Source: a virus. From it: DNA of 64,000 bases. Where the stretch lies: positions 30,415 to 94,414 of IMG/VR virus record IMGVR_UViG_3300025012_000053; one strand, 5' to 3'. Below are positions 1-64,000 of the stretch, one piece after another (the first letter of the stretch is position 1; every line of letters begins with the position of its first letter). Under the pieces are notes generated by a model. That model saw only the letters and a program-made list of their open reading frames with translations. It was not told the DNA's origin and did no database searches. A program made the position numbers and the translations under genes.

Positions 1-67
1 TAGCATTCTGACCACTACCAATTAAAGTAGCTATCAGAAACGAAAATATTAATAGTATCTTTTTCAT
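1..67 (-). CDS. N-terminus of a secreted protein (cut by window edge)
   Basis: An ATG at 65-67 opens a frame that runs off the left edge. The first 22 residues are a classical signal peptide: a Lys-Lys start, a hydrophobic core (ILLIFSFLIATLI) and a small-residue end (GSGQ). It lies 2 bp after the stop of the next gene and follows it in the same operon. Only the signal peptide is visible, so no function can be given. Confidence 0.6.
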   Translation of the reverse strand, partial: MKKILLIFSFLIATLIGSGQNA

Positions 68-69
68 AG

Positions 70-633
70 TTAGTCAGTTAAATCACCAAGTAAATCCCAT
101 TTATTAGCAGCTCTCTTTATTGCAGTTGCCCAGCCTCCTTTAAAATTGATAGTTGTTGAATCTTTTTTAGCATCTATCACGCTATTTGATTCATAGAATG
201 TCACTATACCCGCATTATCCATACTAAAGTTAAGAGTCGATCCAATCGGGAAATTAACTGTACTGTCAGGGGGTAAGAACACTTTGACCTGAGTTGCTTT
301 GTTGCACCTTATATAAGTATTAAGGTGAGTCAGTTGCGGTCTGAACTCTGTTGTGGTGACAAGTAAAGAATCAGGGTATTTCTTCATTGCTACGTCAAAT
401 AGAGCCAGCTGGTTTACATACGGTATCGTAGGATTCAGTGTGTCGCCTCCCTGATAGTGAGTGATGTTCCCGCCCGATACCTTTGTACTGTCAATCTTAT
501 CGGCTGCTTCTCCTTTCAAAGTGTTTATTATCCCACCCTTGGCCTTTAACACATACTTAAATGTATTAGACCCCTGACCGGATAAAGCACCGACAATCAT
601 AACCGCTATTAAAAAAACCATTAATCTTTTCAT
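70..633 (-). CDS. Secreted or virion fibre-like protein with C-terminal beta domain
   Basis: 187 residues. The N-terminus (MKRLMVFLIAVMIVGALSGQ) looks like a signal peptide, which is unusual for a virion protein. The last 70 residues (FPIGSTLNFSMDNAG then ending KWDLLGDL) match a pattern common at the C-termini of phage fibre proteins, where a short beta-prism ends in W-x-L-x-G-D-L. It closes the fibre module. It could be an exported surface protein instead of a fibre. No strong ribosome site precedes the ATG. Confidence 0.6.
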   Translation of the reverse strand: MKRLMVFLIAVMIVGALSGQGSNTFKYVLKAKGGIINTLKGEAADKIDSTKVSGGNITHYQGGDTLNPTIPYVNQLALFDVAMKKYPDSLLVTTTEFRPQLTHLNTYIRCNKATQVKVFLPPDSTVNFPIGSTLNFSMDNAGIVTFYESNSVIDAKKDSTTINFKGGWATAIKRAANKWDLLGDLTD

Positions 634-645
634 TTCTTTATTTAT

Positions 646-1416
646 TTAATCCGTTACAATATCCCCAATTACGTTACAATTTAAAACCTGTGTATTAGTG
701 ACTCCTGTATAATGTATTGTCGTGCCACCTGCATTTTCATTTTCAATAGTTAAAGAAGCCCCTCCCGACTGACTAACCCTGCCATCAATCAAAACATTCG
801 CACAACCATTGAACAGAATCAAGTCATCTGCAAGATTACCAGTTATCGACAATCCAGATACCGTTGGGTAAATCGTTACTGATAGCCAATCAGAATTACC
901 AAGATAGCCCGTAGGCTGAAGCGTTGCTTTCGCTATTTCTGTACAGTCATCGATAATCCTTAAAACAATATGACCAGTCTGGTTTCCTGCATTTATATCA
1001 GTGAAAGCCTCCTGTAAAGTAATATAGTCCGGTCCAGTAGTGCCGATGGTGAGTATTGTCGGTACGACACTACCAGAAGTCGCATAGATATTCTCCCAAT
1101 CTGTATTTTCAACTCCGGCATAGCCCGTAGCTGTCAGAGTCTGATCAACATGGTACTCTAAATCTTTAATCCTGTGCCTGTAAACATGTGCCAAATCAAT
1201 TAAAACACTTTCTTCTGTCAGGTCAAGATTAAGAAGCTCCTCCCAATTAGCGCCTGCATCAGATGAATACCATAGTTTGAAATAGCCACCTGCATTGTTT
1301 ATCTCACGTCGATACCAGGTAGATCCGGATTTGAGGGTGTAATACATAGCACTCCACGAAGCACCGGAGGGGCGACCAACTCTTTTAATTCCAATATTTG
1401 TATTAACACCTGGCAT
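646..1416 (-). CDS. Beta-helix-like tail fibre or spike protein
   Basis: 256 residues from the chosen ATG at 1416. An upstream ATG at 1452 would overlap the preceding gene, and 1416 leaves an 11-bp gap. The N-terminal 80 residues are beta-rich with aromatic repeats (TWYRRE, YFKLWYSSDAG). The second half has short strand-turn repeats rich in Asn, Gly, Ile and Val (VLIDGRVSQSGGASLTIENE), as in right-handed beta-helices of tailspikes. Probable role: receptor binding. The beta-helix is read from composition only. Confidence 0.55.
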   Translation of the reverse strand: MPGVNTNIGIKRVGRPSGASWSAMYYTLKSGSTWYRREINNAGGYFKLWYSSDAGANWEELLNLDLTEESVLIDLAHVYRHRIKDLEYHVDQTLTATGYAGVENTDWENIYATSGSVVPTILTIGTTGPDYITLQEAFTDINAGNQTGHIVLRIIDDCTEIAKATLQPTGYLGNSDWLSVTIYPTVSGLSITGNLADDLILFNGCANVLIDGRVSQSGGASLTIENENAGGTTIHYTGVTNTQVLNCNVIGDIVTD

Positions 1417-1427
1417 GATTATAAGGG

Positions 1428-1781
1428 TTAAATATTCTGATAAAATACCCAAAAGGATCCTGCACGTAATTTAATATGAGTAACAGGATTATCAAAGAGA
1501 ACCCATTTATTATCATTGATATCTACTCCTCCTGATGCAGCTGTAGTATCAGTCTTTGAAATATAGCTTAATCCACTTGCTCCAGTTACATCAACTATAT
1601 CAGCAGTAGTGCCAAGATTACTTTTTATCTCAGTTATTTGTTCTATCTGAGATCCATCAGCATTAGATGTAACTCCTCTAATCTTTCCGAGTCTTGCCTT
1701 AAAGGTCCCGGTCCCAGTAACAAGATCACATCCTATTCCTCCCTGGAGGATCTGTAATGCATTAAATTCATTCTGATTCAT
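1428..1781 (-). CDS. Small beta-rich virion protein, unknown
   Basis: 117 residues, not recognised. Gly, Thr and Val rich with alternating hydrophobic residues and an aromatic C-terminus (SFWVFYQNI). Its place between fibre genes suggests a fibre-tip or decoration role. No catalytic motif is visible. Confidence 0.55.
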   Translation of the reverse strand: MNQNEFNALQILQGGIGCDLVTGTGTFKARLGKIRGVTSNADGSQIEQITEIKSNLGTTADIVDVTGASGLSYISKTDTTAASGGVDINDNKWVLFDNPVTHIKLRAGSFWVFYQNI

Positions 1782-1792
1782 GGCAATATTTT

Positions 1793-2086
1793 TTAAGTAT
1801 TATATTTTTCCAGTTGTCTGTAAGAATCATCAATGATATCCTGAATGTCCTGTACTGTAAGAACATTATAATATTCTGTTATTGATACATCAGATATTAC
1901 TTCATACCTATAAAGAATCTCGATATACTTTGAGATCATTATATTACGTTCATTAAGTTCTTTCAGGAATATAAAGTTACCTGTATGATATGCAAAGCTT
2001 TTAGAAAGATCCAATCCAAGCCTTGAATGTAATAGTTGTATCGTTGCGATATCACTATTTAATTGTGTTTGACTGAATGCTTGCAT
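1793..2086 (-). CDS. Small helical protein, unknown
   Basis: 97 residues, mostly helical with many Ile, Leu, Asp and Tyr, and not recognised. Its 5' end overlaps the 3' end of the glycosyltransferase gene by 32 bp, which suggests translational coupling. Position between the glycosyltransferase and the fibre genes is the only clue to its role. Confidence 0.55.
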   Translation of the reverse strand: MQAFSQTQLNSDIATIQLLHSRLGLDLSKSFAYHTGNFIFLKELNERNIMISKYIEILYRYEVISDVSITEYYNVLTVQDIQDIIDDSYRQLEKYNT

Positions 2087-4427
2087 TTATCAGTAAATTA
2101 TCTTCAACTAATTTATCAAGAATATACTTAATATCAATATCTTCTGTTATCCAGCGGATCAATAAATCTCTTTCTGCTATAGGGTTATGATGACTTGACG
2201 GACGAACATTTTTCTTCTGAAAATAATGACTCTGTTCAGATTGAAAAAATGTAAAGCCGGAGATGATTATCTCCTTGAATCCCATCCATCTTGCCAGGGC
2301 AATAGCCATTATCCCTACAGTAGGAAATGCTTTTATCTCTTCTGATACATATCTAAACACTTCCGAAAACTCTTCATTATCTCCATACATCCAGACAACA
2401 TTACCCATCTTAATAAGTTTCTCTCCATTATCCAGCCAGAACTCATGCATCTTCTTAGCATCAGTATACTTCTGATACATTGTTTCTGATATAGGAAGAA
2501 TTCCAAGAATAGGATAATCAACTTTATGGTCCGGAATAATTTCATGATAGAGACTGGATATATTAAGATCGATCCTGGATCCTATTTCCGGAAACCCAAG
2601 TTTAAAGTTATTACATCTCATTACAAAAGAATCATCAATCTCTTTTGATAGGTCTGTTTTGAATGGTCCATTACCAATAACTGAACAAGATGTTTTACCA
2701 CTGATGATCTTCTGTACTTCCCTTCTGATTATTCTATCATATTCCAATGGTTTACTTATAATATTCATCTTGTCTTTAAATCTTCTGGATGCCTGGTTAT
2801 GTATTATAACAGGCTTATCACATTGCAAGTATTTATTGTCTGCAATATGAATATACTCTTTTGGAAGATCAACGATCTTAACCCCCTGTAATCCTTCCAT
2901 TACTGCCTGAAAGTTTATAGCATCGGGATTATTGTTTTCAGAATTAAGAACTGTCCATCTGTTAATCACTTCCCGGGAAACAGTATTGTTTTTAAAGAAC
3001 ATGGTACCTGTCATCTTCTCATTCCACTGCTTAAGATAATGAAATGATATATCGCAATCGACAGTATAGAAGAATTCCGGCATTGCAAGTATCTCAGCAT
3101 CGGCATCGATCCAGATAACATCCTTCTTATACTTGTCCATTACAGATTTAAGGACCTGTGGTTTCATCTGAGTATTCTTCTCCCAGGATCCCTGATGACG
3201 AAGACCAACTATCTCATATGGAAGACCAAACTTATCAAGACTTGCTTTAAGGACTTTTACCTCTTCTTCATATGGAGTATCTGCAGTAAACATACTTACA
3301 TAGACAATATCATTACGTCCCGTGATCTTGCCTTCAAGCTTTTGGTTTATGAACTTAAGATTTTCTTCATTCTGTTTTCGAATATGATCAGCCACACCAG
3401 ATTTCTCTTTTACTATTAGTGCATGCTTCTGTGCTGTTTCATATTCACCCATCCAGTAATAACAGATCCCAAGTTCAAAGTCTGCCAAGTATGATTTATT
3501 TGTAGCATGAATAAATAATTTATCATTTACAGGATAATCCATCCTTAACACTTCTTCCTGAAGTAACCGGGCCATATGATATTTCTTCCGTTCTCTATAG
3601 ACAAGGCCAAGCAGATATAATGCCTCAAATCTTGAAGGACGGAATGAATAAGCTTCAATAAGCTGAAGAATGGCACTATCCATACTTTTAAGATGATATT
3701 GCATTACAGCTATCTGAAATAAGGAATAATATACTTCTTCCGGCCAGCCACCTCGTTTTGCTCTTTCCTCGTAATACTTTATGGCTTTATCATATTCCTT
3801 CATGTTGGCATATGTCTGTGCCAGGTAAAAGTAATTACGTGTATCGGATGGATTATCAATGATTGCCTTTTCAAGAAGATCGCGATCCCTGGTTAACTTC
3901 TCACTTCGTGTACCACCATCAGCATGATGTATTACTGCAAGAGATCTTAACTCAGGACTCTCCCCGCAATTCTCTCCATTAATATATTCATGTGTTACTC
4001 CAATATATCTGAATTTCTTTCTACCTGATATAAGTAAGATCTGTGCAAAATCAAGATCTCCCATGTATCTTAAATGATACCAGTCATATTTCAATTGTGA
4101 TTTGTCAAATAGATCTGATACTTTATATTCAAAGTCAGCATCGGCAAGAAGAAGATAATCTGCTTTATCATAGGCAAGAGCCATGAGCTCTGATCTGTTA
4201 TGTCCGAAGTTAACCCAGGGTCTTGCATGAAGTTCTCCTTTTATCCCGGCATCTTCCATTACATCAACGATTATCTTCTGTGTTTCATCAACAGATCCTG
4301 TATCAATAATAACATAGTAATCAATAAATGATTTACAGCTATCTATCATTCTTGCAATTACTTTCGCTTCATTACGAACTATTGCACAAAGGCATATTGT
4401 TTTTTTATCATTCATTTCATTTGTCAT
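2055..4427 (-). CDS. Multi-domain glycosyltransferase: GT2 - TPR - GT-A-like - GT29-like
   Basis: 790 residues with at least three enzyme-like parts. Residues 9-180 look like a family-2 glycosyltransferase (CAIVRNE, DTGS, metal-binding DAD at 96-98). Residues about 190-350 are TPR-like helical repeats. Residues 370-550 form a second nucleotide-sugar fold with IWIDADAE at 438-445. Residues 578-770 carry sialyltransferase-like (GT29) motifs: SVIGNGP with a following VMRCN (L motif), PTVG near 702 (S motif), then HHNP with E752. It lies in the tail-fibre operon, so virion or host-surface glycosylation is likely. Acceptor and sugar are unknown. Confidence 0.8.
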   Translation of the reverse strand: MTNEMNDKKTICLCAIVRNEAKVIARMIDSCKSFIDYYVIIDTGSVDETQKIIVDVMEDAGIKGELHARPWVNFGHNRSELMALAYDKADYLLLADADFEYKVSDLFDKSQLKYDWYHLRYMGDLDFAQILLISGRKKFRYIGVTHEYINGENCGESPELRSLAVIHHADGGTRSEKLTRDRDLLEKAIIDNPSDTRNYFYLAQTYANMKEYDKAIKYYEERAKRGGWPEEVYYSLFQIAVMQYHLKSMDSAILQLIEAYSFRPSRFEALYLLGLVYRERKKYHMARLLQEEVLRMDYPVNDKLFIHATNKSYLADFELGICYYWMGEYETAQKHALIVKEKSGVADHIRKQNEENLKFINQKLEGKITGRNDIVYVSMFTADTPYEEEVKVLKASLDKFGLPYEIVGLRHQGSWEKNTQMKPQVLKSVMDKYKKDVIWIDADAEILAMPEFFYTVDCDISFHYLKQWNEKMTGTMFFKNNTVSREVINRWTVLNSENNNPDAINFQAVMEGLQGVKIVDLPKEYIHIADNKYLQCDKPVIIHNQASRRFKDKMNIISKPLEYDRIIRREVQKIISGKTSCSVIGNGPFKTDLSKEIDDSFVMRCNNFKLGFPEIGSRIDLNISSLYHEIIPDHKVDYPILGILPISETMYQKYTDAKKMHEFWLDNGEKLIKMGNVVWMYGDNEEFSEVFRYVSEEIKAFPTVGIMAIALARWMGFKEIIISGFTFFQSEQSHYFQKKNVRPSSHHNPIAERDLLIRWITEDIDIKYILDKLVEDNLLINASIQSNTIK

Positions 4428-4469
4428 CTTCCTGTCTCTTTAATTAATACTTTAGTATCTCCATAAAAC

Positions 4470-4477
4470 CAAAGGTA
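4470..4477 (-). promoter_or_regulatory. Possible promoter -7 box before the large glycosyltransferase
   Basis: The minus strand reads TACCTTTG, a full match to the Bacteroidetes -7 consensus TAnnTTTG, 43 bp upstream of the glycosyltransferase ATG. No TTTG lies about 20 bp further upstream, so the match is only half of a promoter. It would let the gene be expressed apart from the fibre operon. Confidence 0.4.
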
Positions 4478-4488
4478 GATTATTTATT

Positions 4489-5460
4489 TTAATTTGTAGT
4501 TACAGATATTCCTTTTGCAATCAAACTATTTTTAGCAGTTATTCCTGCACCTGTTGGCGCAGCATTAGTTCCACCTTCAAGATAAATAAATCCCATTGTT
4601 TTAGTGGAAGCATCTATTTCTATAAGTATGTTATTTATATCGGCTGCAAGTATAATATCATTTTCTCGTGCATCAATTTGTATTGACAGCGATAAATCCC
4701 ATTCGCTATGTGCTTCAAGCGTGGCTAATCCTGCATCATAAACATTTATTCGATAAAAATCAACCCATGCAGCAAATGTAGTTATTGCACTTATCGGACA
4801 ACTCGTAAGTTCTATACTCTGAATATCTACCCATGCTGCATAAGTACCTCCAATATTGACTAAACCATAATTATCATGTAAGTTTATGTTGATTATTTTT
4901 ATCCATTCAGGTCTAAGAACAATTGCTGTAAGTAAATTTTCACTTGCTCCAAGAACTTCCAATAACACCCATTCTGCATGAGTAGCAAGTGTTATTAACT
5001 GGTTGATATCAAGGGTCAGGCTTACTAAATTAACCCATGTGGCATAAGTATTGAATGATGTCAAAGCATTATCCCCTGCTGCAAAGATCATCAGATTTAC
5101 CCATTCAGGATAGGTTTCAAATGATGTAAGTAAGTTCCCCTGAACATTTATCTGTTCAATATTAATAATTGTACTTGGAATGAGGATATCGGTTATATCC
5201 TGATTAGGTGCAGAAATATGCGTGATCACAGTAGCACCGGATATAATTACAGTCCCTCCTCCTATATAAAAATGATCTACAGTAACATTACCCATTCCTA
5301 ATAATGTTACTGTCTCTAAAATAGAACCATCCGTCCAATCAATAATAACATTTCCTAATCCTTGTAAGTCCATACTAAATGTACCAACAATAGATGTTTC
5401 AATAATAATTTTTATACCTCGAAATCTTGTCAATGATCTGAATGTACAACCTTTTCTCAT
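4489..5460 (-). CDS. Leucine-rich-repeat-like fibre or adhesin protein
   Basis: 323 residues. The middle (about 110-270) is built of roughly 22-residue repeats anchored by (A/P)-(T/E/A)-W-V-(N/D/L)-L followed by an LRR-like segment (LVSLTLDINQL, LEVLGASENLL). The C-terminus is polar. The stop is 2 bp from the start of the collagen-like fibre gene, so the two are probably made together. A solenoid adhesin involved in host recognition is the likeliest role. The repeats are degenerate LRRs at best. Confidence 0.6.
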   Translation of the reverse strand: MRKGCTFRSLTRFRGIKIIIETSIVGTFSMDLQGLGNVIIDWTDGSILETVTLLGMGNVTVDHFYIGGGTVIISGATVITHISAPNQDITDILIPSTIINIEQINVQGNLLTSFETYPEWVNLMIFAAGDNALTSFNTYATWVNLVSLTLDINQLITLATHAEWVLLEVLGASENLLTAIVLRPEWIKIININLHDNYGLVNIGGTYAAWVDIQSIELTSCPISAITTFAAWVDFYRINVYDAGLATLEAHSEWDLSLSIQIDARENDIILAADINNILIEIDASTKTMGFIYLEGGTNAAPTGAGITAKNSLIAKGISVTTN

Positions 5461-5462
5461 AA

Positions 5463-7313
5463 CTATTGTGTATATGGTCCACCTTTATTAAACCAGAAAG
5501 CACCACTCTCATCATAAAGGAATGCTAACAGATCCCTGTCATTAGGACCTGTATCAAAAGCAAATCCTGCCTCAGTATAATATGTTCCTGTAAGAGACAA
5601 GACATGATCTCCTGTATTATCCTGGATTATCTTTAAATTACCCTGATCTCCACTTACTACATTTGATATTATAAGAGTACAATCCTGAACAAGAGTAAGC
5701 TTTGCATTATATCCCTGCGTTACATCCCAATGAATTCCTGCTGTAGCATTATCAAGAATGATAAATGTCTTTGGCGCTTCTGCAGGTCCTGTAGGACCAG
5801 TACTACCAACTCCTGTTGCACCTGTAGGACCTATTGATCCTGTAACACCAGTTGGTCCTATTGCTCCCTGTGTGGCAAAAACTACAAGATCAACCCTCGA
5901 TACTCCCACAACACCTGTACCGGAATATCTCCTCATCCTTCCCTTAACATTATATGTTCCGGCAACAAGTGATGATGATCTTTTAACAACAGGGATAACG
6001 ATATAAGTAGGAGTGGTAGTAAGATAGGCAAATACCTCATCGGTATCAACACCATTGATCTGAAGAGTTAATCCTATTACTGAAGCACCACCGGAAACAA
6101 GTTCACATTGACAATTCATAATAGCCATTATCTCAACAGTAGATTCAAGAGTTATTGATGTTGTCACTCCTGTAATATCTATGAGTGTTGCTGAAGTGGT
6201 AGTTCTTAATGTCTCCATCTCGACAAATGAACTTGGGATCTTTCCCGCTACAGCATCAGCCCCTGCAGCACCAGTAGGTCCGGTTGCTCCTACAGCACCT
6301 GTCGCTCCATCTGCACCTGTGACACCCGCACCTGTGGGCCCTACTGGACCAGTGATTGAAGGTCCTGTTGGTCCAATGGATCCGGTTACACCATCAGCAC
6401 CTGTAGGACCTGTTATACTTGACCCTGTCGGTCCTGTAGCTCCGGTAGGTCCAGCAACAGTAGAATCTGCACCGGTTGGTCCGGTTGATCCTGTAGGTCC
6501 TGCAGGACCAGTAGCACCAGGTGAATATGCTCCACCATAAAGATTTATAATCCAGTCTGAATACGTACCTGATCCTGTATGGTTAACAGAAACCATAGAT
6601 AACTCTCCTGAAGCTGCTGTATAATTTACTACAGTAGCACGGAATAGATTATTAATATCATAAGCAACAACAATATCCTGTCCTAATGTAAATGCTCTTC
6701 CTGTAGAACATATCATATCTATTCCTGTAGGATGAGTTGTTGGAAGTGTTTCTGTTCCAGTAGATGTAGATGCAAATCTATCGGCATATCCTGTTGGACC
6801 TATTGATCCTATTGGTCCTGAAGGTCCTGTTGGTCCTGCCACTGTTGAGTCAGTGCCCGTTGGCCCTGCATTACCTGTTAATCCTATTGGACCAGTTGCT
6901 CCTGTAGAACCAGTTGGACCTGTATTCCCATCTGCACCTGTCGGACCAGTATCTCCTGGTATTATTGATGCGGCTCCTGTCGGACCTGTAGCACCAGTAG
7001 GTCCATCATCTCCTGTATTACCATCAGATCCTGTTACTCCTATAGGTCCTGTTGGTCCTGTAGAACCGGTTGCACCGTCTGCACCTATATCACCTGTTGG
7101 TCCTGATGGACCTGTAGGTCCAGTACCAGAAGATCCTGTTGGTCCAGTCGGACCTGTGGCTCCTATTCCTATAGGTCCGGTAGCACCGGCCACGCTAATA
7201 GTTTCTCCTGTAAGAAGAATAATATTTTTCTTATCATCCCTGGCCGGTTCAATAAATATATTACCACCATCGAGTTGTGGAGAAGGACCTAAGAATTGTG
7301 CACCGGTTGACAT
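5463..7313 (-). CDS. Collagen-like tail fibre protein
   Basis: 616 residues. Long Gly-X-Y tracts, dominated by GPTGPTG and GATGPTG, fill roughly residues 40-170, 265-350 and 480-510. They are broken by two non-collagen beta domains (one around [15 protein letters not shown], one around [16 protein letters not shown]), and a globular domain ends the chain. Phage collagen-like tracts form trimeric rods that carry receptor-binding tips. Neighbours on both sides are fibre proteins. The antisense strand also lacks stops over this repeat, which produces false Pro-Val-Gly reading frames. Confidence 0.85.
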
Positions 7314-7325
7314 ATCTTTATTTTA

Positions 7326-7448
7326 TTAATATAATCCAGGTATCATATTTGTTTTTTTCTTAATGGCAGCAAGTTCCGTGCTATTGTCATCCATTTCTGT
7401 TCTTATCTCCACAGCCGTAGGCAAATCACCTAATTGTGTATCAAGGTT
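7326..7448 (-). pseudogene. Orphan C-terminal fragment of a tail protein
   Basis: A 40-codon open stretch with no proper start lies in a different frame from the lectin-like gene and overlaps its last codons. Its product (ending TEMDDNSTELAAIKKKT...) looks like the coiled C-terminus found at the end of many phage fibre proteins. Only a 22-codon piece follows the first ATG. It looks like a remnant left by module exchange or by a frameshift that cut it off the upstream gene. Confidence 0.45.
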
Positions 7449-8080
7449 TCACCACCATATCTACGAGCATTACCAGCCTTGAACCAATCTATATAAGTAA
7501 GCCCGATGACTGTCGTTCCATATTGACGTAATGTAGTAGTTCCTGTCGTACTGCCACTACTTGTACTACAATCAACCGCAGAAGCCTGTAAAACTCCATT
7601 TAAGTAAACATCAACGACCCCAGCAGCTTGCATAGTCCATACAAAAGTCCACTCTTGCCAAGTATCCTGTTGAACTAAATCAGCACCTACCTCGTTCCAT
7701 GCTGCACCATCATAAACATATAGTCCATCAGAAGCCCAACGAATACCAAGATAGTAACTTGTAGCATAACAAAGAAGTTCAAAATAATCTGAATTAGCGA
7801 GTGTTCCTAAAGTGTCATGGTATAGTTTAATTGAAATAATATTCGGGTTTGTTTGATATGAACCTATGTCAAGAGTACGGGAAGCTAAGTTACCAGCACC
7901 AGCAGCAACAACATCCATTTTAAAACAACTCTTGGAATCAAAGAAAATCTGTGAGCTCACACCTGTTCCTGTATCGCCATCTGTTGTCCAATCGACAATA
8001 TCAGCGCAATCCTCATCCTTGATTGTACCACTTGAGAATGTTAATTCGTCTAAATACTTATTTTCGGTTATTATTGACAT
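7430..8080 (-). CDS. Concanavalin A-like lectin/glucanase-fold fibre protein
   Basis: 216 residues. The beta-sandwich pattern (DYFELLCYATSYYLGIRW, DTWQEWTFVWTMQAAGVVDVYLNGVLQ) resembles LamG/ConA-like domains used for carbohydrate binding. It probably binds sugars on the cell surface. The gene ends just as an orphan coding fragment begins in another frame, so the present C-terminus may be recent. Confidence 0.6.
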   Translation of the reverse strand: MSIITENKYLDELTFSSGTIKDEDCADIVDWTTDGDTGTGVSSQIFFDSKSCFKMDVVAAGAGNLASRTLDIGSYQTNPNIISIKLYHDTLGTLANSDYFELLCYATSYYLGIRWASDGLYVYDGAAWNEVGADLVQQDTWQEWTFVWTMQAAGVVDVYLNGVLQASAVDCSTSSGSTTGTTTLRQYGTTVIGLTYIDWFKAGNARRYGGETLIHN

Positions 8081-8083
8081 TTT

Positions 8084-8470
8084 CTATGAATATGTTACGC
8101 TCGTTAAATCATCTCCTGTAAAACCAAATGTTTTTGTAAGACTTATTCCTGAAGGGGTGTCACCTGATAAAACAAGGCTTGTTAGAACGCCAAGAGTATA
8201 ATTAAATGTCTTTACTATTTCAAGACTACCACCAAGATCATAAGTTATATAGTCAATATCATCACCATTATAAGTTATCACATAAGGATAACTTTTAAGA
8301 TTTTTTGACACTGTTTCAAATGCTTCTGATAATCCACTTACAGATCCCCATTCAACATCATAATCTACTGTTCCTTTTTTCTTAATAATCTGACCAATAG
8401 AACCACCTTGTGGAAGAGTATTCTTATAATTCTTAGAATATCTTATTTCTCCAATAGGTTCTCCTGACAT
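8084..8470 (-). CDS. Short fibre-associated protein
   Basis: 128 residues. The segment GGSIGQIIKKKGTVDYDVEWG is of a kind found in many phage fibres (G-x-x-G-Q-x-L/I ... D-Y-D-x-x-W). The rest is beta-rich (YNGDDIDYITYDLGGSLEIV). It starts 6 bp after the preceding gene. It is a likely fibre subunit or adaptor of unknown exact role. Confidence 0.6.
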   Translation of the reverse strand: MSGEPIGEIRYSKNYKNTLPQGGSIGQIIKKKGTVDYDVEWGSVSGLSEAFETVSKNLKSYPYVITYNGDDIDYITYDLGGSLEIVKTFNYTLGVLTSLVLSGDTPSGISLTKTFGFTGDDLTSVTYS

Positions 8471-8475
8471 GATAA

Positions 8476-9240
8476 TTATAAGTTAGGGTCAACATCATAA
8501 AAATCAAGTATCTGATCTATCTCTCCCTGTATTGTTGTTAATGCAGTAAGATTGGATGAACTGATAGCACTCTTTAATGAACTGAGAAGTCCCCAGGCTG
8601 TAAGAGCATCATCAAGATATTTCTTTCTTGTATTTCCGGGCACCATCCTTGCAAGATTAGAAAACATCTTATCAACTCCTGCTTCAGATCTACAATATAC
8701 ATAAGGATAGAATGTACTTTTATATTCTCTTGTACCTGTACATGCACCATCATTTGCTACCCAGGTATCAGCAATATAAAAGTTATTTGCATCAATCTTG
8801 GTAACAAGATGTTCTCCATTATAACTTGTTGATCCGGTAATATCAACATACATACCACCAGTTAATCCATGTGTAGCAGCTGTTACTTTTACTGTTCCAT
8901 TTACGGTAGATCCATAATTTGAGAATGCAGATATGGTAAAGTCACCAGTCTTAAGCTTATAAACAATATTATGAAGTCCATCCTCGCTTGTACCCGTAAG
9001 ATCATCAAACCACCAGGTACCTGTTACCGGATCAGGTATCTGACTAAGGATATCATATTCATCTGATGCTACCCCGGAAGGATTTATTATTTGAATTATG
9101 GCAGAAGTCAATGTCCCTGGATCCAACCCTGAAACACCACTCCATTTTGTCCCATCTCCTGTATCAACACCAGTCTTGTCCTGTATGCTGAACTTAGTAC
9201 AACGGGTTACTACTTTAAGATCAAGATCTGGCGTAAACAT
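8476..9240 (-). CDS. Tail or connector structural protein
   Basis: 254 residues. Residues 105-170 contain a small beta domain common in phage virion proteins (STVNGTVKVTAATHG, TSYNGEHLVTKIDANNFYI). The C-terminal 80 residues are helical. It follows a terminator at 9273-9308, so transcription may be reduced or restarted here. Probably the base for the downstream fibres. Confidence 0.55.
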   Translation of the reverse strand: MFTPDLDLKVVTRCTKFSIQDKTGVDTGDGTKWSGVSGLDPGTLTSAIIQIINPSGVASDEYDILSQIPDPVTGTWWFDDLTGTSEDGLHNIVYKLKTGDFTISAFSNYGSTVNGTVKVTAATHGLTGGMYVDITGSTSYNGEHLVTKIDANNFYIADTWVANDGACTGTREYKSTFYPYVYCRSEAGVDKMFSNLARMVPGNTRKKYLDDALTAWGLLSSLKSAISSSNLTALTTIQGEIDQILDFYDVDPNL

Positions 9241-9272
9241 GACTTATCTGTTTTAAATTGATTAATAAATTC

Positions 9273-9308
9273 AAAAAAGGGGAAGAGAAAATATCTTCCG
9301 CTTCCCCC
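9273..9308 (-). terminator. Rho-independent terminator
   Basis: On the minus strand GGGGAAG pairs with CTTCCCC around a 15-nt loop and is followed by six T residues. It lies after the 435-residue structural protein and before the fibre genes. It probably sets a step down in expression between abundant head/tail proteins and fibres. Confidence 0.75.
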
Positions 9309-9336
9309 GATTTGAAATATGGCAGATAAGCGGTTA

Positions 9337-10644
9337 TTATACGCCTATTGAACTTGTCTGTGTAGTATAAGCCTGAAGTATATCAGAGATAGTATCAGGT
9401 GGTTCTCCATTGGAGAATCCTGTTTCAAGGGCAACAAGAAGTTGTTTCAGTCTCCTTGGCGCTCCACCAATACCTCCGGTAGTAACATCAGTATAATAAC
9501 TGACCGACATTTGATCATACATCTTTCCTGATGTAGCAAGGGCCCTGGCAGCTGTCCACATGAAGTCTCCGGCATAGGCATTACCATCATTACCAAGGAG
9601 TCCCCATTCCAGTTCAGCTATCTGTTCATAATTACCCTGCCCAAGAGTCATAGCAGTCGTATAGGTAATAGGTGTTGTTCCAAATGAACTTGATGTATCA
9701 AGCCCTATCAGAAATGATACTTTTGAGAATGGAGTTTTCCCAACAGAGAATGCCCTGGCAACACCAGAGAGTTTAATACCAAGATCAGCAGAAGCCATCT
9801 TGGCAGCGGTAAGAACCGTGCCTGCAGCCTTCCCTGCAGCTACTGCCGAGAAACTTTCTTCCTCAATAGGTCTGTCAACCTTGAACACGGTAGTTGAGGT
9901 AAGCTCCTCGACCCTGTATATACCATCAGTGACAAGACACCCGGTTACTGCCTGTGCATCAGAAAAACGAACATAATCACCTACAGCCAGGTCCACGTTG
10001 GTATTATAATCAGTATTAGTACCGCATGTTACATATTTTTCTCCTTTAACAAAGGTTACTGTTCCAGCAAAAGCAGCTGTAGCTGCATAAGCAACATCAG
10101 AAATAAGTTCAGCCTGGATAGGAACAACAGCCTGCCTGCGAAGAGTACGACTCAACTGCTGAACAAGACCAAGAGCAACCTCAAGTTGTGTAGCCGAAGC
10201 ATCACTCTTGTAAGCTGAATTGATTATCATTTGTTGTCCGATACCTGTATAATCCTGTTCTTTCAGAGAAAGTCTTACGACATACAGTTTGCTGTTTGCT
10301 ACTTCAATCTCACCTGAGGTACCATTATACCCGATATAGGATACCTGTTCTGCGGCTGCTACATCGACCTGTGTTTTGAACGCGAGGATATTGGCCTGTT
10401 TGATAAGATCACTCTGGATCAGATCGGTACCATTACGGAGAATGAGTTTAATTCCAGATTCTGCAACAATGTCATCAGTAAGCACTGATGTTGCGCTAAG
10501 AACCATGTTGTGGGCATTACATACGGCGATCTCACCATCAGTCAGTCCTGCATAGGTGGATATTACGCCGTTAATGGCAGTAGTTGGAGTTACTGCTCCA
10601 AGGTCCTTGCCGATAAACAGTTGCATTACATCATTTTGTGTCAT
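9337..10644 (-). CDS. Abundant tail or head structural protein
   Basis: 435 residues, Ala, Gly and Thr rich, without catalytic motifs. Helical ends flank a beta-rich middle (AGTVTFVKGEKYVTCG, DLAVGDYVRFSDAQ). A strong terminator follows directly, as for abundant virion proteins. Place after the connector genes suggests a tail-tube, hub or accessory capsid protein. I cannot choose among these. Confidence 0.55.
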   Translation of the reverse strand: MTQNDVMQLFIGKDLGAVTPTTAINGVISTYAGLTDGEIAVCNAHNMVLSATSVLTDDIVAESGIKLILRNGTDLIQSDLIKQANILAFKTQVDVAAAEQVSYIGYNGTSGEIEVANSKLYVVRLSLKEQDYTGIGQQMIINSAYKSDASATQLEVALGLVQQLSRTLRRQAVVPIQAELISDVAYAATAAFAGTVTFVKGEKYVTCGTNTDYNTNVDLAVGDYVRFSDAQAVTGCLVTDGIYRVEELTSTTVFKVDRPIEEESFSAVAAGKAAGTVLTAAKMASADLGIKLSGVARAFSVGKTPFSKVSFLIGLDTSSSFGTTPITYTTAMTLGQGNYEQIAELEWGLLGNDGNAYAGDFMWTAARALATSGKMYDQMSVSYYTDVTTGGIGGAPRRLKQLLVALETGFSNGEPPDTISDILQAYTTQTSSIGV

Positions 10645-10668
10645 GTCTTTGGAATTTAAAATTTATAA

Positions 10669-10926
10669 TTATAATAATTGGTTCTCAGAGTTCCATAAGA
10701 ATCCTTTGTACTTTGTACCATTCTTGATAGCTTTATTGATATTGGTTTTATCAAAACCTTTATCTATTGCTTCTTCCAATGATTCAAAGATCTCAACGAT
10801 CTCACCTGTCTTTGGATCTTTTGTAGCTATCTTTGTTTTTTCAACAACTGGTTCTTCAACTTCTATAGAGACTTCAGGGATATATCCCTTGGCTTTCTCC
10901 CTTGCAAGTATTGCCCTGTTTTTCAT
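10669..10926 (-). CDS. Small protein with NUMOD-like DNA-binding module
   Basis: 85 residues. Residues 35-80 (PKTGEIVEIFESLEEA then NINKAIKNGTKYKGFLW) resemble the NUMOD-type helical DNA-binding modules found beside homing nucleases, but no nuclease domain is present. It overlaps the next gene by 4 bp. It could equally be a small virion protein with a similar pattern. Confidence 0.5.
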   Translation of the reverse strand: MKNRAILAREKAKGYIPEVSIEVEEPVVEKTKIATKDPKTGEIVEIFESLEEAIDKGFDKTNINKAIKNGTKYKGFLWNSENQLL

Positions 10927-11603
10927 TCTGTTGCTTTTTTAGGTTCATTAATTTTACTTATCATGGCAAGAGCAATGACTATTGCCCTGTCAACAATCTC
11001 CTCATGAAGACTTTCATGTAACTGACAATCTGCACCTGTAATAATATTTATAGCTGAAGGTTTACTCAGATATCTTAAGTTGTAAGATGTAATAGTATTG
11101 TCACTTGCATGTATCAGTTCATGTTTCTTCGTTCCTGTAGCTCCATAGTCCATTCTCCAGACAAGATTCTTATATGGTTTGCCAAATGGATTCTTGACAT
11201 TTTTTGTATATTCATCATGACGGATTGGAAGTACTTCTACAGATCCTGTAGCGCTGTCATCATTACAGTCAGTATATCCTACAACACACATCTCCTGCAG
11301 GGAATAAAGAAAGTCTGAAGGAAGGTTAGCAAACTGACCTCCTGGATGAAGAGCTGCATCGGCTGTTACAAAATTTGTTATTACAGTATTCTTTATAAGA
11401 CTACCGAGTTCAAGTCTTGTCTTTTCATCCGCTTCAAAATACGATAGATTGCTTCCTGCTTTCTTTGAATACCTGTCATCTATAAGTTGATCCTGGGCAA
11501 GGTTAAGGAACACAGCAATATCAGTCGATGTATATACCTTATTCACCGTATTAAACTGATTAAGCTTCAGTTCAAAATGATATTGCATCTGTTCCGCGAT
11601 CAT
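10923..11603 (-). CDS. Head-tail connector (ring-like) protein, copy C
   Basis: 226 residues. Same layout as 13464-14132: N-terminal helix, then TSTDIAVFLNLAQDQLIDDR (compare QTAEILVFLNNAQDDFIKDR), a beta-rich middle, and a C-terminal HEEIVDRAI helix (compare HQEIIDMAV). Such paralogues are stacked ring proteins between portal and tail in crAss-like podoviruses. It overlaps the next gene by one base. Confidence 0.65.
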   Translation of the reverse strand: MIAEQMQYHFELKLNQFNTVNKVYTSTDIAVFLNLAQDQLIDDRYSKKAGSNLSYFEADEKTRLELGSLIKNTVITNFVTADAALHPGGQFANLPSDFLYSLQEMCVVGYTDCNDDSATGSVEVLPIRHDEYTKNVKNPFGKPYKNLVWRMDYGATGTKKHELIHASDNTITSYNLRYLSKPSAINIITGADCQLHESLHEEIVDRAIVIALAMISKINEPKKATE

Positions 11604-12574
11604 TATAAATCAGGAACTATCGTTGTCGGTGCACCAAGTGAACTCCATGTTTTGACGACCCATTTAGTATTACTTACTTTTACAGCTTCAAAATAGGATG
11701 CAGTAGCATCACTGAGTTGTAATTCATTACCACCGGTTACTCCATTGATATATTTCGTTCCTGTCTGATCAGTAGGATGAACCCTTAATTCCCCGCCTGT
11801 ATTCAAAGGAGTACCACTTATCATGCCACCAGTAGCAAAGCTTGAAAGAAGAGGAAGGGAAACAATATGATCAGCATTTGTGAATGTGATCACGACATGT
11901 TGTTCTACAGCAGATATTATAGCTGCTCCTCCTCCGGTAGAATTCGCGGTAATGGCAGTAGTTGCACCTTTCTTACCATCTTTAATAAGAAGAGAATCAA
12001 TAGTAACACCAGATCCTGGTGTCTTTTCTGAAACAGTATCTGCCACTAAACCTGATATTGTAAATGTAGCACTATCAGTAGAAATATCCTGATCTCCTCC
12101 CATTGTAAGCGTGACTGCAGCATCAGTATCATTTTTTAATTTCATTAATCTGCTTGCAGTACCTTCACCCTCTACTTCAAAAGTCTGTTCATCAAGAGTT
12201 ATTGAAGAAGCCGCATCTTCTGCAGCTAAAGTAACACCAAATCCAGCGGTAACGGCAAAATCATCATTAATATCAACTGCTGCACCTGCAATAACATCTA
12301 ATGAGGCCGTTCCATTTGTTATATTAAAAGTGTTAGTTCCACCTGTAATAACAGTAGCTCCACCGTCTTTTAATTTAACACCATCAATGGTTACACCTGC
12401 ATCCGTTGTTTTTTCAGATATCGTATCTACAGTAAATGCTCCTGCTTCTGTAAGAACTGTCTTTAACAGAGCAATAAGATTATTCCAAAATCCAGATCTT
12501 ACAACAAATCCATTATCCGGATTACTGTTGAATTTACTGGCATTATCTCTACTAATCGACTCAAGGTTTGCCAT
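11603..12574 (-). CDS. Head or tail fibre-like protein with internal repeats
   Basis: 323 residues. A motif of the form D-T-(I/V)-S-E-K-T-x-x-x-G-V-T-I-D-x-(V/L)-x-(I/L)-K-D-G occurs twice (near residues 50 and 180), as in many phage fibre and decoration proteins. The C-terminus (TKYINGVTGGNELQLSD, NTKWVVKTW) looks like a beta-prism tip. It sits between two ring-protein genes, so it may form a collar or head fibre. Confidence 0.6.
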   Translation of the reverse strand: MANLESISRDNASKFNSNPDNGFVVRSGFWNNLIALLKTVLTEAGAFTVDTISEKTTDAGVTIDGVKLKDGGATVITGGTNTFNITNGTASLDVIAGAAVDINDDFAVTAGFGVTLAAEDAASSITLDEQTFEVEGEGTASRLMKLKNDTDAAVTLTMGGDQDISTDSATFTISGLVADTVSEKTPGSGVTIDSLLIKDGKKGATTAITANSTGGGAAIISAVEQHVVITFTNADHIVSLPLLSSFATGGMISGTPLNTGGELRVHPTDQTGTKYINGVTGGNELQLSDATASYFEAVKVSNTKWVVKTWSSLGAPTTIVPDL

Positions 12575-12579
12575 GACTT

Positions 12580-13464
12580 TTAGTTTTTAGTTATTAATTT
12601 TAATTTTGCTTCTTCAAGAAATAATGATACAGCCTGATCAAGAATACTATCATGAAGATATGCAGGAAAATCAGGAGTATCTGTTAATCCCCAGGGATAA
12701 CCAACAACGATCTGCTCATCATCATAAGTGATAGTATTATACCCCGCTACCTTTAGTACTTTATCTCCGGGTTTGAATGTAGTAGCAACCCCAACAGAAT
12801 TAACATATGTCATCCTTGCCTTTGCAAGAAAATAAGATCCATTGGTTATTGCACTTATACTTAGATTACCGGTACCAACGCCGGATAATTCAGTGTATAA
12901 AAAATCAAGTTTATATGGTTTTCTGAGGTAAGTCAATACTCCTGCAGTAAGAGATGTAGTATATGCATCCCCAATAAGCATAATATAATAAGGATCTTCC
13001 CATACAGATATAGGTTTTGGATACATGACCTTATCAGATGTATTGCTTATGACTCTCTGTGCCTGACGGCGTGACATCCATTCTGCAAACATACTCTGAT
13101 CAGTCATCGGATATATCTCTGTCCGGGTTACAGTACAAACAAGACTTATAGGAATAAGTATATCATCAGGCGTACGATATCTCTGGCCCCTGGTAGACCA
13201 GTTATATTCAGCAAGATCTTTAGCTGCTGTTAATGCCCCATTGGGGATAATAAGATTATGCAGTTCATCTATATTAAGATCTATGGCGCTTAGTCTTTGT
13301 TCATATGTCGGAAGTGCCAGGTATTTCTTTTCAAGATACCTGTCAATAGATCTGTTGAGGTAATTACATATAGTGAATGTATCAGGCCTTTGCTGAACCT
13401 CAAAAACAGGATTAGTATCCTGTATCTTCTGCTGGAACAATATTTGTAACTCCGTGAGATTCAT
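12580..13464 (-). CDS. Head-tail connector (ring-like) protein, copy B
   Basis: 294 residues. The N-terminal helices (LTELQILFQQKIQD, CNYLNRSIDRYLEKKYLALP), beta-rich core and C-terminal helical segment (LHDSILDQAVSLFLEEAK) match the plan of the two neighbouring connector genes. It overlaps the next gene by one base. A ring protein beneath the portal is likely. Divergence from the other copies is strong, so paralogy is inferred from layout. Confidence 0.6.
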   Translation of the reverse strand: MNLTELQILFQQKIQDTNPVFEVQQRPDTFTICNYLNRSIDRYLEKKYLALPTYEQRLSAIDLNIDELHNLIIPNGALTAAKDLAEYNWSTRGQRYRTPDDILIPISLVCTVTRTEIYPMTDQSMFAEWMSRRQAQRVISNTSDKVMYPKPISVWEDPYYIMLIGDAYTTSLTAGVLTYLRKPYKLDFLYTELSGVGTGNLSISAITNGSYFLAKARMTYVNSVGVATTFKPGDKVLKVAGYNTITYDDEQIVVGYPWGLTDTPDFPAYLHDSILDQAVSLFLEEAKLKLITKN

Positions 13465-14132
13465 TAGTTCGATTTAATTTTTTCTTCCTGTACACTTGTC
13501 TGCCAGCGTGGATCCTGTATTGCCTGCAGTGCCTGTCTTACTGCCATATCAATGATCTCCTGATGTGTATGCGCGGGAAGATCACATGATCCTGATGAAG
13601 CAAGCGCCATGGGTGTCTTTATATAATTTAAAAGTAATGCCGTGTTTGTGGTAAATCTGTCTATTATCAGTTTTGCATATGTACCGGAAATAGACAGATA
13701 TGGTTTAATGAAATGAGTTTTGTTTGTTGTCGTGTTAATGAACTTTGATACATCTTCACTCTTTATAAAGTTACATTCAAATCCCTCTGATGCTAAAACA
13801 AGAGGATATGTTGACCTGGTACATGTAGCAAATGCCTTTATCGCGAACATAAAGTTTGCAGGTAATGTATATTGTCTTGCTCCATGACTGTCATTAGAGA
13901 CATATGTAAGAGCAAGGTTTGTTACAATGGTTCGGAGATCAGCAACCCGCCTCTGGTTATCTTCAAAGGCAGGTGGCTGAAAATTTTGTCCGAACATACG
14001 ATCTTTGATAAAATCATCCTGAGCATTATTAAGGAATACCAATATCTCTGCGGTCTGGTATCCCGGAGCCGAGAAACTGGTTATCCTGTCATAATACAAC
14101 AGGAAGGATTCTATCATCTGATCGACAGTCAT
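13464..14132 (-). CDS. Head-tail connector (ring-like) protein, copy A
   Basis: 222 residues. The N-terminal motif QTAEILVFLNNAQDDFIKDR and the closing HQEIIDMAVRQAL place it with 10923-11603 as a paralogue. Proteins of this size and place in crAss-like phages form the first ring under the portal. It overlaps both neighbours by one base. Confidence 0.65.
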   Translation of the reverse strand: MTVDQMIESFLLYYDRITSFSAPGYQTAEILVFLNNAQDDFIKDRMFGQNFQPPAFEDNQRRVADLRTIVTNLALTYVSNDSHGARQYTLPANFMFAIKAFATCTRSTYPLVLASEGFECNFIKSEDVSKFINTTTNKTHFIKPYLSISGTYAKLIIDRFTTNTALLLNYIKTPMALASSGSCDLPAHTHQEIIDMAVRQALQAIQDPRWQTSVQEEKIKSN

Positions 14133-15094
14133 TATTCAACGTTTTCAATTTGATGTTTTAACTTCATACGTACATCCTGGTTCTTGGGATCATCAAGAAA
14201 GTCGATAAGATCTTCAATTGTTCCTATCGGATGATCAGACCCGGGAAGAGAATACAGATGCCTGTTACGCTGCAGGGAGCCATTAGCTATTGACTTTTGG
14301 ATCAACAGTTTTAAAGTATAGAAGTCATCATTGAGAATCGAAAGATAGGTCTTAAGATCATCTTCAATAATTTGTCCTATAGCTTTTCTTAACTGGTCAA
14401 GTGTAGCATTACGCGGTGGCTGCTTGGCATCTTTTTTAGTAAGATAGTAAACATACAGGAAGTCCTTCATCTTATCAAGGCTCGAATCCATCTTGCCAAA
14501 GAGAATATATGCATTCTTCTTCTCTTCCAGGTTGCTGACATCGTCCAAAAGCTCTTCTCCTTCTTCCACAAGCGCGAACTTGTACGTCCCACGATCAAAT
14601 CTCGAACTCCAGTTTGGAGCAATGCGATCTGTATCGGAACGGAGAACAAGAAAATTGATAAGATCTTCAATCCTGTCAAGATGAAGATGCAGTCCATTAC
14701 GATCAAGAGTAACTGTCTTTCCTCTCCAGAAACATTTTGGAGTATAAAGATTGAGTTTCTTTATATCTTCAAGACCAAGTTCTTCAGCAAGAAGAACAAC
14801 ATCCTCTTTAGTAAACTCCGGCATAGGATTGGCAAGTATGTTCCCTTTTAACACTGGTACTACAATACCTATCTTTGCTCCATCATTCATGAAAGAAGAA
14901 TCATGGTCGCTTGTCACCCATTGTCCTTTACGGCGAATAGGTCTTACGACATATCTCTTCTCTCGCAGATTCCTGACCTTTATTGAATAAGGTCTTTCCA
15001 TTTCAAGTACTTCATTTAGTACATCAGGCTCAGGAGCCAGCGTAGATTTTACGCCGGCTTTTCCTTTACCTGTATTGCCTCTTTTTGTTTCCAT
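14132..15094 (-). CDS. Conserved head-module protein, unknown
   Basis: 320 residues, charged and mostly helical, starting with a Gly/Lys-rich tail (GNTGKGKAGVK). No enzyme motif was found. It lies directly after the capsid gene, where phages often encode head-completion or auxiliary capsid proteins. Confidence 0.55.
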   Translation of the reverse strand: METKRGNTGKGKAGVKSTLAPEPDVLNEVLEMERPYSIKVRNLREKRYVVRPIRRKGQWVTSDHDSSFMNDGAKIGIVVPVLKGNILANPMPEFTKEDVVLLAEELGLEDIKKLNLYTPKCFWRGKTVTLDRNGLHLHLDRIEDLINFLVLRSDTDRIAPNWSSRFDRGTYKFALVEEGEELLDDVSNLEEKKNAYILFGKMDSSLDKMKDFLYVYYLTKKDAKQPPRNATLDQLRKAIGQIIEDDLKTYLSILNDDFYTLKLLIQKSIANGSLQRNRHLYSLPGSDHPIGTIEDLIDFLDDPKNQDVRMKLKHQIENVE

Positions 15095-15127
15095 GCTTTT
15101 AGTCTCCTAACTAATTTATAGATTCAG

Positions 15128-16612
15128 TTAATTCAATACGCTTGGTTTAATGGTAGCGCACCTGGTAGGATCGTTAACCAGACAACCGCCAACGAATGCA
15201 CGGTGGAATGTGTAGCCATCTTCAGGAGAAGACATGAATCTCCGTGGTCCCTGTGCCTGGAACGGATCTCTCAAACCGGGTTGATAACCCATGAAATCTT
15301 CCATTCCTTCATTATATACAGGACGGATATTATCCTCTCCACCGGTACGTCCAACATTAAGGATCTGGTATACATAACTCTGTGCAACACCTTTTCCGGA
15401 TGGATGCATGATCTTATTACGTTCCCTGTCATCAAATGTTGAATCAACCATGACACCAAGTTGTGTTCCATCAGGACCCCAGTATTCTACATAGTTCTCA
15501 TGATATCCCCAGCCATTACCGGATTTATATTTCTCATCTCCGGAATAGAAAGGTGTATAGAGAGTAGTATAGTTCTTGATTGCCTTATGGAAGTTATATG
15601 CTCCCCACTTACCGGTACGCATGATCACTTTTCTTGTCTGACCATAACCACCTTTAGTATCATCGGTAAGATCCATGATAGCTTCGGTAAGCCATTCGAT
15701 ATCAACATCAAAATCATTGTAATAAAGAACATTCGATGCTTCAATCTGCTGTTCGAGGCCGGCACCCTGTTCGATCTTGAACCCGCTGTAACCAATTTGC
15801 TTGAAAGTACCATCGTCTGCACGGTTGGTAGTTGCAAAGTTGATCAGCTTATCCTTCATATCCTGGAACTGTGTTTCAAATTCCCAGTCTGCATACTGAG
15901 TCCATGTAGTCATGATTTTCTCTTTGCCATTCGAATCCATTGCCTTCCATGAGAAAGCTACCGGCCTTGAGATCATATTACCTGGTCTGGTGTCCTGCAT
16001 CCTGATCATCGAGAAGGTGTTCTTCATCGAGAAAGGACTGGTATAGTTCGGGGTTCCACCTTTTATTGATAGTGTCTTTTCAACAATGGACCATTCTTTT
16101 GAAAACCTTTTTCCGGCTACGAGTTCATCGTAAGGAATATAGAGATCAGTGTCTCCTGTGAAAAGTTCGCATTCATAATCCCACATGGTCCCGTTTGGAA
16201 CCGGTATAGCTACAATCCTGATCGGGTATACAGAATTCTTTTCACCAACTATCAGGTTAGTGTCTGAGAAATACTGTTCCGGGAATGTAAGAGTAAACCT
16301 TGCACTGCTACGGCCAACCTGTGAGGTTGCAGAAATAGCACTGCCATTTACTGTACAAGCAATCAAAGGCACGTTCTTTTTTGAAGAACCCTGTAGCCTC
16401 CAACGAAAATCGTCATCTGTCTTTAAGGTCAGAGGACTGAATTTCTGAAGAACAAGACCGAAGTTTGTTCCCCTGTTGGCGCGATACAGCATGTTGATCA
16501 TCTGGCTCGTGTCCTGTGGTTTGTTTTGATAGATCGCACCCAAGTGGTTTTTGGTTGTTAAACCAGACCAGTCTTTGGGTTCATACTCCTGAAGTGGTGA
16601 TACTCGTTGCAT
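15128..16612 (-). CDS. Major capsid protein (HK97-fold candidate)
   Basis: 494 residues, the size usual for crAss-like capsid proteins. An extended N-arm (residues 1-50), a beta-rich E-loop-like part (about 60-130) and a C-terminal stretch with YTFHRAFVGGCLVNDP and ATIKPSVLN near the end are consistent with that group. It follows a scaffold-like gene and the portal. Identification rests on size, order and the C-terminal pattern. The chain lacks an obvious N-terminal cleavage domain. Confidence 0.75.
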   Translation of the reverse strand: MQRVSPLQEYEPKDWSGLTTKNHLGAIYQNKPQDTSQMINMLYRANRGTNFGLVLQKFSPLTLKTDDDFRWRLQGSSKKNVPLIACTVNGSAISATSQVGRSSARFTLTFPEQYFSDTNLIVGEKNSVYPIRIVAIPVPNGTMWDYECELFTGDTDLYIPYDELVAGKRFSKEWSIVEKTLSIKGGTPNYTSPFSMKNTFSMIRMQDTRPGNMISRPVAFSWKAMDSNGKEKIMTTWTQYADWEFETQFQDMKDKLINFATTNRADDGTFKQIGYSGFKIEQGAGLEQQIEASNVLYYNDFDVDIEWLTEAIMDLTDDTKGGYGQTRKVIMRTGKWGAYNFHKAIKNYTTLYTPFYSGDEKYKSGNGWGYHENYVEYWGPDGTQLGVMVDSTFDDRERNKIMHPSGKGVAQSYVYQILNVGRTGGEDNIRPVYNEGMEDFMGYQPGLRDPFQAQGPRRFMSSPEDGYTFHRAFVGGCLVNDPTRCATIKPSVLN

Positions 16613-16637
16613 TTTTATTTAATTTAGAACGATTAAG

Positions 16638-17939
16638 TTACATGTTAATAAACTGTTGTGGAAATTGAAAGTCATCCTTTTCCTCTTTTTCTCCTTTACC
16701 CTTATTTACTTCAGAGCCTGGCTTCCCTACAGTTCTTCTCTCTCCATTGAGGATACTTCCAAGACGTTTTGTAGCTGAAGTCTCAACTTTTTTAGTAAAG
16801 ACATCGAATGCCCCGTCTTTAATCTTGTCATCAAAGAATCCATTTTTGATAAAGTAAGCCAGGCGCAGTTCAAAAGCAAGAGGGTTCTTTGCTCTTTGGG
16901 CCATTGCAGCACTCATGGGGATCTTCTCTCCTTGTTTATTAGTAAAATAAACAGGAACAGTAAGTGACTTGATGAGTTCTTTCTTTTCTTCTTCTGTTAC
17001 TTCAATTCCAGGGATGATCTCTTTGGTTGCTTTTACTGCAGACTGAACAGCCTCTTTTGTCTTTCTGATGGATTCATCTTTTGCAGTCTTTTGTCTTTCT
17101 GCCTGAATCCTCATCTCTTTTCTCTCTTCTTCGATGGTACTCTGGATCTCTCCAAGTCCTTCTGTAGCTTCCTCGAGAAGATCTTCCTTTTCTTTAGCTA
17201 TAGCTACCATCTTGTTGATTTTTGCTTCAGAGAATCCCTTTAATGTCAAAAGGTCCTTGTAGACCTGTTCCTGAAGTTTCTCATCTTCTGCAAGGGATTT
17301 CTTTGTAATGGATCCGTATCTTTCTTCAAGGCTATAATTATCAGCCAGTGATTCAAATGGAATTCCCTTTTCAAGATCGGCAATAAACTTAACAGCTTTA
17401 TCACCTATTGTAGATTTGTATTCTTCTACACCTTCCTGAATAGACTCATCGATTTGTGTCTGTATGTGCTCATTAAGTTTTATGATTGCCGCTACAGGTT
17501 CCAGACCATCAAGGCTTTTTAAATCAAAGTTTGGGAGTACGCCGTGTTCCAGAAGAGCCGCAGCATGGAGATAGACAGGAGATTCGTTCCCTTCATCTGG
17601 CGCACCCCCGCCCTTTTTGTCTTTCCCTGGTTTAACTGTGTCCTTCTTATTGTCATCATCATCAGGATTTTCATTATCCTGTACGTCTACGATTAATGTA
17701 TCGTCTTTAGCTTTCTTCCCGGGTTCGGATTTATCCTTCACGGGTTTTTGACCTTTACCTGGTGCTCCACCACCTGGTTGCCCTTTTATCTTTTCATCGT
17801 CACCTGGTTCATCCCCGACACTTAATTCATCGTCAAGTTCATCTGTTACAGGTTGATCGACATCAAGAAGAGCACTCTCAAAACCGGATATATCCATGTT
17901 CTGAAAGAGATCGTCATTGTCATTTTGCTGCTTTCCCAT
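16638..17939 (-). CDS. Scaffolding protein candidate
   Basis: 433 residues, very acidic and low-complexity over the first 115 (runs of Asp, Glu, Lys, Gly), then long charged helices likely to be coiled coil (about 200-310: EKEDLLEEATEGLGEI, IEEERKEMRIQAERQ). This is the usual make-up of an assembly scaffold, and it sits between portal and capsid. An AAGGAGAA ribosome site 7-8 bp before the ATG is the clearest one in the window, fitting high expression. Confidence 0.7.
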   Translation of the reverse strand: MGKQQNDNDDLFQNMDISGFESALLDVDQPVTDELDDELSVGDEPGDDEKIKGQPGGGAPGKGQKPVKDKSEPGKKAKDDTLIVDVQDNENPDDDDNKKDTVKPGKDKKGGGAPDEGNESPVYLHAAALLEHGVLPNFDLKSLDGLEPVAAIIKLNEHIQTQIDESIQEGVEEYKSTIGDKAVKFIADLEKGIPFESLADNYSLEERYGSITKKSLAEDEKLQEQVYKDLLTLKGFSEAKINKMVAIAKEKEDLLEEATEGLGEIQSTIEEERKEMRIQAERQKTAKDESIRKTKEAVQSAVKATKEIIPGIEVTEEEKKELIKSLTVPVYFTNKQGEKIPMSAAMAQRAKNPLAFELRLAYFIKNGFFDDKIKDGAFDVFTKKVETSATKRLGSILNGERRTVGKPGSEVNKGKGEKEEKDDFQFPQQFINM

Positions 17940-18041
17940 TTAAAATTCTCCTTTAAATTAATACAAGTTTAGAAATTAGATTAATACCAGACAAGAGTAT
18001 CACCATACACGAGTCTTTTTAAAAAAATACTTCTATAGATA

Positions 18042-18070
18042 AAAACTATAAAATTAAATTTTATAAATTA
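18042..18070 (-). repeat. 15-bp-periodic TTTATAAA array (portal 3' end)
   Basis: TTTATAAA at 18060-18067 is preceded exactly 15 bp earlier by ACTATAAA (6 of 8 matching). The array overlaps the portal stop codon, in the gap before the scaffold gene. The same spacing is seen at 23833, 23977 and 24911. Confidence 0.5.
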
Positions 18071-20521
18071 TTTTTTTATAGTTGCAGGTTTTGGTCTTGA
18101 TCTCGCGATTTTCTCAGCACTCTGAACCTGCATTCGCACGATATTTCTTTGTTCTTTAAGTTTCTCATTGAACTGTCGGATCTTCTCTTTCATCTCTTCT
18201 TTACGCTGCGCGAGCTGCAGGCGAAGCTTTTCAAGTTCAAACTCGCGTTTTTCTGATTCATCATCCGTGATCTTACCGAGATCCTTATCTTCTCCAAGCT
18301 TAGCGTATTCAACTTCTATCTGCATCTCTTTCATGTAGATCTCAGCATCAAGCCGGTTATTCTCAATTCTTTCTGCCTGTTCAAGTTTCATGAGTTCAAG
18401 TTCATTCAATGCCTGTTGAATTCTTTCCTGGCTTTCAAGTTGTTCTTTACGTACATCATCTTCTCTTTGATTGCGTTGTTCTTCACTATCTTCAAGTTTA
18501 CGGATCATACCAGCGACACTTGTATCACGATATATTGTAAATAGATCTTTAAATGTAGCCTTGTCATTCTGAAGAGCTGCAAGAGATAATTGTTTTATCG
18601 CTGCTATGAGTTCTGCATCATTCTGTCCATCGGATATATAATAGCCATAATCCGTTTCAGCAAACTTCCTTCCGTCAACTTCAAAGAGATGTGTTATCAT
18701 ACCATCATCAACATACTGAAGTTTTTTAATATTCTCTCCTGTTGCATTCTTCCATGCATACTTGGCTGTCTCAAGAAGACATTCAAGTACACGAAGTTTT
18801 GTATTATCGTGTACCCTAAACCATTCTTCAGTAATATGTGAGCTCTGGGTAACGGATCTTTCTACTCCTCCATATGTTTCCCTGTTATCAATCTGTCCTT
18901 CGCGTTGAGGAGTAATACCGGCTACTTCACCAAGTTCATTTTTTACATATTGTGCCAGTTTAAGATTAGCAAGAATAACTTCTGAACTATTGAGATTAAG
19001 AACATTGGAATTCCTTTGTTTTATCGTAGACAACAATTTACCCTGGGCAATACCTTTTTTACCTTCCTTGAACGAATCAGTGACCATGTATCCATTGGCC
19101 TCTGCATACATCATTACAAGTTCCTCATCCCATCCATCAGGAATCTCTGCCAGGTCCAGTTCTGCAATAACTCCTTTATTACGTGCCGATGCAAGTTCCG
19201 TCCTGCGCATGTATACATTATAAAGGTATTTATATGGTTTAACACGGTCCATAAGCGATACACCTGTGCCTCCACCTATCGAATATATTGTTCCTATATA
19301 TGGCGGAAGACATATTGACGGATTGGAAAACTTACTTCCTATCCTGGGAAGAGACTCAATACGCTTATACATATCAACTCCTATCTTATGCCCCTGCCAC
19401 CATTCATTTATCCATCTCCAATCGATCTTCCAGCCAAGATTCTTAAACTGATCGATAGGGAAGTTCTCATCAACGATAGTCTCCTGTTCATCTCCTTTAG
19501 GATCATAATATGTCAATCTCCCTATCTTACGTCTGCTCTTCCATACAATCTTCGCAACGAAGATATTTCCTTCTGAATCAAACTGTCCACCAAAGTTACG
19601 GGCATCAGGACCATCAACAGTAATAAGTTGTGTGGCACCAAGACCACGAACATTAGGTTCATCTCTGTCAACGGGTCCACTGAATACTATGTTTGATGCA
19701 AATCTATTTTCCCGGGCTCCTATTTCCAAGGTGTCAATCTCATCAGAAGTAAGGACATCCCAATAATCATCAATAACCTTCCCGATAGGAACATAACCGC
19801 TGTCAATGATTATCTCTGAATCCTCTATCTTATAACTATCTCCTCCTCCAAATGTTGATATATTAAGTACATTCCGTTTACTGACAACCGGTTCTCCATG
19901 CAGTATTGGCACCTCATATATTTCCTCGGCACCAACAAGAACATCATAAAAAGCATCTGAGAATATGTTCTTAAGCTTTTGAGTGTACCAGAAATAATCA
20001 AGGATCCGTTGGCCCATCACTTCACCGTAATCCTGGTATTCATAATTATGATAATGTTGTAATTGTTTTAACCTTCGGGCAACCTGTTCCTCATTATATC
20101 CACCACTGGTTATCTCCTGGGAAATAAGACCAAAGACCTGTTCCCTCATCATGAACTCTTTCTCACTGACAACATCCGGGTTAACACTTCGTAATCGCCA
20201 TTCAAACCTGCGCTTCCCCTCTTCTCCTTTTAGTACATTGAACTTTGTCAGTTCGATAGGATAGTTCTGGATCTTTGCAGGAAAGTTAACTCCTTTTATT
20301 CCCATAGGATTAAATGCCTTCTCTATGTCACTCTCATCAATGATCCCATTTATAAGATCATAGTTGATCTGTTTTGCAACCCGGGATTTACGAATCTTAC
20401 TTGTATCGCCATTGGTTATTGTCAGGCCAGCCTCAATACATTCCTTACCCCATTCTTCTGTTTTTTCACGAAGTAGTTTTTTCTGAGAAGGAAATTGGTA
20501 AATAGTCATTGTAGTTGCCAT
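18068..20521 (-). CDS. Portal protein
   Basis: 817 residues. It has the portal plan of crAss-like phages: an N-terminal wing (YPIELTKFNVLKGEEGKRRFEWR), a central stem/clip, and a long charged C-terminal barrel/coiled coil (about 690-800, rich in Glu, Gln, Arg). It follows TerL by 11 bp. The portal is the dodecameric channel for DNA entry. The start is well set by the gap to TerL. Confidence 0.8.
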   Translation of the reverse strand: MATTMTIYQFPSQKKLLREKTEEWGKECIEAGLTITNGDTSKIRKSRVAKQINYDLINGIIDESDIEKAFNPMGIKGVNFPAKIQNYPIELTKFNVLKGEEGKRRFEWRLRSVNPDVVSEKEFMMREQVFGLISQEITSGGYNEEQVARRLKQLQHYHNYEYQDYGEVMGQRILDYFWYTQKLKNIFSDAFYDVLVGAEEIYEVPILHGEPVVSKRNVLNISTFGGGDSYKIEDSEIIIDSGYVPIGKVIDDYWDVLTSDEIDTLEIGARENRFASNIVFSGPVDRDEPNVRGLGATQLITVDGPDARNFGGQFDSEGNIFVAKIVWKSRRKIGRLTYYDPKGDEQETIVDENFPIDQFKNLGWKIDWRWINEWWQGHKIGVDMYKRIESLPRIGSKFSNPSICLPPYIGTIYSIGGGTGVSLMDRVKPYKYLYNVYMRRTELASARNKGVIAELDLAEIPDGWDEELVMMYAEANGYMVTDSFKEGKKGIAQGKLLSTIKQRNSNVLNLNSSEVILANLKLAQYVKNELGEVAGITPQREGQIDNRETYGGVERSVTQSSHITEEWFRVHDNTKLRVLECLLETAKYAWKNATGENIKKLQYVDDGMITHLFEVDGRKFAETDYGYYISDGQNDAELIAAIKQLSLAALQNDKATFKDLFTIYRDTSVAGMIRKLEDSEEQRNQREDDVRKEQLESQERIQQALNELELMKLEQAERIENNRLDAEIYMKEMQIEVEYAKLGEDKDLGKITDDESEKREFELEKLRLQLAQRKEEMKEKIRQFNEKLKEQRNIVRMQVQSAEKIARSRPKPATIKK

Positions 20522-20532
20522 TGCAGTATGGT

Positions 20533-22659
20533 TTAATTTTTATTACGATTTTCTAACTGAAGTCTTTTATTGATTGTTGAGAATGGATTCGATTCCTGTT
20601 TCAGTTTTTCCTGGAACATCTCCATCCTTTTAAAGAAAGGGCTTAAAGCATCTTGTGGTTTCTTATCCATGTCATCAGGGTGAATATGCTGCATGTCCTC
20701 TTTAAGTATCATAAGCATCTGTAAAGCATCAACCCTATCAAAGTTACCCTTTGGATTCCAATATATTAACTCCTGTAATAAAGGAATTGAACGGATTCTA
20801 TGGAGATTTAATATTTCACTACCAGGTTCTATAGATGTTGTCAGCCAGATAAGTATTTGTTCTCTTCCCCATTTCTGTATAGGAGCCGTTCCTGGCGTTC
20901 CTTTACCTCTGTTTAACAGAGACTTATCGAATATCTTATCAACGATTATCTTGGGAGTATCACATAGTAAATGTGCTGAGTGTCTGTTATTTAAATATGT
21001 AAATAAACCTTTCCAGTTATTTTCATAGTTACAAATAGCTCTGTAATAGATTAGTAACCTTCTTACTCCTTCATAATATTCATTTGCAGTGGAGGGACGA
21101 CCGGTATATTCTGCAACTATCCTCTCCGTAATCCGGTTCATTATGAATGTACTACCAAGAGAATCAGTAGTACTCTTATCATGATCATAAGTATCATTAC
21201 CGGCAATATATATACCCCATGGAATAACACCATCTATAATAACCGGTTGTTCGTATATTATTATTGCACCCTGCAGATTGCGTTTATCAAGTTCCGGGAA
21301 CCTTCTTATAGGATGAAGATCGGCACTTGGTTTCCATTCTATCTTTTGTGTCTCTTCATTTATCTCAAGAAAACCAACATATTCCTGTTCTTCATATTTT
21401 TCAGGATTAGAAGTAAGATGATTAAGATGATGTTTAAGATCATTGATAGGAAAGATAGTCCCACCAATACGCATAACAGCTTCCTGGGGTGTACGTGGTT
21501 CTTCTGCAATGAATCTTATAATGGTTTCAGGGTTCTTTGTTGCTTTAATAATCTTATTCCTTGAATGATCAACCATCTCCCTGGCAATATCTTTTAATGA
21601 ATTTCCATCCTTATCCATTGCTCCTTCAAGATTCTGTTCAATAGAAACAAAATGACCACACTTACTATTCAAAGATCCTTCATCCCATATATTAGGAACC
21701 TGATGAATATTATATGCATCACCCTGGTAGAATAACTGTTCAAGTCCCATAAAATCAGAGTCTTCCGTACCCCCGGTCCCAAAACTTACGGCTAAACCAT
21801 GAGTAAGACGACCCTGTTGCATGCTTTTTAACGAGATGTTCCATGCCTGAAGAAGATTAGGATTCTTACCCGATTCCTCATAGATCAAAAGTTTACCACC
21901 CTTCCCCCTTACTTTTTGATAATCATTCTTCATTGAGATACCCATTATTTCACTCTTGAATCCTTTCTCAATCTTAAGACCTTTCTGATCTACTATATAA
22001 GATGATCTCTTATACATTGTAGTATCATGCTTCTGTCTTCTTTTTCCCCAGGGTGTATGTTGTTCGATATGATCCATCATCTCCCATGCTTTTGAGAGAA
22101 GACCATCTTCAATAAGGAATGCTTTATCATCTGCAAATACAAAACTCTTGGATCCTGGAATAAGATAATAGTTCCTATCGCACATTGAACCAGCCTTGTA
22201 ACTATATCCTCTACGTCTTGATTTAATTACAACGCCATGTTCACCATTTGCTTCTGCATCATCAAGATACCAGAAATACTGATAATCACCATCCCAGAAA
22301 TCAGGAAGAGTAAAAACACGATCTGCTTTTGCCTGTTGGTAAAGTTTAGCGACTGCATCCTGATCCGTTTCATCATCAGGAATATCAATTTCTATAGCTT
22401 TATAAATAGGACTGTAATTAAGGTAGAAATAAAAATAGCCGGGGATCTTATCCCGGCCTATATCATATCCATATACTGATCGTCTTGCTTCTTCTTCCCA
22501 GAATTTATAATACCTGGATGACGGATGATCATTTACAGGATAGTTAGTATATCTTTCAAACTCGTTAAAATGTAAAGCGCTCTCGCGCCATACCTCAGTA
22601 TTATAGTGTAATGTATTCTTAAAATAACCTGTTTCTATAATTGCCTTGTTGTCATCCAT
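20533..22659 (-). CDS. terL: Terminase large subunit
   Basis: 708 residues. N-terminal ATPase: IKSRRRGYSYKAGS is the deviant Walker A-like loop of crAss-like TerL, and GGKLLIYEESG is the Walker B with catalytic Glu. C-terminal nuclease: IAGNDTYDHDKSTTDS gives the first acidic site of the RNase H-like fold. Together they power and cut packaged DNA. The start overlaps the upstream small gene by 25 bp. Confidence 0.88.
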   Translation of the reverse strand: MDDNKAIIETGYFKNTLHYNTEVWRESALHFNEFERYTNYPVNDHPSSRYYKFWEEEARRSVYGYDIGRDKIPGYFYFYLNYSPIYKAIEIDIPDDETDQDAVAKLYQQAKADRVFTLPDFWDGDYQYFWYLDDAEANGEHGVVIKSRRRGYSYKAGSMCDRNYYLIPGSKSFVFADDKAFLIEDGLLSKAWEMMDHIEQHTPWGKRRQKHDTTMYKRSSYIVDQKGLKIEKGFKSEIMGISMKNDYQKVRGKGGKLLIYEESGKNPNLLQAWNISLKSMQQGRLTHGLAVSFGTGGTEDSDFMGLEQLFYQGDAYNIHQVPNIWDEGSLNSKCGHFVSIEQNLEGAMDKDGNSLKDIAREMVDHSRNKIIKATKNPETIIRFIAEEPRTPQEAVMRIGGTIFPINDLKHHLNHLTSNPEKYEEQEYVGFLEINEETQKIEWKPSADLHPIRRFPELDKRNLQGAIIIYEQPVIIDGVIPWGIYIAGNDTYDHDKSTTDSLGSTFIMNRITERIVAEYTGRPSTANEYYEGVRRLLIYYRAICNYENNWKGLFTYLNNRHSAHLLCDTPKIIVDKIFDKSLLNRGKGTPGTAPIQKWGREQILIWLTTSIEPGSEILNLHRIRSIPLLQELIYWNPKGNFDRVDALQMLMILKEDMQHIHPDDMDKKPQDALSPFFKRMEMFQEKLKQESNPFSTINKRLQLENRNKN

Positions 22660-23192
22660 GTTGCTTTCTCAGTATCTTCGAAAATACCAACTTTACCACC
22701 ACCGCGTATTGACATCTGATCCTCTTCACCATAAATCTTTTTTTCCCATTTCTCAAGATCCTCAACAATAGATCCTACATCTTTCAATGCTTTAGTGGCC
22801 AGGGCCGGGTTATATGATTTGGTATCATTGTCACTATTAAACTTTAAAGCTTCATTGAACTTGATTATTGAATCAACAGTGTCACGTATACTGCGAAGAT
22901 ATCTCATTGATGATGTCTCCTGCAGTTTAATATATTTCTTTATTGCTTCTTCAATAATATCATCAGTTACATATTCCGGATCTTCCATTACTTCCCGGGA
23001 TATCATGGAACGTTTTTCAATACCATAAATATTATACTCACTTTTATAGTCTGCCACAAAATAAACATAGGCGAGTTGTTTGGTCGCTTTTTCTTTATTC
23101 TTTGAAATATCTCTATCCCATATCTTCCTGAACTCCGGGATCAACAGCATCCTGGGTTCTATCGTTACCTTGTTCTGATTGAGAATAAACAT
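22635..23192 (-). CDS. Small terminase subunit candidate
   Basis: 185 residues, largely helical (DDIIEEAIKKYIKLQETSS, LRSIRDTVDSIIKFNEALK). It lies immediately before terL and overlaps it by 25 bp. Size and place fit a small terminase subunit, but no helix-turn-helix is obvious. It also overlaps the upstream HU-like gene by 80 bp. Confidence 0.55.
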   Translation of the reverse strand: MFILNQNKVTIEPRMLLIPEFRKIWDRDISKNKEKATKQLAYVYFVADYKSEYNIYGIEKRSMISREVMEDPEYVTDDIIEEAIKKYIKLQETSSMRYLRSIRDTVDSIIKFNEALKFNSDNDTKSYNPALATKALKDVGSIVEDLEKWEKKIYGEEDQMSIRGGGKVGIFEDTEKATWMTTRQL

Positions 23193-23436
23193 CTTCTATT
23201 GTTTTTTTACTTTTGTTTACAAAGAAATTACGCTTACCTTTTTTCACTTTGAAACATCCAAAATATTCTAATCGCACATAAGGGAAATAATTATTATAAG
23301 AATCAACTTTCTTCATCGTTTCCTTGACCATCTCAAATTCAACAGAGACAATCATCTTAACGGTATTTTTATGTATTCCGTGTTTCTTAGCTATTTCTTC
23401 GCATATGCGATCAATTCGTTTTGAGTGGATGTCCAT
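23113..23436 (-). CDS. HU/IHF-like DNA-binding protein
   Basis: 107 residues. The N-terminal helices (ICEEIAKKHGIHKNTVKMIV) and a beta-rich part with the HU hallmark (VRLEYFGCFKVKKGKR) fit the HU/IHF fold. The C-terminal 30 residues are acidic and encoded over the start of the next gene. An IHF-like gene beside the terminase is typical of crAss-like phages. It may bend DNA for packaging or replication. Confidence 0.7.
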   Translation of the reverse strand: MDIHSKRIDRICEEIAKKHGIHKNTVKMIVSVEFEMVKETMKKVDSYNNYFPYVRLEYFGCFKVKKGKRNFFVNKSKKTIEDVYSQSEQGNDRTQDAVDPGVQEDMG

Positions 23437-23824
23437 TTAACCTGAATGTAAAAGTTAAACTACGATCATCAGCTAATATTACAAATATCGGCTTAATATT
23501 CTTTCCTTCCAAAATGCCAAGATTTCTTAATTGAGAAATATATATATTAAGATGATGCTCCTTCATTTTAAGATTATCACAGATCATCTCCTTTACTTCT
23601 CTTGAAAAAAGCTGAGCAGATCTATCCTTTTCAGGTATATTCTTATACTCATCATTAAAGTAAAGTAGTTGTGCAAGGACTCTCATAGGTTTATCGCTAA
23701 GAGTAGCCTTACGATTACCGGTAATATGCTTGAGCATGGAATCTATAGCCGGCTTCTTGAGGATCAGATACTCGAGAAAGAATTTTTCCCTGGTTGTTGT
23801 GATATTGATATTTTCTGCGAGCAT
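23411..23824 (-). CDS. Winged-helix-like regulator candidate
   Basis: 137 residues. The middle (REVKEMICDNLKMKEHHLN then IYISQLRNLGILEG) reads as a helix-turn-helix with a following wing (FVILADDRSLTFTFRL). It is the first gene after the 23.96-kb promoter and leads the packaging operon. A regulator of late expression is possible. The overlap with the HU-like gene is 26 bp. Confidence 0.5.
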   Translation of the reverse strand: MLAENINITTTREKFFLEYLILKKPAIDSMLKHITGNRKATLSDKPMRVLAQLLYFNDEYKNIPEKDRSAQLFSREVKEMICDNLKMKEHHLNIYISQLRNLGILEGKNIKPIFVILADDRSLTFTFRLNGHPLKTN

Positions 23825-23832
23825 GATTAAAT

Positions 23833-23855
23833 TTTATAAAATCAAAATTTATAAA
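23833..23855 (-). repeat. 15-bp-periodic TTTATAAA array (leader of packaging operon)
   Basis: Two exact TTTATAAA copies with centres 15 bp apart, inside the longer palindromes ATTTTATAAAAT and AAATTTATAAATTT. They lie 10 bp upstream of the first gene of the packaging operon. Confidence 0.6.
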
Positions 23856-23873
23856 TTTCAATTTAATACACAA

Positions 23874-23903
23874 AAGCCAGGTGAGGAACATCCCCCCTGG
23901 CTT
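23874..23903 (-). terminator. Leader hairpin: terminator or attenuator
   Basis: AAGCCAGG pairs perfectly with CCTGGCTT (8 bp, 14-nt loop) and on the minus strand runs into TTTTGTGTATT. It lies between the promoter at 23960-23991 and the first ATG at 23824, so it would stop or pause the packaging transcript before its first gene. It may also end transcription from the co-chaperonin gene upstream. Confidence 0.6.
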
Positions 23904-23959
23904 AAGTTTTTTAAGACGATGATTTAATAATTCTCCATACTGCAATCAAGTTACTTCGT

Positions 23960-23991
23960 CAAAGGTAAACTTGATTTTTATAAATTCCAAA
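23960..23991 (-). promoter_or_regulatory. Host-type (Bacteroidetes) promoter of the packaging operon
   Basis: The minus strand shows TTTG (23988-23991), a 20-bp spacer and TACCTTTG (23960-23967), a complete match to the TTTG-N19-21-TAnnTTTG consensus. Transcription should begin near 23953 and run into the packaging and head genes. The -33 box lies inside a TTTATAAA array. Confidence 0.7.
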
Positions 23992-24014
23992 TTTATATTT
24001 TTCAGTTTTATAAA
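23977..24014 (-). repeat. Triple 15-bp-periodic TTTATAAA array over the -33 box
   Basis: TTTATAAA-like octamers have centres at 23980.5, 23995.5 and 24010.5, each 15 bp apart. The middle copy is TTTATATT. The array spans the stop codon of the co-chaperonin gene and the -33 box of the next promoter, so a protein bound here could control it. Confidence 0.55.
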
Positions 24015-24443
24015 TTACTTTATGAGATTCGCTGCAGGAACCGTACAGAATATATCATGATCCTTTATGACCCAATAGAGCTCTTTGCAGATAACAAGAG
24101 GTTCTCCGGACTTTCCACGGTATAGAATATGGTCCCCTGTCTTGACAGATGGTTTAAGGAGTGTCCCCCCACCTATATCCCTTCCCGGGCCCACAGCCAT
24201 AACAACACCCTGGTTAGGATGCTCATCCCATTTATTCTTAAATTCAATATCTGCCACCTCATAACGAAGTGCATCTGCTGTTTCTCTTTGTTCTCTTTCG
24301 AGTGCATTCTTAGGAGCCGGAGCATCGGCAAGTATAAGCTTGCCTTTCTCTGCACGTTTTTGATTTACATCCTTGATAAGCAACCTTCTTATTATTATAT
24401 TGTCACTACAAGGTTTAACCGGAAATTGTTTTGTTGTACTCAT
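24015..24443 (-). CDS. GroES-like (Cpn10) co-chaperonin
   Basis: 142 residues. The C-terminal half follows the Cpn10 pattern: GVVMAVGPGRDIGGG, then KTGDHILYRGKSGEPL, and the closing VIKDHDIFCTV. The part matching the GroES mobile loop is longer than usual, with a charged insert at about 45-75. Phage homologues such as T4 gp31 and RB49 CocO replace host GroES for capsid folding. No GroEL gene is visible here, so it would act with host GroEL. Place beside head genes supports that use. Confidence 0.75.
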   Translation of the reverse strand: MSTTKQFPVKPCSDNIIIRRLLIKDVNQKRAEKGKLILADAPAPKNALEREQRETADALRYEVADIEFKNKWDEHPNQGVVMAVGPGRDIGGGTLLKPSVKTGDHILYRGKSGEPLVICKELYWVIKDHDIFCTVPAANLIK

Positions 24444-24466
24444 AAATATTGGTTATTAGTTAATTA

Positions 24467-24910
24467 TTAAAACGAGAGATCATCTTCTATAGGAGTAGCA
24501 TTATCGGATTTCACTGACAATATATCATCCTCATCATCGCTATCAATTCCAGGGAACTGATCTGAATAACTGTTAGACTGTGGTCTTATATCTGCTTTGA
24601 TGATGTCATCAGCCTTATTGATTATCTTGATCTCCATTACATCAAGATTGGTGTAGAATGATTCTTCTTCATCCTTTCCTATCTTTCTCCCGGAGATCTT
24701 AAACTTACAGATTACAAAGTCTCCTTTCTTTGCACCATCTAACTGACTCATTATTTCATTGATACATTGGAATCTCAAGTATTCAATGAATGTCCCTTTT
24801 TCGGTAGGGTTGTTGACCTGGATAATAAGTTCCTGCTTTTTGAACTTATCTGATTTAACCTGTGGCTCCATGATCTTATAGATCTTTCCTTTCTCTGTAT
24901 AAATTTGCAT
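24467..24910 (-). CDS. Single-stranded DNA-binding protein, DUF3127-like OB fold
   Basis: 147 residues. Residues 1-90 fit a short OB fold (KQELIIQVNN, KGDFVICKFKISGRK, YTNLDVMEIKII) like the Bacteroidetes DUF3127 family. The tail is acidic and ends EDDLSF, similar to the DDxPF tip by which SSB recruits replication partners. It is on the late strand and not with the replication genes. A TTTATAAA array lies directly upstream of the ATG. Confidence 0.7.
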   Translation of the reverse strand: MQIYTEKGKIYKIMEPQVKSDKFKKQELIIQVNNPTEKGTFIEYLRFQCINEIMSQLDGAKKGDFVICKFKISGRKIGKDEEESFYTNLDVMEIKIINKADDIIKADIRPQSNSYSDQFPGIDSDDEDDILSVKSDNATPIEDDLSF

Positions 24911-24933
24911 TTTATAAAATTGAGATTTATAAA
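24911..24933 (-). repeat. 15-bp-periodic TTTATAAA array before the SSB gene
   Basis: Two TTTATAAA octamers (24911-24918 and 24926-24933) with centres 15 bp apart fill the gap between the dehydrogenase stop and the SSB start. The first touches the ATG. Confidence 0.6.
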
Positions 24934-24934
24934 A

Positions 24935-27454
24935 TTAAGAATTACTTTTTGCTTGCCCAATTCTTTTTACAGTTACTCCATCCTGATCAGAAATATATCT
25001 GAAAGGATCTATCACTATACTTCCTGCAGGAAACATGCAGTTCCTGAACACTTCATGCTTAGTTCCTATAAAGAATATTCTTGCATCACCAAGAAATTGA
25101 TATAGCTCATTTTCTTTCTGACCTGAATTTGGATCCAATTCTCTGCTCTTGCTGAACATATATACAGGATCAACCCATGGATCATACATCTTTATTTGTT
25201 TCTCGTCTATCCCTCTGTCAATTAATAAAAGTTCTTTTAATAAAAGAGATGGACTACCTATGGTAAGATTTGTTTCCGGTTTGAATGTATAGCCAAGGAT
25301 CATAATATCAAGATTACAGTCATTATTGAAATACTCATCTTCTATAAGCTGAGCAAGCCATTCTGTCTGTTTCTCCCGGGCCATCATAAGATTCTCCCAC
25401 CAGTCATAAGAGATATTGAGTTTCTTTGCAATATGACTCAGGGCAATATTATCCCTGGGATGACAATTATGAACTGTACCACAAGGTACAACATAAGTAT
25501 TATGTCTATCAATCCAGAGATTATAAACTGGTCCTTTAAACCATGTTTTATGTATCTGTATTATATGACGAAAAGTTCCTTTATTGGTGACTACATAGTT
25601 TTGAATGTCTACTGGATTTTCAATTTTATCCCATCCAATAATATCACATAATTTAGAAGCAAGATATTTATTTCTAACTCTTACTTCATATGCTTTCTTA
25701 TGAATACCTCTTGGTGGGATAACCCTCAACGAAGGACAAAGATCAAGACGATGTAGTATTATAAAACTCCCCCAAGCAAGATCTTTCGAAATTGTACTAT
25801 ATGAAATTCCATTCTTATTTCTATGTCCATCTCCAAGAATTAATCCTTTCAAAAGCAATAGCGATTGTTTTGACCATAAAATTTGAGGAGGAATATATTT
25901 TGTAGCTGCGCCTTTACCAAAATCATTAAATAATAATTCTGCAAGTCTTTTTGATCCAAATCTTACAGATAAACTATTCCCTTCTATTTTAATAGTAACT
26001 CTTGAAAAAAGACCTCTTAAATTTTTCCTTTTTGGAATAAGACCAAATCTCTCTGATGTTATTCTTTCAATTAATTCTTTAATTCGTTCAGCATACATCA
26101 TTTCTTTTGCATGCAAATCGAATCTTATTCTTCCCCTTCTCGAATTTAATTCAAGAGATCCCTCGCTTAAATACCAACCTGCAAGTTCAAGATATTCAGG
26201 AGGCATTCCAGGTTCTCTTCCTTCGTTAATCTTAGGCCAATACAACATATTATCATATGTTAGATCTGATGCTTTTATCTCATTGTCATCTGACATCAAT
26301 TCTGATATCTTTAATAAAGTATTCCTTCTCCCATCAGGAACCCTTGTTCTCAAATCAGTTGAAGCAATAACAGGATGATCAGCAGTCATTAATGTATGAG
26401 GAAGTCCTTTTGTTTTTAACAAAATCATATCTCCTTCATAATCCCTTACATATGTTTTTATTACTTTGCAAAATTCACCATTTCCCGAAAGCACCATGTC
26501 TCCTTCATTTATTTCTTCGATAGGTTTCATTCCATTATATGTCATTACAAGTTGTCCTGCAGGAAAACAGCCGCCTCCATCCCCCATTCCTGCTCTCATA
26601 TATGAAGCTGAAATGATTCTCCTATCAGCTAAGGATAAAGCATCAATAAGATGATCCACATCGGCTCCGGTCTTTTCACATAACTCCATAGCTGCATTAG
26701 CAAAGCAGATCTTACCTGTAATGTAAGTATTGTATAGGACCTTGATTGCCTCAGCTGTATTGATAGAGCATTCAAACACTTTAGGAAAATAATCAGCTTC
26801 CCGTGGAAATGGATTTAATACTTTTTTATAGAAATCCTTAACAATTTCTGCAGCATAAGGATCATCAACCCCCAGGAGAACGAATTCCGGATAAAGGAAA
26901 TCCTGTATTGTAGTACCCATTGCAATAAAGAATGGATTATAAACAATATGTAGATTAGTTAATTCTTTTGGTACTAAAGGAAATATCTCGCGGTACATCG
27001 TTCCGGGAAGCACCGTTGATATTATACTTACAACGAATTGCTTCCTTTCTGTTTCATCAGACATTCCATCCAAAATCATACCATTTATATATTCATTATA
27101 ATGAACAATCTCCTGAATGATATCCTTCATTCCGGCAATAAGATATGAATAGTCGAAATCCACCCTTTCTTTCGGAAGAGGTGTTATTCCTTCATACCTG
27201 GGATCATGTGGTGTCTGGATAGATACAAAACAGATATCACTTTCTGTAAGCACAGAAAATAGATTCTTTACTTCTATTTTCGTTTTTTGAAGTAACTCTT
27301 CCGCTCCCTCTTCGCGATACGGAATCTTCTTTTCATCGATGTATCTTTGTATTTGTGGATTAACATCATATCCACATACCTGATAGCCTCTTGACTCTAC
27401 AGCGAGAGCACAGGGCAAGCCCAACTTACCTAAAGCCACAAAACCGATTTTCAT
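24935..27454 (-). CDS. UDP-glucose/UDP-ManNAc-type dehydrogenase interrupted by an intein
   Basis: 839 residues encode a 471-residue enzyme plus a 368-residue intein. N-extein (1-295): Rossmann start KIGFVALGKLGLPCALA, FVSIQTPH, ISTVLPGT and YNPFFIAMG, all typical of NAD-dependent UDP-sugar 6-dehydrogenases. C-extein (664-839): CHPRDNIAL, then FKPETNLTIGSPS and the C-terminal UDP-binding domain. After splicing the joint reads GGGCHPRD, the catalytic Cys loop (usual GGxCxPKD). The product would be a UDP-uronic acid for glycan synthesis. It overlaps the methyltransferase gene by 4 bp. Confidence 0.88.
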   Translation of the reverse strand: MKIGFVALGKLGLPCALAVESRGYQVCGYDVNPQIQRYIDEKKIPYREEGAEELLQKTKIEVKNLFSVLTESDICFVSIQTPHDPRYEGITPLPKERVDFDYSYLIAGMKDIIQEIVHYNEYINGMILDGMSDETERKQFVVSIISTVLPGTMYREIFPLVPKELTNLHIVYNPFFIAMGTTIQDFLYPEFVLLGVDDPYAAEIVKDFYKKVLNPFPREADYFPKVFECSINTAEAIKVLYNTYITGKICFANAAMELCEKTGADVDHLIDALSLADRRIISASYMRAGMGDGGGCFPAGQLVMTYNGMKPIEEINEGDMVLSGNGEFCKVIKTYVRDYEGDMILLKTKGLPHTLMTADHPVIASTDLRTRVPDGRRNTLLKISELMSDDNEIKASDLTYDNMLYWPKINEGREPGMPPEYLELAGWYLSEGSLELNSRRGRIRFDLHAKEMMYAERIKELIERITSERFGLIPKRKNLRGLFSRVTIKIEGNSLSVRFGSKRLAELLFNDFGKGAATKYIPPQILWSKQSLLLLKGLILGDGHRNKNGISYSTISKDLAWGSFIILHRLDLCPSLRVIPPRGIHKKAYEVRVRNKYLASKLCDIIGWDKIENPVDIQNYVVTNKGTFRHIIQIHKTWFKGPVYNLWIDRHNTYVVPCGTVHNCHPRDNIALSHIAKKLNISYDWWENLMMAREKQTEWLAQLIEDEYFNNDCNLDIMILGYTFKPETNLTIGSPSLLLKELLLIDRGIDEKQIKMYDPWVDPVYMFSKSRELDPNSGQKENELYQFLGDARIFFIGTKHEVFRNCMFPAGSIVIDPFRYISDQDGVTVKRIGQAKSNS
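25466..26569 (-). mobile_element. Intein with LAGLIDADG homing endonuclease
   Basis: Residues 296-663 of the host protein. Cys1 begins CFPAGQLVMTYNGMKPIEEI (block A), TADHPVI is block B, and the end HNTYVVPCGTVHN with C+1 gives blocks F and G. Two LAGLIDADG-like helices, LELAGWYLSEGS and LLLKGLILGDGH, mark the endonuclease. All splice residues needed (Cys1, block B Thr-x-x-His, penultimate His, last Asn, Cys+1) are present, so splicing should work. Confidence 0.9.
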
Positions 27455-28080
27455 AATATATGAGTTTTAAGTTTAAAAAATCCATTAGATTCTTTATTCG
27501 AGTTCCAGTTCTCTTTTATCCCTTTCATACTATATCCGGACCATACTACTTCAATAAGATGACTCTGGAATGTATTACTCCACCATGTAATATCTTCTCT
27601 TATTATATGTGTTGAATCAAGTTCGTATGCTGGTTCGTTATATGTCATGCCATTATTAGACAGTGGTACTATAACGAAGATATTATCTGAACAAGATCGG
27701 ATCTCTTTTATTATATCATTGATCTTATCATAACCAATATGCTCAAGAACATCTTTACAGATGATCCAGTTCCATCTTTTCTTTTTCCAGAATTCTCCGC
27801 TATAAATATATTCATCTATATCAACAGGTACATTCTCAAGAGCATATTCGCTTATATCATATCCATAGGCATTAAAACCAAGTAATCGGAAAGCCTTAAC
27901 AAGATATCCCATTGCGCAACCAAAATCCAAGATGGTATCTTCATCAAGTATTACAAGTTCATTTGATAGTCTGTATGCCAATGGTATTGTTAATTCAGGC
28001 ATCCACCGGTACTGAGAATAAAGACTCTTTCCCGTTTCTAATCCCCTGATGTAATAATCCTCATCGTACTTTTCCATCAT
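27451..28080 (-). CDS. Class I SAM-dependent methyltransferase
   Basis: 209 residues. ILDFGCAMGYLVKAF is motif I, followed by YGYDISEYAL (acidic end of beta-2) and WIICKDVLEHI (motif post-I, the usual DVLEH of small-molecule methyltransferases). Gene overlaps of 4 bp on both sides tie it to the sugar dehydrogenase and the radical-SAM gene, which suggests a sugar or glycan substrate. Confidence 0.8.
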   Translation of the reverse strand: MMEKYDEDYYIRGLETGKSLYSQYRWMPELTIPLAYRLSNELVILDEDTILDFGCAMGYLVKAFRLLGFNAYGYDISEYALENVPVDIDEYIYSGEFWKKKRWNWIICKDVLEHIGYDKINDIIKEIRSCSDNIFVIVPLSNNGMTYNEPAYELDSTHIIREDITWWSNTFQSHLIEVVWSGYSMKGIKENWNSNKESNGFFKLKTHIL

Positions 28081-29090
28081 ATAAAGTTTTCATATTCAAT
28101 CTTTTCTTTGATCCATATAGGATTATCGTTATGCATAAACCCTTCAAGCATATTGACATTATGAGTGAATACACATCCCTGGCAATCTCTGTTTGCATTG
28201 AAAGGCTGATCTATACTTCTACTCATATATTGCTTTATATCTTTTGCCACGCATAATGCATATTTCATATCAAAATATCCTGAATTATCGTTTAATGGTA
28301 TGCTATCACAAGGAAATACTATGCCACCAAAGATCTCACTTAAATATGGACGAAAATATGACTGATGACAGATATTACTTACTGGTGCTTCTTTCTTCTT
28401 ATGTTGAATAAAGAACCTGTTGTCATATTCTCTTCCAAGCCATTGATCGATCTCTTTATAACTATCTTCAATTTCTTCGTCTGTTTGCAGACAATCTGGA
28501 AGTACCCTGATATACTTTGCATTTATATGATCCGCTATTGTTACAAGATCATCCGGAGCGAATCTTTTATTTTCCCCTGAATAAACGAAACTCAGTCCTA
28601 CAGTGGTATTCTTTCCAAATTGCTTACTATTATCCATGAAGGAGCGTATCCAGTAATCATCATAATTGACACTTACGCGCACCCAGGAGAAAGGATACAT
28701 ATATATATAAGGTATGGTTGTTCCATTTGTTATAAGAGCTATTTCTTTTATTCCAGATCTGTGACTTCTGAGTAAATGAATAAGTTTATCAAACTGAGGA
28801 TATAATGTAGGTTCACCACCACCGGTTAATATGACAGCTTTACAGCCAAGATCAACTACATCTTCAATGTATCTTTTAATAACATCGAGTTCTAATCGTT
28901 CATGTTTTGCCCTTTTTATAACACTACAATACTTACATTTAAGATTACATCGGCCTTCAGGTGATATATGAGTTGAGACTATTGTTCGTGAATAACCTTT
29001 TTTGTAATTCTCCATCTGAGATTTATGTCTGAAAAACTTCAATCCTGTTGAAGTATATATGTCTATATTTCTCATAATCGTATTCTCCAT
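28077..29090 (-). CDS. Radical SAM protein, SPASM-like C-terminus
   Basis: 337 residues. C48-x3-C52-x2-C55 in EGRCNLKCKYCS binds the 4Fe-4S cluster, and GGGEP at 90-94 contacts SAM. Extra Cys later (VFPCDSIPL and NRDCQGC) could bind a second cluster as in SPASM/twitch enzymes. It sits between a methyltransferase and a B12-type radical-SAM gene, overlapping both. The reaction is unknown. Sugar or peptide modification are the main options. Confidence 0.8.
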   Translation of the reverse strand: MENTIMRNIDIYTSTGLKFFRHKSQMENYKKGYSRTIVSTHISPEGRCNLKCKYCSVIKRAKHERLELDVIKRYIEDVVDLGCKAVILTGGGEPTLYPQFDKLIHLLRSHRSGIKEIALITNGTTIPYIYMYPFSWVRVSVNYDDYWIRSFMDNSKQFGKNTTVGLSFVYSGENKRFAPDDLVTIADHINAKYIRVLPDCLQTDEEIEDSYKEIDQWLGREYDNRFFIQHKKKEAPVSNICHQSYFRPYLSEIFGGIVFPCDSIPLNDNSGYFDMKYALCVAKDIKQYMSRSIDQPFNANRDCQGCVFTHNVNMLEGFMHNDNPIWIKEKIEYENFI

Positions 29091-30562
29091 AGTCTCTTAG
29101 GATAACCAAGTCTATATCTTACAACATCTATACATACCTGTAAAAGCTTCAATTGATAGTGGGCAATATTAGAATAAGTGGCATGTTTGATTTTTTCTTC
29201 TCTTAATATCTTATTCATATAAATCCCTTCCCTGTTTTTATATTCTATCTGTATCTCTTTAACTGTAGAGTCGATAGCATATATCATCTTGTTCTCTTTT
29301 ATAAAGATAGTTTTGTTTCCTGTATTTTCAATTTTAGTGACATAAGTTTCAAAATCAAAATACTCTTCATAGAACTGAGAACCTTTTGTAGGTCTTATCC
29401 CCAATGATAACCCACATGTATAAAAAGGATCCTGAATAAATTCTATTGTCTTCTCTATTGTTTCTTCAAGATCCCATAATAGCGTTCCGGGTGTTATAAG
29501 CATCAATGTCATGAATGTTTCAATATTGTATTCCTTCAATTTGACAAGTGCTTCGATATTCTTTTCTGCAGTGCACTTTTTTCCTATCTCAATAAGTACA
29601 TTATCGGAGAATGATTCTATACCGATATTGAGTCTTCTGAACCCTGCCTTTTTCATTATAGGAAGGATATCGTCATTGATATCATCGGCCCGGGCAAAAC
29701 ACATGTACGATAAATCATCAAGTCCTTTATCAATTACTCTTTGACAGAACTGCATAACAGTTTTCTTATTGATGCAAAAATCGTCATCGGTAATATATAT
29801 GGTCCGTACAAGAGGATGTGCCTTCCTTATTCTTAAGATCAGATCCGTCAATATATCGGCATCAATCCCATAAGAAACTACATTACATCCTGCAGCATCA
29901 GGTAACTGATTCGTAGATGTACAGAACTTACAATGATGAGGGCACATGTTACGCGAGTATATCCTTATTGTATAGATCTGCTGAAGTATCTCATCGGTAA
30001 TATTGTCTCCATATTTCTTAAGATAATAATCCCAATATGTTTCATAATTTATATTTTCCCAATCTATCTGAGAAGTAAATATCTCGAATTCTTCCTGGCT
30101 TAGACTTCTTGCTTTATTCTTAATGATTATTCCGGGTATTAACTCAAGATCATACTCATCACATATTAATAGCATAGGCATCTCTCCTTCTCCAATTACA
30201 ACTATATCGCATGGAGACTTATCGAGTATTGTCTGGTAGTTGTACTGAGCTTCTATGCCACCGGCAATAAGCATTGCATTTGGAAGAATATCTCTTGTGG
30301 TCCAAACATTACTGAGATCTTTAGCAAGTGTCTCTTCAAGACAGGAGAATCCTATTATATCCCAATCTTTCTCTTTGAGTTTATCTTCAACAGACATATA
30401 AGAATCACTAAGATCATGGAGGTTAGGATCGAATGCCTCTGCATAATGACCATTGGCATTAAGTACTCCTGCTATCCTGTTAACACCCATAGCAGGACTT
30501 ACATACCTGCTTTCATTAAGTCTGTTCGAAGAATGCGGCGATATCAGAAGGATTTGTTTCAT
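29072..30562 (-). CDS. B12-binding-domain radical SAM protein
   Basis: 496 residues from the chosen ATG at 30562. An earlier in-frame ATG at 30676 would overlap the upstream gene by 161 bp. The N-terminal 160 residues form a cobalamin-binding-like Rossmann domain (KQILLISPHSS, DIIGFSCLEET, MLIAGGIEA, VVIGEGE). The radical-SAM core has CPHHCKFC at 207-214 and ITDDDF. This family includes methylases and ring-forming enzymes acting on sugars and lipids. No substrate can be read from the sequence. Confidence 0.8.
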   Translation of the reverse strand: MKQILLISPHSSNRLNESRYVSPAMGVNRIAGVLNANGHYAEAFDPNLHDLSDSYMSVEDKLKEKDWDIIGFSCLEETLAKDLSNVWTTRDILPNAMLIAGGIEAQYNYQTILDKSPCDIVVIGEGEMPMLLICDEYDLELIPGIIIKNKARSLSQEEFEIFTSQIDWENINYETYWDYYLKKYGDNITDEILQQIYTIRIYSRNMCPHHCKFCTSTNQLPDAAGCNVVSYGIDADILTDLILRIRKAHPLVRTIYITDDDFCINKKTVMQFCQRVIDKGLDDLSYMCFARADDINDDILPIMKKAGFRRLNIGIESFSDNVLIEIGKKCTAEKNIEALVKLKEYNIETFMTLMLITPGTLLWDLEETIEKTIEFIQDPFYTCGLSLGIRPTKGSQFYEEYFDFETYVTKIENTGNKTIFIKENKMIYAIDSTVKEIQIEYKNREGIYMNKILREEKIKHATYSNIAHYQLKLLQVCIDVVRYRLGYPKRLWRIRL

Positions 30563-31385
30563 TATATATTTTGAGTAAGATTTTTTCCGGCAACTCCCTT
30601 CCATTATATGGTATTGCACGGGATATTGAGGACCTGTATTGTTTTGATATCTCAAGATCCCTGTTATTAGTTTCATAATCCCATGTCATCCACATATCAA
30701 GCCAGTTTTCATCAGGGATCGAGTCTCTTATCACGGCAGAGAACGCGAGGGCTGTAAGATGCTTCCAGTACATCACCTTCTCTGATATAGCAAATCCGAA
30801 ATTATGAACAAAGCTATTGAGGACTTTTATGTTACTTGTCTCTCCATTTCCTTTTGTTACCGGTAATTTTGATAAGTTTGTCATGTTCCAGAATACTACT
30901 CCTGTCCTGGCTGGTCTTTCCGGAATACGAAATAAATGAGTCTTCCATAACTCTACCTGTTTTGTCTTCGCGGATTGATATCCTTTCTCGATAAACTCAT
31001 TAAAGGATGCTTCAACCTGGTCCTTTCGAAATACATGATCAACTTCCGGGATAATAAATATATCAGGTTTGCCATGATTGGGAATGACATAGTTGTTTAT
31101 AAGTGTGGTGTAAAGATTCCAGGGTACGGAATAAGGATTCATCTCTTTAGTCTGCTCGATAAGGATTATCTTCGAATTATTAAGATCCCTGATCTTTTGA
31201 ACCACGTCATCAAACTTCTCAGGAAACTTAATCTTTACACCTTTATATATACACTCAGATACATTTCCCCAGGGTTTGTTTGTCCAGAATACAAATATTC
31301 TATCAACGTGATCAATGATCGATAATATAGATTCCTGAATGTAATCTTCCCCATAGAGACACCGGTAGACCGCGTATGTTATCAT
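30516..31385 (-). CDS. Glycosyltransferase, GT-A-like
   Basis: 289 residues. It starts like a glycosyltransferase that tracks a site of action (YAVYRCLYGEDYIQESI, VDRIFVFWTNKPW), and IFIIPEVDHVF occupies the place of the metal-binding DxD (here E-x-D). WDYE and RAIPYNGRELP follow. It overlaps the next gene by 4 bp. It is probably part of the glycan cluster. Confidence 0.6.
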   Translation of the reverse strand: MITYAVYRCLYGEDYIQESILSIIDHVDRIFVFWTNKPWGNVSECIYKGVKIKFPEKFDDVVQKIRDLNNSKIILIEQTKEMNPYSVPWNLYTTLINNYVIPNHGKPDIFIIPEVDHVFRKDQVEASFNEFIEKGYQSAKTKQVELWKTHLFRIPERPARTGVVFWNMTNLSKLPVTKGNGETSNIKVLNSFVHNFGFAISEKVMYWKHLTALAFSAVIRDSIPDENWLDMWMTWDYETNNRDLEISKQYRSSISRAIPYNGRELPEKILLKIYNETNPSDIAAFFEQT

Positions 31386-31603
31386 ATCTTAAACCTGTCA
31401 AGTTTCTCCTGCAGTTCCTTTATCCTATCCTTAAGCTGGCCAATAACCATTATAAGTACAAATATTGTCATCCCGGATACAAGTAACCAGTGACCAATTC
31501 TTGGTATACCAAGGAACCAAAGTAACCAGGCAAGAATGGTTGTTAGCCAGATAATAGTTGAAGTCATATTTTCTTTTAAATAACGTAAAATAATGTTTGT
31601 CAT
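31382..31603 (-). CDS. Small membrane protein, holin-like candidate
   Basis: 73 residues with two membrane segments (about 14-31 and 38-55) and a charged coiled tail (LKDRIKELQEKLDRF). Such a layout fits a holin or spanin-like lysis protein. It could also anchor a glycan enzyme, since glycosyltransferase genes flank it with 4-bp overlaps on both sides. Confidence 0.55.
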   Translation of the reverse strand: MTNIILRYLKENMTSTIIWLTTILAWLLWFLGIPRIGHWLLVSGMTIFVLIMVIGQLKDRIKELQEKLDRFKI

Positions 31604-32349
31604 TTTGCTGTGTTTTTAAGGTTTAAGTATTTCTCGATTCTCTCCGTGATCATTTCTGCTGTAGCCATCCGGTTCTTATCGGATAACTTGAATACTGTTG
31701 TATCTACATTATGAGTATCATTGTTTCTCCACTGCATGTAGGTATTGTCTCTTGGTGAACTGCCATTACTGAAATGAAGATGTTTTATTACTACCTCAGG
31801 AATATACTTTGTTACTCCTGTTTTTTTTGCAATATCGAACACCCAGGTATCATGATAGAAGAAATGGAAGCAATCAGGAACGAAATATCCCAGGGCCCCG
31901 ACCCAATGTTTTGTAACTATAGGAAACGCACAATGCTTTTCACCATTTATACTATCATCAAAATAATAACAGAAAAATGGATGTTCTGCTGCCATCAGTC
32001 TTTCTTCAAGGATAATATCCCAATCAGGTGTGATATAAACAAGATCATCATTTCCCATTATAAATACATCAGGACTATCGTTCCATGCTTTCATTCTGGC
32101 CAGTTCATTCCAGATCTTACCTATCGGCCGGCGTTCCTCTTCAATCATGGTCATTATAATATTGTCATGACTATGATCCTGCATCATACGAAGTATATCA
32201 TAATAGTCTTTTTTCCCTGGATCATCTGAATCTATTCCAAACAGGAAATAGATTTTATTTTGCCGGCTTACAGTCTTATTAATACTGTCAAAAAACCTGT
32301 AAAGCTCTTTTGGTCTTTGTCTTGTTGGTGTAAGGATAGCTATCTTCAT
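31600..32349 (-). CDS. Family-2-like glycosyltransferase
   Basis: 249 residues. KIAILTPTRQRP is the nucleotide-sugar binding start, FLFGIDSDDPG and FIMGNDDLVYITPDWD give the acidic metal site, and HFFYHDTWVFDIAKKTG lies where the acceptor site would be. It is a cytoplasmic enzyme, probably in the same glycan pathway as the neighbouring dehydrogenase. Confidence 0.75.
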   Translation of the reverse strand: MKIAILTPTRQRPKELYRFFDSINKTVSRQNKIYFLFGIDSDDPGKKDYYDILRMMQDHSHDNIIMTMIEEERRPIGKIWNELARMKAWNDSPDVFIMGNDDLVYITPDWDIILEERLMAAEHPFFCYYFDDSINGEKHCAFPIVTKHWVGALGYFVPDCFHFFYHDTWVFDIAKKTGVTKYIPEVVIKHLHFSNGSSPRDNTYMQWRNNDTHNVDTTVFKLSDKNRMATAEMITERIEKYLNLKNTAK

Positions 32350-32654
32350 ATTTTTTTCATTATTAAATTCTTAAATATTATAACTTTCTCAGCAGTATAT
32401 GGAGTCCTGAAACTTGTACCAAAAGCATAGAATATAATATCTCTTGTCATAGTGTCATCATCTATATCCGGGTCAACCCAAAAAGCGCCGATCTCATTTT
32501 CATCAATATATAAATCAGTAAGTTTCTCTTTAACATCAAGATCTGCTTTTGTGACTTTGTTTTTCTCAAAGCCCATAGTCTCATTTTCATCCAGAAGTTT
32601 CTGTATCTTTTCTTTCTTTGAAGTATCGACAATATATATCTGTAGTAGTATCAT
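32346..32654 (-). CDS. Hypothetical protein
   Basis: 102 residues, not recognised. Acidic middle (FWVDPDIDDDTMTRD) and a helical C-terminus. ATGA overlap with the glycosyltransferase gene downstream suggests coupled translation. No motif points to a function. Confidence 0.6.
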   Translation of the reverse strand: MILLQIYIVDTSKKEKIQKLLDENETMGFEKNKVTKADLDVKEKLTDLYIDENEIGAFWVDPDIDDDTMTRDIIFYAFGTSFRTPYTAEKVIIFKNLIMKKI

Positions 32655-32929
32655 TTAATATAATATTTTGCATATTCATCAATCGCTTTATTGAAATTGA
32701 TCAATCCCTGTTTTCCAGTAAACATTATATAAACTCTATCTGAAACTACAGGATCACAACCAATATAATAATTATCTCTTATTGTAGATAACTTGTTCTT
32801 CCAATTGATAGGTTGTACAAGTTGCATAGGGGCAAGTTTGACAGGTTCTTCTGGAATAAGTAGTTTTGGTGCAATAACACCAGCTGCTACAACTGCAGGG
32901 ATTAACCTGAGAAATTTTCGTCTATCCAT
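32651..32929 (-). CDS. Small protein with twin-arginine (Tat) signal
   Basis: 92 residues. It begins MDRRKFLRLIPAVVAAG, a good match to the Tat motif (R-R-x-F-L-K/R) followed by a mild hydrophobic stretch. About 65 residues would remain after export. The mature part (YIMFTGKQGLINFNKAIDEY) is not recognised. Tat export implies a folded or cofactor-bearing product outside the cytoplasm. Confidence 0.6.
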   Translation of the reverse strand: MDRRKFLRLIPAVVAAGVIAPKLLIPEEPVKLAPMQLVQPINWKNKLSTIRDNYYIGCDPVVSDRVYIMFTGKQGLINFNKAIDEYAKYYIK

Positions 32930-33305
32930 AAATTAATGAAATATCATATATCCCTAATTCTCTCCTTTTTTTTATTATCTCACCTATTTCGATAGGCAGA
33001 TACGCAGTTATTTCTGTAGACATCATAAAGTCATAAAAAACTTCTCGTGGTAAATATTCAGCAAAATGAAACATTATATCAGTACATCGTTTTGACCATA
33101 TAAAACATTCATTTAATTCTTTTCTGAATCGTTGTCTTTCGATATTTCTCTGTCTGAATTCTTCATGTATTTTTTCTCTGTTCGATTCAATCTCAGACAT
33201 ACATTCACGATATTCTTTGTCTGATTTAATATTATTATTCATATCACTCCATTTAATATAAAAATAGATTGCAACGAATATTGGTAATAAATATAATATT
33301 TCCAT
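32922..33305 (-). CDS. Membrane-anchored hypothetical protein
   Basis: 127 residues. One N-terminal membrane segment (ILYLLPIFVAIYFYIKW) then a charged helical region likely to be coiled coil (IESNREKIHEEFRQRNIERQR). It could span the envelope in the way an inner-membrane spanin does, but no lipoprotein partner is seen. Overlaps the next gene by 8 bp. Confidence 0.55.
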   Translation of the reverse strand: MEILYLLPIFVAIYFYIKWSDMNNNIKSDKEYRECMSEIESNREKIHEEFRQRNIERQRFRKELNECFIWSKRCTDIMFHFAEYLPREVFYDFMMSTEITAYLPIEIGEIIKKRRELGIYDISLIYG

Positions 33306-33506
33306 TTAACTCATTGAATAATTAAAGATTCTTTTCTTTCCGCTTCTTCTCCTTCTGATAGTAGTTCCATTATGAATGATACTATAGAGGTTATCATTAT
33401 GATCGAAATAAGATATAGAAGTTGCAATAAGATTCATAAACTGAATCTCCTCTACACACTGATAATAGTACTGTCCTGCCTCTTCTATGTAATCAATCCT
33501 TATCAT
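33306..33506 (-). CDS. Small hypothetical protein
   Basis: 66 residues, not recognised. Tyr and Ile rich N-terminus, basic C-terminus (TTIRRRRSGKKR). It abuts the membrane protein gene and overlaps the gene before it by 4 bp, as expected for a true member of the operon. Confidence 0.5.
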   Translation of the reverse strand: MIRIDYIEEAGQYYYQCVEEIQFMNLIATSISYFDHNDNLYSIIHNGTTIRRRRSGKKRIFNYSMS

Positions 33507-33856
33507 TTTACTTCTTTAAAAAAATCATCAAATCCACTACCATCTCTCTTATCCGGCTGCCTGGTTTCTCTCCGGACTTTAACTTGCTCAGATTGCTTTA
33601 TATGTTCAATAGGTCCGGTATTATCGTTACTTCTTACTTCTCGTCTTTCGATTCGTCCGACTTTCTGTATTCGTTGTTTTCCCCGGACCAGATCTGAACA
33701 TCCACAGATTACCGATTCATCAACATAGAGTACATTACCATTAATGAACCAACCTCGTATCTTGTTATACGATATACCTGAAAACTCTTCCAGGGCACGG
33801 ATGTTTGTGCTCTGGATGAATCTCCGGGTTTGTATTTCGTAGTAAAAAAATGTCAT
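33503..33856 (-). CDS. Hypothetical basic protein
   Basis: 117 residues. The N-terminal 50 residues (ALEEFSGISYNKIRGWFING) have a helix-turn-helix-like look, and the rest is basic, low in structure, and ends with an aromatic-acidic tip (GFDDFFKEVK). A small DNA-binding protein is possible. Confidence 0.5.
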   Translation of the reverse strand: MTFFYYEIQTRRFIQSTNIRALEEFSGISYNKIRGWFINGNVLYVDESVICGCSDLVRGKQRIQKVGRIERREVRSNDNTGPIEHIKQSEQVKVRRETRQPDKRDGSGFDDFFKEVK

Positions 33857-34434
33857 TATTTTTTCTTTTTGTCTGTCTTTTCTTTTCCGAATACATTATC
33901 AAGGAATTCTTCGTTGCCGGCCATCTGATTCCATATCTCAGTCTTTTCATAATCAGGTATATCCTTAATCTTACAAAGCCTTAACTGCTTATCAATGTAA
34001 GTAAAGAAGTAATATCGGCCCTTGTATGCAAGTCGCGCAGTGAACTTCTCATCCAGGTTCATCTCTACCAGTCCTCTTTTGATCTTTGCAGCTGTATCCT
34101 TTACATTCTGTACTGTTACATTGTAAGCTTCAAGAGCCCGCTTCTGATTCTCCTTAGCTGCTGATAATTCCAGTTCGGCTTTTGATAATGCTTCACCAAA
34201 CTTAGGAAGAACATCTTCGAGTATCTCTGTATAGTTCCTTCTTAATTCAACCTTCTCATGAGTATCCATTAACCGGTTGGTTGTTACCGGTTGATTAAAT
34301 GAAGTGAAATGAGTACCAAGAAACTTTGCAGCTTCATCCCAATCAGGGAATTCTCCAAGAGATTCCGGAACTCCTGTTCCGTCATTTGAAATAGCAAACT
34401 CAATGTTTACAGGGCGATAGAATTCTTCTTTCAT
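33856..34434 (-). CDS. Hypothetical helical protein
   Basis: 192 residues. Residues 60-130 form a long charged helix (LSKAELELSAAKENQKRALE), then LRLCKIKDIPDYEKTE and a Lys-rich end. Not recognised. Its ATG overlaps the stop of the upstream radical-SAM frame by ATGA, which supports the full-length reading of that interrupted gene. Confidence 0.6.
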   Translation of the reverse strand: MKEEFYRPVNIEFAISNDGTGVPESLGEFPDWDEAAKFLGTHFTSFNQPVTTNRLMDTHEKVELRRNYTEILEDVLPKFGEALSKAELELSAAKENQKRALEAYNVTVQNVKDTAAKIKRGLVEMNLDEKFTARLAYKGRYYFFTYIDKQLRLCKIKDIPDYEKTEIWNQMAGNEEFLDNVFGKEKTDKKKK

Positions 34435-35129
34435 TTTAATAATCGTTTTAAGTTATACTTCTTATCTATTGTAGTGAACATCTTAAGCTGTTCTATAAGT
34501 AACTGTATATTAACAGATGATGGTTCAGGCATATCATTATTACCACTATCAGCACCTATATTGACCTGCTGAGGATGACATACCTTAATAAGCCCAACCA
34601 TTGACTACAAATCAAAGTCCATGATAGGTTCGATAGTTACATATGTCTTAAAGTACTTTGAGATCCTATCCATGGCTCCTGATCTCTGTATAGGTCTGGG
34701 ACAATTTCCCATTATCTCAGGATACCACCTGTTAGTCTCTATTGTAGTACATATCACGGAATTCTTAGGTATCTGACCCAGGTAGTCAAGGATCCTCCCT
34801 GGATTCTTTGTCTGAAATAGATACTTTGCATCATACTTCCTGCAGTGATTGAGAACATCAAGGATGACACATCCTGATACTTCATACGAGAATAGATCAT
34901 TCTGGGCTGCTACAAAGATAAACTGATCACTGGTGAACACATCCTTCATACAAGAGTCATCAAGATGAAGAGGTCCTGAATACTTCTTTGCTATAACAGG
35001 ATATCTCTTTGACAGCTTATAAGTACTACAATAAGTACACTTATGAGAACATTCTCCGGCAAGAGGGTTCCAGGTATGAGTTATAAATTGGTACATGTTA
35101 GATCCTGGTTTGACTTTATTTAGTGCCAT
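34431..35129 (-). pseudogene. Gp37/Gp68-type radical SAM gene with an internal TAG
   Basis: Read from the ATG at 35129, the frame gives 174 residues of a DUF5131 (phage Gp37/Gp68) radical-SAM protein: HTWNPLAGECSHKCTYCS with C27, C31, C34, then YLFQTKNP and TIETNRWYP. A TAG at 34605-34607 interrupts it. Beyond the TAG the same frame stays open for 57 codons, encodes family-typical sequence (VNIGADSGNND) and ends in an ATGA overlap with the next gene. It is either a recent nonsense mutant or read through. A longer start at 35213 is unlikely because it overlaps a small upstream gene. Confidence 0.7.
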
Positions 35130-35286
35130 CTTGTTCTTTTTGTATGTTCCATTTATAATCGTGTTCAGGTAATTCTTTTGGCGGAATAGAATTCTTATTA
35201 AAATAACTTGCAATATATATCATTGCTTGGTTATACATATTATAATAAGGTATCATTAATTCAATGATGGATCTTTTCTTTTTCAT
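35116..35286 (-). CDS. Small basic protein
   Basis: 56 residues starting KKKRSIIELMIPYYNMYNQA. It overlaps the upstream broken gene by ATGA and the radical-SAM start by 14 bp, a typical operon layout, so it is likely real. No function is suggested. Confidence 0.5.
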   Translation of the reverse strand: MKKKRSIIELMIPYYNMYNQAMIYIASYFNKNSIPPKELPEHDYKWNIQKEQDGTK

Positions 35287-35596
35287 AATCCTATTCCTAA
35301 TCGTTTAAGTTCATTCTCCTGGTTCTCGTCCAGCAGTTGACAAATAGGTCTGCCACTTTCAGCCTCAACAGCATTCTTATTAAACTTCCAGAAGAGAAGT
35401 ATCTTATATGCTTCTATGTTGTGTCTTACAACAGCTCCTGACATATCATGCCAGGGCTCCTTATACTCTTCCTTCGTGATAACTGGTATTAAGTACCACT
35501 TACCAAAGCGCTTCCTTACATAAGAGGTGATTGTAACCTGGCCACTTTTGGTTTAATCAGGATCTTATGAAGTTCTTCTTTTGTAATCTTTGCCAT
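35283..35596 (-). pseudogene. First gene of the leftward operon, broken by a frameshift
   Basis: The ATG at 35594-35596 starts MAKITKEELHKILIKPK, but this frame soon stops. From the same point another frame continues for about 80 codons (GQVTITSYVRKRFGKWYLIP, AVVRHNIEAYKILLF) and ends in an ATGA overlap with the next gene. Restoring one A in the CCAAAA run would join them into a protein of about 104 residues. Function unknown. A slippage-prone A run means either true mutation, programmed slippage or a sequencing error. Confidence 0.6.
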
Positions 35597-35599
35597 AAC

Positions 35600-35614
35600 T
35601 TTACACTATGTATT
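35600..35614. promoter_or_regulatory. Operator-like palindrome 1
   Basis: TTTACACTATGTATT fits the TTTAC-N5-GTAAA family. It lies between the predicted transcription start and the ATG at 35596. No partner is seen 31 bp away. Confidence 0.5.
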
Positions 35615-35630
35615 TTTTAATTCATCAATA

Positions 35631-35638
35631 CAAAGATA
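35631..35638 (-). promoter_or_regulatory. Leftward promoter -7 box
   Basis: The minus strand reads TATCTTTG (consensus TAnnTTTG), 35 bp before the first leftward ATG. The expected -33 site falls inside palindrome 2 and is not TTTG, so this promoter may need an activator or be blocked by whatever binds there. Confidence 0.5.
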
Positions 35639-35654
35639 AAACAGAAAATAACAA

Positions 35655-35700
35655 TTTACGGCATGTAAAATGATAAACTTATCAACACACGGCATGTAAA
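35655..35700. promoter_or_regulatory. Operator pair 2-3 over the leftward promoter
   Basis: TTTACGGCATGTAAA (35655-35669) and CACACGGCATGTAAA (35686-35700) have centres 31 bp apart and share the core ACGGCATGTAAA. The first covers the -33 region of the leftward promoter. Confidence 0.7.
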
Positions 35701-35767
35701 GTAACATTCCCCTGTACATAAGAGCACCCACCCCTTTATCTGTAAACCCCCGCCGTCTTCAGCTGGT

Positions 35768-35791
35768 CCCAAAAACACCCCCACCCCACCC
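35768..35791 (-). other. G-quadruplex motif
   Basis: On the minus strand four G tracts (3, 4, 5 and 3 G) are separated by loops of 1, 1 and 7 nt, which meets the usual G4 rule. It stands between operator pairs 2-3 and 4-5 in an otherwise AT-rich genome. Confidence 0.65.
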
Positions 35792-35804
35792 TTATTAACA
35801 ATAA

Positions 35805-35850
35805 TTTACAGACCGTAAAGTTATCATTACATTAATTTACACCACGTTAA
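35805..35850. promoter_or_regulatory. Operator pair 4-5
   Basis: TTTACAGACCGTAAA (35805-35819) and TTTACACCACGTTAA (35836-35850) have centres 31 bp apart. They follow the terminator of the gene at 35901-36224 and lie upstream of the leftward promoter. Confidence 0.7.
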
Positions 35851-35852
35851 AT

Positions 35853-35881
35853 GAAAAAACCCTTCCATTTCTGAAAGGGTT
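35853..35881 (-). terminator. Terminator after 35901-36224
   Basis: On the minus strand AACCCTT pairs with AAGGGTT around a 10-nt loop and is followed by a run of T. It separates the gene at 35901 from the leftward operon. Confidence 0.75.
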
Positions 35882-35900
35882 AGAAACAGTCTTTTAATGA

Positions 35901-36224
35901 TTATTCTTCAAAGAAACAAAAAAACACATCTACCGTTTTTCCATTATCCATGATATAACACTCTGCTTTTGGCAAAATAAGTAAGTCGTTTTTTAAACAA
36001 CGATCTTCATCATATATATTAACTTCGGAGACAGTAAATTTCTGTGTACCTGAAGTTTCTACCATATCGCCAAGAATCCAGGTATCTGAATTCTTTTCTT
36101 TTGTCTTAGCGGCAATACAATGATCGGAACTAAAATATTCCTTATGAACAATTGAATCCCCATTTAGAATGTGGGTTTCTGCCTGACCTTCAAGGTCTGT
36201 AGTGACTACTTTTAATGTTAACAT
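35901..36224 (-). CDS. Hypothetical beta-rich protein, single-gene unit
   Basis: 107 residues, beta-rich (LKVVTTDLEGQAETHIL, TWILGDMVETSG, TVDVFFCFFEE) and not recognised. It has its own promoter-like -7 box at 36278-36285 and its own terminator, so it is regulated apart from the late operon. An early or switch-related role is possible. Confidence 0.6.
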   Translation of the reverse strand: MLTLKVVTTDLEGQAETHILNGDSIVHKEYFSSDHCIAAKTKEKNSDTWILGDMVETSGTQKFTVSEVNIYDEDRCLKNDLLILPKAECYIMDNGKTVDVFFCFFEE

Positions 36225-36277
36225 GATTTCTGATTTTTAATGATTACTACTAATTCTATTTCGACTGCTTCTAAATA

Positions 36278-36285
36278 CAAAGATA
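36278..36285 (-). promoter_or_regulatory. Promoter -7 box for 35901-36224
   Basis: The minus strand reads TATCTTTG, about 54 bp before the ATG. A TTG lies 22 bp further upstream, a slightly long spacing for the Bacteroidetes consensus. Confidence 0.45.
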
Positions 36286-36299
36286 AACAATTAATCCAA

Positions 36300-36545
36300 A
36301 TAACATTCAATGGCTCCGCGCACATTACACCCCAAACAAGCCGATAAAAACCACTCCCCTATACCTCATGCGACCAGAGAAGCCCCAGGGGGCAACCATC
36401 CTCAAAAAACCAGATGAACGACCTGGATCAATCCCGGGGATATATCAGAACACGCGTAATGCCTCACCAAACCCCGGTATGTCTCTGCTCCGCAGGGCCT
36501 CCCCCGTGGTGCTTCCGCAGGACTCTTCCAAACGGAATATAGATA
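36300..36545. other. GC-rich non-coding island
   Basis: About 245 bp clearly richer in G and C than its surroundings, between divergent genes. It has short inverted repeats (GCCCC/GGGGC at 36382-36393, CACCA/TGGTG at 36465-36511). Reading frames of 60-odd codons exist on both strands but have unconvincing composition and no neighbour coupling. It may be a structured leader RNA, an origin element or recently acquired DNA. Confidence 0.4.
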
Positions 36546-36579
36546 TGGAGGAAAATAATTAAACCAATACATTATTATT

Positions 36580-37011
36580 ATGAATGAAGTTAGTATTAGC
36601 AACTTTGCTAAAGGTATGACAAGTTCACCAATAGGACAAAGGACTGTTTTACCACAGGGAACTCATTACAGGTTTGAGAAGAAAAACAATGATTATAATA
36701 TCATTGTGGAAATTGCACCTAAAGTATGGCAGGCCGTTAAAGATAGTAACGGCAAATTTACTTACTTTGATGCTGTCAGTAAGTCAGAGAAACCAATTCC
36801 AACGGATTCACGTTGGATAATGCTTAACACCGGGTTTGAACAGACAACAAAGAAAACCATTGATACTTCAGTAACTTTGGATTTCAAAGATGTACCGCTC
36901 AAATCAGTGTTAAGAATGAAAGTTACCAATGACAAAGGTTATTCAAGTCTTGATCTTGTACCTTTGACAACTAAGGAACTGAAAGCACTGACGGCAACAG
37001 AGATTAATTAA
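36580..37011 (+). CDS. Hypothetical early protein
   Basis: 143 residues, beta-rich with Lys and Thr (TSSPIGQRTVLPQGTHYRFE, SLDLVPLTTKELKALT), not recognised. It is the first rightward gene and a terminator follows at once, so it forms its own unit within the control region. Small proteins at such spots are often regulators or anti-host factors. No direct evidence supports either here. Confidence 0.6.
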   Translation: MNEVSISNFAKGMTSSPIGQRTVLPQGTHYRFEKKNNDYNIIVEIAPKVWQAVKDSNGKFTYFDAVSKSEKPIPTDSRWIMLNTGFEQTTKKTIDTSVTLDFKDVPLKSVLRMKVTNDKGYSSLDLVPLTTKELKALTATEIN

Positions 37012-37016
37012 GAAGA

Positions 37017-37038
37017 GGGGAGAAATCCCCTTTTTTTA
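37017..37038 (+). terminator. Terminator after 36580-37011
   Basis: GGGGA pairs with TCCCC around GAAA (37017-37030) and seven T follow. It lies 6 bp after the stop codon. Confidence 0.75.
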
Positions 37039-37061
37039 TATTATCAGCTGCTTAAGGTTAA

Positions 37062-37107
37062 TTTACATGCCGTAAAGTTATTATTGCATTAATTTACACT
37101 ACGTAAA
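37062..37107. promoter_or_regulatory. Operator pair 6-7
   Basis: TTTACATGCCGTAAA (37062-37076) and TTTACACTACGTAAA (37093-37107) have centres 31 bp apart and nearly perfect arms. Confidence 0.75.
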
Positions 37108-37131
37108 GTGATATTGTCTCTAATATAATAT

Positions 37132-37145
37132 TAAGGTATACCTTA
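37132..37145. promoter_or_regulatory. Perfect 14-bp palindrome between operator pairs
   Basis: TAAGGTATACCTTA reads the same on both strands and lies midway between pairs 6-7 and 8-9. A longer inverted repeat (ATTATCAGC at 37040, GCTGATAAT at 37187) encloses it and pair 6-7. Confidence 0.5.
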
Positions 37146-37200
37146 TTATATATAGGTGTGCTTTTTTATTACTATTACTGCTCAAGGCTGATAATGTCAC

Positions 37201-37246
37201 TTTACACTGTGTATTTTAATATTATTGTTAATTTACACGGTGTATT
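37201..37246. promoter_or_regulatory. Operator pair 8-9
   Basis: TTTACACTGTGTATT (37201-37215) and TTTACACGGTGTATT (37232-37246) have centres 31 bp apart. The right arms read GTATT and not GTAAA, so this pair is weaker. Confidence 0.65.
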
Positions 37247-37252
37247 GTGATA

Positions 37253-37444
37253 TTAACTAATAATACAAACTATACCTATATATATAGGATATAATTCAGG
37301 ATTGTCTTTTATTAATTGATCCAATTCTGTTTGATTAAGAATTTCCTTTTCAATTAATATACCCTGTTGATTATCAATAAGAATAATATATTTTCTTTCA
37401 ATAATCAATGTTTTCTTTCCTTGTAATAAGCTTTTTGTTTCCAT
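37253..37444 (-). CDS. Small protein in the control region
   Basis: 63 residues (LIIERKYIILIDNQQGILIE, LNQTELDQLIKDNPELY), not recognised. A TATCTTTG -7 box lies 20 bp before the ATG, which supports expression. The stop is 7 bp from operator pair 8-9. Confidence 0.5.
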   Translation of the reverse strand: METKSLLQGKKTLIIERKYIILIDNQQGILIEKEILNQTELDQLIKDNPELYPIYIGIVCIIS

Positions 37445-37463
37445 GATATATAATATTAGAATT

Positions 37464-37471
37464 CAAAGATA
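37464..37471 (-). promoter_or_regulatory. Promoter -7 box for 37253-37444
   Basis: The minus strand reads TATCTTTG. No TTTG is found at the expected -33 distance. It stands back to back with the strong rightward promoter at 37481-37512. Confidence 0.45.
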
Positions 37472-37480
37472 ATGCTATTT

Positions 37481-37512
37481 TTTGTTTATACGGTGATTAT
37501 GCATTATATTTG
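37481..37512 (+). promoter_or_regulatory. Rightward host-type (Bacteroidetes) promoter
   Basis: TTTG (37481-37484), a 20-bp spacer and TATATTTG (37505-37512) match the Bacteroidetes consensus completely. Transcription should start near 37519. That rules out a GTG start at 37512 for the next gene. Confidence 0.75.
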
Positions 37513-37541
37513 TGCAGTTGGTCATGTTTAATATAATTGAA

Positions 37542-37769
37542 ATGAAGAGAAAAACACATTATTATGTAGTAATAGATCTATATGATCTACGTAAGACTAC
37601 AATAGAACAATCAAAGATTCAAGTATCTGTAATGGTTGGAAAGCATCGTAATACTATTGATTTTGAACAAGATAACATATATGGACACTATCTTGTTCTT
37701 CCCAGATACATAAAAAGTAGATATATTAATCCACCTCCAGGAAGAATACAAAATCTAATACATAAATAA
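37542..37769 (+). CDS. Small early protein
   Basis: 75 residues from the ATG at 37542, chosen because the promoter before it would start RNA near 37519. Sequence: MKRKTHYYVVIDLYDLRKTT, then basic and Tyr-rich. Not recognised. It lies between the strong promoter and operator pair 10-11, so it could be the switch regulator, though no helix-turn-helix is clear. Confidence 0.55.
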   Translation: MKRKTHYYVVIDLYDLRKTTIEQSKIQVSVMVGKHRNTIDFEQDNIYGHYLVLPRYIKSRYINPPPGRIQNLIHK

Positions 37770-37777
37770 TTATTAAC

Positions 37778-37823
37778 TTTACACTGTGTAAATTTACATA
37801 TACAACAAAATACACTGCGTAAA
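37778..37823. promoter_or_regulatory. Operator pair 10-11
   Basis: TTTACACTGTGTAAA (37778-37792, a perfect 15-bp palindrome apart from the centre) and AATACACTGCGTAAA (37809-37823) have centres 31 bp apart. Confidence 0.75.
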
Positions 37824-37859
37824 GTGATAAATAAGCTGGCTTTTTATTTAATAATATTA

Positions 37860-38220
37860 AGCAATTATTGTCATATAAGCTGTAATATTATTGACTGGTA
37901 AACAGTGCGCAAAGCGCCATTCTACCTACATTTGATGCTTTTAAGCCTCTGAACAGTATATCTGAGATACCATAGAGTGTTATTGGAGATATATACTCTT
38001 TATGTATCTATCATAAGTATATTATGGATAAAAGATGATATTAGTTAAAATATCTACATTTGTTATTAATTACAATCTACGCTCAGATTATGATACCACA
38101 TGATGATCTTATGAGTCCTGAATGAAAAGGGTGCTGTAAAGTCAGGATAGCAGCTAAAAGATAATTCTCATCCAAGAGCCGGTTCAATCAGGGGTTGCAA
38201 CCTTGTGAGTATTATCTTTA
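37860..38220 (+). ncRNA. Possible structured leader or non-coding RNA
   Basis: No gene is seen in 37824-38256. Several pairings are visible: GCGC-AAA-GCGC at 37907, AGTATATCT with AGATATATACT (37955-37996), TCCTGA (38116) with TCAGGA (38142), and AAAGATAATTCTCA (38157-38170) with TGAGTATTATCTTT (38206-38219, 13 of 14 paired). The last encloses GGTTGCAACC. The density of pairs suggests a folded RNA before the small-gene operon. I could not match it to a known family. Confidence 0.4.
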
Positions 38221-38256
38221 TTTAGTCAATAGAATATTAACTTAATATTATATGTC

Positions 38257-38466
38257 ATGAAAATTATTGAAATTACTGATGGCTTTCTCAGTGAAGAAAC
38301 TACTCTTAAAGTGGCTATTACTGAGCTTCTTAAGGAAAGACAGGATACATTTAATAAGCTTAAGAAAGCTAATCCTGCTTTTGTTCCTAATCAGCATTTG
38401 TATATGGCTCATATTAAGAACTGTAAATCATTACTTAAAAAATTAAACAATAAATATATGTCATGA
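38257..38466 (+). CDS. Small helical early protein
   Basis: 69 residues, mostly helical (TTLKVAITELLKERQDTFNK), not recognised. It starts a run of four tiny genes linked by short overlaps, the typical layout of phage early operons. Confidence 0.55.
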   Translation: MKIIEITDGFLSEETTLKVAITELLKERQDTFNKLKKANPAFVPNQHLYMAHIKNCKSLLKKLNNKYMS

Positions 38467-38669
38467 AAAAACCATTTAACTTTCGTAATGTAGATCCAGA
38501 CAGAAAATGTCTCGATTGTAATGTTCCTCTTAAGCTTAATTTGTTATCTAAGAATCCAAATGCCTTAAGATGTTATACTTGTAATACATTGAAATCCAAT
38601 AATCTTAATATTAATCGTATAAGATTGTTAGAAGTTCAAAAACATAATATACTATCTTATAAGCCATGA
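38463..38669 (+). CDS. Small zinc-ribbon protein
   Basis: 68 residues. CLDC at 17-20 and CYTC at 37-40 form a Cys4 zinc-ribbon. The rest is basic. It overlaps both neighbours by 4 bp. Such ribbons often bind nucleic acid or RNA polymerase. Confidence 0.6.
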   Translation: MKKPFNFRNVDPDRKCLDCNVPLKLNLLSKNPNALRCYTCNTLKSNNLNINRIRLLEVQKHNILSYKP

Positions 38670-38878
38670 CTGCTAAAGACATTAAACTTGCTATGAGTTG
38701 TGAGCATAACTATTTATGGTCATGTAAACATAACTCTTCATATGGCCAGGATTGTACCGGACCATGTAAATACTGTACTTCTATTCAGCTCTTTACAGAT
38801 AGTATTATTTGTCCTATATGTGATAATCCTGTTGAATCAGGCTATTGTGTTAATCTTAATTGTGTTAATCATGGCTGA
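38666..38878 (+). CDS. Small Cys/His-rich zinc protein
   Basis: 70 residues with many Cys and His: CEHNYLWSCKH, CTGPCKYC and a C-terminal CPICDNPVESGYCVNLNC ribbon. Probably binds two zinc ions. Role unknown. Confidence 0.6.
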   Translation: MTAKDIKLAMSCEHNYLWSCKHNSSYGQDCTGPCKYCTSIQLFTDSIICPICDNPVESGYCVNLNCVNHG

Positions 38879-39110
38879 TATAATCAATAACTTTGATCTA
38901 TTGAATTATGGTAAAGACATAATTCTCTGGCAATCACCCGATAAGCCTCATAAATCTCTTGTTTATCATACTCAGGTTATATTATCCGGAATTAATATTG
39001 TTTCAATGATATCTACATTTAGAGTTATTGATGCCCTGGGAAAGATAAGATATTCAGGATATCATCTTAATCTTGCTGTTCAAGCTTATAATAAGCTTTA
39101 TAATGAGTAA
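38871..39110 (+). CDS. Small early protein
   Basis: 79 residues from the ATG at 38871, which overlaps the previous stop by 8 bp. A longer reading from 38700 would overlap almost all of the zinc protein and is rejected. Pattern: LLNYGKDIILWQSP, YHLNLAVQAYNKLY. Not recognised. Confidence 0.55.
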   Translation: MADIINNFDLLNYGKDIILWQSPDKPHKSLVYHTQVILSGINIVSMISTFRVIDALGKIRYSGYHLNLAVQAYNKLYNE

Positions 39111-39142
39111 TTTGTTTATATTATAGATAAATCTTGATTGTT

Positions 39143-39412
39143 ATGACTATTGATGATGATTTTTTTAATAAGATCAACAGTATCTGGATGAACAACATAA
39201 ATCAGAGATCTGGTAAAACACAAAGTATCCGTGATATTATTAATGACAGATATGGAATACATAATGATCGTGTAACTCCACATTATTCATTATTCTCTAA
39301 ATCAAGATTAAGGAAAGATCTTCAGACTCATGATAAGATCATAATATTCAGATTTTTTTATAATCTGCGTAATCCAATTGATATTAAACCATTTGAACCT
39401 TTAATTTTCTAA
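39143..39412 (+). CDS. Small early protein
   Basis: 89 residues from the ATG at 39143, preferred over a TTG three codons earlier. Basic, with IRDIINDRYGIHNDRV and a helical end. Not recognised. Confidence 0.55.
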   Translation: MTIDDDFFNKINSIWMNNINQRSGKTQSIRDIINDRYGIHNDRVTPHYSLFSKSRLRKDLQTHDKIIIFRFFYNLRNPIDIKPFEPLIF

Positions 39413-39431
39413 ATTTAATAATGTCACACAA

Positions 39432-39869
39432 ATGAAAAAAACATTTCTTATTTTAACGTTATTGTGCCTTACATTCGTTTTAAGCGCACAGGACTATGAA
39501 CTATACAAATGTTCCAGATCAGGATTTCGATACAAAAATGATAATAGATCCTGGTCACAATGGGCATTTTCTGAAGTCGATATGATATTACGGCTTTGCA
39601 TCAAAGAGAATAAACTGGAATTTAATAATAATAATAAAACAGTTTTTTATTTTAATTCTAAATTATTAAATGAATCAGGTGTTGACAAGGATAATGATAA
39701 ATGGACAAAAGTAATATGGTCCGGATTTGATGATGATGGTCTTAAATGTAATCTTGTTTCAATTGATTATCCAGAACTCACTAATAGAAACTTTGTTCTG
39801 GAATATTTTGATTATGAATTTATCTTTGAATGTATAATTCTTAACCCATTTAAAAATACATCAATATGA
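39432..39869 (+). CDS. Secreted protein with signal peptide
   Basis: 145 residues. MKKTFLILTLLCLTFVLSAQ is a clear signal peptide with cleavage after SAQ, a style common in Bacteroidota. The mature part is Asn, Asp and aromatic rich and not recognised. It overlaps a membrane-protein gene by 4 bp. The pair may act at the envelope, perhaps blocking superinfection, which is inference. Confidence 0.6.
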   Translation: MKKTFLILTLLCLTFVLSAQDYELYKCSRSGFRYKNDNRSWSQWAFSEVDMILRLCIKENKLEFNNNNKTVFYFNSKLLNESGVDKDNDKWTKVIWSGFDDDGLKCNLVSIDYPELTNRNFVLEYFDYEFIFECIILNPFKNTSI

Positions 39870-40168
39870 AAACATTAATTTATCTTTTCTTCGCTATTAT
39901 CGGGCTTATATGTGCTATTTGCTCGATTGCTATACTTTCTATTCATCCTGTTAATTGTGTTCAGGTTGTAGGACTTCTTTCATTAGCAGTCTTCTCTATG
40001 GCTTCTATGATGATCTTTGGTTATGCATTCTATCATCAAGTTAAAGAAAATCGATTATATGACCTGGCAGCCAAAGAACAACTTGAGAATGATTGGTATT
40101 ATTACGAATTACAATGTAATGAACAGTTATTCAAAGTTGGTAAAGAAAGTTTTGAAAATATGAATTAA
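39866..40168 (+). CDS. Two-span membrane protein
   Basis: 100 residues with membrane segments at about 4-26 and 33-55 and a polar, acidic C-terminal part. Coupled to the secreted protein before it. It could be a holin-like or superinfection-exclusion protein. The sequence does not decide. Confidence 0.55.
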   Translation: MKTLIYLFFAIIGLICAICSIAILSIHPVNCVQVVGLLSLAVFSMASMMIFGYAFYHQVKENRLYDLAAKEQLENDWYYYELQCNEQLFKVGKESFENMN

Positions 40169-40170
40169 TA

Positions 40171-40216
40171 CTACACTCTGTAGATTTATTTGCTTTTGTT
40201 ATCTACAGGATGTAAT
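40171..40216. promoter_or_regulatory. Operator pair 12-13 at the tRNA promoter
   Basis: CTACACTCTGTAG (40171-40183) and TACAGGATGTA (40204-40214) are divergent members of the palindrome family with centres 32 bp apart. The second overlaps the -7 box of the tRNA promoter. Confidence 0.55.
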
Positions 40217-40220
40217 TTTG
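40189..40220 (+). promoter_or_regulatory. Host-type promoter of the tRNA unit
   Basis: TTTG (40189-40192), a 20-bp spacer and TAATTTTG (40213-40220) match the Bacteroidetes consensus completely. RNA would start near 40227 and include the hairpin, the tRNA and the following RNA up to the terminator. Confidence 0.7.
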
Positions 40221-40250
40221 TTTATGATTTGGGGCTTTACTCATGGTTGG

Positions 40251-40292
40251 TTTGACAGTATAACCATCTTAGGTAAGTAAAAAACTGTCAAA
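40251..40292 (+). other. Inverted repeat just before the tRNA
   Basis: TTTGACAGT and ACTGTCAAA form a perfect 9-bp stem around a 24-nt loop, ending 1 bp before the tRNA. It may serve as a processing signal for the tRNA 5' end. Confidence 0.5.
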
Positions 40293-40293
40293 T

Positions 40294-40366
40294 AGTCCTT
40301 TGGTGTAATTGGCAACACATTAGATTTTGATTCTAAGGAGTTCAGGTTCGATCCCTGAAGGGACTA
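40294..40366 (+). tRNA. tRNA-Gln (anticodon UUG)
   Basis: Full cloverleaf by eye: acceptor AGTCCTT/AGGGACT, D arm GTG/CAC with GG in the loop, anticodon stem TTAGA/TCTAA with loop TTTTGAT (anticodon TTG), T arm TCAGG-TTCGATC-CCTGA. CCA is not encoded. It reads CAA and by wobble CAG. The anticodon is not CUA, so it is not an amber suppressor. Confidence 0.9.
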
Positions 40367-40384
40367 CAAATAATAATATACTCT

Positions 40385-40545
40385 TAATTTGGATGGACCA
40401 TAGAAATATGCCATATTAAGGAAGGGGAACAGTCCAGTTCCCCGAGAGCTACCGGCCATATAGTCAGTCTTCTGTTGGTGACATAGCAGACAGCTGGTAT
40501 CACTTGGAGCTGCGGCCCGGGATAATATCCTGGGCCTTTTCTTTT
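40385..40545 (+). ncRNA. Possible structured RNA downstream of the tRNA
   Basis: No gene in this stretch. Hairpins seen: AATATG/CATATT (40405-40417), GGGGAAC/GTTCCCC (40424-40443), CAGCT/AGCTG (40491-40512), then a strong terminator. The tRNA promoter would transcribe it. I do not recognise the family. Confidence 0.45.
40514..40545 (+). terminator. Terminator of the tRNA/ncRNA unit
   Basis: GGCCCGGGATA pairs with TATCCTGGGCC (one mismatch-like wobble, short loop) and is followed by TTTTCTTTTT. Strong Rho-independent terminator. Confidence 0.85.
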
Positions 40546-40567
40546 TAAACCAATTAAACTATTATAT

Positions 40568-40852
40568 ATGAAAAATCTTGATGTTGCTGAGATATTATCT
40601 ATTGATGCCAACAATCTCAAACAAAAGCAATTTGAGGCATTGAAACAACATGGAATTGATGTTCTTACTGAAATTATCGATTTACTTAAAAAAGATAAAT
40701 TTGATGATATACGTCAAAGAACATTTTATTCTCCTGCAGGTGATGGAATGGGATCAAATAATAATTGTATTGAATTCAATTGGTGTAATGATAAAGATTC
40801 TGTCGATATTGATTCTTATCTTGATACGCTTGAATCACTAAAAAAGAAATAA
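40568..40852 (+). CDS. Hypothetical acidic protein
   Basis: 94 residues, helical N-terminal half (NLKQKQFEALKQHGIDVLTE) and acidic end. Not recognised. Preceded by the tRNA-unit terminator, so it needs its own start of transcription, which I could not place. Confidence 0.55.
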   Translation: MKNLDVAEILSIDANNLKQKQFEALKQHGIDVLTEIIDLLKKDKFDDIRQRTFYSPAGDGMGSNNNCIEFNWCNDKDSVDIDSYLDTLESLKKK

Positions 40853-40853
40853 C

Positions 40854-40885
40854 TTTGCTTTCCATTGAATAATATTATAATTTTA
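40854..40885 (+). promoter_or_regulatory. Promoter for 40923-41393
   Basis: TTTG (40854-40857), a 20-bp spacer and TAATTTTA (40878-40885) match the Bacteroidetes consensus in all but the last base. It starts 2 bp after the previous stop codon. Confidence 0.55.
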
Positions 40886-40922
40886 AAGTTCACTTAGTAT
40901 TAACAATTAAAAACGCAAGAAA

Positions 40923-41393
40923 ATGAAAAAAAGAAAAGCTTTTCTTCTCGGGTTCCTTGTGTTGGCAATGGTTACTTTGCTGAGTGGTATGGTACGGAGT
41001 AATAATATTGTTGATCAATCTTCAACTATTGTTACGACTGTACAACCACCTGGTGAGTTAATGCCAACTATTATTAATGAAAACATCACTTCTCCGGCCA
41101 GTATATGGATTTGCACCATTAATCCGGGATATGCGGTTAACGCATCCGTAGTCATCTCTGATGCCATTTTATTTACGGACATGTTAGACATACAATGCTA
41201 TACTTATTATATTATTGAAAAACCGGAGTTCAAATTGCAACCATTGGAAGGTTATATCAATCAAATAGATAAATATCCCTTTGCCCGATTGCAAAACCAG
41301 TTAAGGATTCATAAATACTTAGCTACTCAATCTGCCCGTTCATGGGTTTATCGTCAGCCAAGAGATGGACTTAGACAGAGTTGGCAAGCATAA
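40923..41393 (+). CDS. Exported or membrane-anchored protein
   Basis: 156 residues. The start KKRKAFLLGFLVLAMVTLLSG is a signal peptide or N-terminal anchor. The mature part is beta-rich (SIWICTINPGYAVNASVVIS) and not recognised. With its own promoter and terminator it forms a single-gene unit, which suggests a specific role at the envelope early in infection. Confidence 0.6.
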   Translation: MKKRKAFLLGFLVLAMVTLLSGMVRSNNIVDQSSTIVTTVQPPGELMPTIINENITSPASIWICTINPGYAVNASVVISDAILFTDMLDIQCYTYYIIEKPEFKLQPLEGYINQIDKYPFARLQNQLRIHKYLATQSARSWVYRQPRDGLRQSWQA

Positions 41394-41419
41394 CATATCT
41401 AAAAGATCTTAAATTTCAA

Positions 41420-41448
41420 GGACCGGTCAAAAGCCGGTCCTTTTTTTT
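41420..41448 (+). terminator. Terminator after 40923-41393
   Basis: GGACCGG pairs with CCGGTCC around TCAAAAG, followed by eight T. Strong. Confidence 0.85.
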
Positions 41449-41467
41449 ATCTAATATTTAAATTATT

Positions 41468-41653
41468 ATGGGAGAAATAGCTGATAGTATGATTAATGGT
41501 GAGTTCTGTCAATCATGCGGTGAATACATTGGTAATGCAACTGGTTATCCAAGACATTGTTCTGGATGCAAACCAAAAAATAATAAGAAGAAAAAGCATG
41601 TTACAGTGAATAATAATATTATTGCATATAATTCTTTACCAAAAAGACCATGA
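41468..41653 (+). CDS. Small zinc-ribbon protein
   Basis: 61 residues. CQSC (14-17) and CSGC (31-34) form a Cys4 ribbon, and a Lys/Asn-rich tail follows. It overlaps the next gene by 4 bp. Probably a nucleic-acid binding accessory. Confidence 0.55.
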   Translation: MGEIADSMINGEFCQSCGEYIGNATGYPRHCSGCKPKNNKKKKHVTVNNNIIAYNSLPKRP

Positions 41654-42018
41654 AAAACCATACTGAAGAAGAACTTAAAGCAATGATGAAAGATGTTCTA
41701 CTTGAGAGTATTGATAAAATAGCATCTGCAGTAACTAAGAAGTTAAAAGTTGCTATTAAAATGGATCGTAGTCAACATGTTCGTAATGAACATAGATTAG
41801 AATTCGTTAAGAAATATTCTACTTTGTGCAAAGAAGCATTTGGAGATGATCATGATAATGTTCATCACAGAGATTATAAAAAATCTGGTTTGGGGAAAGC
41901 TATTGTTGCACTTGCTCGCGAAGAACCAAATTATAAACTAACTACATACTCAGGTGATATTTATCGTTTAGTCGGAATAACATATTTCAAATCAATTAAT
42001 AAATGGCCATACAAATAA
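41650..42018 (+). CDS. Hypothetical early protein
   Basis: 122 residues. Helical N-terminus (EEELKAMMKDVLLESIDKIA) and a His/Asp-rich middle (GDDHDNVHHRDYKK). No family recognised. Confidence 0.55.
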   Translation: MKNHTEEELKAMMKDVLLESIDKIASAVTKKLKVAIKMDRSQHVRNEHRLEFVKKYSTLCKEAFGDDHDNVHHRDYKKSGLGKAIVALAREEPNYKLTTYSGDIYRLVGITYFKSINKWPYK

Positions 42019-42024
42019 TTAATA

Positions 42025-42216
42025 ATGAAAAAATTGAGTTTTCGAACAATCAATTCTGTAATGGGGAAAGAACAGAGCCCCATACAAAGACAGTTCTCCA
42101 ATAAGATCAAAGGTCTTGGTAGAACTAAACCTATTAAATTAGGCAATAAACCTGGTAATAATGATCCATGTCCCTGTGGATCCGGAAGAAAGTTTAAGCA
42201 ATGTTGTAAATCATAA
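42025..42216 (+). CDS. SEC-C motif protein
   Basis: 63 residues ending in [15 protein letters not shown], the exact SEC-C zinc motif found at the C-terminus of SecA. The N-terminal half is basic. Stand-alone SEC-C proteins are thought to bind partners or ribosomes through the zinc knuckle. Its role in a phage is unknown. Confidence 0.8.
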
Positions 42217-42220
42217 TTAT

Positions 42221-42490
42221 ATGGATGCTAATGAAGCAAACTATAAATTAGATGATTTAGTAGCATTAGCTAAATCAACTACAGTAAGCCTTACATTGAA
42301 TCAACTGAGTCAATATATGAGCCTGTATCACTAACGCAGAGATGATGAATCTTTAATAAAGATGAATTATTGTATGCTTATTCTTCTTATGAAACAAGGA
42401 CTATTTAATATTGAACAAACGAGAAAAGATATGTCTTTTATGTTGAATCAACGAGAATTATTACAAATGGTTAAAGACTTCAAATCATGA
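42221..42490 (+). pseudogene. Small gene interrupted by TAA
   Basis: ATG at 42221, then 37 codons to a TAA at 42332-42334. The same frame continues for 51 codons (LIKMNYCMLILLMKQGLF, FMLNQRELLQMVKDF) and ends in an ATGA overlap with the gene at 42487. That layout argues for an originally intact 89-residue helical protein. Function unknown. Confidence 0.6.
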
Positions 42491-42717
42491 CAAGAGAAAT
42501 AGCTATCCGATTGGCTCCTATCTTTAAACATGATTTTAAGAGAGCCAGATATCAGCAGGCTTGTATGCATAATCTATTTGCAAATCCTCATGTAAAATCT
42601 AAAGAGATTGGTCGATTTGATCGTAAAACAATTCTCTTTGATATTACTAAGGCTTTATATCTTGAATGCAGACAAGTTCTTGGTTTAAAATATAACGATC
42701 CATTACCAACTAAATAA
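42487..42717 (+). CDS. Hypothetical early protein
   Basis: 76 residues, basic and helical (IAIRLAPIFKHDFKRARYQQ). Not recognised. Its start overlaps the end of the interrupted gene before it. Confidence 0.55.
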   Translation: MTREIAIRLAPIFKHDFKRARYQQACMHNLFANPHVKSKEIGRFDRKTILFDITKALYLECRQVLGLKYNDPLPTK

Positions 42718-42725
42718 AATATGTC

Positions 42726-42956
42726 ATGAGTAAAAACAGAGCTATTACCGCTAATATATCCGCACATTACGGATATAATTTCCTTGATACTTCAGCTACA
42801 AGAGTTGTAAGCGAAAGTGAACGTAAAGGAATAAAGAGAATGAAAAGAAGAGTACGTAATGAAGGTCCATTCAACGAATCCCGGATAGTACGTATTCATA
42901 CTCTTGATGAACCTAAAGCTTTAAGAGTAATAAGTAATCTTCTCAAGAGATATTGA
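42726..42956 (+). CDS. Hypothetical basic protein
   Basis: 76 residues, strongly basic in the middle (ERKGIKRMKRRVRNEG). May bind nucleic acid. Not recognised. A terminator follows 12 bp later. Confidence 0.55.
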   Translation: MSKNRAITANISAHYGYNFLDTSATRVVSESERKGIKRMKRRVRNEGPFNESRIVRIHTLDEPKALRVISNLLKRY

Positions 42957-42967
42957 TCTTATAACAA

Positions 42968-43000
42968 GGAATGACTATATGTTATTCCCTATTTCTTTTA
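42968..43000 (+). terminator. Terminator after 42726-42956
   Basis: GGAATGAC pairs with GTTATTCC (one G-U pair, 5-nt loop) and is followed by CTATTTCTTTT. Moderate strength. Confidence 0.55.
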
Positions 43001-43016
43001 ACTAATATTAATAATC

Positions 43017-43598
43017 ATGTATGATAACTTATTATATCGTCAGATAAAAGATGTTCCTATTGCTGTTATTCAGGAAAAAGTATCAGAAGCAACAAAAATT
43101 CCTTTATCCTTAATATTACTTGGAAATAAAGCACCAGGAGCAAGGAGAAAAGAATATGTTATGGCAAGACAGATATCTATGTATCTTTCTAAAGATCTTA
43201 CCAGATTTAGTCTCGCTGTCATTGGTGTTGAACATGCCGGCAGGGATCATGCTACAGTATTACATTCAATAAAAACTATTACTAATTTTATCGACATAAA
43301 TGATCATGATGTAACATTGAATGTAAAAAAATCTATAGATCTTATCAGAACATGGAATAATAACAGGCCAGATAAAATAAGACAACCTACCCTTAAAGAA
43401 CTTATACGTAAAAAGAAATATCTTTCTTATGATATAAAGGTTGTTAACGAACAAATCAATGCTTTACTTATGCCTAATATTCCAGGTAAATCTAAACTTG
43501 TTAAAACATGGATCCTTAATAAAGTTCCTCTTGATGTCAGACAAAAACTTCTTTTAATTCTTGTAAATATAAAAAATTATGAAAGCAAAAACTATTGA
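43017..43598 (+). CDS. Stand-alone DnaA domain IV (DNA-binding) protein
   Basis: 193 residues. Residues 43-88 match the C-terminal DNA-binding domain of DnaA: RRKEYVMARQISMYLSKDL then SLAVIGVEHAGRDHATVLHS, including the DnaA signature with RDHATV. No AAA+ ATPase precedes it. The C-terminal 90 residues are basic and helical and not recognised. It may bind DnaA-box-like sites at the phage origin or compete with host DnaA. It opens the nucleic-acid module. Confidence 0.85.
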   Translation: MYDNLLYRQIKDVPIAVIQEKVSEATKIPLSLILLGNKAPGARRKEYVMARQISMYLSKDLTRFSLAVIGVEHAGRDHATVLHSIKTITNFIDINDHDVTLNVKKSIDLIRTWNNNRPDKIRQPTLKELIRKKKYLSYDIKVVNEQINALLMPNIPGKSKLVKTWILNKVPLDVRQKLLLILVNIKNYESKNY

Positions 43599-44490
43599 AC
43601 AAATTCTTCGCGGATCATTCGCTAAATTCCTTAAATCTATTACCGATGAAAAGGTAAGAAGTCTGGTTAAAGATAATTCTATTATAACTGGTGGAGCTAT
43701 TGTGTCTCTTATTCAAAATGAAGAGGTAAATGATTTTGATGTATATTTCACTAATAAAGAAACTGTTGTTACTGTATGTGAATATTACAGGAATTTGCTT
43801 ATTAAAGGAGATATATCATTTGAAATGATAAGAATAGAACAAGTTGCTGATGCTAATGGTAATATTTACCCAGATACTGGCCGTGTTAAATTCTATATTC
43901 CAAGTAATGGTATACGAAAGATAAATGCAACAGGTAAGAAATATTTCCCTGCAGTGATAACTGATAATGCTATATCTCTTACAAATAAGTTTCAACTTAT
44001 TATAAGATTTTATGGCCCAGCTGCTGAGATTCATAAAAATTATGATTTTGTTCATGTAAGATCATATTGGCTGTCAAAAGATGGTAATTTGTATCTTAAT
44101 CCTAATTCTCTTGAATGTATCCTTACAAAAGAATTGCGCTACATAGGTTCTTTGTATCCTCTCGCCTCTTTATTCAGGTTGCGTAAGTTCTTATCCAGGG
44201 GATGGACAATAAGTGCCGGAGACATCTTTAAAATAGCTTTTCAAGTATCTAAGCTTAACTTCACTGATCCTTCAACAATATATGATCAGTTAATCGGTGT
44301 TGATATACATTATTTCCAATACATGATCTTTAGAATACAAGAAGATCTTAAATTGGATAAAATCAAAGAAGTTGATCAGGATTATTTATCGAAGCTTATT
44401 GATGAGATCTTTCATTCATCAGAAGAATATAAAGTTGATGCATATCTTAATGCTGAAGAAAAAGATGAAACAATTAAATCTGAAGAATAA
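43579..44490 (+). CDS. Nucleotidyltransferase-fold protein
   Basis: 303 residues. IITGGAIVSLI followed by VNDFDVYF (D52, D54) is the hG[GS]...Dx[DE] signature of the pol-beta/CCA-adding superfamily. A third acidic residue is not clear. Candidates are tRNA end repair, protein nucleotidylation or an antitoxin-like use. It overlaps the DnaA-like gene by 20 bp and the next gene by 1 bp. Confidence 0.7.
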   Translation: MKAKTIEQILRGSFAKFLKSITDEKVRSLVKDNSIITGGAIVSLIQNEEVNDFDVYFTNKETVVTVCEYYRNLLIKGDISFEMIRIEQVADANGNIYPDTGRVKFYIPSNGIRKINATGKKYFPAVITDNAISLTNKFQLIIRFYGPAAEIHKNYDFVHVRSYWLSKDGNLYLNPNSLECILTKELRYIGSLYPLASLFRLRKFLSRGWTISAGDIFKIAFQVSKLNFTDPSTIYDQLIGVDIHYFQYMIFRIQEDLKLDKIKEVDQDYLSKLIDEIFHSSEEYKVDAYLNAEEKDETIKSEE

Positions 44491-44831
44491 TGTCATATAC
44501 AAAAGGTAGTTGGGAACCTGTATATCAGTTATACAAAAAGGCTCCTAAGAAAATATGTACTGGTGTTGGTATTAATACAAAATTCCAGGGTGGTATGTAT
44601 ACTGAATTTGTTTGTAACTCAATATTACCAGAGACAGATGAAGATTATATTAAACAGGCAGATGAGATTGAAAGTAACATGAAGCTAATTGCAGCTGCCC
44701 CAGATATGCTTGAAGCATTAATATCAGCAAATAATTATTTTGTTGATCTACAAAATAAATGTGCTCTTACTAATTCAGATGAAAGAGCATGGAAATTAAT
44801 TTCAAAAGCAATTAAAAAAGCAACAAAATGA
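44490..44831 (+). CDS. Conserved phage protein of unknown function
   Basis: 113 residues. The segment NMKLIAAAPDMLEAL is a hallmark of a very common phage family (N-A-x-L-I-A-A-A-P-D-L-L-E-A-L). The first half is a small beta domain (SYTKGSWEPV). Function unknown in the family. Confidence 0.75.
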   Translation: MSYTKGSWEPVYQLYKKAPKKICTGVGINTKFQGGMYTEFVCNSILPETDEDYIKQADEIESNMKLIAAAPDMLEALISANNYFVDLQNKCALTNSDERAWKLISKAIKKATK

Positions 44832-45487
44832 GTAAAAATCGTATAATAACAGAAGATCCCCTGCAACAAGTATTATTCCAGGGCATTAATTCATTAACAG
44901 ATGCTGAAACACTTTCATTAGTAATAGCAGGAAGAAATTCAATAAATAAAGCTAAAGAATTACTTACAAAAGTTAATTACAATTATGTTGATCTTGCTAA
45001 AATGTCATATCATGAACTGGTTAATGAAGGTTTAACTGCAGGACAAGCAACAAGAGTAATAGCCTGTAATAGTTATTCTAATCGTAAAGCAAGCCAGGTA
45101 GCAGAAGAAAAATATCAGATTAAATGCTCCAAAGATGTATTTGATATAATGTCTCCATTGTTAACAGATCTTGTGCATGAAGAATTCTGGATACTATTTC
45201 TTAATAGATCTAATAAAGTAATAGGCAAGATGAAACTCAGCCAGGGAGGAATAAGTGGTACCGTTACCGACGTCAGACTGGTGATGAAAAAGGCGATCGA
45301 ATGCCTTGCCTCCGGAATCATTGTTTGTCATAATCATCCATCAGGTAATCTTAATCCCAGTGAATCAGATTCTAATATAACACAGAAGATTAAAGAAGCT
45401 GGAAAATTAATGGATATACAACTTCTTGACCATGTAATAATATCAGAAAAAGAACATTATAGTTTCGCCAATAATGGTCTATTATAA
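44828..45487 (+). CDS. radC: RadC-like JAB/MPN domain protein
   Basis: 219 residues, the full RadC plan: N-terminal helix-hairpin-helix region, then the JAB domain with HNHPSGN at 168-174 and the following S/D metal-site residues, and EEFWILFLN at the domain start. The true activity of RadC is unsettled (a metalloprotease fold, often on mobile elements). It overlaps the gene before by 4 bp. Confidence 0.88.
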   Translation: MSKNRIITEDPLQQVLFQGINSLTDAETLSLVIAGRNSINKAKELLTKVNYNYVDLAKMSYHELVNEGLTAGQATRVIACNSYSNRKASQVAEEKYQIKCSKDVFDIMSPLLTDLVHEEFWILFLNRSNKVIGKMKLSQGGISGTVTDVRLVMKKAIECLASGIIVCHNHPSGNLNPSESDSNITQKIKEAGKLMDIQLLDHVIISEKEHYSFANNGLL

Positions 45488-45501
45488 CTAACAACTAACC
45501 A

Positions 45502-45777
45502 ATGGAAAAGATACTTGAAATACTAAGAAAAAACTGGGGGACTGCCAATATTGACAATCATCCCAATGCAGAGAAAGGATTTGCAGAACTCGCTCAACTA
45601 ATGAACAGTGACCTACGAAGTTAACTTGTTCAATTTTTGTCTGAATGTATAATTGAATTACCTGAAGGTAAAGATTGTATTGATTTGGTTGACGAATACC
45701 TCGCATCCCGTCCCGACAGTAAGGCTGTAACGGATTTAAAGGATGATATTTTATTAGATAATAAAGAGTATGATTAA
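45502..45777 (+). pseudogene. Small gene interrupted by TAA
   Basis: ATG at 45502, 40 codons to a TAA at 45622-45624, then the same frame stays open for 50 more codons (LVQFLSECIIELPEGKDCID, RPDSKAVTDLKDDIL). Joined it would give a 91-residue acidic protein. Codon use looks alike on both sides. A nonsense mutation is likelier than two genes, because no start codon opens the second part. Confidence 0.6.
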
Positions 45778-45796
45778 ACAATAAAAAGATTAACTA

Positions 45797-46009
45797 ATGA
45801 GAATTGAATTAGATGAAAATCAGATTTTAGAAGCTGCAATGGACTTTGAGGGAGATGTTGATTTTATGGAGAACCTCATTAATAAACTGACTCGAAATTA
45901 TAGCGAATTAAATGAGTTAATTATAAGACTTTATGAAACACTTCCTTATGATAGAAAAGAATCATTAATAAAATATATTACGCAAAGGCACTCAGAGACA
46001 ATAAAATAA
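45797..46009 (+). CDS. Small acidic helical protein
   Basis: 70 residues, helical and acidic (DFMENLINKLTRNYSELNEL). Not recognised. Spaced 6 bp from the next gene. Confidence 0.55.
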   Translation: MRIELDENQILEAAMDFEGDVDFMENLINKLTRNYSELNELIIRLYETLPYDRKESLIKYITQRHSETIK

Positions 46010-46015
46010 AATAAG

Positions 46016-46216
46016 ATGAAAATAGGAGATAAAGTAAAGTTCGTAAGTGCTGACGATGATCAGGTTAAATGGGGTAGTAATGATGATCCCAGATTAGTAT
46101 TAAATACTGATGATGTATATGAAATTGAATCTATTGAGGTTCATTCATGGCATACCAAAATTTATCTTAAAGGAATAAAAGGTAAGTTTAATTCTGTCAG
46201 TTTTAAATTAGTTTAA
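46016..46216 (+). CDS. Small SH3/KOW-like beta protein
   Basis: 66 residues. MKIGDKVKFVSADDD then YEIESIEVHSWHTKIYLKG is the pattern of small SH3-like barrels common in phage early genes. Likely a protein- or nucleic-acid-binding adaptor. Confidence 0.6.
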   Translation: MKIGDKVKFVSADDDQVKWGSNDDPRLVLNTDDVYEIESIEVHSWHTKIYLKGIKGKFNSVSFKLV

Positions 46217-46234
46217 TCACTAAATAGAAAGAAG

Positions 46235-46459
46235 ATGAAAAGACCGGTTTGGTGTCCTCATTTAGATTGTAATTTTAAAACTCATTCTCAAAACTTAATG
46301 TGTGTTGGTTATTTACCAAAGCCTGAAAGGCATGATGATAGTTTAAATGATTATCGGTTATGTATTGATACAAGAGAGACAGGACACGATATATTTGATT
46401 TGCAAATAAATAAAGGTGATGTATGGAATTTAATAAGGATTTTGAAAACAATAACTTAA
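46235..46459 (+). CDS. Small Cys-containing protein
   Basis: 74 residues. CPHLDC and two further Cys may form a zinc site. Not recognised. Confidence 0.5.
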   Translation: MKRPVWCPHLDCNFKTHSQNLMCVGYLPKPERHDDSLNDYRLCIDTRETGHDIFDLQINKGDVWNLIRILKTIT

Positions 46460-46469
46460 CAAATAGACT

Positions 46470-46832
46470 ATGAAAGACGAACTATATAAAAAGGTATTTA
46501 TCCACAGTGAAGAGGATTTGCCAGAAGTAAAGGACAATTATGTTATAAAAGAAAAATTAAGAGTATATCCTACAAATTATACTTTTGATCCTTTAAGTGA
46601 ATATGATAAAAAAACACTATTATCAATAGTTAACTGGTACTTACAGCCTATTTCTCAGCCAGAGTTAAGCAACGACAAAACCATTATAGAGAAGATGGAG
46701 GAGCTGATAGCTTATTATGACTTAGAATATTGTCCTTTAGCATCAAAATCAATTACATTTAGACTTATTGAAAAAGGTAAAAATAAACTTAAAAGAGAAC
46801 TATCATCACTGAAGGATAAGAGTAATAACTAA
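46470..46832 (+). CDS. Hypothetical early protein
   Basis: 120 residues, helical C-terminus (FRLIEKGKNKLKRELSSLK), with aromatic and Pro-rich middle. Not recognised. Confidence 0.55.
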   Translation: MKDELYKKVFIHSEEDLPEVKDNYVIKEKLRVYPTNYTFDPLSEYDKKTLLSIVNWYLQPISQPELSNDKTIIEKMEELIAYYDLEYCPLASKSITFRLIEKGKNKLKRELSSLKDKSNN

Positions 46833-46846
46833 TAAATATTAAAACA

Positions 46847-47308
46847 ATGAGTTTATACAACATGATTAATGGAGTAAATCCGGCAACATTTTTTATACTA
46901 CCGATGATAGCTGAAAAACATCCTGATAATTATCCGAGATTTAGAGATTGTTTCATCGGAGAATTGTTAAATAGTGATGAAGATGATCAATTTGGTATTC
47001 CCAAAAAGAAAACCGATGATTCAAAAACTATAAGCATATACACACGTACAGGAGGTGGTAATCGTAGTGATTATTATGAGCAGATAAATGAAATACGTGC
47101 AATTCCAGGCTTTATAAAAGACTACGATGATGACTTTGACTCTACATTTATGACTTTTCTTTTTGCTGTGCCGGACGAATTTAAATCTGATTTTGACTTA
47201 ATAACCAATGGCAAAATTAAAGAGATAAGCGAAAATTATAAGTCACGGTTATATAAAGTATTTCCAAAGCTAAAAGATACATTCGATAAAATATTTAGTG
47301 AAGAGTAA
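46847..47308 (+). CDS. Conserved phage protein (PRFRDC/YTRTGGGNR family)
   Basis: 153 residues. YPRFRDCFIGE, ISIYTRTGGGNRSDYYEQ and DYDDDFDSTFMTFLFAVPDE are the conserved blocks of a small protein I recognise from many unrelated phages and prophages. Its function is not known. The spacing of the blocks is intact here. Confidence 0.7.
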   Translation: MSLYNMINGVNPATFFILPMIAEKHPDNYPRFRDCFIGELLNSDEDDQFGIPKKKTDDSKTISIYTRTGGGNRSDYYEQINEIRAIPGFIKDYDDDFDSTFMTFLFAVPDEFKSDFDLITNGKIKEISENYKSRLYKVFPKLKDTFDKIFSEE

Positions 47309-47323
47309 CCAATAACAAGAGAT

Positions 47324-47497
47324 ATGACAACAATTGAAAAATTAAATTTCAGGTTACACCAGTCAAGTAATGATGAAAATTCTGCAATTATTAATAATCT
47401 TATTGATAAGGTAAATGAACTTACCGAAAAAGTTAATGAGCTGAATTATGAAGTTGGAACCATACATGAATGGAAGATTGAAAAGGAAGGTATTTAA
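47324..47497 (+). CDS. Very small coiled-coil protein
   Basis: 57 residues, nearly all one amphipathic helix with heptads (IINNLIDKVNELTEKVNELN). ATG at 47324, 15 bp after the preceding stop. Its regular spacing within the operon supports a real gene. Confidence 0.55.
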   Translation: MTTIEKLNFRLHQSSNDENSAIINNLIDKVNELTEKVNELNYEVGTIHEWKIEKEGI

Positions 47498-47514
47498 CAA
47501 CTAAACCTACAACC

Positions 47515-47715
47515 ATGTCAGACAAAAAGATAGAAATTATAGTAGATGCGAAAGAACTATTAAAAGGTACGTCATATCCTGATTTAAAGCCACAGGAACC
47601 TTTTATTATAACTGCACCGCCAATATATGAGAGATCATTTGAAGATTACCAAGACGGTAAAGCATGTCGCAGAGAAAGAAGATTAAAGAAACGCAATAAA
47701 CCAACAGAGCAATGA
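47515..47715 (+). CDS. Small hypothetical protein
   Basis: 66 residues with a basic end (GKACRRERRLKKRNK). Not recognised. Overlaps the next gene by 4 bp. Confidence 0.55.
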   Translation: MSDKKIEIIVDAKELLKGTSYPDLKPQEPFIITAPPIYERSFEDYQDGKACRRERRLKKRNKPTEQ

Positions 47716-48002
47716 AAACAATACGAACTTATCCAAAAGTATGTGATTCTTGTAAAAGTACAGGAGTTATATCCGAACCATTCCCGTCAACTACAAGCAT
47801 TACTAAAATGTGTCCAGCCTGTTCAGGCAGTGGTGTAGTTATAGTAACAGAAGTAATTGAAACAGATGAGTTATCCGCCTTAGAAAAGGAAGTGCCGGAA
47901 GAGAAGAAGTGCATTGTAGCTAATCATAATTTTATTTGTGATGATAAAGGAATTACTACTTGCAAGGATTGTCATTTAACAATTAATTATCCATTTGAAT
48001 AA
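47712..48002 (+). CDS. DnaJ-type zinc-finger protein
   Basis: 96 residues. CDSCKSTGVI and CPACSGSGVV form the CxxCxGxG pairs of DnaJ zinc fingers, followed by another Cys/His cluster (CIVANHNFICDD, CKDCH). It has no J domain. It is probably a zinc-binding protein interactor. Confidence 0.65.
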   Translation: MKTIRTYPKVCDSCKSTGVISEPFPSTTSITKMCPACSGSGVVIVTEVIETDELSALEKEVPEEKKCIVANHNFICDDKGITTCKDCHLTINYPFE

Positions 48003-48014
48003 AATATATTAAAA

Positions 48015-48281
48015 ATGAGTACAACTGCAGGTAATGACAAAACGAACATGGAATGGATTGAAACTATTCCAGAAAAAGCTGAAAGCCTTAAAGAATCAGA
48101 TAAAATTAACTGGTTCAATTCTTGCCTACAAATAGCCCTTACAGACTTAAATGCGATTGAATGTATAGATTGCGGATATGTTTGTAAAGAAAAAGATTTA
48201 GACAATAGAACGTGCAAACATTCAAAAGATGAGATATTAATTTGTCCAAAATGTAAATCACGTGATCTTAAATATTATTAA
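48015..48281 (+). CDS. Small zinc-ribbon protein
   Basis: 88 residues. CIDCGYVC and CPKCKSRDLKYY give a C-terminal zinc ribbon, and the N-terminal half is acidic helix. Not assigned to a family. Confidence 0.55.
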   Translation: MSTTAGNDKTNMEWIETIPEKAESLKESDKINWFNSCLQIALTDLNAIECIDCGYVCKEKDLDNRTCKHSKDEILICPKCKSRDLKYY

Positions 48282-48298
48282 TACTAAAAAGATGAGAT

Positions 48299-48559
48299 AT
48301 GAAAGCTAAAAGTGCAAAAGAGTACTGGAAAGAAAGATTCGGAGAAGATCCAAAGAGTGATTCGGATAAGTTTGCAGTAGGGATGATGCAGGATTACGCC
48401 TCTGAATGCCAGCAAAAGTCATTGTCGGATGAAGAAATAGAAAATGGTATAACAGTTCTTGCTACACTCCATGCAAAACAATCAGTCGGTGATTGGGCTA
48501 CTGGATATATAACAGGCGCAAAGTGGGCCAGGGACAAACAGAAGGGAGGTAAGCCATGA
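48299..48559 (+). CDS. Small hypothetical protein
   Basis: 86 residues. KSAKEYWKERFGEDPKSDSD and the end GAKWARDKQKG are of a type common in Bacteroidetes phages and prophages. Function unknown. Overlaps the next gene by 4 bp. Confidence 0.55.
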   Translation: MKAKSAKEYWKERFGEDPKSDSDKFAVGMMQDYASECQQKSLSDEEIENGITVLATLHAKQSVGDWATGYITGAKWARDKQKGGKP

Positions 48560-48963
48560 AAGCAACAGAGCTGAGACTTGGAAATTTAATAAAGATTGGG
48601 GGTAATACGATTGATACATATCAAACGTATAAATCAACCAAGGTGACACTTGCAATATTGAATGAAATTGCAGGAGAAAATGATGAAAGGCCAGATGCTG
48701 AATTATCAGTCTTTATGCCTATTCCCCTCACAGAAGAGTGGTTGCTGAAGTTTCATCTAAATGAGGACATAGAGAAAAGTACAAGATTCCCAAATGAAAT
48801 AACTATTTATGATCGCTTTTTATTCATCTGGAAAGAAAATTATAAATACTGGTACGTAATGACGAGTAACCATAAAGAATTTCTCACAAAGATTGAATTT
48901 GTTCATGAGTATCAGAACTTTATATTTGCTTTGACTGGAAACGAATTAACATATGAGCCATGA
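48556..48963 (+). CDS. Bacteroidetes phage/prophage conserved protein
   Basis: 135 residues. MKATELRLGNLIKIGG, PIPLTEEWLLKFHL and HEYQNFIFALTGNELTYEP follow a pattern I know from many Bacteroidetes phages and prophages (R-I-G-N ... P-I-P-L-T-E-E-W-L-L-K-F ... H-Q-L-Q-N-L-Y-F-A-L-T-G-E-E-L). It is one of the better host clues here. The function is unknown. Confidence 0.75.
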   Translation: MKATELRLGNLIKIGGNTIDTYQTYKSTKVTLAILNEIAGENDERPDAELSVFMPIPLTEEWLLKFHLNEDIEKSTRFPNEITIYDRFLFIWKENYKYWYVMTSNHKEFLTKIEFVHEYQNFIFALTGNELTYEP

Positions 48964-49307
48964 GTAAGTATTATAAACGAGTGAAAGCCGATAATTACGT
49001 TTTCGGTACAAATATTAACGGTACGGATGAATCAGGAATAATGAGTTTAACAAACCCTCCTGTATTAATATGCCTATGCCCTAAAGATAGATCAAAAGTA
49101 TTACTTGACTCTTTAAATGCCGGGTTTGTCGAAGCAGAGGCGTATGAACGAGAATTTGTAGGGTGGTGGTTTACAAAAGGATTAATGGAATTTGCAATAG
49201 AGGCATTTTCAACCCCAGTGTTGTTTATCAAATTTGCCGAAGGGAGTAAGAAAAAATACACTCTTGGCGAACTGCACGAATATTGGCAGAAGGAGGTAAA
49301 ACAATGA
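48960..49307 (+). CDS. Hypothetical early protein
   Basis: 115 residues, mixed fold (PPVLICLCPKDRSKVLLDSL, FVGWWFTKGLMEFAIEAF). Not recognised. Overlaps the gene before by 4 bp and precedes the helicase by 17 bp. Confidence 0.55.
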   Translation: MSKYYKRVKADNYVFGTNINGTDESGIMSLTNPPVLICLCPKDRSKVLLDSLNAGFVEAEAYEREFVGWWFTKGLMEFAIEAFSTPVLFIKFAEGSKKKYTLGELHEYWQKEVKQ

Positions 49308-49324
49308 ATATAAATAAATAATAT

Positions 49325-51160
49325 ATGGCTGATTTTAAAGATAAAAAAATAAAACCCTTACCATTGATAGATTATGGTAAAGTTCCACCAACTGCAATTG
49401 ATCTTGAAGAAGCCATTCTCGGTGCTTTAATGATTGACGGAGATGCTTATACAAGAGTAGCTTACCTTTTGGATGCTCCTGATAAAATGTATAAAGAAGC
49501 CCATCAAAAGATCCTTGCTGCTATAATAGATCTTCATAAAAATAAAATGGCAATTGACCTTCTTCTTGTTACTGATAAATTAAGAAGTAATAATGAGCTT
49601 GAATCTGTTGGTGGCCCATTATATCTTACTCAGTTAACAAGTAAAATTGTTACATCTGCCAATGTTGAATTTCATTGTATGATCATTACTGATAAATATC
49701 TTTTGCGAGAGTTAATAAGAATAAGTGCAGAAATACAAACAAAAGCATTTGATGAAACTAATGATCCAATGGAAATAGCCCAATGGGCTGAAGAAGAATT
49801 GATGAATAAGTTTGACCTGGATATTGAAGGCAGGGCTACATTTAAAGATGCTCTTTATTCTACTATGATGGATATAACAAATAAAGCAAAAGGTCTTGTT
49901 AGTGCATTCATTAAAACAGGAGATTCAGAAATAGACAGCAAGATATCATTCCGAGCAAGAAGCGGTATTCTTATTGCTGGTGCAGAGAGTTCAGGTAAAA
50001 CTAAATATGTTTCTTATATTGTTAAATCTATCCTGGATAATAATGAAAATGTCCGCGTCCTCTGGTTTTCAATGGAAGATTCAAAAGAACAAATTGTCAG
50101 AAGTTTTATCTCAATGGGATGCAAACTTACTACCAAACAAATGCAGAGTGTAAACTATACAATTAAAGATGACGACTGGACAAGAATAAATGATGCAGTT
50201 AACCAATTTGAAGATTATAACATTGAATTTATTGACCGGGTATGTTCTATTGCTACTATAATGCGTAAATCACGTAGCTACCGGGAAAAACATAAAGAAT
50301 GTCTTTTAGTAATTGTCGTTGACAACCTGGGCCTTATTGAAACAGATTCATTTTATAGAGGCAATGAGAAAGATGATTACCTGGCTGGTAAGCTAAAAGA
50401 TATTTATGATACTACCGAAGCATGTATGTTTATTCTTCATCATATAACAAAAGAGAGTAAAAACAAGCTTAATATCAATGAAGGATACAGACCAAGATCA
50501 GAATATATTAAAGGATCTACCCGTATTCTTGACTATATACAACAGGCTATACTTGTTAATCTTCCGCGTAAATATAAAGATCTTGTCTCTGAAGAAAAGA
50601 AGAAGGCTGAAATGTTTAATGCTAAAGAGATAAAAGGAAAGTTTAATGTAGAAAGATTTAAAAACGAATTCTGGTCTATTAATCCAAAAGGAGATAAAAA
50701 TACTAAAGCAATAACCGATCTGTTTGATAACACCTGGAATGAACTTAAGTTTGTTTGCGGATCCGAAACACTTGATGATGGAATGCCTATCACAGTAGGT
50801 TATCTTATGAGAAAGTATATTGAGTATTCCATATCAATTGATGAAGTAAACCGTAACAGAGAAGTAAAATATCAATCAGAGAAATTCAGTATCTATACAT
50901 TCCTGAACCATAAAAAGTTCAAGGAAGACTATAAACCACAACCAAGTTCAAGGACATTCTATTTATATGGCAATGATATAAGCAGAGCGCAATTTATCCA
51001 AAACCTGTTTATTGCCGAATGTGTAAAAAATAGAGATGGTAGTGATATTGATGACATGAATATTATCCGGTATAATGCCAACCTGGATTATAATATATTT
51101 ATTCCAATGACAGATTCCGGATGGGAAGAACTTAAAAACAGTAATGATGGGAAAAATTAA
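49325..51160 (+). CDS. dnaB: DnaB-family replicative helicase
   Basis: 611 residues. The N-terminal domain (about 20-130: DLEEAILGALMIDGDAY, GGPLYLTQLTSKI) is the DnaB N-domain that contacts primase. The RecA-like core starts near 195 with Walker A GAESSGKT at 219-226 and Walker B VIVVDNLGLIE near 333-343. An extra C-terminal region (about 470-611) is longer than in DnaB and may be phage-specific. It unwinds the fork as a hexamer. No primase is visible in the window. Confidence 0.85.
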   Translation: MADFKDKKIKPLPLIDYGKVPPTAIDLEEAILGALMIDGDAYTRVAYLLDAPDKMYKEAHQKILAAIIDLHKNKMAIDLLLVTDKLRSNNELESVGGPLYLTQLTSKIVTSANVEFHCMIITDKYLLRELIRISAEIQTKAFDETNDPMEIAQWAEEELMNKFDLDIEGRATFKDALYSTMMDITNKAKGLVSAFIKTGDSEIDSKISFRARSGILIAGAESSGKTKYVSYIVKSILDNNENVRVLWFSMEDSKEQIVRSFISMGCKLTTKQMQSVNYTIKDDDWTRINDAVNQFEDYNIEFIDRVCSIATIMRKSRSYREKHKECLLVIVVDNLGLIETDSFYRGNEKDDYLAGKLKDIYDTTEACMFILHHITKESKNKLNINEGYRPRSEYIKGSTRILDYIQQAILVNLPRKYKDLVSEEKKKAEMFNAKEIKGKFNVERFKNEFWSINPKGDKNTKAITDLFDNTWNELKFVCGSETLDDGMPITVGYLMRKYIEYSISIDEVNRNREVKYQSEKFSIYTFLNHKKFKEDYKPQPSSRTFYLYGNDISRAQFIQNLFIAECVKNRDGSDIDDMNIIRYNANLDYNIFIPMTDSGWEELKNSNDGKN

Positions 51161-51377
51161 AGAGTTTTTTCATGATGAAATCGAAAGAGCATCAAGAGAA
51201 ACTGATGACTATGAGTACCAGTATAATAAATGGTGCACTGAACAACAAGAATTAGAAAGACAGAGATATTTTGAAAACCAATTAAAATTTACAAAATGGC
51301 AAAAACTAAGAATTCAATTCAAAGTTTGGAAATTCCAATTCATTTCCATAATATTACGTATCTTTAGAATTGGATAG
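51147..51377 (+). CDS. Small charged protein
   Basis: 76 residues, highly charged helix (EIERASRETDDYEYQYNKW) and a hydrophobic basic C-terminus (FKVWKFQFISIILRIFRIG) that could bind membrane. The start overlaps the helicase end. Not recognised. Confidence 0.55.
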   Translation: MGKIKEFFHDEIERASRETDDYEYQYNKWCTEQQELERQRYFENQLKFTKWQKLRIQFKVWKFQFISIILRIFRIG

Positions 51378-51461
51378 TCGGGGGTAATTGCCTGATAACA
51401 AGGGAAACCAGAACTCCTTTCCAATTCTATTTTTGTTCTGGAATTATTAATAAACTGGAAT

Positions 51462-51968
51462 ATGAAACAAATTACTTTAACTAAAGGAATGTTTGCATTG
51501 GTTGACAATGATGATTATGAATATTTAAATCAATTTAAATGGCAAGTATTTAAAACGCCTTATACTTATTATGCCAGTCGAGCTATTTGGATTAATCAAA
51601 AAGTTATTCATATACTAATGCATAGGGATATAATGAATACACCTATAGGAATGGTATGCGATCATGCATTTCATAATGGATTAGATAATCGTAAATTCAT
51701 TGAAATTGATGATATATTAAAACCTAATTTAAGAAATTGCAGTTCAAGCGATAATCAGAGAAATAAAAAACCAATCGGAAAATCTAAATACATGGGTGTT
51801 TATTTCAATAATTTAAACGGTAAAAAAATATCTATTCAAGCTGCAATAACTATAAATAAAAAAAGAATTTATTTAGGTGTGTTTGAAACTGAAGAACTTG
51901 CTGCAAAAGCATATGATAAAGCAGCAATTAAGTATAAAAATGAGTTTGCTAATTTAAATTTTAAATAA
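51462..51968 (+). CDS. HNH homing endonuclease with AP2 DNA-binding domain
   Basis: 168 residues. N-terminal HNH part (ILMHRDIMNTPIGM, CDHAFHNGLDNRK, LRNCSSSDNQRNKK) and an AP2 domain at about 108-168 (SKYMGVYFN, YLGVFETEELAAKAYDKAA). This pair is typical of free-standing homing genes in phages. It separates the helicase from the SMC-like gene, probably inserted there. An inverted repeat CCAGAAC/GTTCTGG lies at 51408-51441 just upstream. Confidence 0.85.
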   Translation: MKQITLTKGMFALVDNDDYEYLNQFKWQVFKTPYTYYASRAIWINQKVIHILMHRDIMNTPIGMVCDHAFHNGLDNRKFIEIDDILKPNLRNCSSSDNQRNKKPIGKSKYMGVYFNNLNGKKISIQAAITINKKRIYLGVFETEELAAKAYDKAAIKYKNEFANLNFK

Positions 51969-51970
51969 TA

Positions 51971-53467
51971 ATGAAAAACGAAAAAATATCTATAAAATCA
52001 CTTGAAGTACCTATTCTATTTCATAATTACAAACTTCTTCAAGACAAAGAATTTGTTCTGAAAGGATCGAACATTTATTTTGTTCAAGGTCCAAACAAAG
52101 TTGGTAAAACTTCATTTCTTAAGGCTCTTACAAGTCTTATGATAGCAAATGATGATACTCCTGATAAAGTAACACGTGGTAGTGATGAAGCAGAAGGATA
52201 TTATGAGACAACTATTCCTGCAGCCGATGGAGAACTTCTTACTATCCGTCATGAGTTTACTGCAGATGGTAAAGGTAAATTCTTTGCAATAAAAGAAGAT
52301 GGCACAAAGATATCACAAGTAACTGAGATACGTAGATTGTTTAACTATACTCCTATCAATGTAAATGAATTCTTTGCATGGAGTAATTCAGCTGAAGGAA
52401 GAAGAAAACAAAGAGATGTAATCCTTAAACTTCTTACTGATACTGACAGGAAAGCATTTAATGATCTTGATCTCCTTGAGACAGGTTATTATAATGAAAG
52501 AACTGAAGTAAACAAAAAAGTTGAAACAGCTGAAAGTACTATCAAATCTATTGTTCTCAATAAGGAAGATGAAGCATTAATTCCCAGGGAAAAAGAGGCA
52601 AGAGATCTTATTACTCTTTATCGAAACATAATAGATCTGAGAAAATCAAATAAACCTATTCAGGAAAAGATTAATGATCTTAAGTTACGAAAAGAAAGAC
52701 TTGAATTTGATCTTAAATATATCAATGAAGAAATTGGGAAGGGAGAAGAAGCTATCAAAGAAGGAAATAAAGCTGTTGAGAAATATAATAATCTTACAGA
52801 TGAAGATCTGGCATTAAAACTTGAGAAAGGAAATGAGATCATAACTAAGATTACATCACTGTCAACTAAAACTGATCTTAAAAAAGAATGGCAGGTAAAG
52901 TTTGACGAAAACAAAAAGAAAAGTGAAGAAATAACTATGGGGATCAATAATTGCAGGGATTCTAAAGCTGCTATTGTTTCCGGATCCGATCTTCCTGTAG
53001 AAAACATATCATTCGATGATGGATTTCTTACTATTGATGGTTATCAGTTTAAAGAAAATCAGATATGTGAGAGTGATGCAGTTCTTATTCTTGCCAATAT
53101 CCTTGCAAAGATTAATCCTGGACCTATTCAGATCATAGGTGATGCAAGTATCCTTGATTCAGTTAAACTTGACATGCTTAATGATATAGCAGAAGCAAAC
53201 AATAAGGTTATGTTTGTTGATGAAGTTGTAAGAAATGCAAATGATATGGTTGTGGTAGGTTATGAAGACCTTGTTAAAGCAGATATGGAAAGCAATTTCA
53301 AAAAGCTTGATGGAAAGGGAAAGAAGAAAGAACCAAAACCAAAAAAAGAAGTAAAGGTTGAAAAAGATCTTACTGAACCAACAGCAAAGGATATTTACGA
53401 TAATAATCCTAATGAAGATAAAACGCCAGAGGGTGGTGAAAATGAAGAACCTTCAACATTATTTTAG
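51971..53467 (+). CDS. SMC/Rad50-like ATPase
   Basis: 498 residues. Walker A GPNKVGKTS at 40-48, a coiled coil at about 185-300 (EARDLITLYRNIIDLRKSNK, EKINDLKLRKERLEFDL), then a C-terminal lobe with IIGDASILDSV and NNKVMFVDEVV in the Walker B place. A charged tail rich in Lys, Pro and Glu ends it. It is shorter than SbcC. With the OB-fold protein and nuclease next door it suggests a DNA end-processing complex. Confidence 0.75.
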   Translation: MKNEKISIKSLEVPILFHNYKLLQDKEFVLKGSNIYFVQGPNKVGKTSFLKALTSLMIANDDTPDKVTRGSDEAEGYYETTIPAADGELLTIRHEFTADGKGKFFAIKEDGTKISQVTEIRRLFNYTPINVNEFFAWSNSAEGRRKQRDVILKLLTDTDRKAFNDLDLLETGYYNERTEVNKKVETAESTIKSIVLNKEDEALIPREKEARDLITLYRNIIDLRKSNKPIQEKINDLKLRKERLEFDLKYINEEIGKGEEAIKEGNKAVEKYNNLTDEDLALKLEKGNEIITKITSLSTKTDLKKEWQVKFDENKKKSEEITMGINNCRDSKAAIVSGSDLPVENISFDDGFLTIDGYQFKENQICESDAVLILANILAKINPGPIQIIGDASILDSVKLDMLNDIAEANNKVMFVDEVVRNANDMVVVGYEDLVKADMESNFKKLDGKGKKKEPKPKKEVKVEKDLTEPTAKDIYDNNPNEDKTPEGGENEEPSTLF

Positions 53468-53491
53468 TATTAATTAAAAGCCGAAAAGCAA

Positions 53492-54115
53492 ATGGCAACA
53501 CTAACAGAAAAAACCGGTAAACCGGTAAGTATTGAATGGAACCGTGAATGGGAAGGACCCAATGGAACAGTTCATTATTTCGACATCGAATTTGATGATG
53601 ATGATTTAACTAAAGGTCAGTTCTCAACAACGAAAAAGAACCAGACTAAGTTCACTATCGGAAAAGAAGTGAAGTTTACCACAGAAGTAAAGACTAATAC
53701 ACGTGGTGAATATTTTAAGATTGACATAGCAAAAGATCCTAACGCAGGTAAAGGTGGTACAGGAGGGGGCAATAGAGGCTCAGGAAGCCACATGAGTCCA
53801 GAAGTGGAAGCAAGTATCACAGCAAGTGTATGTCTTGATTCAGCTGCTATATGTATCCTTAAAACAGGTAAAGCAGATCAGGTGAAAGAAGATCTTGTTG
53901 CTTTACATGCAATAGCCAATAAATTCTTTAAACATATCATGGAGAAAAGTAATGGTGATCGCCAACTTTCTATTAACTATCAAAGCCGGCTTAAAGAGGT
54001 TGTTGGTACACTTATGGATTATCCAAGCCTTAATATTAAGAGTACAGATGATATTCTCAGATATGTCGATCTTGAAGTTTCATTCCTACAAATGAAAATG
54101 ACACAGGCAAAATGA
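53492..54115 (+). CDS. OB-fold ssDNA-binding-like protein with helical domain
   Basis: 207 residues. Residues 1-80 are beta-rich like a short OB fold (VSIEWNREWEGPNGTVHYFD, FTIGKEVKFTTEVKTNTRG). A Gly-rich linker (GKGGTGGGNRGSGS) joins a helical domain (SPEVEASITASVCLDSAAIC). It overlaps the nuclease gene by 4 bp. Probably a recombination mediator or SSB. Confidence 0.6.
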   Translation: MATLTEKTGKPVSIEWNREWEGPNGTVHYFDIEFDDDDLTKGQFSTTKKNQTKFTIGKEVKFTTEVKTNTRGEYFKIDIAKDPNAGKGGTGGGNRGSGSHMSPEVEASITASVCLDSAAICILKTGKADQVKEDLVALHAIANKFFKHIMEKSNGDRQLSINYQSRLKEVVGTLMDYPSLNIKSTDDILRYVDLEVSFLQMKMTQAK

Positions 54116-55044
54116 ACTTCCACGATTTTCCTATAAACCAGTCCATAATACGGACATTTCTGCATAATGGAGAAGAAAAGGAGTATTGTTTCAGAAGGAT
54201 CTATATTACTAAAATAAAAAGATCCCTGAAAGAAGTTCCTTCTGATCCTATGCTTTATGGTAAGTACTTCGAAACAAAGTGTCTTGGCAAAAGTTCAGGA
54301 TATGATGTTAAAGATCTTCCACGAAAGAAACTTACCAAAAAGATGGAAGCAGAAAATGCAGTACGGAAAGCAGAAGGGAAACCTTTGCTTCCTGGAGAAA
54401 AGTACCTTGATCATATCAGGGTTGATGATCAGATAAACAGGTTTAATGCTCTTATAAAACAACATAAGATTATAATAGCTGATCATAATGTTCAGGTACC
54501 TATACTTACAGTATGGGATCAGGATCCTGATGTACTACTAAGTGCAGAGCTTGATGTATTTCCTACCACTATACTTATTAAGTTAAAAGATGATGTGGAA
54601 CCAAGGCTTTATGCTGCTATTATCGATCTTAAGCTTACTGCAGATATAAATGCTACATATGGAGATTACTGTTATGGTAGTCCCCAATACCTGGATCTTA
54701 TTCAGGCTAAGATGTATCATTATGTGGTTCGGAACATCAACAAGAAGTTTAATCCTACATTATCCGGGTTGATAACAAATACAATACAAAGTCTTATTGA
54801 TAAGAATCTTATTGTATTTCTGTTATGGGTCTTCGGATATAAAAAAGATGTCCTTGAAGATAAATTCATTGATGTCTCCTGGGATAAAACAAAAGAAGCA
54901 GAATTACATGAGAGTATCCGTAAAACAGTAAGTAGCCTGGAAGCAGGTGAAAAACTCGATTGGCCAACAAACCCGGTATTTCATCTATGTAAATCATGTC
55001 CCTGGTTTGCTTGTCCAGACCGTGTTCGTATACAAACAGTTTAA
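54112..55044 (+). CDS. PD-(D/E)XK nuclease, Cas4/RecB-like with Cys cluster
   Basis: 310 residues. The nuclease motifs are in order: YGKYFET (G50, E54), SAELDVF (D148), IIDLK (D172, K174) and QAKMYHYVV (motif with Q198). C293, C296 and C301 near the end plus C26 near the start match the four-Cys iron-sulfur pattern of Cas4/AddB-type nucleases. It probably trims DNA ends with the neighbouring ATPase. Confidence 0.8.
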   Translation: MNFHDFPINQSIIRTFLHNGEEKEYCFRRIYITKIKRSLKEVPSDPMLYGKYFETKCLGKSSGYDVKDLPRKKLTKKMEAENAVRKAEGKPLLPGEKYLDHIRVDDQINRFNALIKQHKIIIADHNVQVPILTVWDQDPDVLLSAELDVFPTTILIKLKDDVEPRLYAAIIDLKLTADINATYGDYCYGSPQYLDLIQAKMYHYVVRNINKKFNPTLSGLITNTIQSLIDKNLIVFLLWVFGYKKDVLEDKFIDVSWDKTKEAELHESIRKTVSSLEAGEKLDWPTNPVFHLCKSCPWFACPDRVRIQTV

Positions 55045-55058
55045 TTAAATCATTTAAT

Positions 55059-55238
55059 ATGGAAAACGTAAAGTTTGAAAAGAAAGGAAACATCCTTACA
55101 ATTACTGTAGATTTATCAGTAAAAGGATCTCCAAGTAAATCAGGTAAAAGTATTGTTCTTGCCTCAACTCTTGGAAACAAAAAAGTTGATGGTACAGAAG
55201 ATACATTTATTGGATTGAATGTCTATAAGACAAGATAA
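55059..55238 (+). CDS. Small beta protein
   Basis: 59 residues from the ATG at 55059. A longer reading would start inside the nuclease gene. MENVKFEKKGNILTITVDLS then PSKSGKSIVLASTLGN reads like a small beta fold found in Bacteroidetes phages. Function unknown. Confidence 0.6.
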   Translation: MENVKFEKKGNILTITVDLSVKGSPSKSGKSIVLASTLGNKKVDGTEDTFIGLNVYKTR

Positions 55239-55300
55239 TATGTCCTCAATAGAGGATTAGCCCCGGAGAGTTTTTAGATTACAAGAGTGAAATATGGTTG

Positions 55301-55340
55301 GAAGGGATGTTACTACCGAGGCGGCATCCCTTCTTTTTTT
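55301..55340 (+). terminator. Terminator after the recombination genes
   Basis: GAAGGGATG pairs with CATCCCTTC (9 bp, 15-nt loop) and seven T follow. A smaller hairpin TCCTC-AATA-GAGGA lies upstream at 55243-55256. Confidence 0.8.
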
Positions 55341-55359
55341 ATTAACTAAACCAATTAAA

Positions 55360-55830
55360 ATGTCAAATAAACTATGTTCTGAACCTGGCTGTATTCAACC
55401 TCTTTATGCAAGAGGATGGTGTATAAACCATTATAAACAGAAATATCTTAAGCCTAAAGAGGATAAAAAGGTTAAAAAGACCTATGTAATACCACACAGG
55501 ACAGAAGATCGTGCAAAAGAAGAGCGACAGTATTCCATAGACAGAAAGTTGTTTATAGAGGACGAAAGAGCTAAAGATCCACAGGGAAGAATATTCTGTA
55601 TCTTTTGTCAGGGAGAAATAGGAAAAGAACCTGATTGTCATCATCTGGATGGAAGAGATGAAGATAAACTACTCAATAAAGATGACTGGTCGCTGGCACA
55701 TCATAAGTGCCATATGGATTATGATTCTATGCCATGGAGAAAATTAATATGGTGGATGGATTATATTAAAAATATTAAGATCTCACATCCACATATTTAT
55801 CAAAAAGAATTAAGAAAAATGGAAAAATGA
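55360..55830 (+). CDS. HNH-type zinc protein
   Basis: 156 residues from the ATG at 55360. An ATG at 55294 would run through the terminator and is rejected. CSEPGCIQPLYARGWCINHY is a Cys3-His zinc motif, CIFCQGEIGKEPDCHHLDGR and HHKCHMDY form the HNH core. Such proteins cut or nick DNA. It overlaps the next gene by 4 bp. Confidence 0.7.
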   Translation: MSNKLCSEPGCIQPLYARGWCINHYKQKYLKPKEDKKVKKTYVIPHRTEDRAKEERQYSIDRKLFIEDERAKDPQGRIFCIFCQGEIGKEPDCHHLDGRDEDKLLNKDDWSLAHHKCHMDYDSMPWRKLIWWMDYIKNIKISHPHIYQKELRKMEK

Positions 55831-56612
55831 AAGACGATATATTAAAATTTCGTAAGATCTATACGATTCTTACAAAAGAAAAAGGTAAACAAAAAAAGTA
55901 TGTTTATCATGAAATGAGTATATCTGAACCATCATTAGTAAAGATTTTAACAGCTGATCTTAATGATCTCAAAGGACTAAGAGCATCCACTCTTGGAGTA
56001 ATTCAGGACTTTAATAAAAGACATATGGATGATTTCAATTATTCAGGAATCAAATCTATTACTGAACCAGTATCAAAAGAAACATCTACTGCCAGGTTAG
56101 AGTTTATGGAAAATAATAAGAAAAAAGATCCTGAACCTATAATATTACCTCTAAAAATAATGGAAATTGATGAAACAATTACCGGACAAAGAGTACATTG
56201 GGTAAGAATTTTAGTTTCAGATACTCTTGGAAGCGCAGAAATAACCAGGTTATATTGGGAAGTTCCATGGACATTAAGACTTAAATATAACTGGTATTTC
56301 AAATACAGAGCTGCGCTTCTTCAGGTACAAAATCCTAAGAAATATGTTGAAATGACATGGGGTAACTTTTCAAAACTTTCTCCTAAAGAAAAAAAACTAC
56401 ATGATCTTAAAAATAAAATTATTGCCAAAAAGAGAAAAATAACTGAGTTCACAAACAAATTTAATTATGTTAAGCAACAATGGAACGAATTATTTCCTAT
56501 TGAAGATGATCCTCAATATAACAATGTAATTGCAAAACTCGAAAGATTAAAATGTGAATTAATCAGTTTTGAAAAAGAATTTGAAAAAACTGAATCAGAT
56601 GAAACAACTTGA
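55827..56612 (+). CDS. Hypothetical protein with helical C-terminus
   Basis: 261 residues. A mixed-fold N-terminal part, then a long basic coiled-coil-like helix (LHDLKNKIIAKKRKITEFTN). Not recognised. Confidence 0.6.
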   Translation: MKDDILKFRKIYTILTKEKGKQKKYVYHEMSISEPSLVKILTADLNDLKGLRASTLGVIQDFNKRHMDDFNYSGIKSITEPVSKETSTARLEFMENNKKKDPEPIILPLKIMEIDETITGQRVHWVRILVSDTLGSAEITRLYWEVPWTLRLKYNWYFKYRAALLQVQNPKKYVEMTWGNFSKLSPKEKKLHDLKNKIIAKKRKITEFTNKFNYVKQQWNELFPIEDDPQYNNVIAKLERLKCELISFEKEFEKTESDETT

Positions 56613-57042
56613 AAAAGAAGAATGGGATCGACAACTCATTGATTTTATCAACAAAAATCCCATTCCAGAAGAACCTATTATTCCACTAGAAATCACATTC
56701 CCTTTCATGATGGTGTACTATCGTAAAAAACTATCTCTGCGTAATCATAATTATTTACTTGCAGTAGCAATATTTTCAATAGCTGATTATGCATCGAGTA
56801 AGAGAAGTATTGTTCATAAAGGTTGGGCCACTCCTACTTTAATGTTTGATCTACCAGAATTCATGAAAGATGATCATCTTAACAATAGATATATCTATTA
56901 TAAATTTCATGATTGGAACAGCATTGAACATATCTTAAGTGTTCAGGATAAGTTACTTATTCCTAATATGGAAGAATTATTTCCATGTAATAAATTGGTT
57001 AAACTGAGAGAAAAAAACGGACAATATAAATTTATCATATGA
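56599..57042 (+). CDS. Hypothetical protein
   Basis: 147 residues from the ATG at 56599, which overlaps the previous gene by 14 bp. Aromatic-rich (FPFMMVYYRKKLSLRNHNYL, YIYYKFHDWNSIEHIL). Not recognised. Confidence 0.55.
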   Translation: MKQLEKEEWDRQLIDFINKNPIPEEPIIPLEITFPFMMVYYRKKLSLRNHNYLLAVAIFSIADYASSKRSIVHKGWATPTLMFDLPEFMKDDHLNNRYIYYKFHDWNSIEHILSVQDKLLIPNMEELFPCNKLVKLREKNGQYKFII

Positions 57043-57278
57043 AATATTATTTTGGTATATATGTCGATTATATAGATGCAAATCGACCACGAATAGCACA
57101 GGTAATGACATCTGTTGATGATCTTAGTTGTGAAATGCTTGCAGATCCGGGATTAATAACATTCTATTTCTCAGAAAAAAGAAGATGCAGAGAACATATT
57201 CATCATCTTGCAAGACTTCATAACTGTAAATTCATTGAATTTGGTTGGGGTAAATATCAATTAATAAAAATCAGATGA
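57039..57278 (+). CDS. Small hypothetical protein
   Basis: 79 residues. YYFGIYVDYIDANRPRIAQV and the His-rich segment EHIHHLARLHNC are notable. Not recognised. Overlaps both neighbours by 4 bp. Confidence 0.55.
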   Translation: MKYYFGIYVDYIDANRPRIAQVMTSVDDLSCEMLADPGLITFYFSEKRRCREHIHHLARLHNCKFIEFGWGKYQLIKIR

Positions 57279-57514
57279 ATAAAAACGAACAGATTGCTCT
57301 TACAAGAGCAATAACAAAAGATATTACTGATTATATGGTTGAAAAACTTGAGAAAGGAAGTGTTCCTGAAAACTGGGATGGCTTTGAAATAAGACATTGG
57401 CTACAAAAAATTGTAGAAAGAGAAAATCTATGATCTGATAAATTCCGTAGAAAAACTTATCGTAAAAGGATACGTGATTGTGAAAACACTATCATTGTTA
57501 ATAATCTCTATTAA
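57275..57514 (+). pseudogene. Small gene interrupted by TGA
   Basis: ATG at 57275 in an ATGA overlap, 52 codons, then TGA at 57431-57433. The same frame stays open for 26 codons (SDKFRRKTYRKRIRDCENTI) before TAA. Joined it would be a 78-residue helical basic protein. Truncation by a single nonsense change is likely. Confidence 0.55.
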
Positions 57515-57537
57515 TTTTGTATATTTAACGTATGATA

Positions 57538-57849
57538 ATGAGTCAGATATTAGAATTTGATTGCCGGTCTATTTGTCAGGGAAGGAGATGTCCATATCTC
57601 CATCCTGGCAAAGACCTCAAAATAAACAAAACAATTAAGATGTTTATCTGCAAGGATAAAAACTTAGTGATTGTACCAGAAATACTTGATCCGGGAAAAC
57701 CATCTGAAAAGATAATAATCGTAGGACCCTTTAATAGTTGTATTCAGATGAGAAAGCTTCAATCTGAAGGATTAGCTCAATGGGCCGAAGCATCAATAAA
57801 TCCTGATGGAACTATAACACATTGGAATCCACCATTAAATATAATTTGA
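57538..57849 (+). CDS. Small Cys-containing protein
   Basis: 103 residues. Start at 57538 chosen over an ATG two codons earlier. CRSICQGRRCPYLHPG may bind zinc. A TAATTTTG (-7-like) lies at 57512-57519 without a -33 partner. Not recognised. Confidence 0.5.
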   Translation: MSQILEFDCRSICQGRRCPYLHPGKDLKINKTIKMFICKDKNLVIVPEILDPGKPSEKIIIVGPFNSCIQMRKLQSEGLAQWAEASINPDGTITHWNPPLNII

Positions 57850-57850
57850 T

Positions 57851-57970
57851 ATGGTAAAATTAAATCCTTTGACAATAATTACTTTGATAGTTTTTGGAGT
57901 AATAGCTTTATTTGTTTTCGCCTGGATAGTTGTTGAACTTTATAATAAGTATTATGATCAGGACATTTGA
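57851..57970 (+). CDS. Tiny single-span membrane protein
   Basis: 39 residues, one membrane segment (TIITLIVFGVIALFVFAWIV) and a polar tail. ATG at 57851, 1 bp after the previous stop, and overlap with the next gene. Such tiny membrane proteins in phages include lysis and exclusion factors. Confidence 0.5.
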   Translation: MVKLNPLTIITLIVFGVIALFVFAWIVVELYNKYYDQDI

Positions 57971-58418
57971 AGACTATACTTCTGAATTAACAGAAGATGA
58001 GGCAAATTATATCATGCCAAGAATTTTAAAGATACTTACTCTTGCAATAGGCAAGGATAAGGCGGTTAAAAATGATCAAATTCTAAAAGATATAAATGTT
58101 TTAAATCCTATGTATAAACCGGATAATGAAGATCCTGATCTTTCATGGATAATTAAAACAAGACCAGCAAGGATAAGACATATGATACATATACTCCGGG
58201 TAACAGATACTATCCCTTTCCTTGTAGCTACAGCTGTAGGGTACTTTATCTCTAATGAGAAAGAGGAAATAGAGAATTACATAGGAAGTATTGATGACCG
58301 GTTAAGATCGATCTACCAGATCCGCAGAGCCCTTAAACGTCAAATGAAAGAATGGGGGAAGAAGCCTGAAGGAATACAAAGACAAATATCATTCGCTAAT
58401 GGTGAATTAACCTATTAA
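57954..58418 (+). CDS. Hypothetical helical protein
   Basis: 154 residues from the ATG at 57954. The region DLSWIIKTRPARIRHMIHIL and a hydrophobic segment (IPFLVATAVGYFI) look like a winged helix-type replication accessory. No firm family. It precedes RusA by 2 bp. Confidence 0.5.
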   Translation: MIRTFEDYTSELTEDEANYIMPRILKILTLAIGKDKAVKNDQILKDINVLNPMYKPDNEDPDLSWIIKTRPARIRHMIHILRVTDTIPFLVATAVGYFISNEKEEIENYIGSIDDRLRSIYQIRRALKRQMKEWGKKPEGIQRQISFANGELTY

Positions 58419-58420
58419 AA

Positions 58421-58804
58421 ATGAGAAATTTTATATTTGAAATAGATCCGGTAGCTAAACCGAGAATGGTACGATCTGATAAATGGAAAAAACGTCATGT
58501 AACAGATCATTATTGGGCTTTTAAAGATCTTTTCAGGCTACAAGCCAATAAGTACGGATTGAAAACATTACCCGATTCCATAGAATATCTTATCTTTGTA
58601 ATTCCAATGCCAGAAAGCTGGTCGCAAAAGAAAAAGGTAGCTTATGAGGGTAAACCACATAAACAACGTCCTGACCTGGATAACTTCACAAAAAGCTTTT
58701 TTGATTGTCTGTGTGAAGAAGATGACAGTTATATTTGGCAAATCAGAAATCTATCTAAGATGTGGGGATATACCGGTAAGATACTTATCGGGACAAACGA
58801 CTAA
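58421..58804 (+). CDS. rusA: RusA-family Holliday junction resolvase
   Basis: 127 residues, the family's usual length. AKPRMVRSDKWKKR near the start, then HKQRPDLDNFTKSFFDCL with D85, D87 and D95, and a further Asp pair near 101 form the acidic cutting site. It resolves recombination and replication junctions before packaging. Confidence 0.85.
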   Translation: MRNFIFEIDPVAKPRMVRSDKWKKRHVTDHYWAFKDLFRLQANKYGLKTLPDSIEYLIFVIPMPESWSQKKKVAYEGKPHKQRPDLDNFTKSFFDCLCEEDDSYIWQIRNLSKMWGYTGKILIGTND

Positions 58805-58893
58805 TTTAATTGGTTTAATTAGGATGGAACTGGATCGAACCCTTGAGTGCTAAGATCCATTTTCCATTTATAATATTCACTTAAAAAAGCGAT

Positions 58894-59325
58894 ATGAAAA
58901 TTATGACACTAACTTTAATAATCAGCTTGTTTTGTGCCCTTTTAACGGCTCCTCCATCTCCAACCATGGTAATATTCGCACCATCAGAGATAAAGCCCTA
59001 TGAGGCACTATGGAACGCTACCTGTGCTATAGAAAGTAACTTCAATCCCTATGCAATCGGGGATAAGCACATGAAAAAATGGTCATATGGTATTGTTCAG
59101 ATAAGATTATCCCGGCTTGATGACTTTTACAAACAGACCGGGATCAGATATTATGAGACTGATATGTTTTGTCCGGTGAAGTCAAAACAGGTTTTTATTC
59201 ATTATGCAGTAAAAAATCATTATTCTGAATCAGAACGTATAAGCAGAGATTGGAATGGTGGCCCTAAAGGAATGCAAAAGAAATCAACATATAAATATTA
59301 CCTTAAGATAAAAGAGCACTTATGA
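58894..59325 (+). CDS. Secreted lytic transglycosylase/lysozyme-like protein
   Basis: 143 residues. N-terminal signal peptide (about 1-20), then an SLT-like domain: CAIESNFNPYAIGDKH with catalytic E47, SYGIVQI (65-71) and SRDWNGGP (118-124). It should cut peptidoglycan in the periplasm. It is the best lysis enzyme candidate in the window. The signal peptide would let it act with or without a holin. Confidence 0.75.
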   Translation: MKIMTLTLIISLFCALLTAPPSPTMVIFAPSEIKPYEALWNATCAIESNFNPYAIGDKHMKKWSYGIVQIRLSRLDDFYKQTGIRYYETDMFCPVKSKQVFIHYAVKNHYSESERISRDWNGGPKGMQKKSTYKYYLKIKEHL

Positions 59326-59723
59326 ATGAAGTATTAAGTCATGATATGAAACTTCTTGGATTACATATGCCATATGGTGATGATCCGGAGACACCTATTC
59401 TTTGTAGTTACTTTGATGAATTACCGGACCATTTTACCAAATGCCTTAATTTCCGGGATCTTTATCGTCTTAAAAAACATAAAAGAAGCGATAATAAAGA
59501 TAATCTTGAGATCTTTGAAGGGCTTGATGTACTTATTCATGTACAATCAGAAAGTAGATATTATTACCGGATATTACAACCCTATACAGACATGAATAAA
59601 ATGCTTAAATATTTTAAAGATGGTAATCTTTATATTCTAAAGGATGAGCTCAGACAAAAAGAAGAACCGGTTGAAGAACCGGTCCCTGAAAAGAAAGTTG
59701 ATGATACAGAATTGTTGTTTTAA
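59322..59723 (+). CDS. Hypothetical protein, last early-strand gene
   Basis: 133 residues, acidic C-terminus (EEPVEEPVPEKKVDDTELLF) that resembles SSB-like protein-binding tips. Not recognised. It overlaps the preceding gene by 4 bp and meets the opposing giant gene tail to tail with a 4-bp overlap and no terminator in between. Confidence 0.6.
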   Translation: MNEVLSHDMKLLGLHMPYGDDPETPILCSYFDELPDHFTKCLNFRDLYRLKKHKRSDNKDNLEIFEGLDVLIHVQSESRYYYRILQPYTDMNKMLKYFKDGNLYILKDELRQKEEPVEEPVPEKKVDDTELLF

Positions 59724-62700
59724 CGCCATTTATTAGCCCAATGTTCAGTCCACCATGCTTCTGTCTGTGATGCATTTTGCAATTTCATTGCCATATCATG
59801 CCAGGCAGAAGCATATGGTACGGATCTCATAAACTCATTCCAGCCTCTTAACTGTCCTTTCTGAGTGAAAGCAGATTCTTTATCTCCAAGTGCAAGGTTT
59901 GCTGAGGCAAGCATCATCTGACCAAATGCTTCAGTAAACTTAAATGCTCTGGCAAATGATACAGGTCTTGTTACTGTCTCCATTGTACGAAGCATCTCTA
60001 TAGGATTATACTGCTGTGACTGGTTCTGTATAATATAATTCATCCACCATTTTTTAAATGTATCATCATCGTCTTTGTCATCGAATAATGCTAAATAACC
60101 AGCATATGAAAGAGCTATCATTCCAATACTGAGAATAGCATCGACAATATTCTGTTTTTGTTCTGTAGATAATGAACTCCATTTATAATCAGGACTACCA
60201 ATTTTAAGAGCTGTAAGAATAACATTAATAAGTGTTCTCCATCGTCCTTCATTAGTTCTTGCAAGCCATTCATACACATCCATCTTCTCTCCTGTTACTG
60301 GATCTATACGTGATTCTTCCATCTTTTTATATGTTCCAAGATCCACCTCTTCGCGTTTACTGCCAAGGGCATTTATTACAAGCCTCATGAAATATCTCTT
60401 AAACTGGACAAAAGCTTTCCCAAGCACATACAGTTCCAGGTTGGCAGCTTCTTCCTTGCGATATCCCCCCTGCATTCTTTCATGTACTTTCTTTAGTTTT
60501 GCTATCTCATGACCTGTTAATTCTGTTATCGGTGTATAAGATGCTGCACCACTCTTACCTGATTTTTCATATCCCCTGGTACCACCTATCCAGTAAACAT
60601 CTGTTATTCCATTTTCTGTTCTTACCTCATAAGAATCCCATAATGACTTTCCTGTCTTGGGATGCTTAAGATGTTTCATCTGGGCTGTCATAGTAGTAAG
60701 TGATACATATTCTTCACCTATACTATAAAATTTATACATTGATGATTCTGATAATGCCTGGTTACGAGTAGATAAAAGAAACCTTCTGTTAGTAGCATAA
60801 TCATAGTTATCAGGGATGTAATTTAATTTCCTTGCAAGCAGGAACATCTTATTCTTACGAAGATCTCCTATCATTGCATCTTTTATAAATGATCCCCAGT
60901 ACACTCCATCAGCAAAAGCATTATCCGATACTGTAAAGTCAATAGCATCGCCATCTATATGAAGGAACTTGCTTGCTATCGTACCTTTAAGTGCCTCTCT
61001 ATGGGTAAGCATCTTGGCAAATATAGCATTACCGGTACCCTGAACAGGTCTTAACCACATTATAGAAGCACTTGTCCAATGGACTAATGCTTCAAGGATC
61101 TTATCAGGAGATATATTTGCTTTGCCAAATGTTATAGGCTTGCCGGTATATTTAATTGGCTCTACCCTATTTTGAATATCAGCAATAAGCTTCTTCTCAA
61201 GAAACTTAGCAGTATTTTCAAACATAGGTTGACCATTGGAATACTTCTGCAATTCAAGATATACTTTTAATGCTTCTCCAACTACATATACATTATCCAT
61301 ATACTGTTTATGTAACATTGACTTATTGAACTGATCGAACATATATACTGCATTCTTGGTATAGTTACGGTCATTGATAACTATAGGATTATCCATGTAT
61401 TTCAAAGGAAGAGACATGGTAACATCATTATACATCTCAAACTCCTGTTCCGTGAACCATGTAAACTGTCTCTTGGCAGCTTCTTTTATTCTTTTAGCTG
61501 AAAATCGTCCAATAATATTAGCTCCCATTATATCACCATGTCCAGGAATCTTTCCAAGAATCTTTGCTCCCTCTTCATAATTTATTTCTTCATAGGTCTT
61601 CATAGTTTTTGGAAACCATCCGGGATAATATTTCATCTTACTCTCTTCTGTCTTATTCTTATTGAATATATCGAGCCAGGAATAAGACTTACCTTTCATT
61701 ACTGTAGCCTGCTGATTAAGATAAGCTTTTTCTCCAACGAACCATGAAGCAAATGTATTATTAAGAAACGTAAGAAGATCTTGCTTATTCTTATTAAGTC
61801 CTTTCCATTCCGGATCTGTTTCTGTTAATAATCTTTCTTCTTTAACTCCATTCTTTTCGAATTCTTTATACATAAATCCAAAGAGCTCTGCATAATTAAC
61901 ATTAGCCACCCTGCTATATCCTCCCCTGGAAATATTTAACTTTCCTTTCATATACTCTTTAAGAATAGGTTCTACAAATGTATTGAGCCTGAGAAGATCC
62001 ATTTCATGTTTCTGGGTATATGCATTCCATCTCTCATTACGTATTTTTACCCAAGGCTGGAATATTCCCATGTTAACATCAGAATAGTTACCTATCCATT
62101 GTGTTGCCCATCCAATATCTCCCTGTGGATATACATCGAGCTGCAGGGAAGGATCAGATTTTATATGCGCTATCTCTCTATAGAGCTGTGCAAGCCTTTT
62201 CTTTTCCCATTCCGGAAGCTCATCAACACGTATCTTCCTGTCAGTTACAAACTTTCCAAGTATTATCTGGATCTCATTTACTCTTCTTCTATATTCTTCT
62301 TCAGGGCGAAAAGGTGAATCTTTAAGGTTCTCGAATAATTCATCACCTGCCTTATCGGTATATTCTCCTACATTAAATATCTTAGGACTCTTTTCAAGAA
62401 TCTTCTTCATAACATTAGGATCAATACCAGCATCTTTAAGAGCCTGTTTGTCATTAAGGAACATCTTTATCATACTCAGGTATGATGATACTTCAACAAA
62501 CCTGTCCATGTCTTCTCTTTCAGCAACAAATCTTCCCGGGACCCATACTGTCATAAGATCCCTGAATTTCATATCAGGAAACTCAAGCTTGTAAAGGAAT
62601 GCATACCACATAACCTGAAGCTTTGCTCTCTCTCTCTGATTGTCTGAAATATATATATCCTGAATACCATATTTCATTGCTTCAGCGTTGAATCTCTTAC

Positions 62701-64000
62701 CAAAATTCTGACCGGTCTTCCAGTCTATAATACTAACTTTACCATCTGAATGGAATATCATAGAGTCTGTCGTACCGCCTATACCAAGGAGCTCACTATA
62801 TATTGATTGTTCAGGTAAAGCTATTATATCTCTCAAAGCATCAGGGAACCTACCAGGATCTTTAAGTATGTTCACTCCTGCCTGACTTAATATACGGTCC
62901 TGTATGCCTTTATCTTCAAGCCAGGAGTAATGTTCCGGCCTGGTTGACCCTTCACTCATGGATGCAATATCATTCATCTTCTTGAGTATATCTGTTTCAT
63001 TATACCCGAGATTGAATATCTTATTAAACATCTTCTTGAAATAAAGGTGCATGATATTACCTTTTATCATACCCTGCATAAAGTCTTTCTCTCTTCTCTC
63101 TTTGTATTGGTCATAGTTCTGCTCAATACCATCAATAGTAAATTTATGATCATGAGGCACTGTTCCCCAGCGAAGATCTGCCATATGCTGGCCAAAAGAT
63201 ACATTAGGATCAATTTTTGTATTGCTGAACCATGACATTGCACCGCCTACATTATCAGTGATCCTTCTTATCTTACGTGTAATACCATTAACAGAATATG
63301 TTGAAAGCTCTCTTCCTGTAGCATCAGTATCTACTTTTACCCTGGATGATATCTCCTGAATCTTCTTAGCACGCTCCAATACAGCCTTTCTGACCTCATC
63401 CACGTTCGTTGCTACTACCGATTCCACTTCTACCTCAAAAGGCATAGAAACCTTACTATATGCCTTTTGAGGTAGACTACGGAATATCTCTCCTTCTTTA
63501 GTAAATGATGGAGTATAAGGACTATGAAGTATTATCTGCAAGAAATCATATGACAAATCCTTTCCTATATTAAAGAATTCAAGTATCTTGTCTATAATCT
63601 TTCTCAGTAATGACTTCTCTTCTCCTTCTCTTTTGACCCGGTTCATTATCCTGGCAAACTCATCATTAGATAACAGTTCAGCTATAAATTCTTCTTTTGT
63701 CCTTAATCCCATAAATAACATAAGATCCTTTGTTGATGTATCAGGATCATAACCGTTATCAACAAGATACTCCTGTATTGCAATTTTAGCATGAGGAAGC
63801 GATATTAGATTGCCTGTCTTGCTATCTATGCTAAAGTGTTCATTTATAAGAGCCATTATATCTTCACTAAATTTAGCATCTTCAAGCAAACCAAGTACCG
63901 ATAATCCATGAACTATCTCATGAAAGAGAATCCTGTCTATCTTATCAATGTCAAGCCGACCATCATCTTCATAAAGGTTAACAAGATCAAGAGTTATATT
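59720..64000 (-). CDS. Giant polyvalent protein: HExxH protease motif and PD-(D/E)XK nuclease (5' end outside window)
   Basis: At least 1,426 residues. The frame is open to the right edge, so the true start lies outside. The first visible part has ILFHEIVHGLS, an HExxH zinc-protease motif (codons near 63920-63935). Counting from a TTG at 63889, residues 277-430 form a RecB/Cas4-like nuclease: GNIMH, SELLGIGGTTDSMIF (D375), VSIIDWKTG (D389, K391), QVMWYAFLY. The next 900 residues are mostly helical with one hydrophobic stretch near 1270 (ILSIGMIALSYAGYLALF). Such polyvalent proteins are injected with phage DNA. The TTG is not needed as a start. Confidence 0.8.
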   Translation of the reverse strand, partial: NITLDLVNLYEDDGRLDIDKIDRILFHEIVHGLSVLGLLEDAKFSEDIMALINEHFSIDSKTGNLISLPHAKIAIQEYLVDNGYDPDTSTKDLMLFMGLRTKEEFIAELLSNDEFARIMNRVKREGEEKSLLRKIIDKILEFFNIGKDLSYDFLQIILHSPYTPSFTKEGEIFRSLPQKAYSKVSMPFEVEVESVVATNVDEVRKAVLERAKKIQEISSRVKVDTDATGRELSTYSVNGITRKIRRITDNVGGAMSWFSNTKIDPNVSFGQHMADLRWGTVPHDHKFTIDGIEQNYDQYKERREKDFMQGMIKGNIMHLYFKKMFNKIFNLGYNETDILKKMNDIASMSEGSTRPEHYSWLEDKGIQDRILSQAGVNILKDPGRFPDALRDIIALPEQSIYSELLGIGGTTDSMIFHSDGKVSIIDWKTGQNFGKRFNAEAMKYGIQDIYISDNQRERAKLQVMWYAFLYKLEFPDMKFRDLMTVWVPGRFVAEREDMDRFVEVSSYLSMIKMFLNDKQALKDAGIDPNVMKKILEKSPKIFNVGEYTDKAGDELFENLKDSPFRPEEEYRRRVNEIQIILGKFVTDRKIRVDELPEWEKKRLAQLYREIAHIKSDPSLQLDVYPQGDIGWATQWIGNYSDVNMGIFQPWVKIRNERWNAYTQKHEMDLLRLNTFVEPILKEYMKGKLNISRGGYSRVANVNYAELFGFMYKEFEKNGVKEERLLTETDPEWKGLNKNKQDLLTFLNNTFASWFVGEKAYLNQQATVMKGKSYSWLDIFNKNKTEESKMKYYPGWFPKTMKTYEEINYEEGAKILGKIPGHGDIMGANIIGRFSAKRIKEAAKRQFTWFTEQEFEMYNDVTMSLPLKYMDNPIVINDRNYTKNAVYMFDQFNKSMLHKQYMDNVYVVGEALKVYLELQKYSNGQPMFENTAKFLEKKLIADIQNRVEPIKYTGKPITFGKANISPDKILEALVHWTSASIMWLRPVQGTGNAIFAKMLTHREALKGTIASKFLHIDGDAIDFTVSDNAFADGVYWGSFIKDAMIGDLRKNKMFLLARKLNYIPDNYDYATNRRFLLSTRNQALSESSMYKFYSIGEEYVSLTTMTAQMKHLKHPKTGKSLWDSYEVRTENGITDVYWIGGTRGYEKSGKSGAASYTPITELTGHEIAKLKKVHERMQGGYRKEEAANLELYVLGKAFVQFKRYFMRLVINALGSKREEVDLGTYKKMEESRIDPVTGEKMDVYEWLARTNEGRWRTLINVILTALKIGSPDYKWSSLSTEQKQNIVDAILSIGMIALSYAGYLALFDDKDDDDTFKKWWMNYIIQNQSQQYNPIEMLRTMETVTRPVSFARAFKFTEAFGQMMLASANLALGDKESAFTQKGQLRGWNEFMRSVPYASAWHDMAMKLQNASQTEAWWTEHWANKWR

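Follow-up and report, generated by a model that had tools for sequence, protein, structure and literature searches.

In lambda-type operator clusters, cooperating dimers occupy neighbouring palindromes at divergent phage promoters. NrdR box pairs, described in part of PMC2892513, are two tandem palindromes that lie about 31-32 bp apart at promoters and are thought to be bound by dimers. In cluster A mycobacteriophages a single repressor acts at many sites, both at promoters and between genes, and the 'stoperators' among them, as set out in passages of PMC9283540, are asymmetric 13-mers that are bound by monomers, oriented with transcription and distributed genome-wide.

The locus considered here lies in a 64,000-nucleotide stretch of viral DNA ('the window'; positions 30,415 to 94,414 of the 94,414-bp record IMGVR_UViG_3300025012_000053, phage G000 below) and recalls each of these systems without matching any of them. 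With lambda-type clusters it would share cooperating dimers on adjacent palindromes at divergent promoters; it differs in its fixed 31-bp pairs, in having six pairs and a singleton spread over 4.6 kb, in an unrelated candidate regulator, and in belonging to a phage group that part of PMC8375218 describes as incapable of lysogeny. Its intergenic placement is that of the stoperators, whereas its sites are palindromic and all fall within 4.6 kb of the 94-kb record, so that a stoperator system, with its asymmetry and genome-wide spread, was rejected as a description. Relative to NrdR box pairs, the sites differ in sequence and in the genes concerned, several pairs occur in one region, and some stand at gene ends.

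Judged by its terminase, which was compared with those of crAss-like phages (TerL is 42% identical over 95% to that of Culoivirus cr55_1), the phage is crAss-like (Crassvirales); its portal, terminase and head proteins fall into PHROGs of matching functions. In such phages a virion RNA polymerase serves early transcription and the host's own polymerase takes over late; a term search of the main text of a Crassvirales review (PMC10136315) returned neither 'promoter' nor 'operator'.

Thirteen palindromes of the type TTTAC-N5-GTAAA were found, all within 35.6-40.2 kb (Table 1). Five pairs (A-E) are spaced 31 bp from centre to centre, the sixth (F) 32 bp, and one copy is single; re-measurement reproduced every centre and spacing reported in the earlier note. 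Five copies match TTTACNNNNNGTAAA exactly, and the window holds no other exact match. Matches with up to two mismatches number 74 in the whole window, against 56.4 +/- 7.2 in shuffles, a mild excess, the enrichment being local. Several copies are degraded in one or both halves (GTATT at 35607, 37208 and 37239; CACAC at 35693; GTTAA at 35843; AATAC at 37816), and the two of pair F are the most divergent. Pairs B and C, whose spacers are 87.5% identical, are recent duplicates and thus do not constitute independent evidence for the 31-bp spacing.

A symmetric 21-bp position matrix (PWM) was built from the 13 copies and scanned across the whole record, as had been proposed beforehand. The same 13 sites took the top 13 scores (15.1-24.5 bits, the next real match reaching 10.8), in agreement with the earlier claim that the window holds no clear copies elsewhere; because the matrix was trained on these sites their absolute scores are inflated, and the gap to the next match is the informative part. 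First-order Markov-simulated records (n=20) contained on average 1.0 site of at least 12 bits, with a best single score of 18.6. Pairs within coding DNA had been named as grounds for abandoning the idea; checked against hand-selected genes, which span 91.7% of the window and 58% of 35,300-40,500, none of the 13 15-mers includes a coding base.

Table 1. Palindromic sites, promoters and associated genes (window coordinates).
Feature	Coordinates	Centre	Strand	Remark
Candidate regulator, 117 aa	33503..33856		-	in leftward gene run
Single site	35600..35614	35607		downstream of leftward -7 box; abuts first leftward ATG (35599)
Leftward promoter -7 box TATCTTTG	35631..35638		-	
Pair A, proximal	35655..35669	35662		on -33 position, 24 bp upstream of -7 box
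Pair A, distal	35686..35700	35693		outer half degraded
Pair B, first	35805..35819	35812		
Pair B, second	35836..35850	35843		adjoins terminator-like hairpin (by eye) of gene 35901-36224(-)
Pair C, first	37062..37076	37069		after terminator-like hairpin (by eye) of gene 36580-37011
Pair C, second	37093..37107	37100		
Pair D, first	37201..37215	37208		
Pair D, second	37232..37246	37239		6 bp past stop of gene 37253-37444(-)
Second small protein, 75 aa	37542..37769		+	lies between pairs D and E; HTH-like stretch seen by eye
Pair E, first	37778..37792	37785		highest-scoring copy (24.5 bits); 8 bp beyond stop of gene 37542-37769
Pair E, second	37809..37823	37816		
Pair F, first	40170..40184	40177		just past stop of 39866-40168; upstream of tRNA promoter -33 TTTG
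tRNA-Gln promoter TTTG-N20-TAATTTTG	40189..40220		+	
Pair F, second	40202..40216	40209		right arm overlaps -7 box of tRNA promoter
tRNA-Gln (TTG anticodon)	40294..40367		+	

Four related contigs (G006, G012, G002/L125 and G013) hold the equivalent region, and related sites stand at equivalent places in all four, two of which had first come up as hits when such sites were searched for. The counts are 7, 6, 4 and 7 sites, respectively. Pairs 30-31 bp apart, with altered spacers, recur in G006, G012 and G002, while G013, the most distant of the four (TerL 60%), carries single sites of a different motif, including one couple 63 bp apart, so that not every relative shows pairing. A missing 31-bp spacing in close relatives had been proposed as an argument against the array; the three closer phages keep it and the most distant has lost it. 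The comparison across phages used 12 pairs, hand-picked for spacing near 31 bp, and other close neighbours lie 41, 43, 54, 55, 59 and 63 bp apart. Pair E has its equivalent in G006 at L143:10901/10931, and gene 37253 and pairs C and D are missing from that phage.

Matrices were also applied to sites outside their training sets. The G000 matrix, run over the whole 21-kb record of G006, gave the five highest scores to five of that phage's seven sites and the next highest to one more. With a matrix made from four G012 sites, the six best scores in 65 kb fell on the six sites of that phage; the two left out of training scored 20.1 and 17.0 bits, and the next match 12.8. In G002, the sites other than that at 373 scored 7.9-9.3 with the G000 matrix, below or amid chance matches.

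The sites bear a conserved relation to promoter elements: in four phages one lies over the -33 position of the leftward promoter, and in two one lies over the -7 box of the tRNA-Gln promoter. With the host-type consensus given in part of PMC7366714 (-7 TAnnTTTG, -33 TTTG), the leftward promoter has a -7 box and no -33 TTTG, an operator-like site standing there instead. The proximal site is centred 24, 24, 24 and 23 bp upstream of the -7 box in G000, G006, G002 and G012, respectively; the earlier placement of copies over the leftward -33 region is therefore right as to position, in four phages, and needs correcting in that the site takes the place of a TTTG element. No TTTG occurs within 70 bp upstream of the box in G000, G006 or G012; the only near one in G002 has a gap of 12, and in G012 a TTG, at a suitable gap of 19, lies inside the predicted operator. 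The single site has equivalents in G006, 54 bp from the proximal site, and in G012, 43 bp from it. The leftward gene run includes a DUF5131 gene, 33503 and the terminase, portal and capsid genes.

At the tRNA-Gln promoter, whose element spacing is identical in G000 and G012, a site overlies the -7 box in each phage, as had been noted for the first; the G012 equivalents of pair F are L172:8420 (for 40177) and L172:8451 (for 40209). In G013 two promoters carry a predicted operator whose centre lies 31 bp upstream of the -7 box and whose proximal arm contains the -33 TTTG (gap 19); one of the two promoters is directly upstream of the 33503 homologue. No recognisable host-type promoter lies beneath any of pairs B-E.

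The likeliest binder of the sites is a protein of the 33503 family, which occurs in all five phages that carry them. Its N-terminal domain was modelled as strand-strand-helix-helix-strand-strand (HTH), the fold at residues 1-50 having 10-residue mean pLDDT values of 83-90 in a model that averages 64.6 overall (three sequences); most homologues end in a C-terminal FDDFFK-type tail. The putative recognition helix, assigned by eye, reads YNKI/YHKI in G000, G006 and G012, YHTL in G013 and YTWL in G002. A search of the family against 50,697 phage records gave no Crassvirales match. A sixth contig (L158) encodes a homologue at 1630 and has no site of at least 15 bits by three matrices in its 12.4 kb; as the 1.6 kb upstream of that homologue is coding, the control region may be situated beyond the end of the contig.

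In structural comparison the top match of the N-terminal domain was the DNA-binding tail, of NUMOD/IENR type, of the homing endonuclease I-HmuI (PDB 1u3e; Z 4.6 over 54 residues, rmsd 3.2). The two may share a fold arrangement; unlike I-HmuI, the 33503 protein lacks a nuclease domain and a NUMOD1 sequence match (PF07453, 0 matches in the record up to E 10), and Foldseek alone gave it no match at E < 0.001. The middling Z score may reflect just a common arrangement. It is conceivable, and put forward here tentatively, that the family represents a small stand-alone homing-endonuclease-type domain turned central switch of an environmental crAss-like lineage, which would read palindrome pairs three turns apart and so gate the late genes and the phage tRNA, with operator and recognition helix drifting together among relatives to give each phage its own specificity.

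Being mostly paired, intergenic, gathered around two promoters and kept in relatives, the sites probably mark where a 'switch' protein encoded by the phage binds. The reading we favour, at somewhat better than even confidence, is that they serve as operators on which a dimeric DNA-binding protein of the phage acts at a divergent control region, mainly as a repressor; their geometry is that of an operator set, most likely a repressor's. We infer that one dimer would bind each palindrome of 15-25 bp, two dimers 31 bp apart (about three turns) sitting on the same helix face and presumably cooperating. In the leftward promoter, the proximal site stands in for the -33 element, with its distal partner 31 bp out and a third site downstream, so that binding could block or gate transcription of the leftward genes; pair F brackets the -33 element of the tRNA-Gln promoter and covers its -7 box. 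The gene-end pairs B-E might act as roadblocks or looping anchors, or lie on unrecognised virion RNA polymerase promoters, and the 33503-family protein would repress its own operon. Such an array would supply a concrete, short operator set at late-side and tRNA promoters, accompanied by one named candidate regulator and by natural variants in four related phages; if binding occurs as proposed, Bacteroidetes genetics would also gain an orthogonal operator/repressor pair.

Since the leftward promoter has no -33 TTTG, an activator substituting for that element is also possible: bound at the -33 position, it would recruit the host RNA polymerase to late promoters, much as T4 MotA acts at middle promoters. 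The centring of the site on the -33 position would suit such a protein, as would the lack of a TTTG near the leftward box in three phages and its ill-fitting gap in G002. The -33 motif is itself missing from Flavobacterium johnsoniae RNA-seq data (in part of PMC7366714), so its absence here is not decisive; moreover, the tRNA-Gln promoter has both elements and yet carries a site on its -7 box in two phages, and the G013 operators sit on promoters that possess a -33 TTTG, which makes activation an unlikely principal role. The earlier note had left the choice between a dedicated operator system and the iterons of an origin; promoter geometry and the relatives bear out the former, and little stands behind the latter. 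An origin where the two arms of genes meet, with the palindromes as iterons or initiator sites, would be in keeping with a cumulative GC-skew minimum at 36-38 kb (confounded, as skew tracks gene direction), a GC-rich non-coding stretch at 36.3-36.56 kb between pairs, and a DnaA-C domain protein encoded at 43017-43598 (PF08299, 2.1e-16; present in two relatives). A DnaA-box origin was rejected, the sites being palindromic and the window holding a single TTATNCACA, at 46498, and no cluster; the fixed distances from site to promoter, and a pair at a tRNA promoter 3-4 kb off, would also go unexplained, and we consider an origin improbable.

A host regulator of the NrdR type would account for palindromes paired 31-32 bp apart, the spacing reported in part of PMC2892513. 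Against it, the window contains no match to the consensus pattern of the NrdR box, TIGR00244 has 0 matches in the virus record (a host copy is possible), and in related phages the motif has diverged along with the putative recognition helix of 33503; with consensus and phage-encoded NrdR both failing to fit, the NrdR box pair was set aside, and a host NrdR is very improbable. We give hardly any credence to partition or packaging sites, or to boundaries of exchangeable gene cassettes: the pairs do lie close to stop codons, beside small genes that some relatives have and others lack, but a fixed distance to promoter elements finds no explanation there, and no partition protein was found among the part of the record's proteins that was scanned.

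The candidate binders listed in the earlier note were sensibly chosen, the 33503 product now being the front-runner. For the 37542 protein, there was no Pfam match and the structure model (pLDDT 41) was unusable; it has a homologue in G006 only, the G002 contig stopping short of that place. The 37253 product has no detectable homologue in the relatives. A DNA-binding candidate encoded at 23411-23824 and an HU-like protein at 23113-23436 are present in all five phages, and are thus as widespread as 33503.

The 13 palindromes of the TTTAC-N5-GTAAA type that an earlier note had placed in the control region of this phage, as six pairs (A to F) and a singleton, were all found at the positions it gave. 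When a symmetric 21-bp position weight matrix (PWM) built from these copies was run over the whole record, the same 13 ranked at the top, down to 15.1 bits, followed by a drop to 10.8; this ranking should be read with caution, both because the matrix was trained on the very sites it recovers and because one of pairs B and C arose by recent duplication of the other. Markov-simulated records held a mean of one site of at least 12 bits; the real record holds 13, all within 4.6 kb, and none of the palindromes overlaps a coding base. The commonest word among the copies is AATTTACAC-N-GTGTAAATT; its strongest positions are those of TAC...GTA. A reading of the palindromes as RNA-level hairpins was dropped, on the judgement that 5-bp, A/T-rich arms would be expected to fold poorly.

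The phage that carries this array is a crAss-like phage, represented by a record of 94,414 bp in which the window spans 30,415-94,414; its large terminase subunit (TerL) aligns over 95% of its length with that of Culoivirus cr55_1, at 42% identity, and matches 156 phage records (57 uncultured, 32 Bacteroides, 29 Flavobacterium, 9 Cellulophaga and others), and its portal, terminase and major head proteins match head-and-packaging PHROGs. The array lies where structural genes, running leftward from ~35.6 kb, diverge from a rightward arm of replication and repair genes (a DnaB-type helicase, a DnaA-C protein and a DNA repair protein). Just past the leftward promoter, the first frame (ATG at 35599) meets a stop after 26 codons, and another frame within 35300-35599 is open for ~90 codons beyond an A-run, reflecting a frameshift, a sequencing error or a decayed gene. 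At the head of the rightward genes, ~400 bp (37830-38250) are gene-free and, by eye, partly similar to sequence at 10945-11660 of locus L143 in the relative G006; this stretch is possibly a leader or small RNA, and an Rfam scan over the region returned five rows, of which only the tRNA reached the gathering score and none from that stretch did.

Related IMG/VR contigs were collected via gene 33856, terminase alignments, the family of gene 37542 and a conserved non-coding element. The control region is present in four of these records, as well as in a near-identical contig of L005.

Putative operator sites (palindrome centres) and the GC-rich non-coding element in the window phage and four relatives
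Phage (record)	TerL match	Sites	GC-rich element	Remarks
G000, window (3300025012_000053)		35607; A 35662/35693; B 35812/35843; C 37069/37100; D 37208/37239; E 37785/37816; F 40177/40209	36455-36520	
G006 (3300037137_001111)	82%	L143 9549, 9603, 9634, 9719/9750, 10901/10931	19115	9634 half-degraded, by eye; 10901/10931 follows the stop of the 37542 homologue, like pair E
G012 (3300034342_000005)	79%	L172 4705, 4748, 4778, 5886, 8420/8451	39367	4778 and 5886 first spotted by eye; 8420/8451 between the gene in place of 39866 and tRNA-Gln, like pair F
G002 (3300029286_000340)	72%	332, 373, 432, 463		homologous leftward promoter; contig starts there, right side absent
G013 (3300033388_004609)	60%	seven sites, 37.2-43.7 kb	43054	related word ACAAACTAGC-N5-GCTAGTTTGT and mixtures with ACAAATTTAC

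The G006 and G012 regions were first spotted by a pair search among terminase-related records, so that the presence of sites in them is not a blind observation; their synteny was then checked gene by gene. Over the whole G006 record (record coordinates), the window PWM places 19900, 18749, 19930, 18602 and 18548 at ranks 1-5 and 18718 sixth, with 18633 reaching only 7.1. The same matrix ranks 42451, 42420 and 39886 highest in G012 (21.5, 19.7 and 15.9), and scores 38705 and 38748 at 11.7 and 11.5, amid chance matches; a matrix built from four G012 sites puts all six at the top of its 65 kb, including the untrained 39886 (20.1) and 38778 (17.0), the next match being 12.8. For G002, 373 alone stands out with the window PWM (20.0), the other sites (7.9-9.3) being supported by a shared G002 word and by position. 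The weakest G013 sites are 38746 and 41320; two further matches outside the region (26814 and 76550) exceed the same threshold and were left uncounted, and up to four matches pass it in each of six simulated records.

Across four phages, 12 pairs were compared, hand-chosen for closeness to 31 bp: nine are spaced at 31 bp, two at 30 (one in G006, and G012 38748/38778, the leftward pair, counted at 30 as the better register) and one at 32 (pair F). Such a spacing fits two dimers bound to one face of the helix. Over 45 equal-length comparisons, mean identity was 69% of core positions in the arms and 51% in the spacers, with orientation picked by arm identity, which favours the arms; on these sequence comparisons, the spacing seems to have outlasted the sequence between the paired sites. 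Sites outside ~31-bp pairs comprise the window's 35607, L143 9549, L172 4705 and 5886, G002 332 and 373 (41 bp apart) and all seven sites of G013, one couple of which is separated by 63 bp. Pairing is a trait of this sub-lineage, and not of the whole group.

The exact pair pattern, with a spacer of 14-18, retrieved nine stretches from viral and 57 from genome collections; the window PWM found an array in only one of the viral stretches (L009, the contig of L005, 3300025010_000084, which shares 20,255 bp with the window at 99.995% identity), and among the genome stretches it found six matches 16 bp apart at a contig end (L032) and zero to two of at least 12 bits in each of the others. The complete record of G001, which has one protein at 68% identity, contains no array, which says little because its TerL match is only 24%. 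Three matrices (from the window, G013 and G002 motifs) found no array, and five single matches of 15.4-15.5 bits, in 26 terminase-related loci (L128-L166). Most of these loci seem to end before the control region, as is shown for some. Homologues of the candidate regulator gene 33503 (in L157, L158 and L159) and of its neighbour (in L129 and L135) all lie near a contig or locus start. L158 has its 33503 homologue at 1630 and no site, the 1.6 kb upstream being coding. A de novo search for palindrome couples 20-59 bp apart, in six records and 40 kb of Culoivirus cr55_1, returned two 31-bp couples in the window's record and, elsewhere, single couples at 24, 33, 36, 43 and 52 bp, with none at 30-32 bp even in the site-bearing relatives; its filter was too strict for such negatives to be informative.

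Two known systems offer precedents. Paired palindromes 31-32 bp apart are described for NrdR (PMC2892513), and the ‘operators’ and ‘stoperators’ of phages are numerous sites, both at promoters and between genes, that a single repressor recognises (PMC9283540); membership tests for each placed the window array in neither. Among the matches listed from open-licence literature, no description of crAss-like phage operators was found, and nothing on point concerning crAss-like repressors, promoters or palindromes.

The relation of the sites to host-type promoters bears on their mode of action. The Bacteroides-type promoter, as described in PMC7366714, has TTTG at about -33 and TAnnTTTG at -7. The tRNA-Gln promoters of the window phage and G012 read TTTG-N20-TAATTTTG; in both, one site immediately precedes the -33 element and its partner extends onto the -7 box. 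Repression is the favoured mode, since polymerase should be kept off a complete promoter whose -7 box is occupied by a protein. Activation is possible at the leftward promoter, where the proximal palindrome is centred at the expected start of TTTG (its centre precedes TAnnTTTG by 24 bp in G000, G006 and G002 and by 23 bp in G012) and where TTTG occurs at a fitting gap in none of the four (G012 has a TTG, with a gap of 19). Gene 37542, by contrast, has TTTG at a fitting gap (20) in its promoter, and G013 has TTTG-N19-TAnnTTTG at three promoters; at two of these, the centre of a putative operator lies 31 bp before the -7 box, and its proximal arm ends in TTTG. In G002 and G013 the arm itself may read TAnnTTTG, so that offset-4 matches there could arise from the motif itself and were not counted as promoters. 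Pairs B-E lie directly past stop codons or terminator-like hairpins with no recognisable host promoter, and might act as a roadblock, through looping or at an unrecognised promoter. In crAss-like phages the virion RNA polymerase reads early and middle genes and the host enzyme probably the late ones (PMC10136315), so that a protein regulating host-type promoters where the structural arm begins would set the timing of late expression.

As to the protein that would bind the palindromes, 25 window proteins were tested, and those matched in all four relatives are 33503 (with a helix-turn-helix, HTH), 23411 (no Pfam match), 23113 (HU-like, PF00216), 24467, 24015, 22635 and TerL. The 33503 family is put forward tentatively, at somewhat below an even chance; it is preferred on four grounds: in each of the five phages its gene belongs to the leftward run; in G013 that gene has a site immediately upstream (its promoter being one of the two with an operator 31 bp from the -7 box); the family has no Crassvirales match in the phage collection; and, by eye, the largest changes in its putative recognition helix coincide with the largest changes in the operator. 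The DnaA-C protein 43017 is a possible binder as well, being matched in G012 and G013, with the G006 and G002 contigs ending before its place. For the preferred 33503 protein, the modelled N-terminal domain has fair confidence (10-residue pLDDT means of 83-90 over residues 1-50), and its closest structural match, at a middling Z of 4.6, is the DNA-binding tail of I-HmuI; the protein matches no NUMOD1 profile, a Foldseek search with the model gave no significant match, and a PDB sequence search with the family gave one row (E 0.12), which was ignored. Six homologues gave weak HTH-type Pfam matches in single members (HTH_10 0.024, LacI 0.036, MerR 0.058, HTH_23 0.065, HTH_17 0.12) and two non-HTH matches, the window's own member giving none. 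Nothing on point was found on NUMOD/IENR1 domains as transcription regulators among the literature matches listed. The model of the 37542 product (pLDDT 41) was discarded.

The GC-rich non-coding element occurs once per genome and precedes the first rightward gene by ~80-150 bp, with the word AACCC..GG.ATG..TCTGCTCCGCAGGGCC and a hairpin with a 3-base loop (CTGC-TCC-GCAG in three phages and, with both sides changed, CGGC-TCC-GCCG in G013). A pattern scan of viral contigs matched only these relatives and the near-identical contig. The N4 virion RNA polymerase uses hairpin promoters, which the element resembles; it could be an early promoter or an origin element.

The G013 control region contains a six-tRNA cluster (L173 8301-8765; Pro, His, Arg, Leu, Leu, Gln) with operator-like sites on both sides, where G000 and G012 have a single tRNA-Gln. 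In locus L006 (1-10767), a leftward frame of giant size (at least 3589 aa) runs off the contig start, and a 1389-aa leftward frame at the contig end (window 59720-63889) matches an exonuclease PHROG; the record may represent a circle that was cut within the giant gene, or the latter frame may be a separate gene. Several relatives' TerL genes (L136, L154-L159 and others) match only partly or over a longer span, which suggests introns or inteins. Finally, G012 encodes a 542-aa protein (L172 11232-12860) in which (N/D)Q(V/I) occurs 46 times as part of a short tandem repeat; this stretch has additional open frames on both strands.
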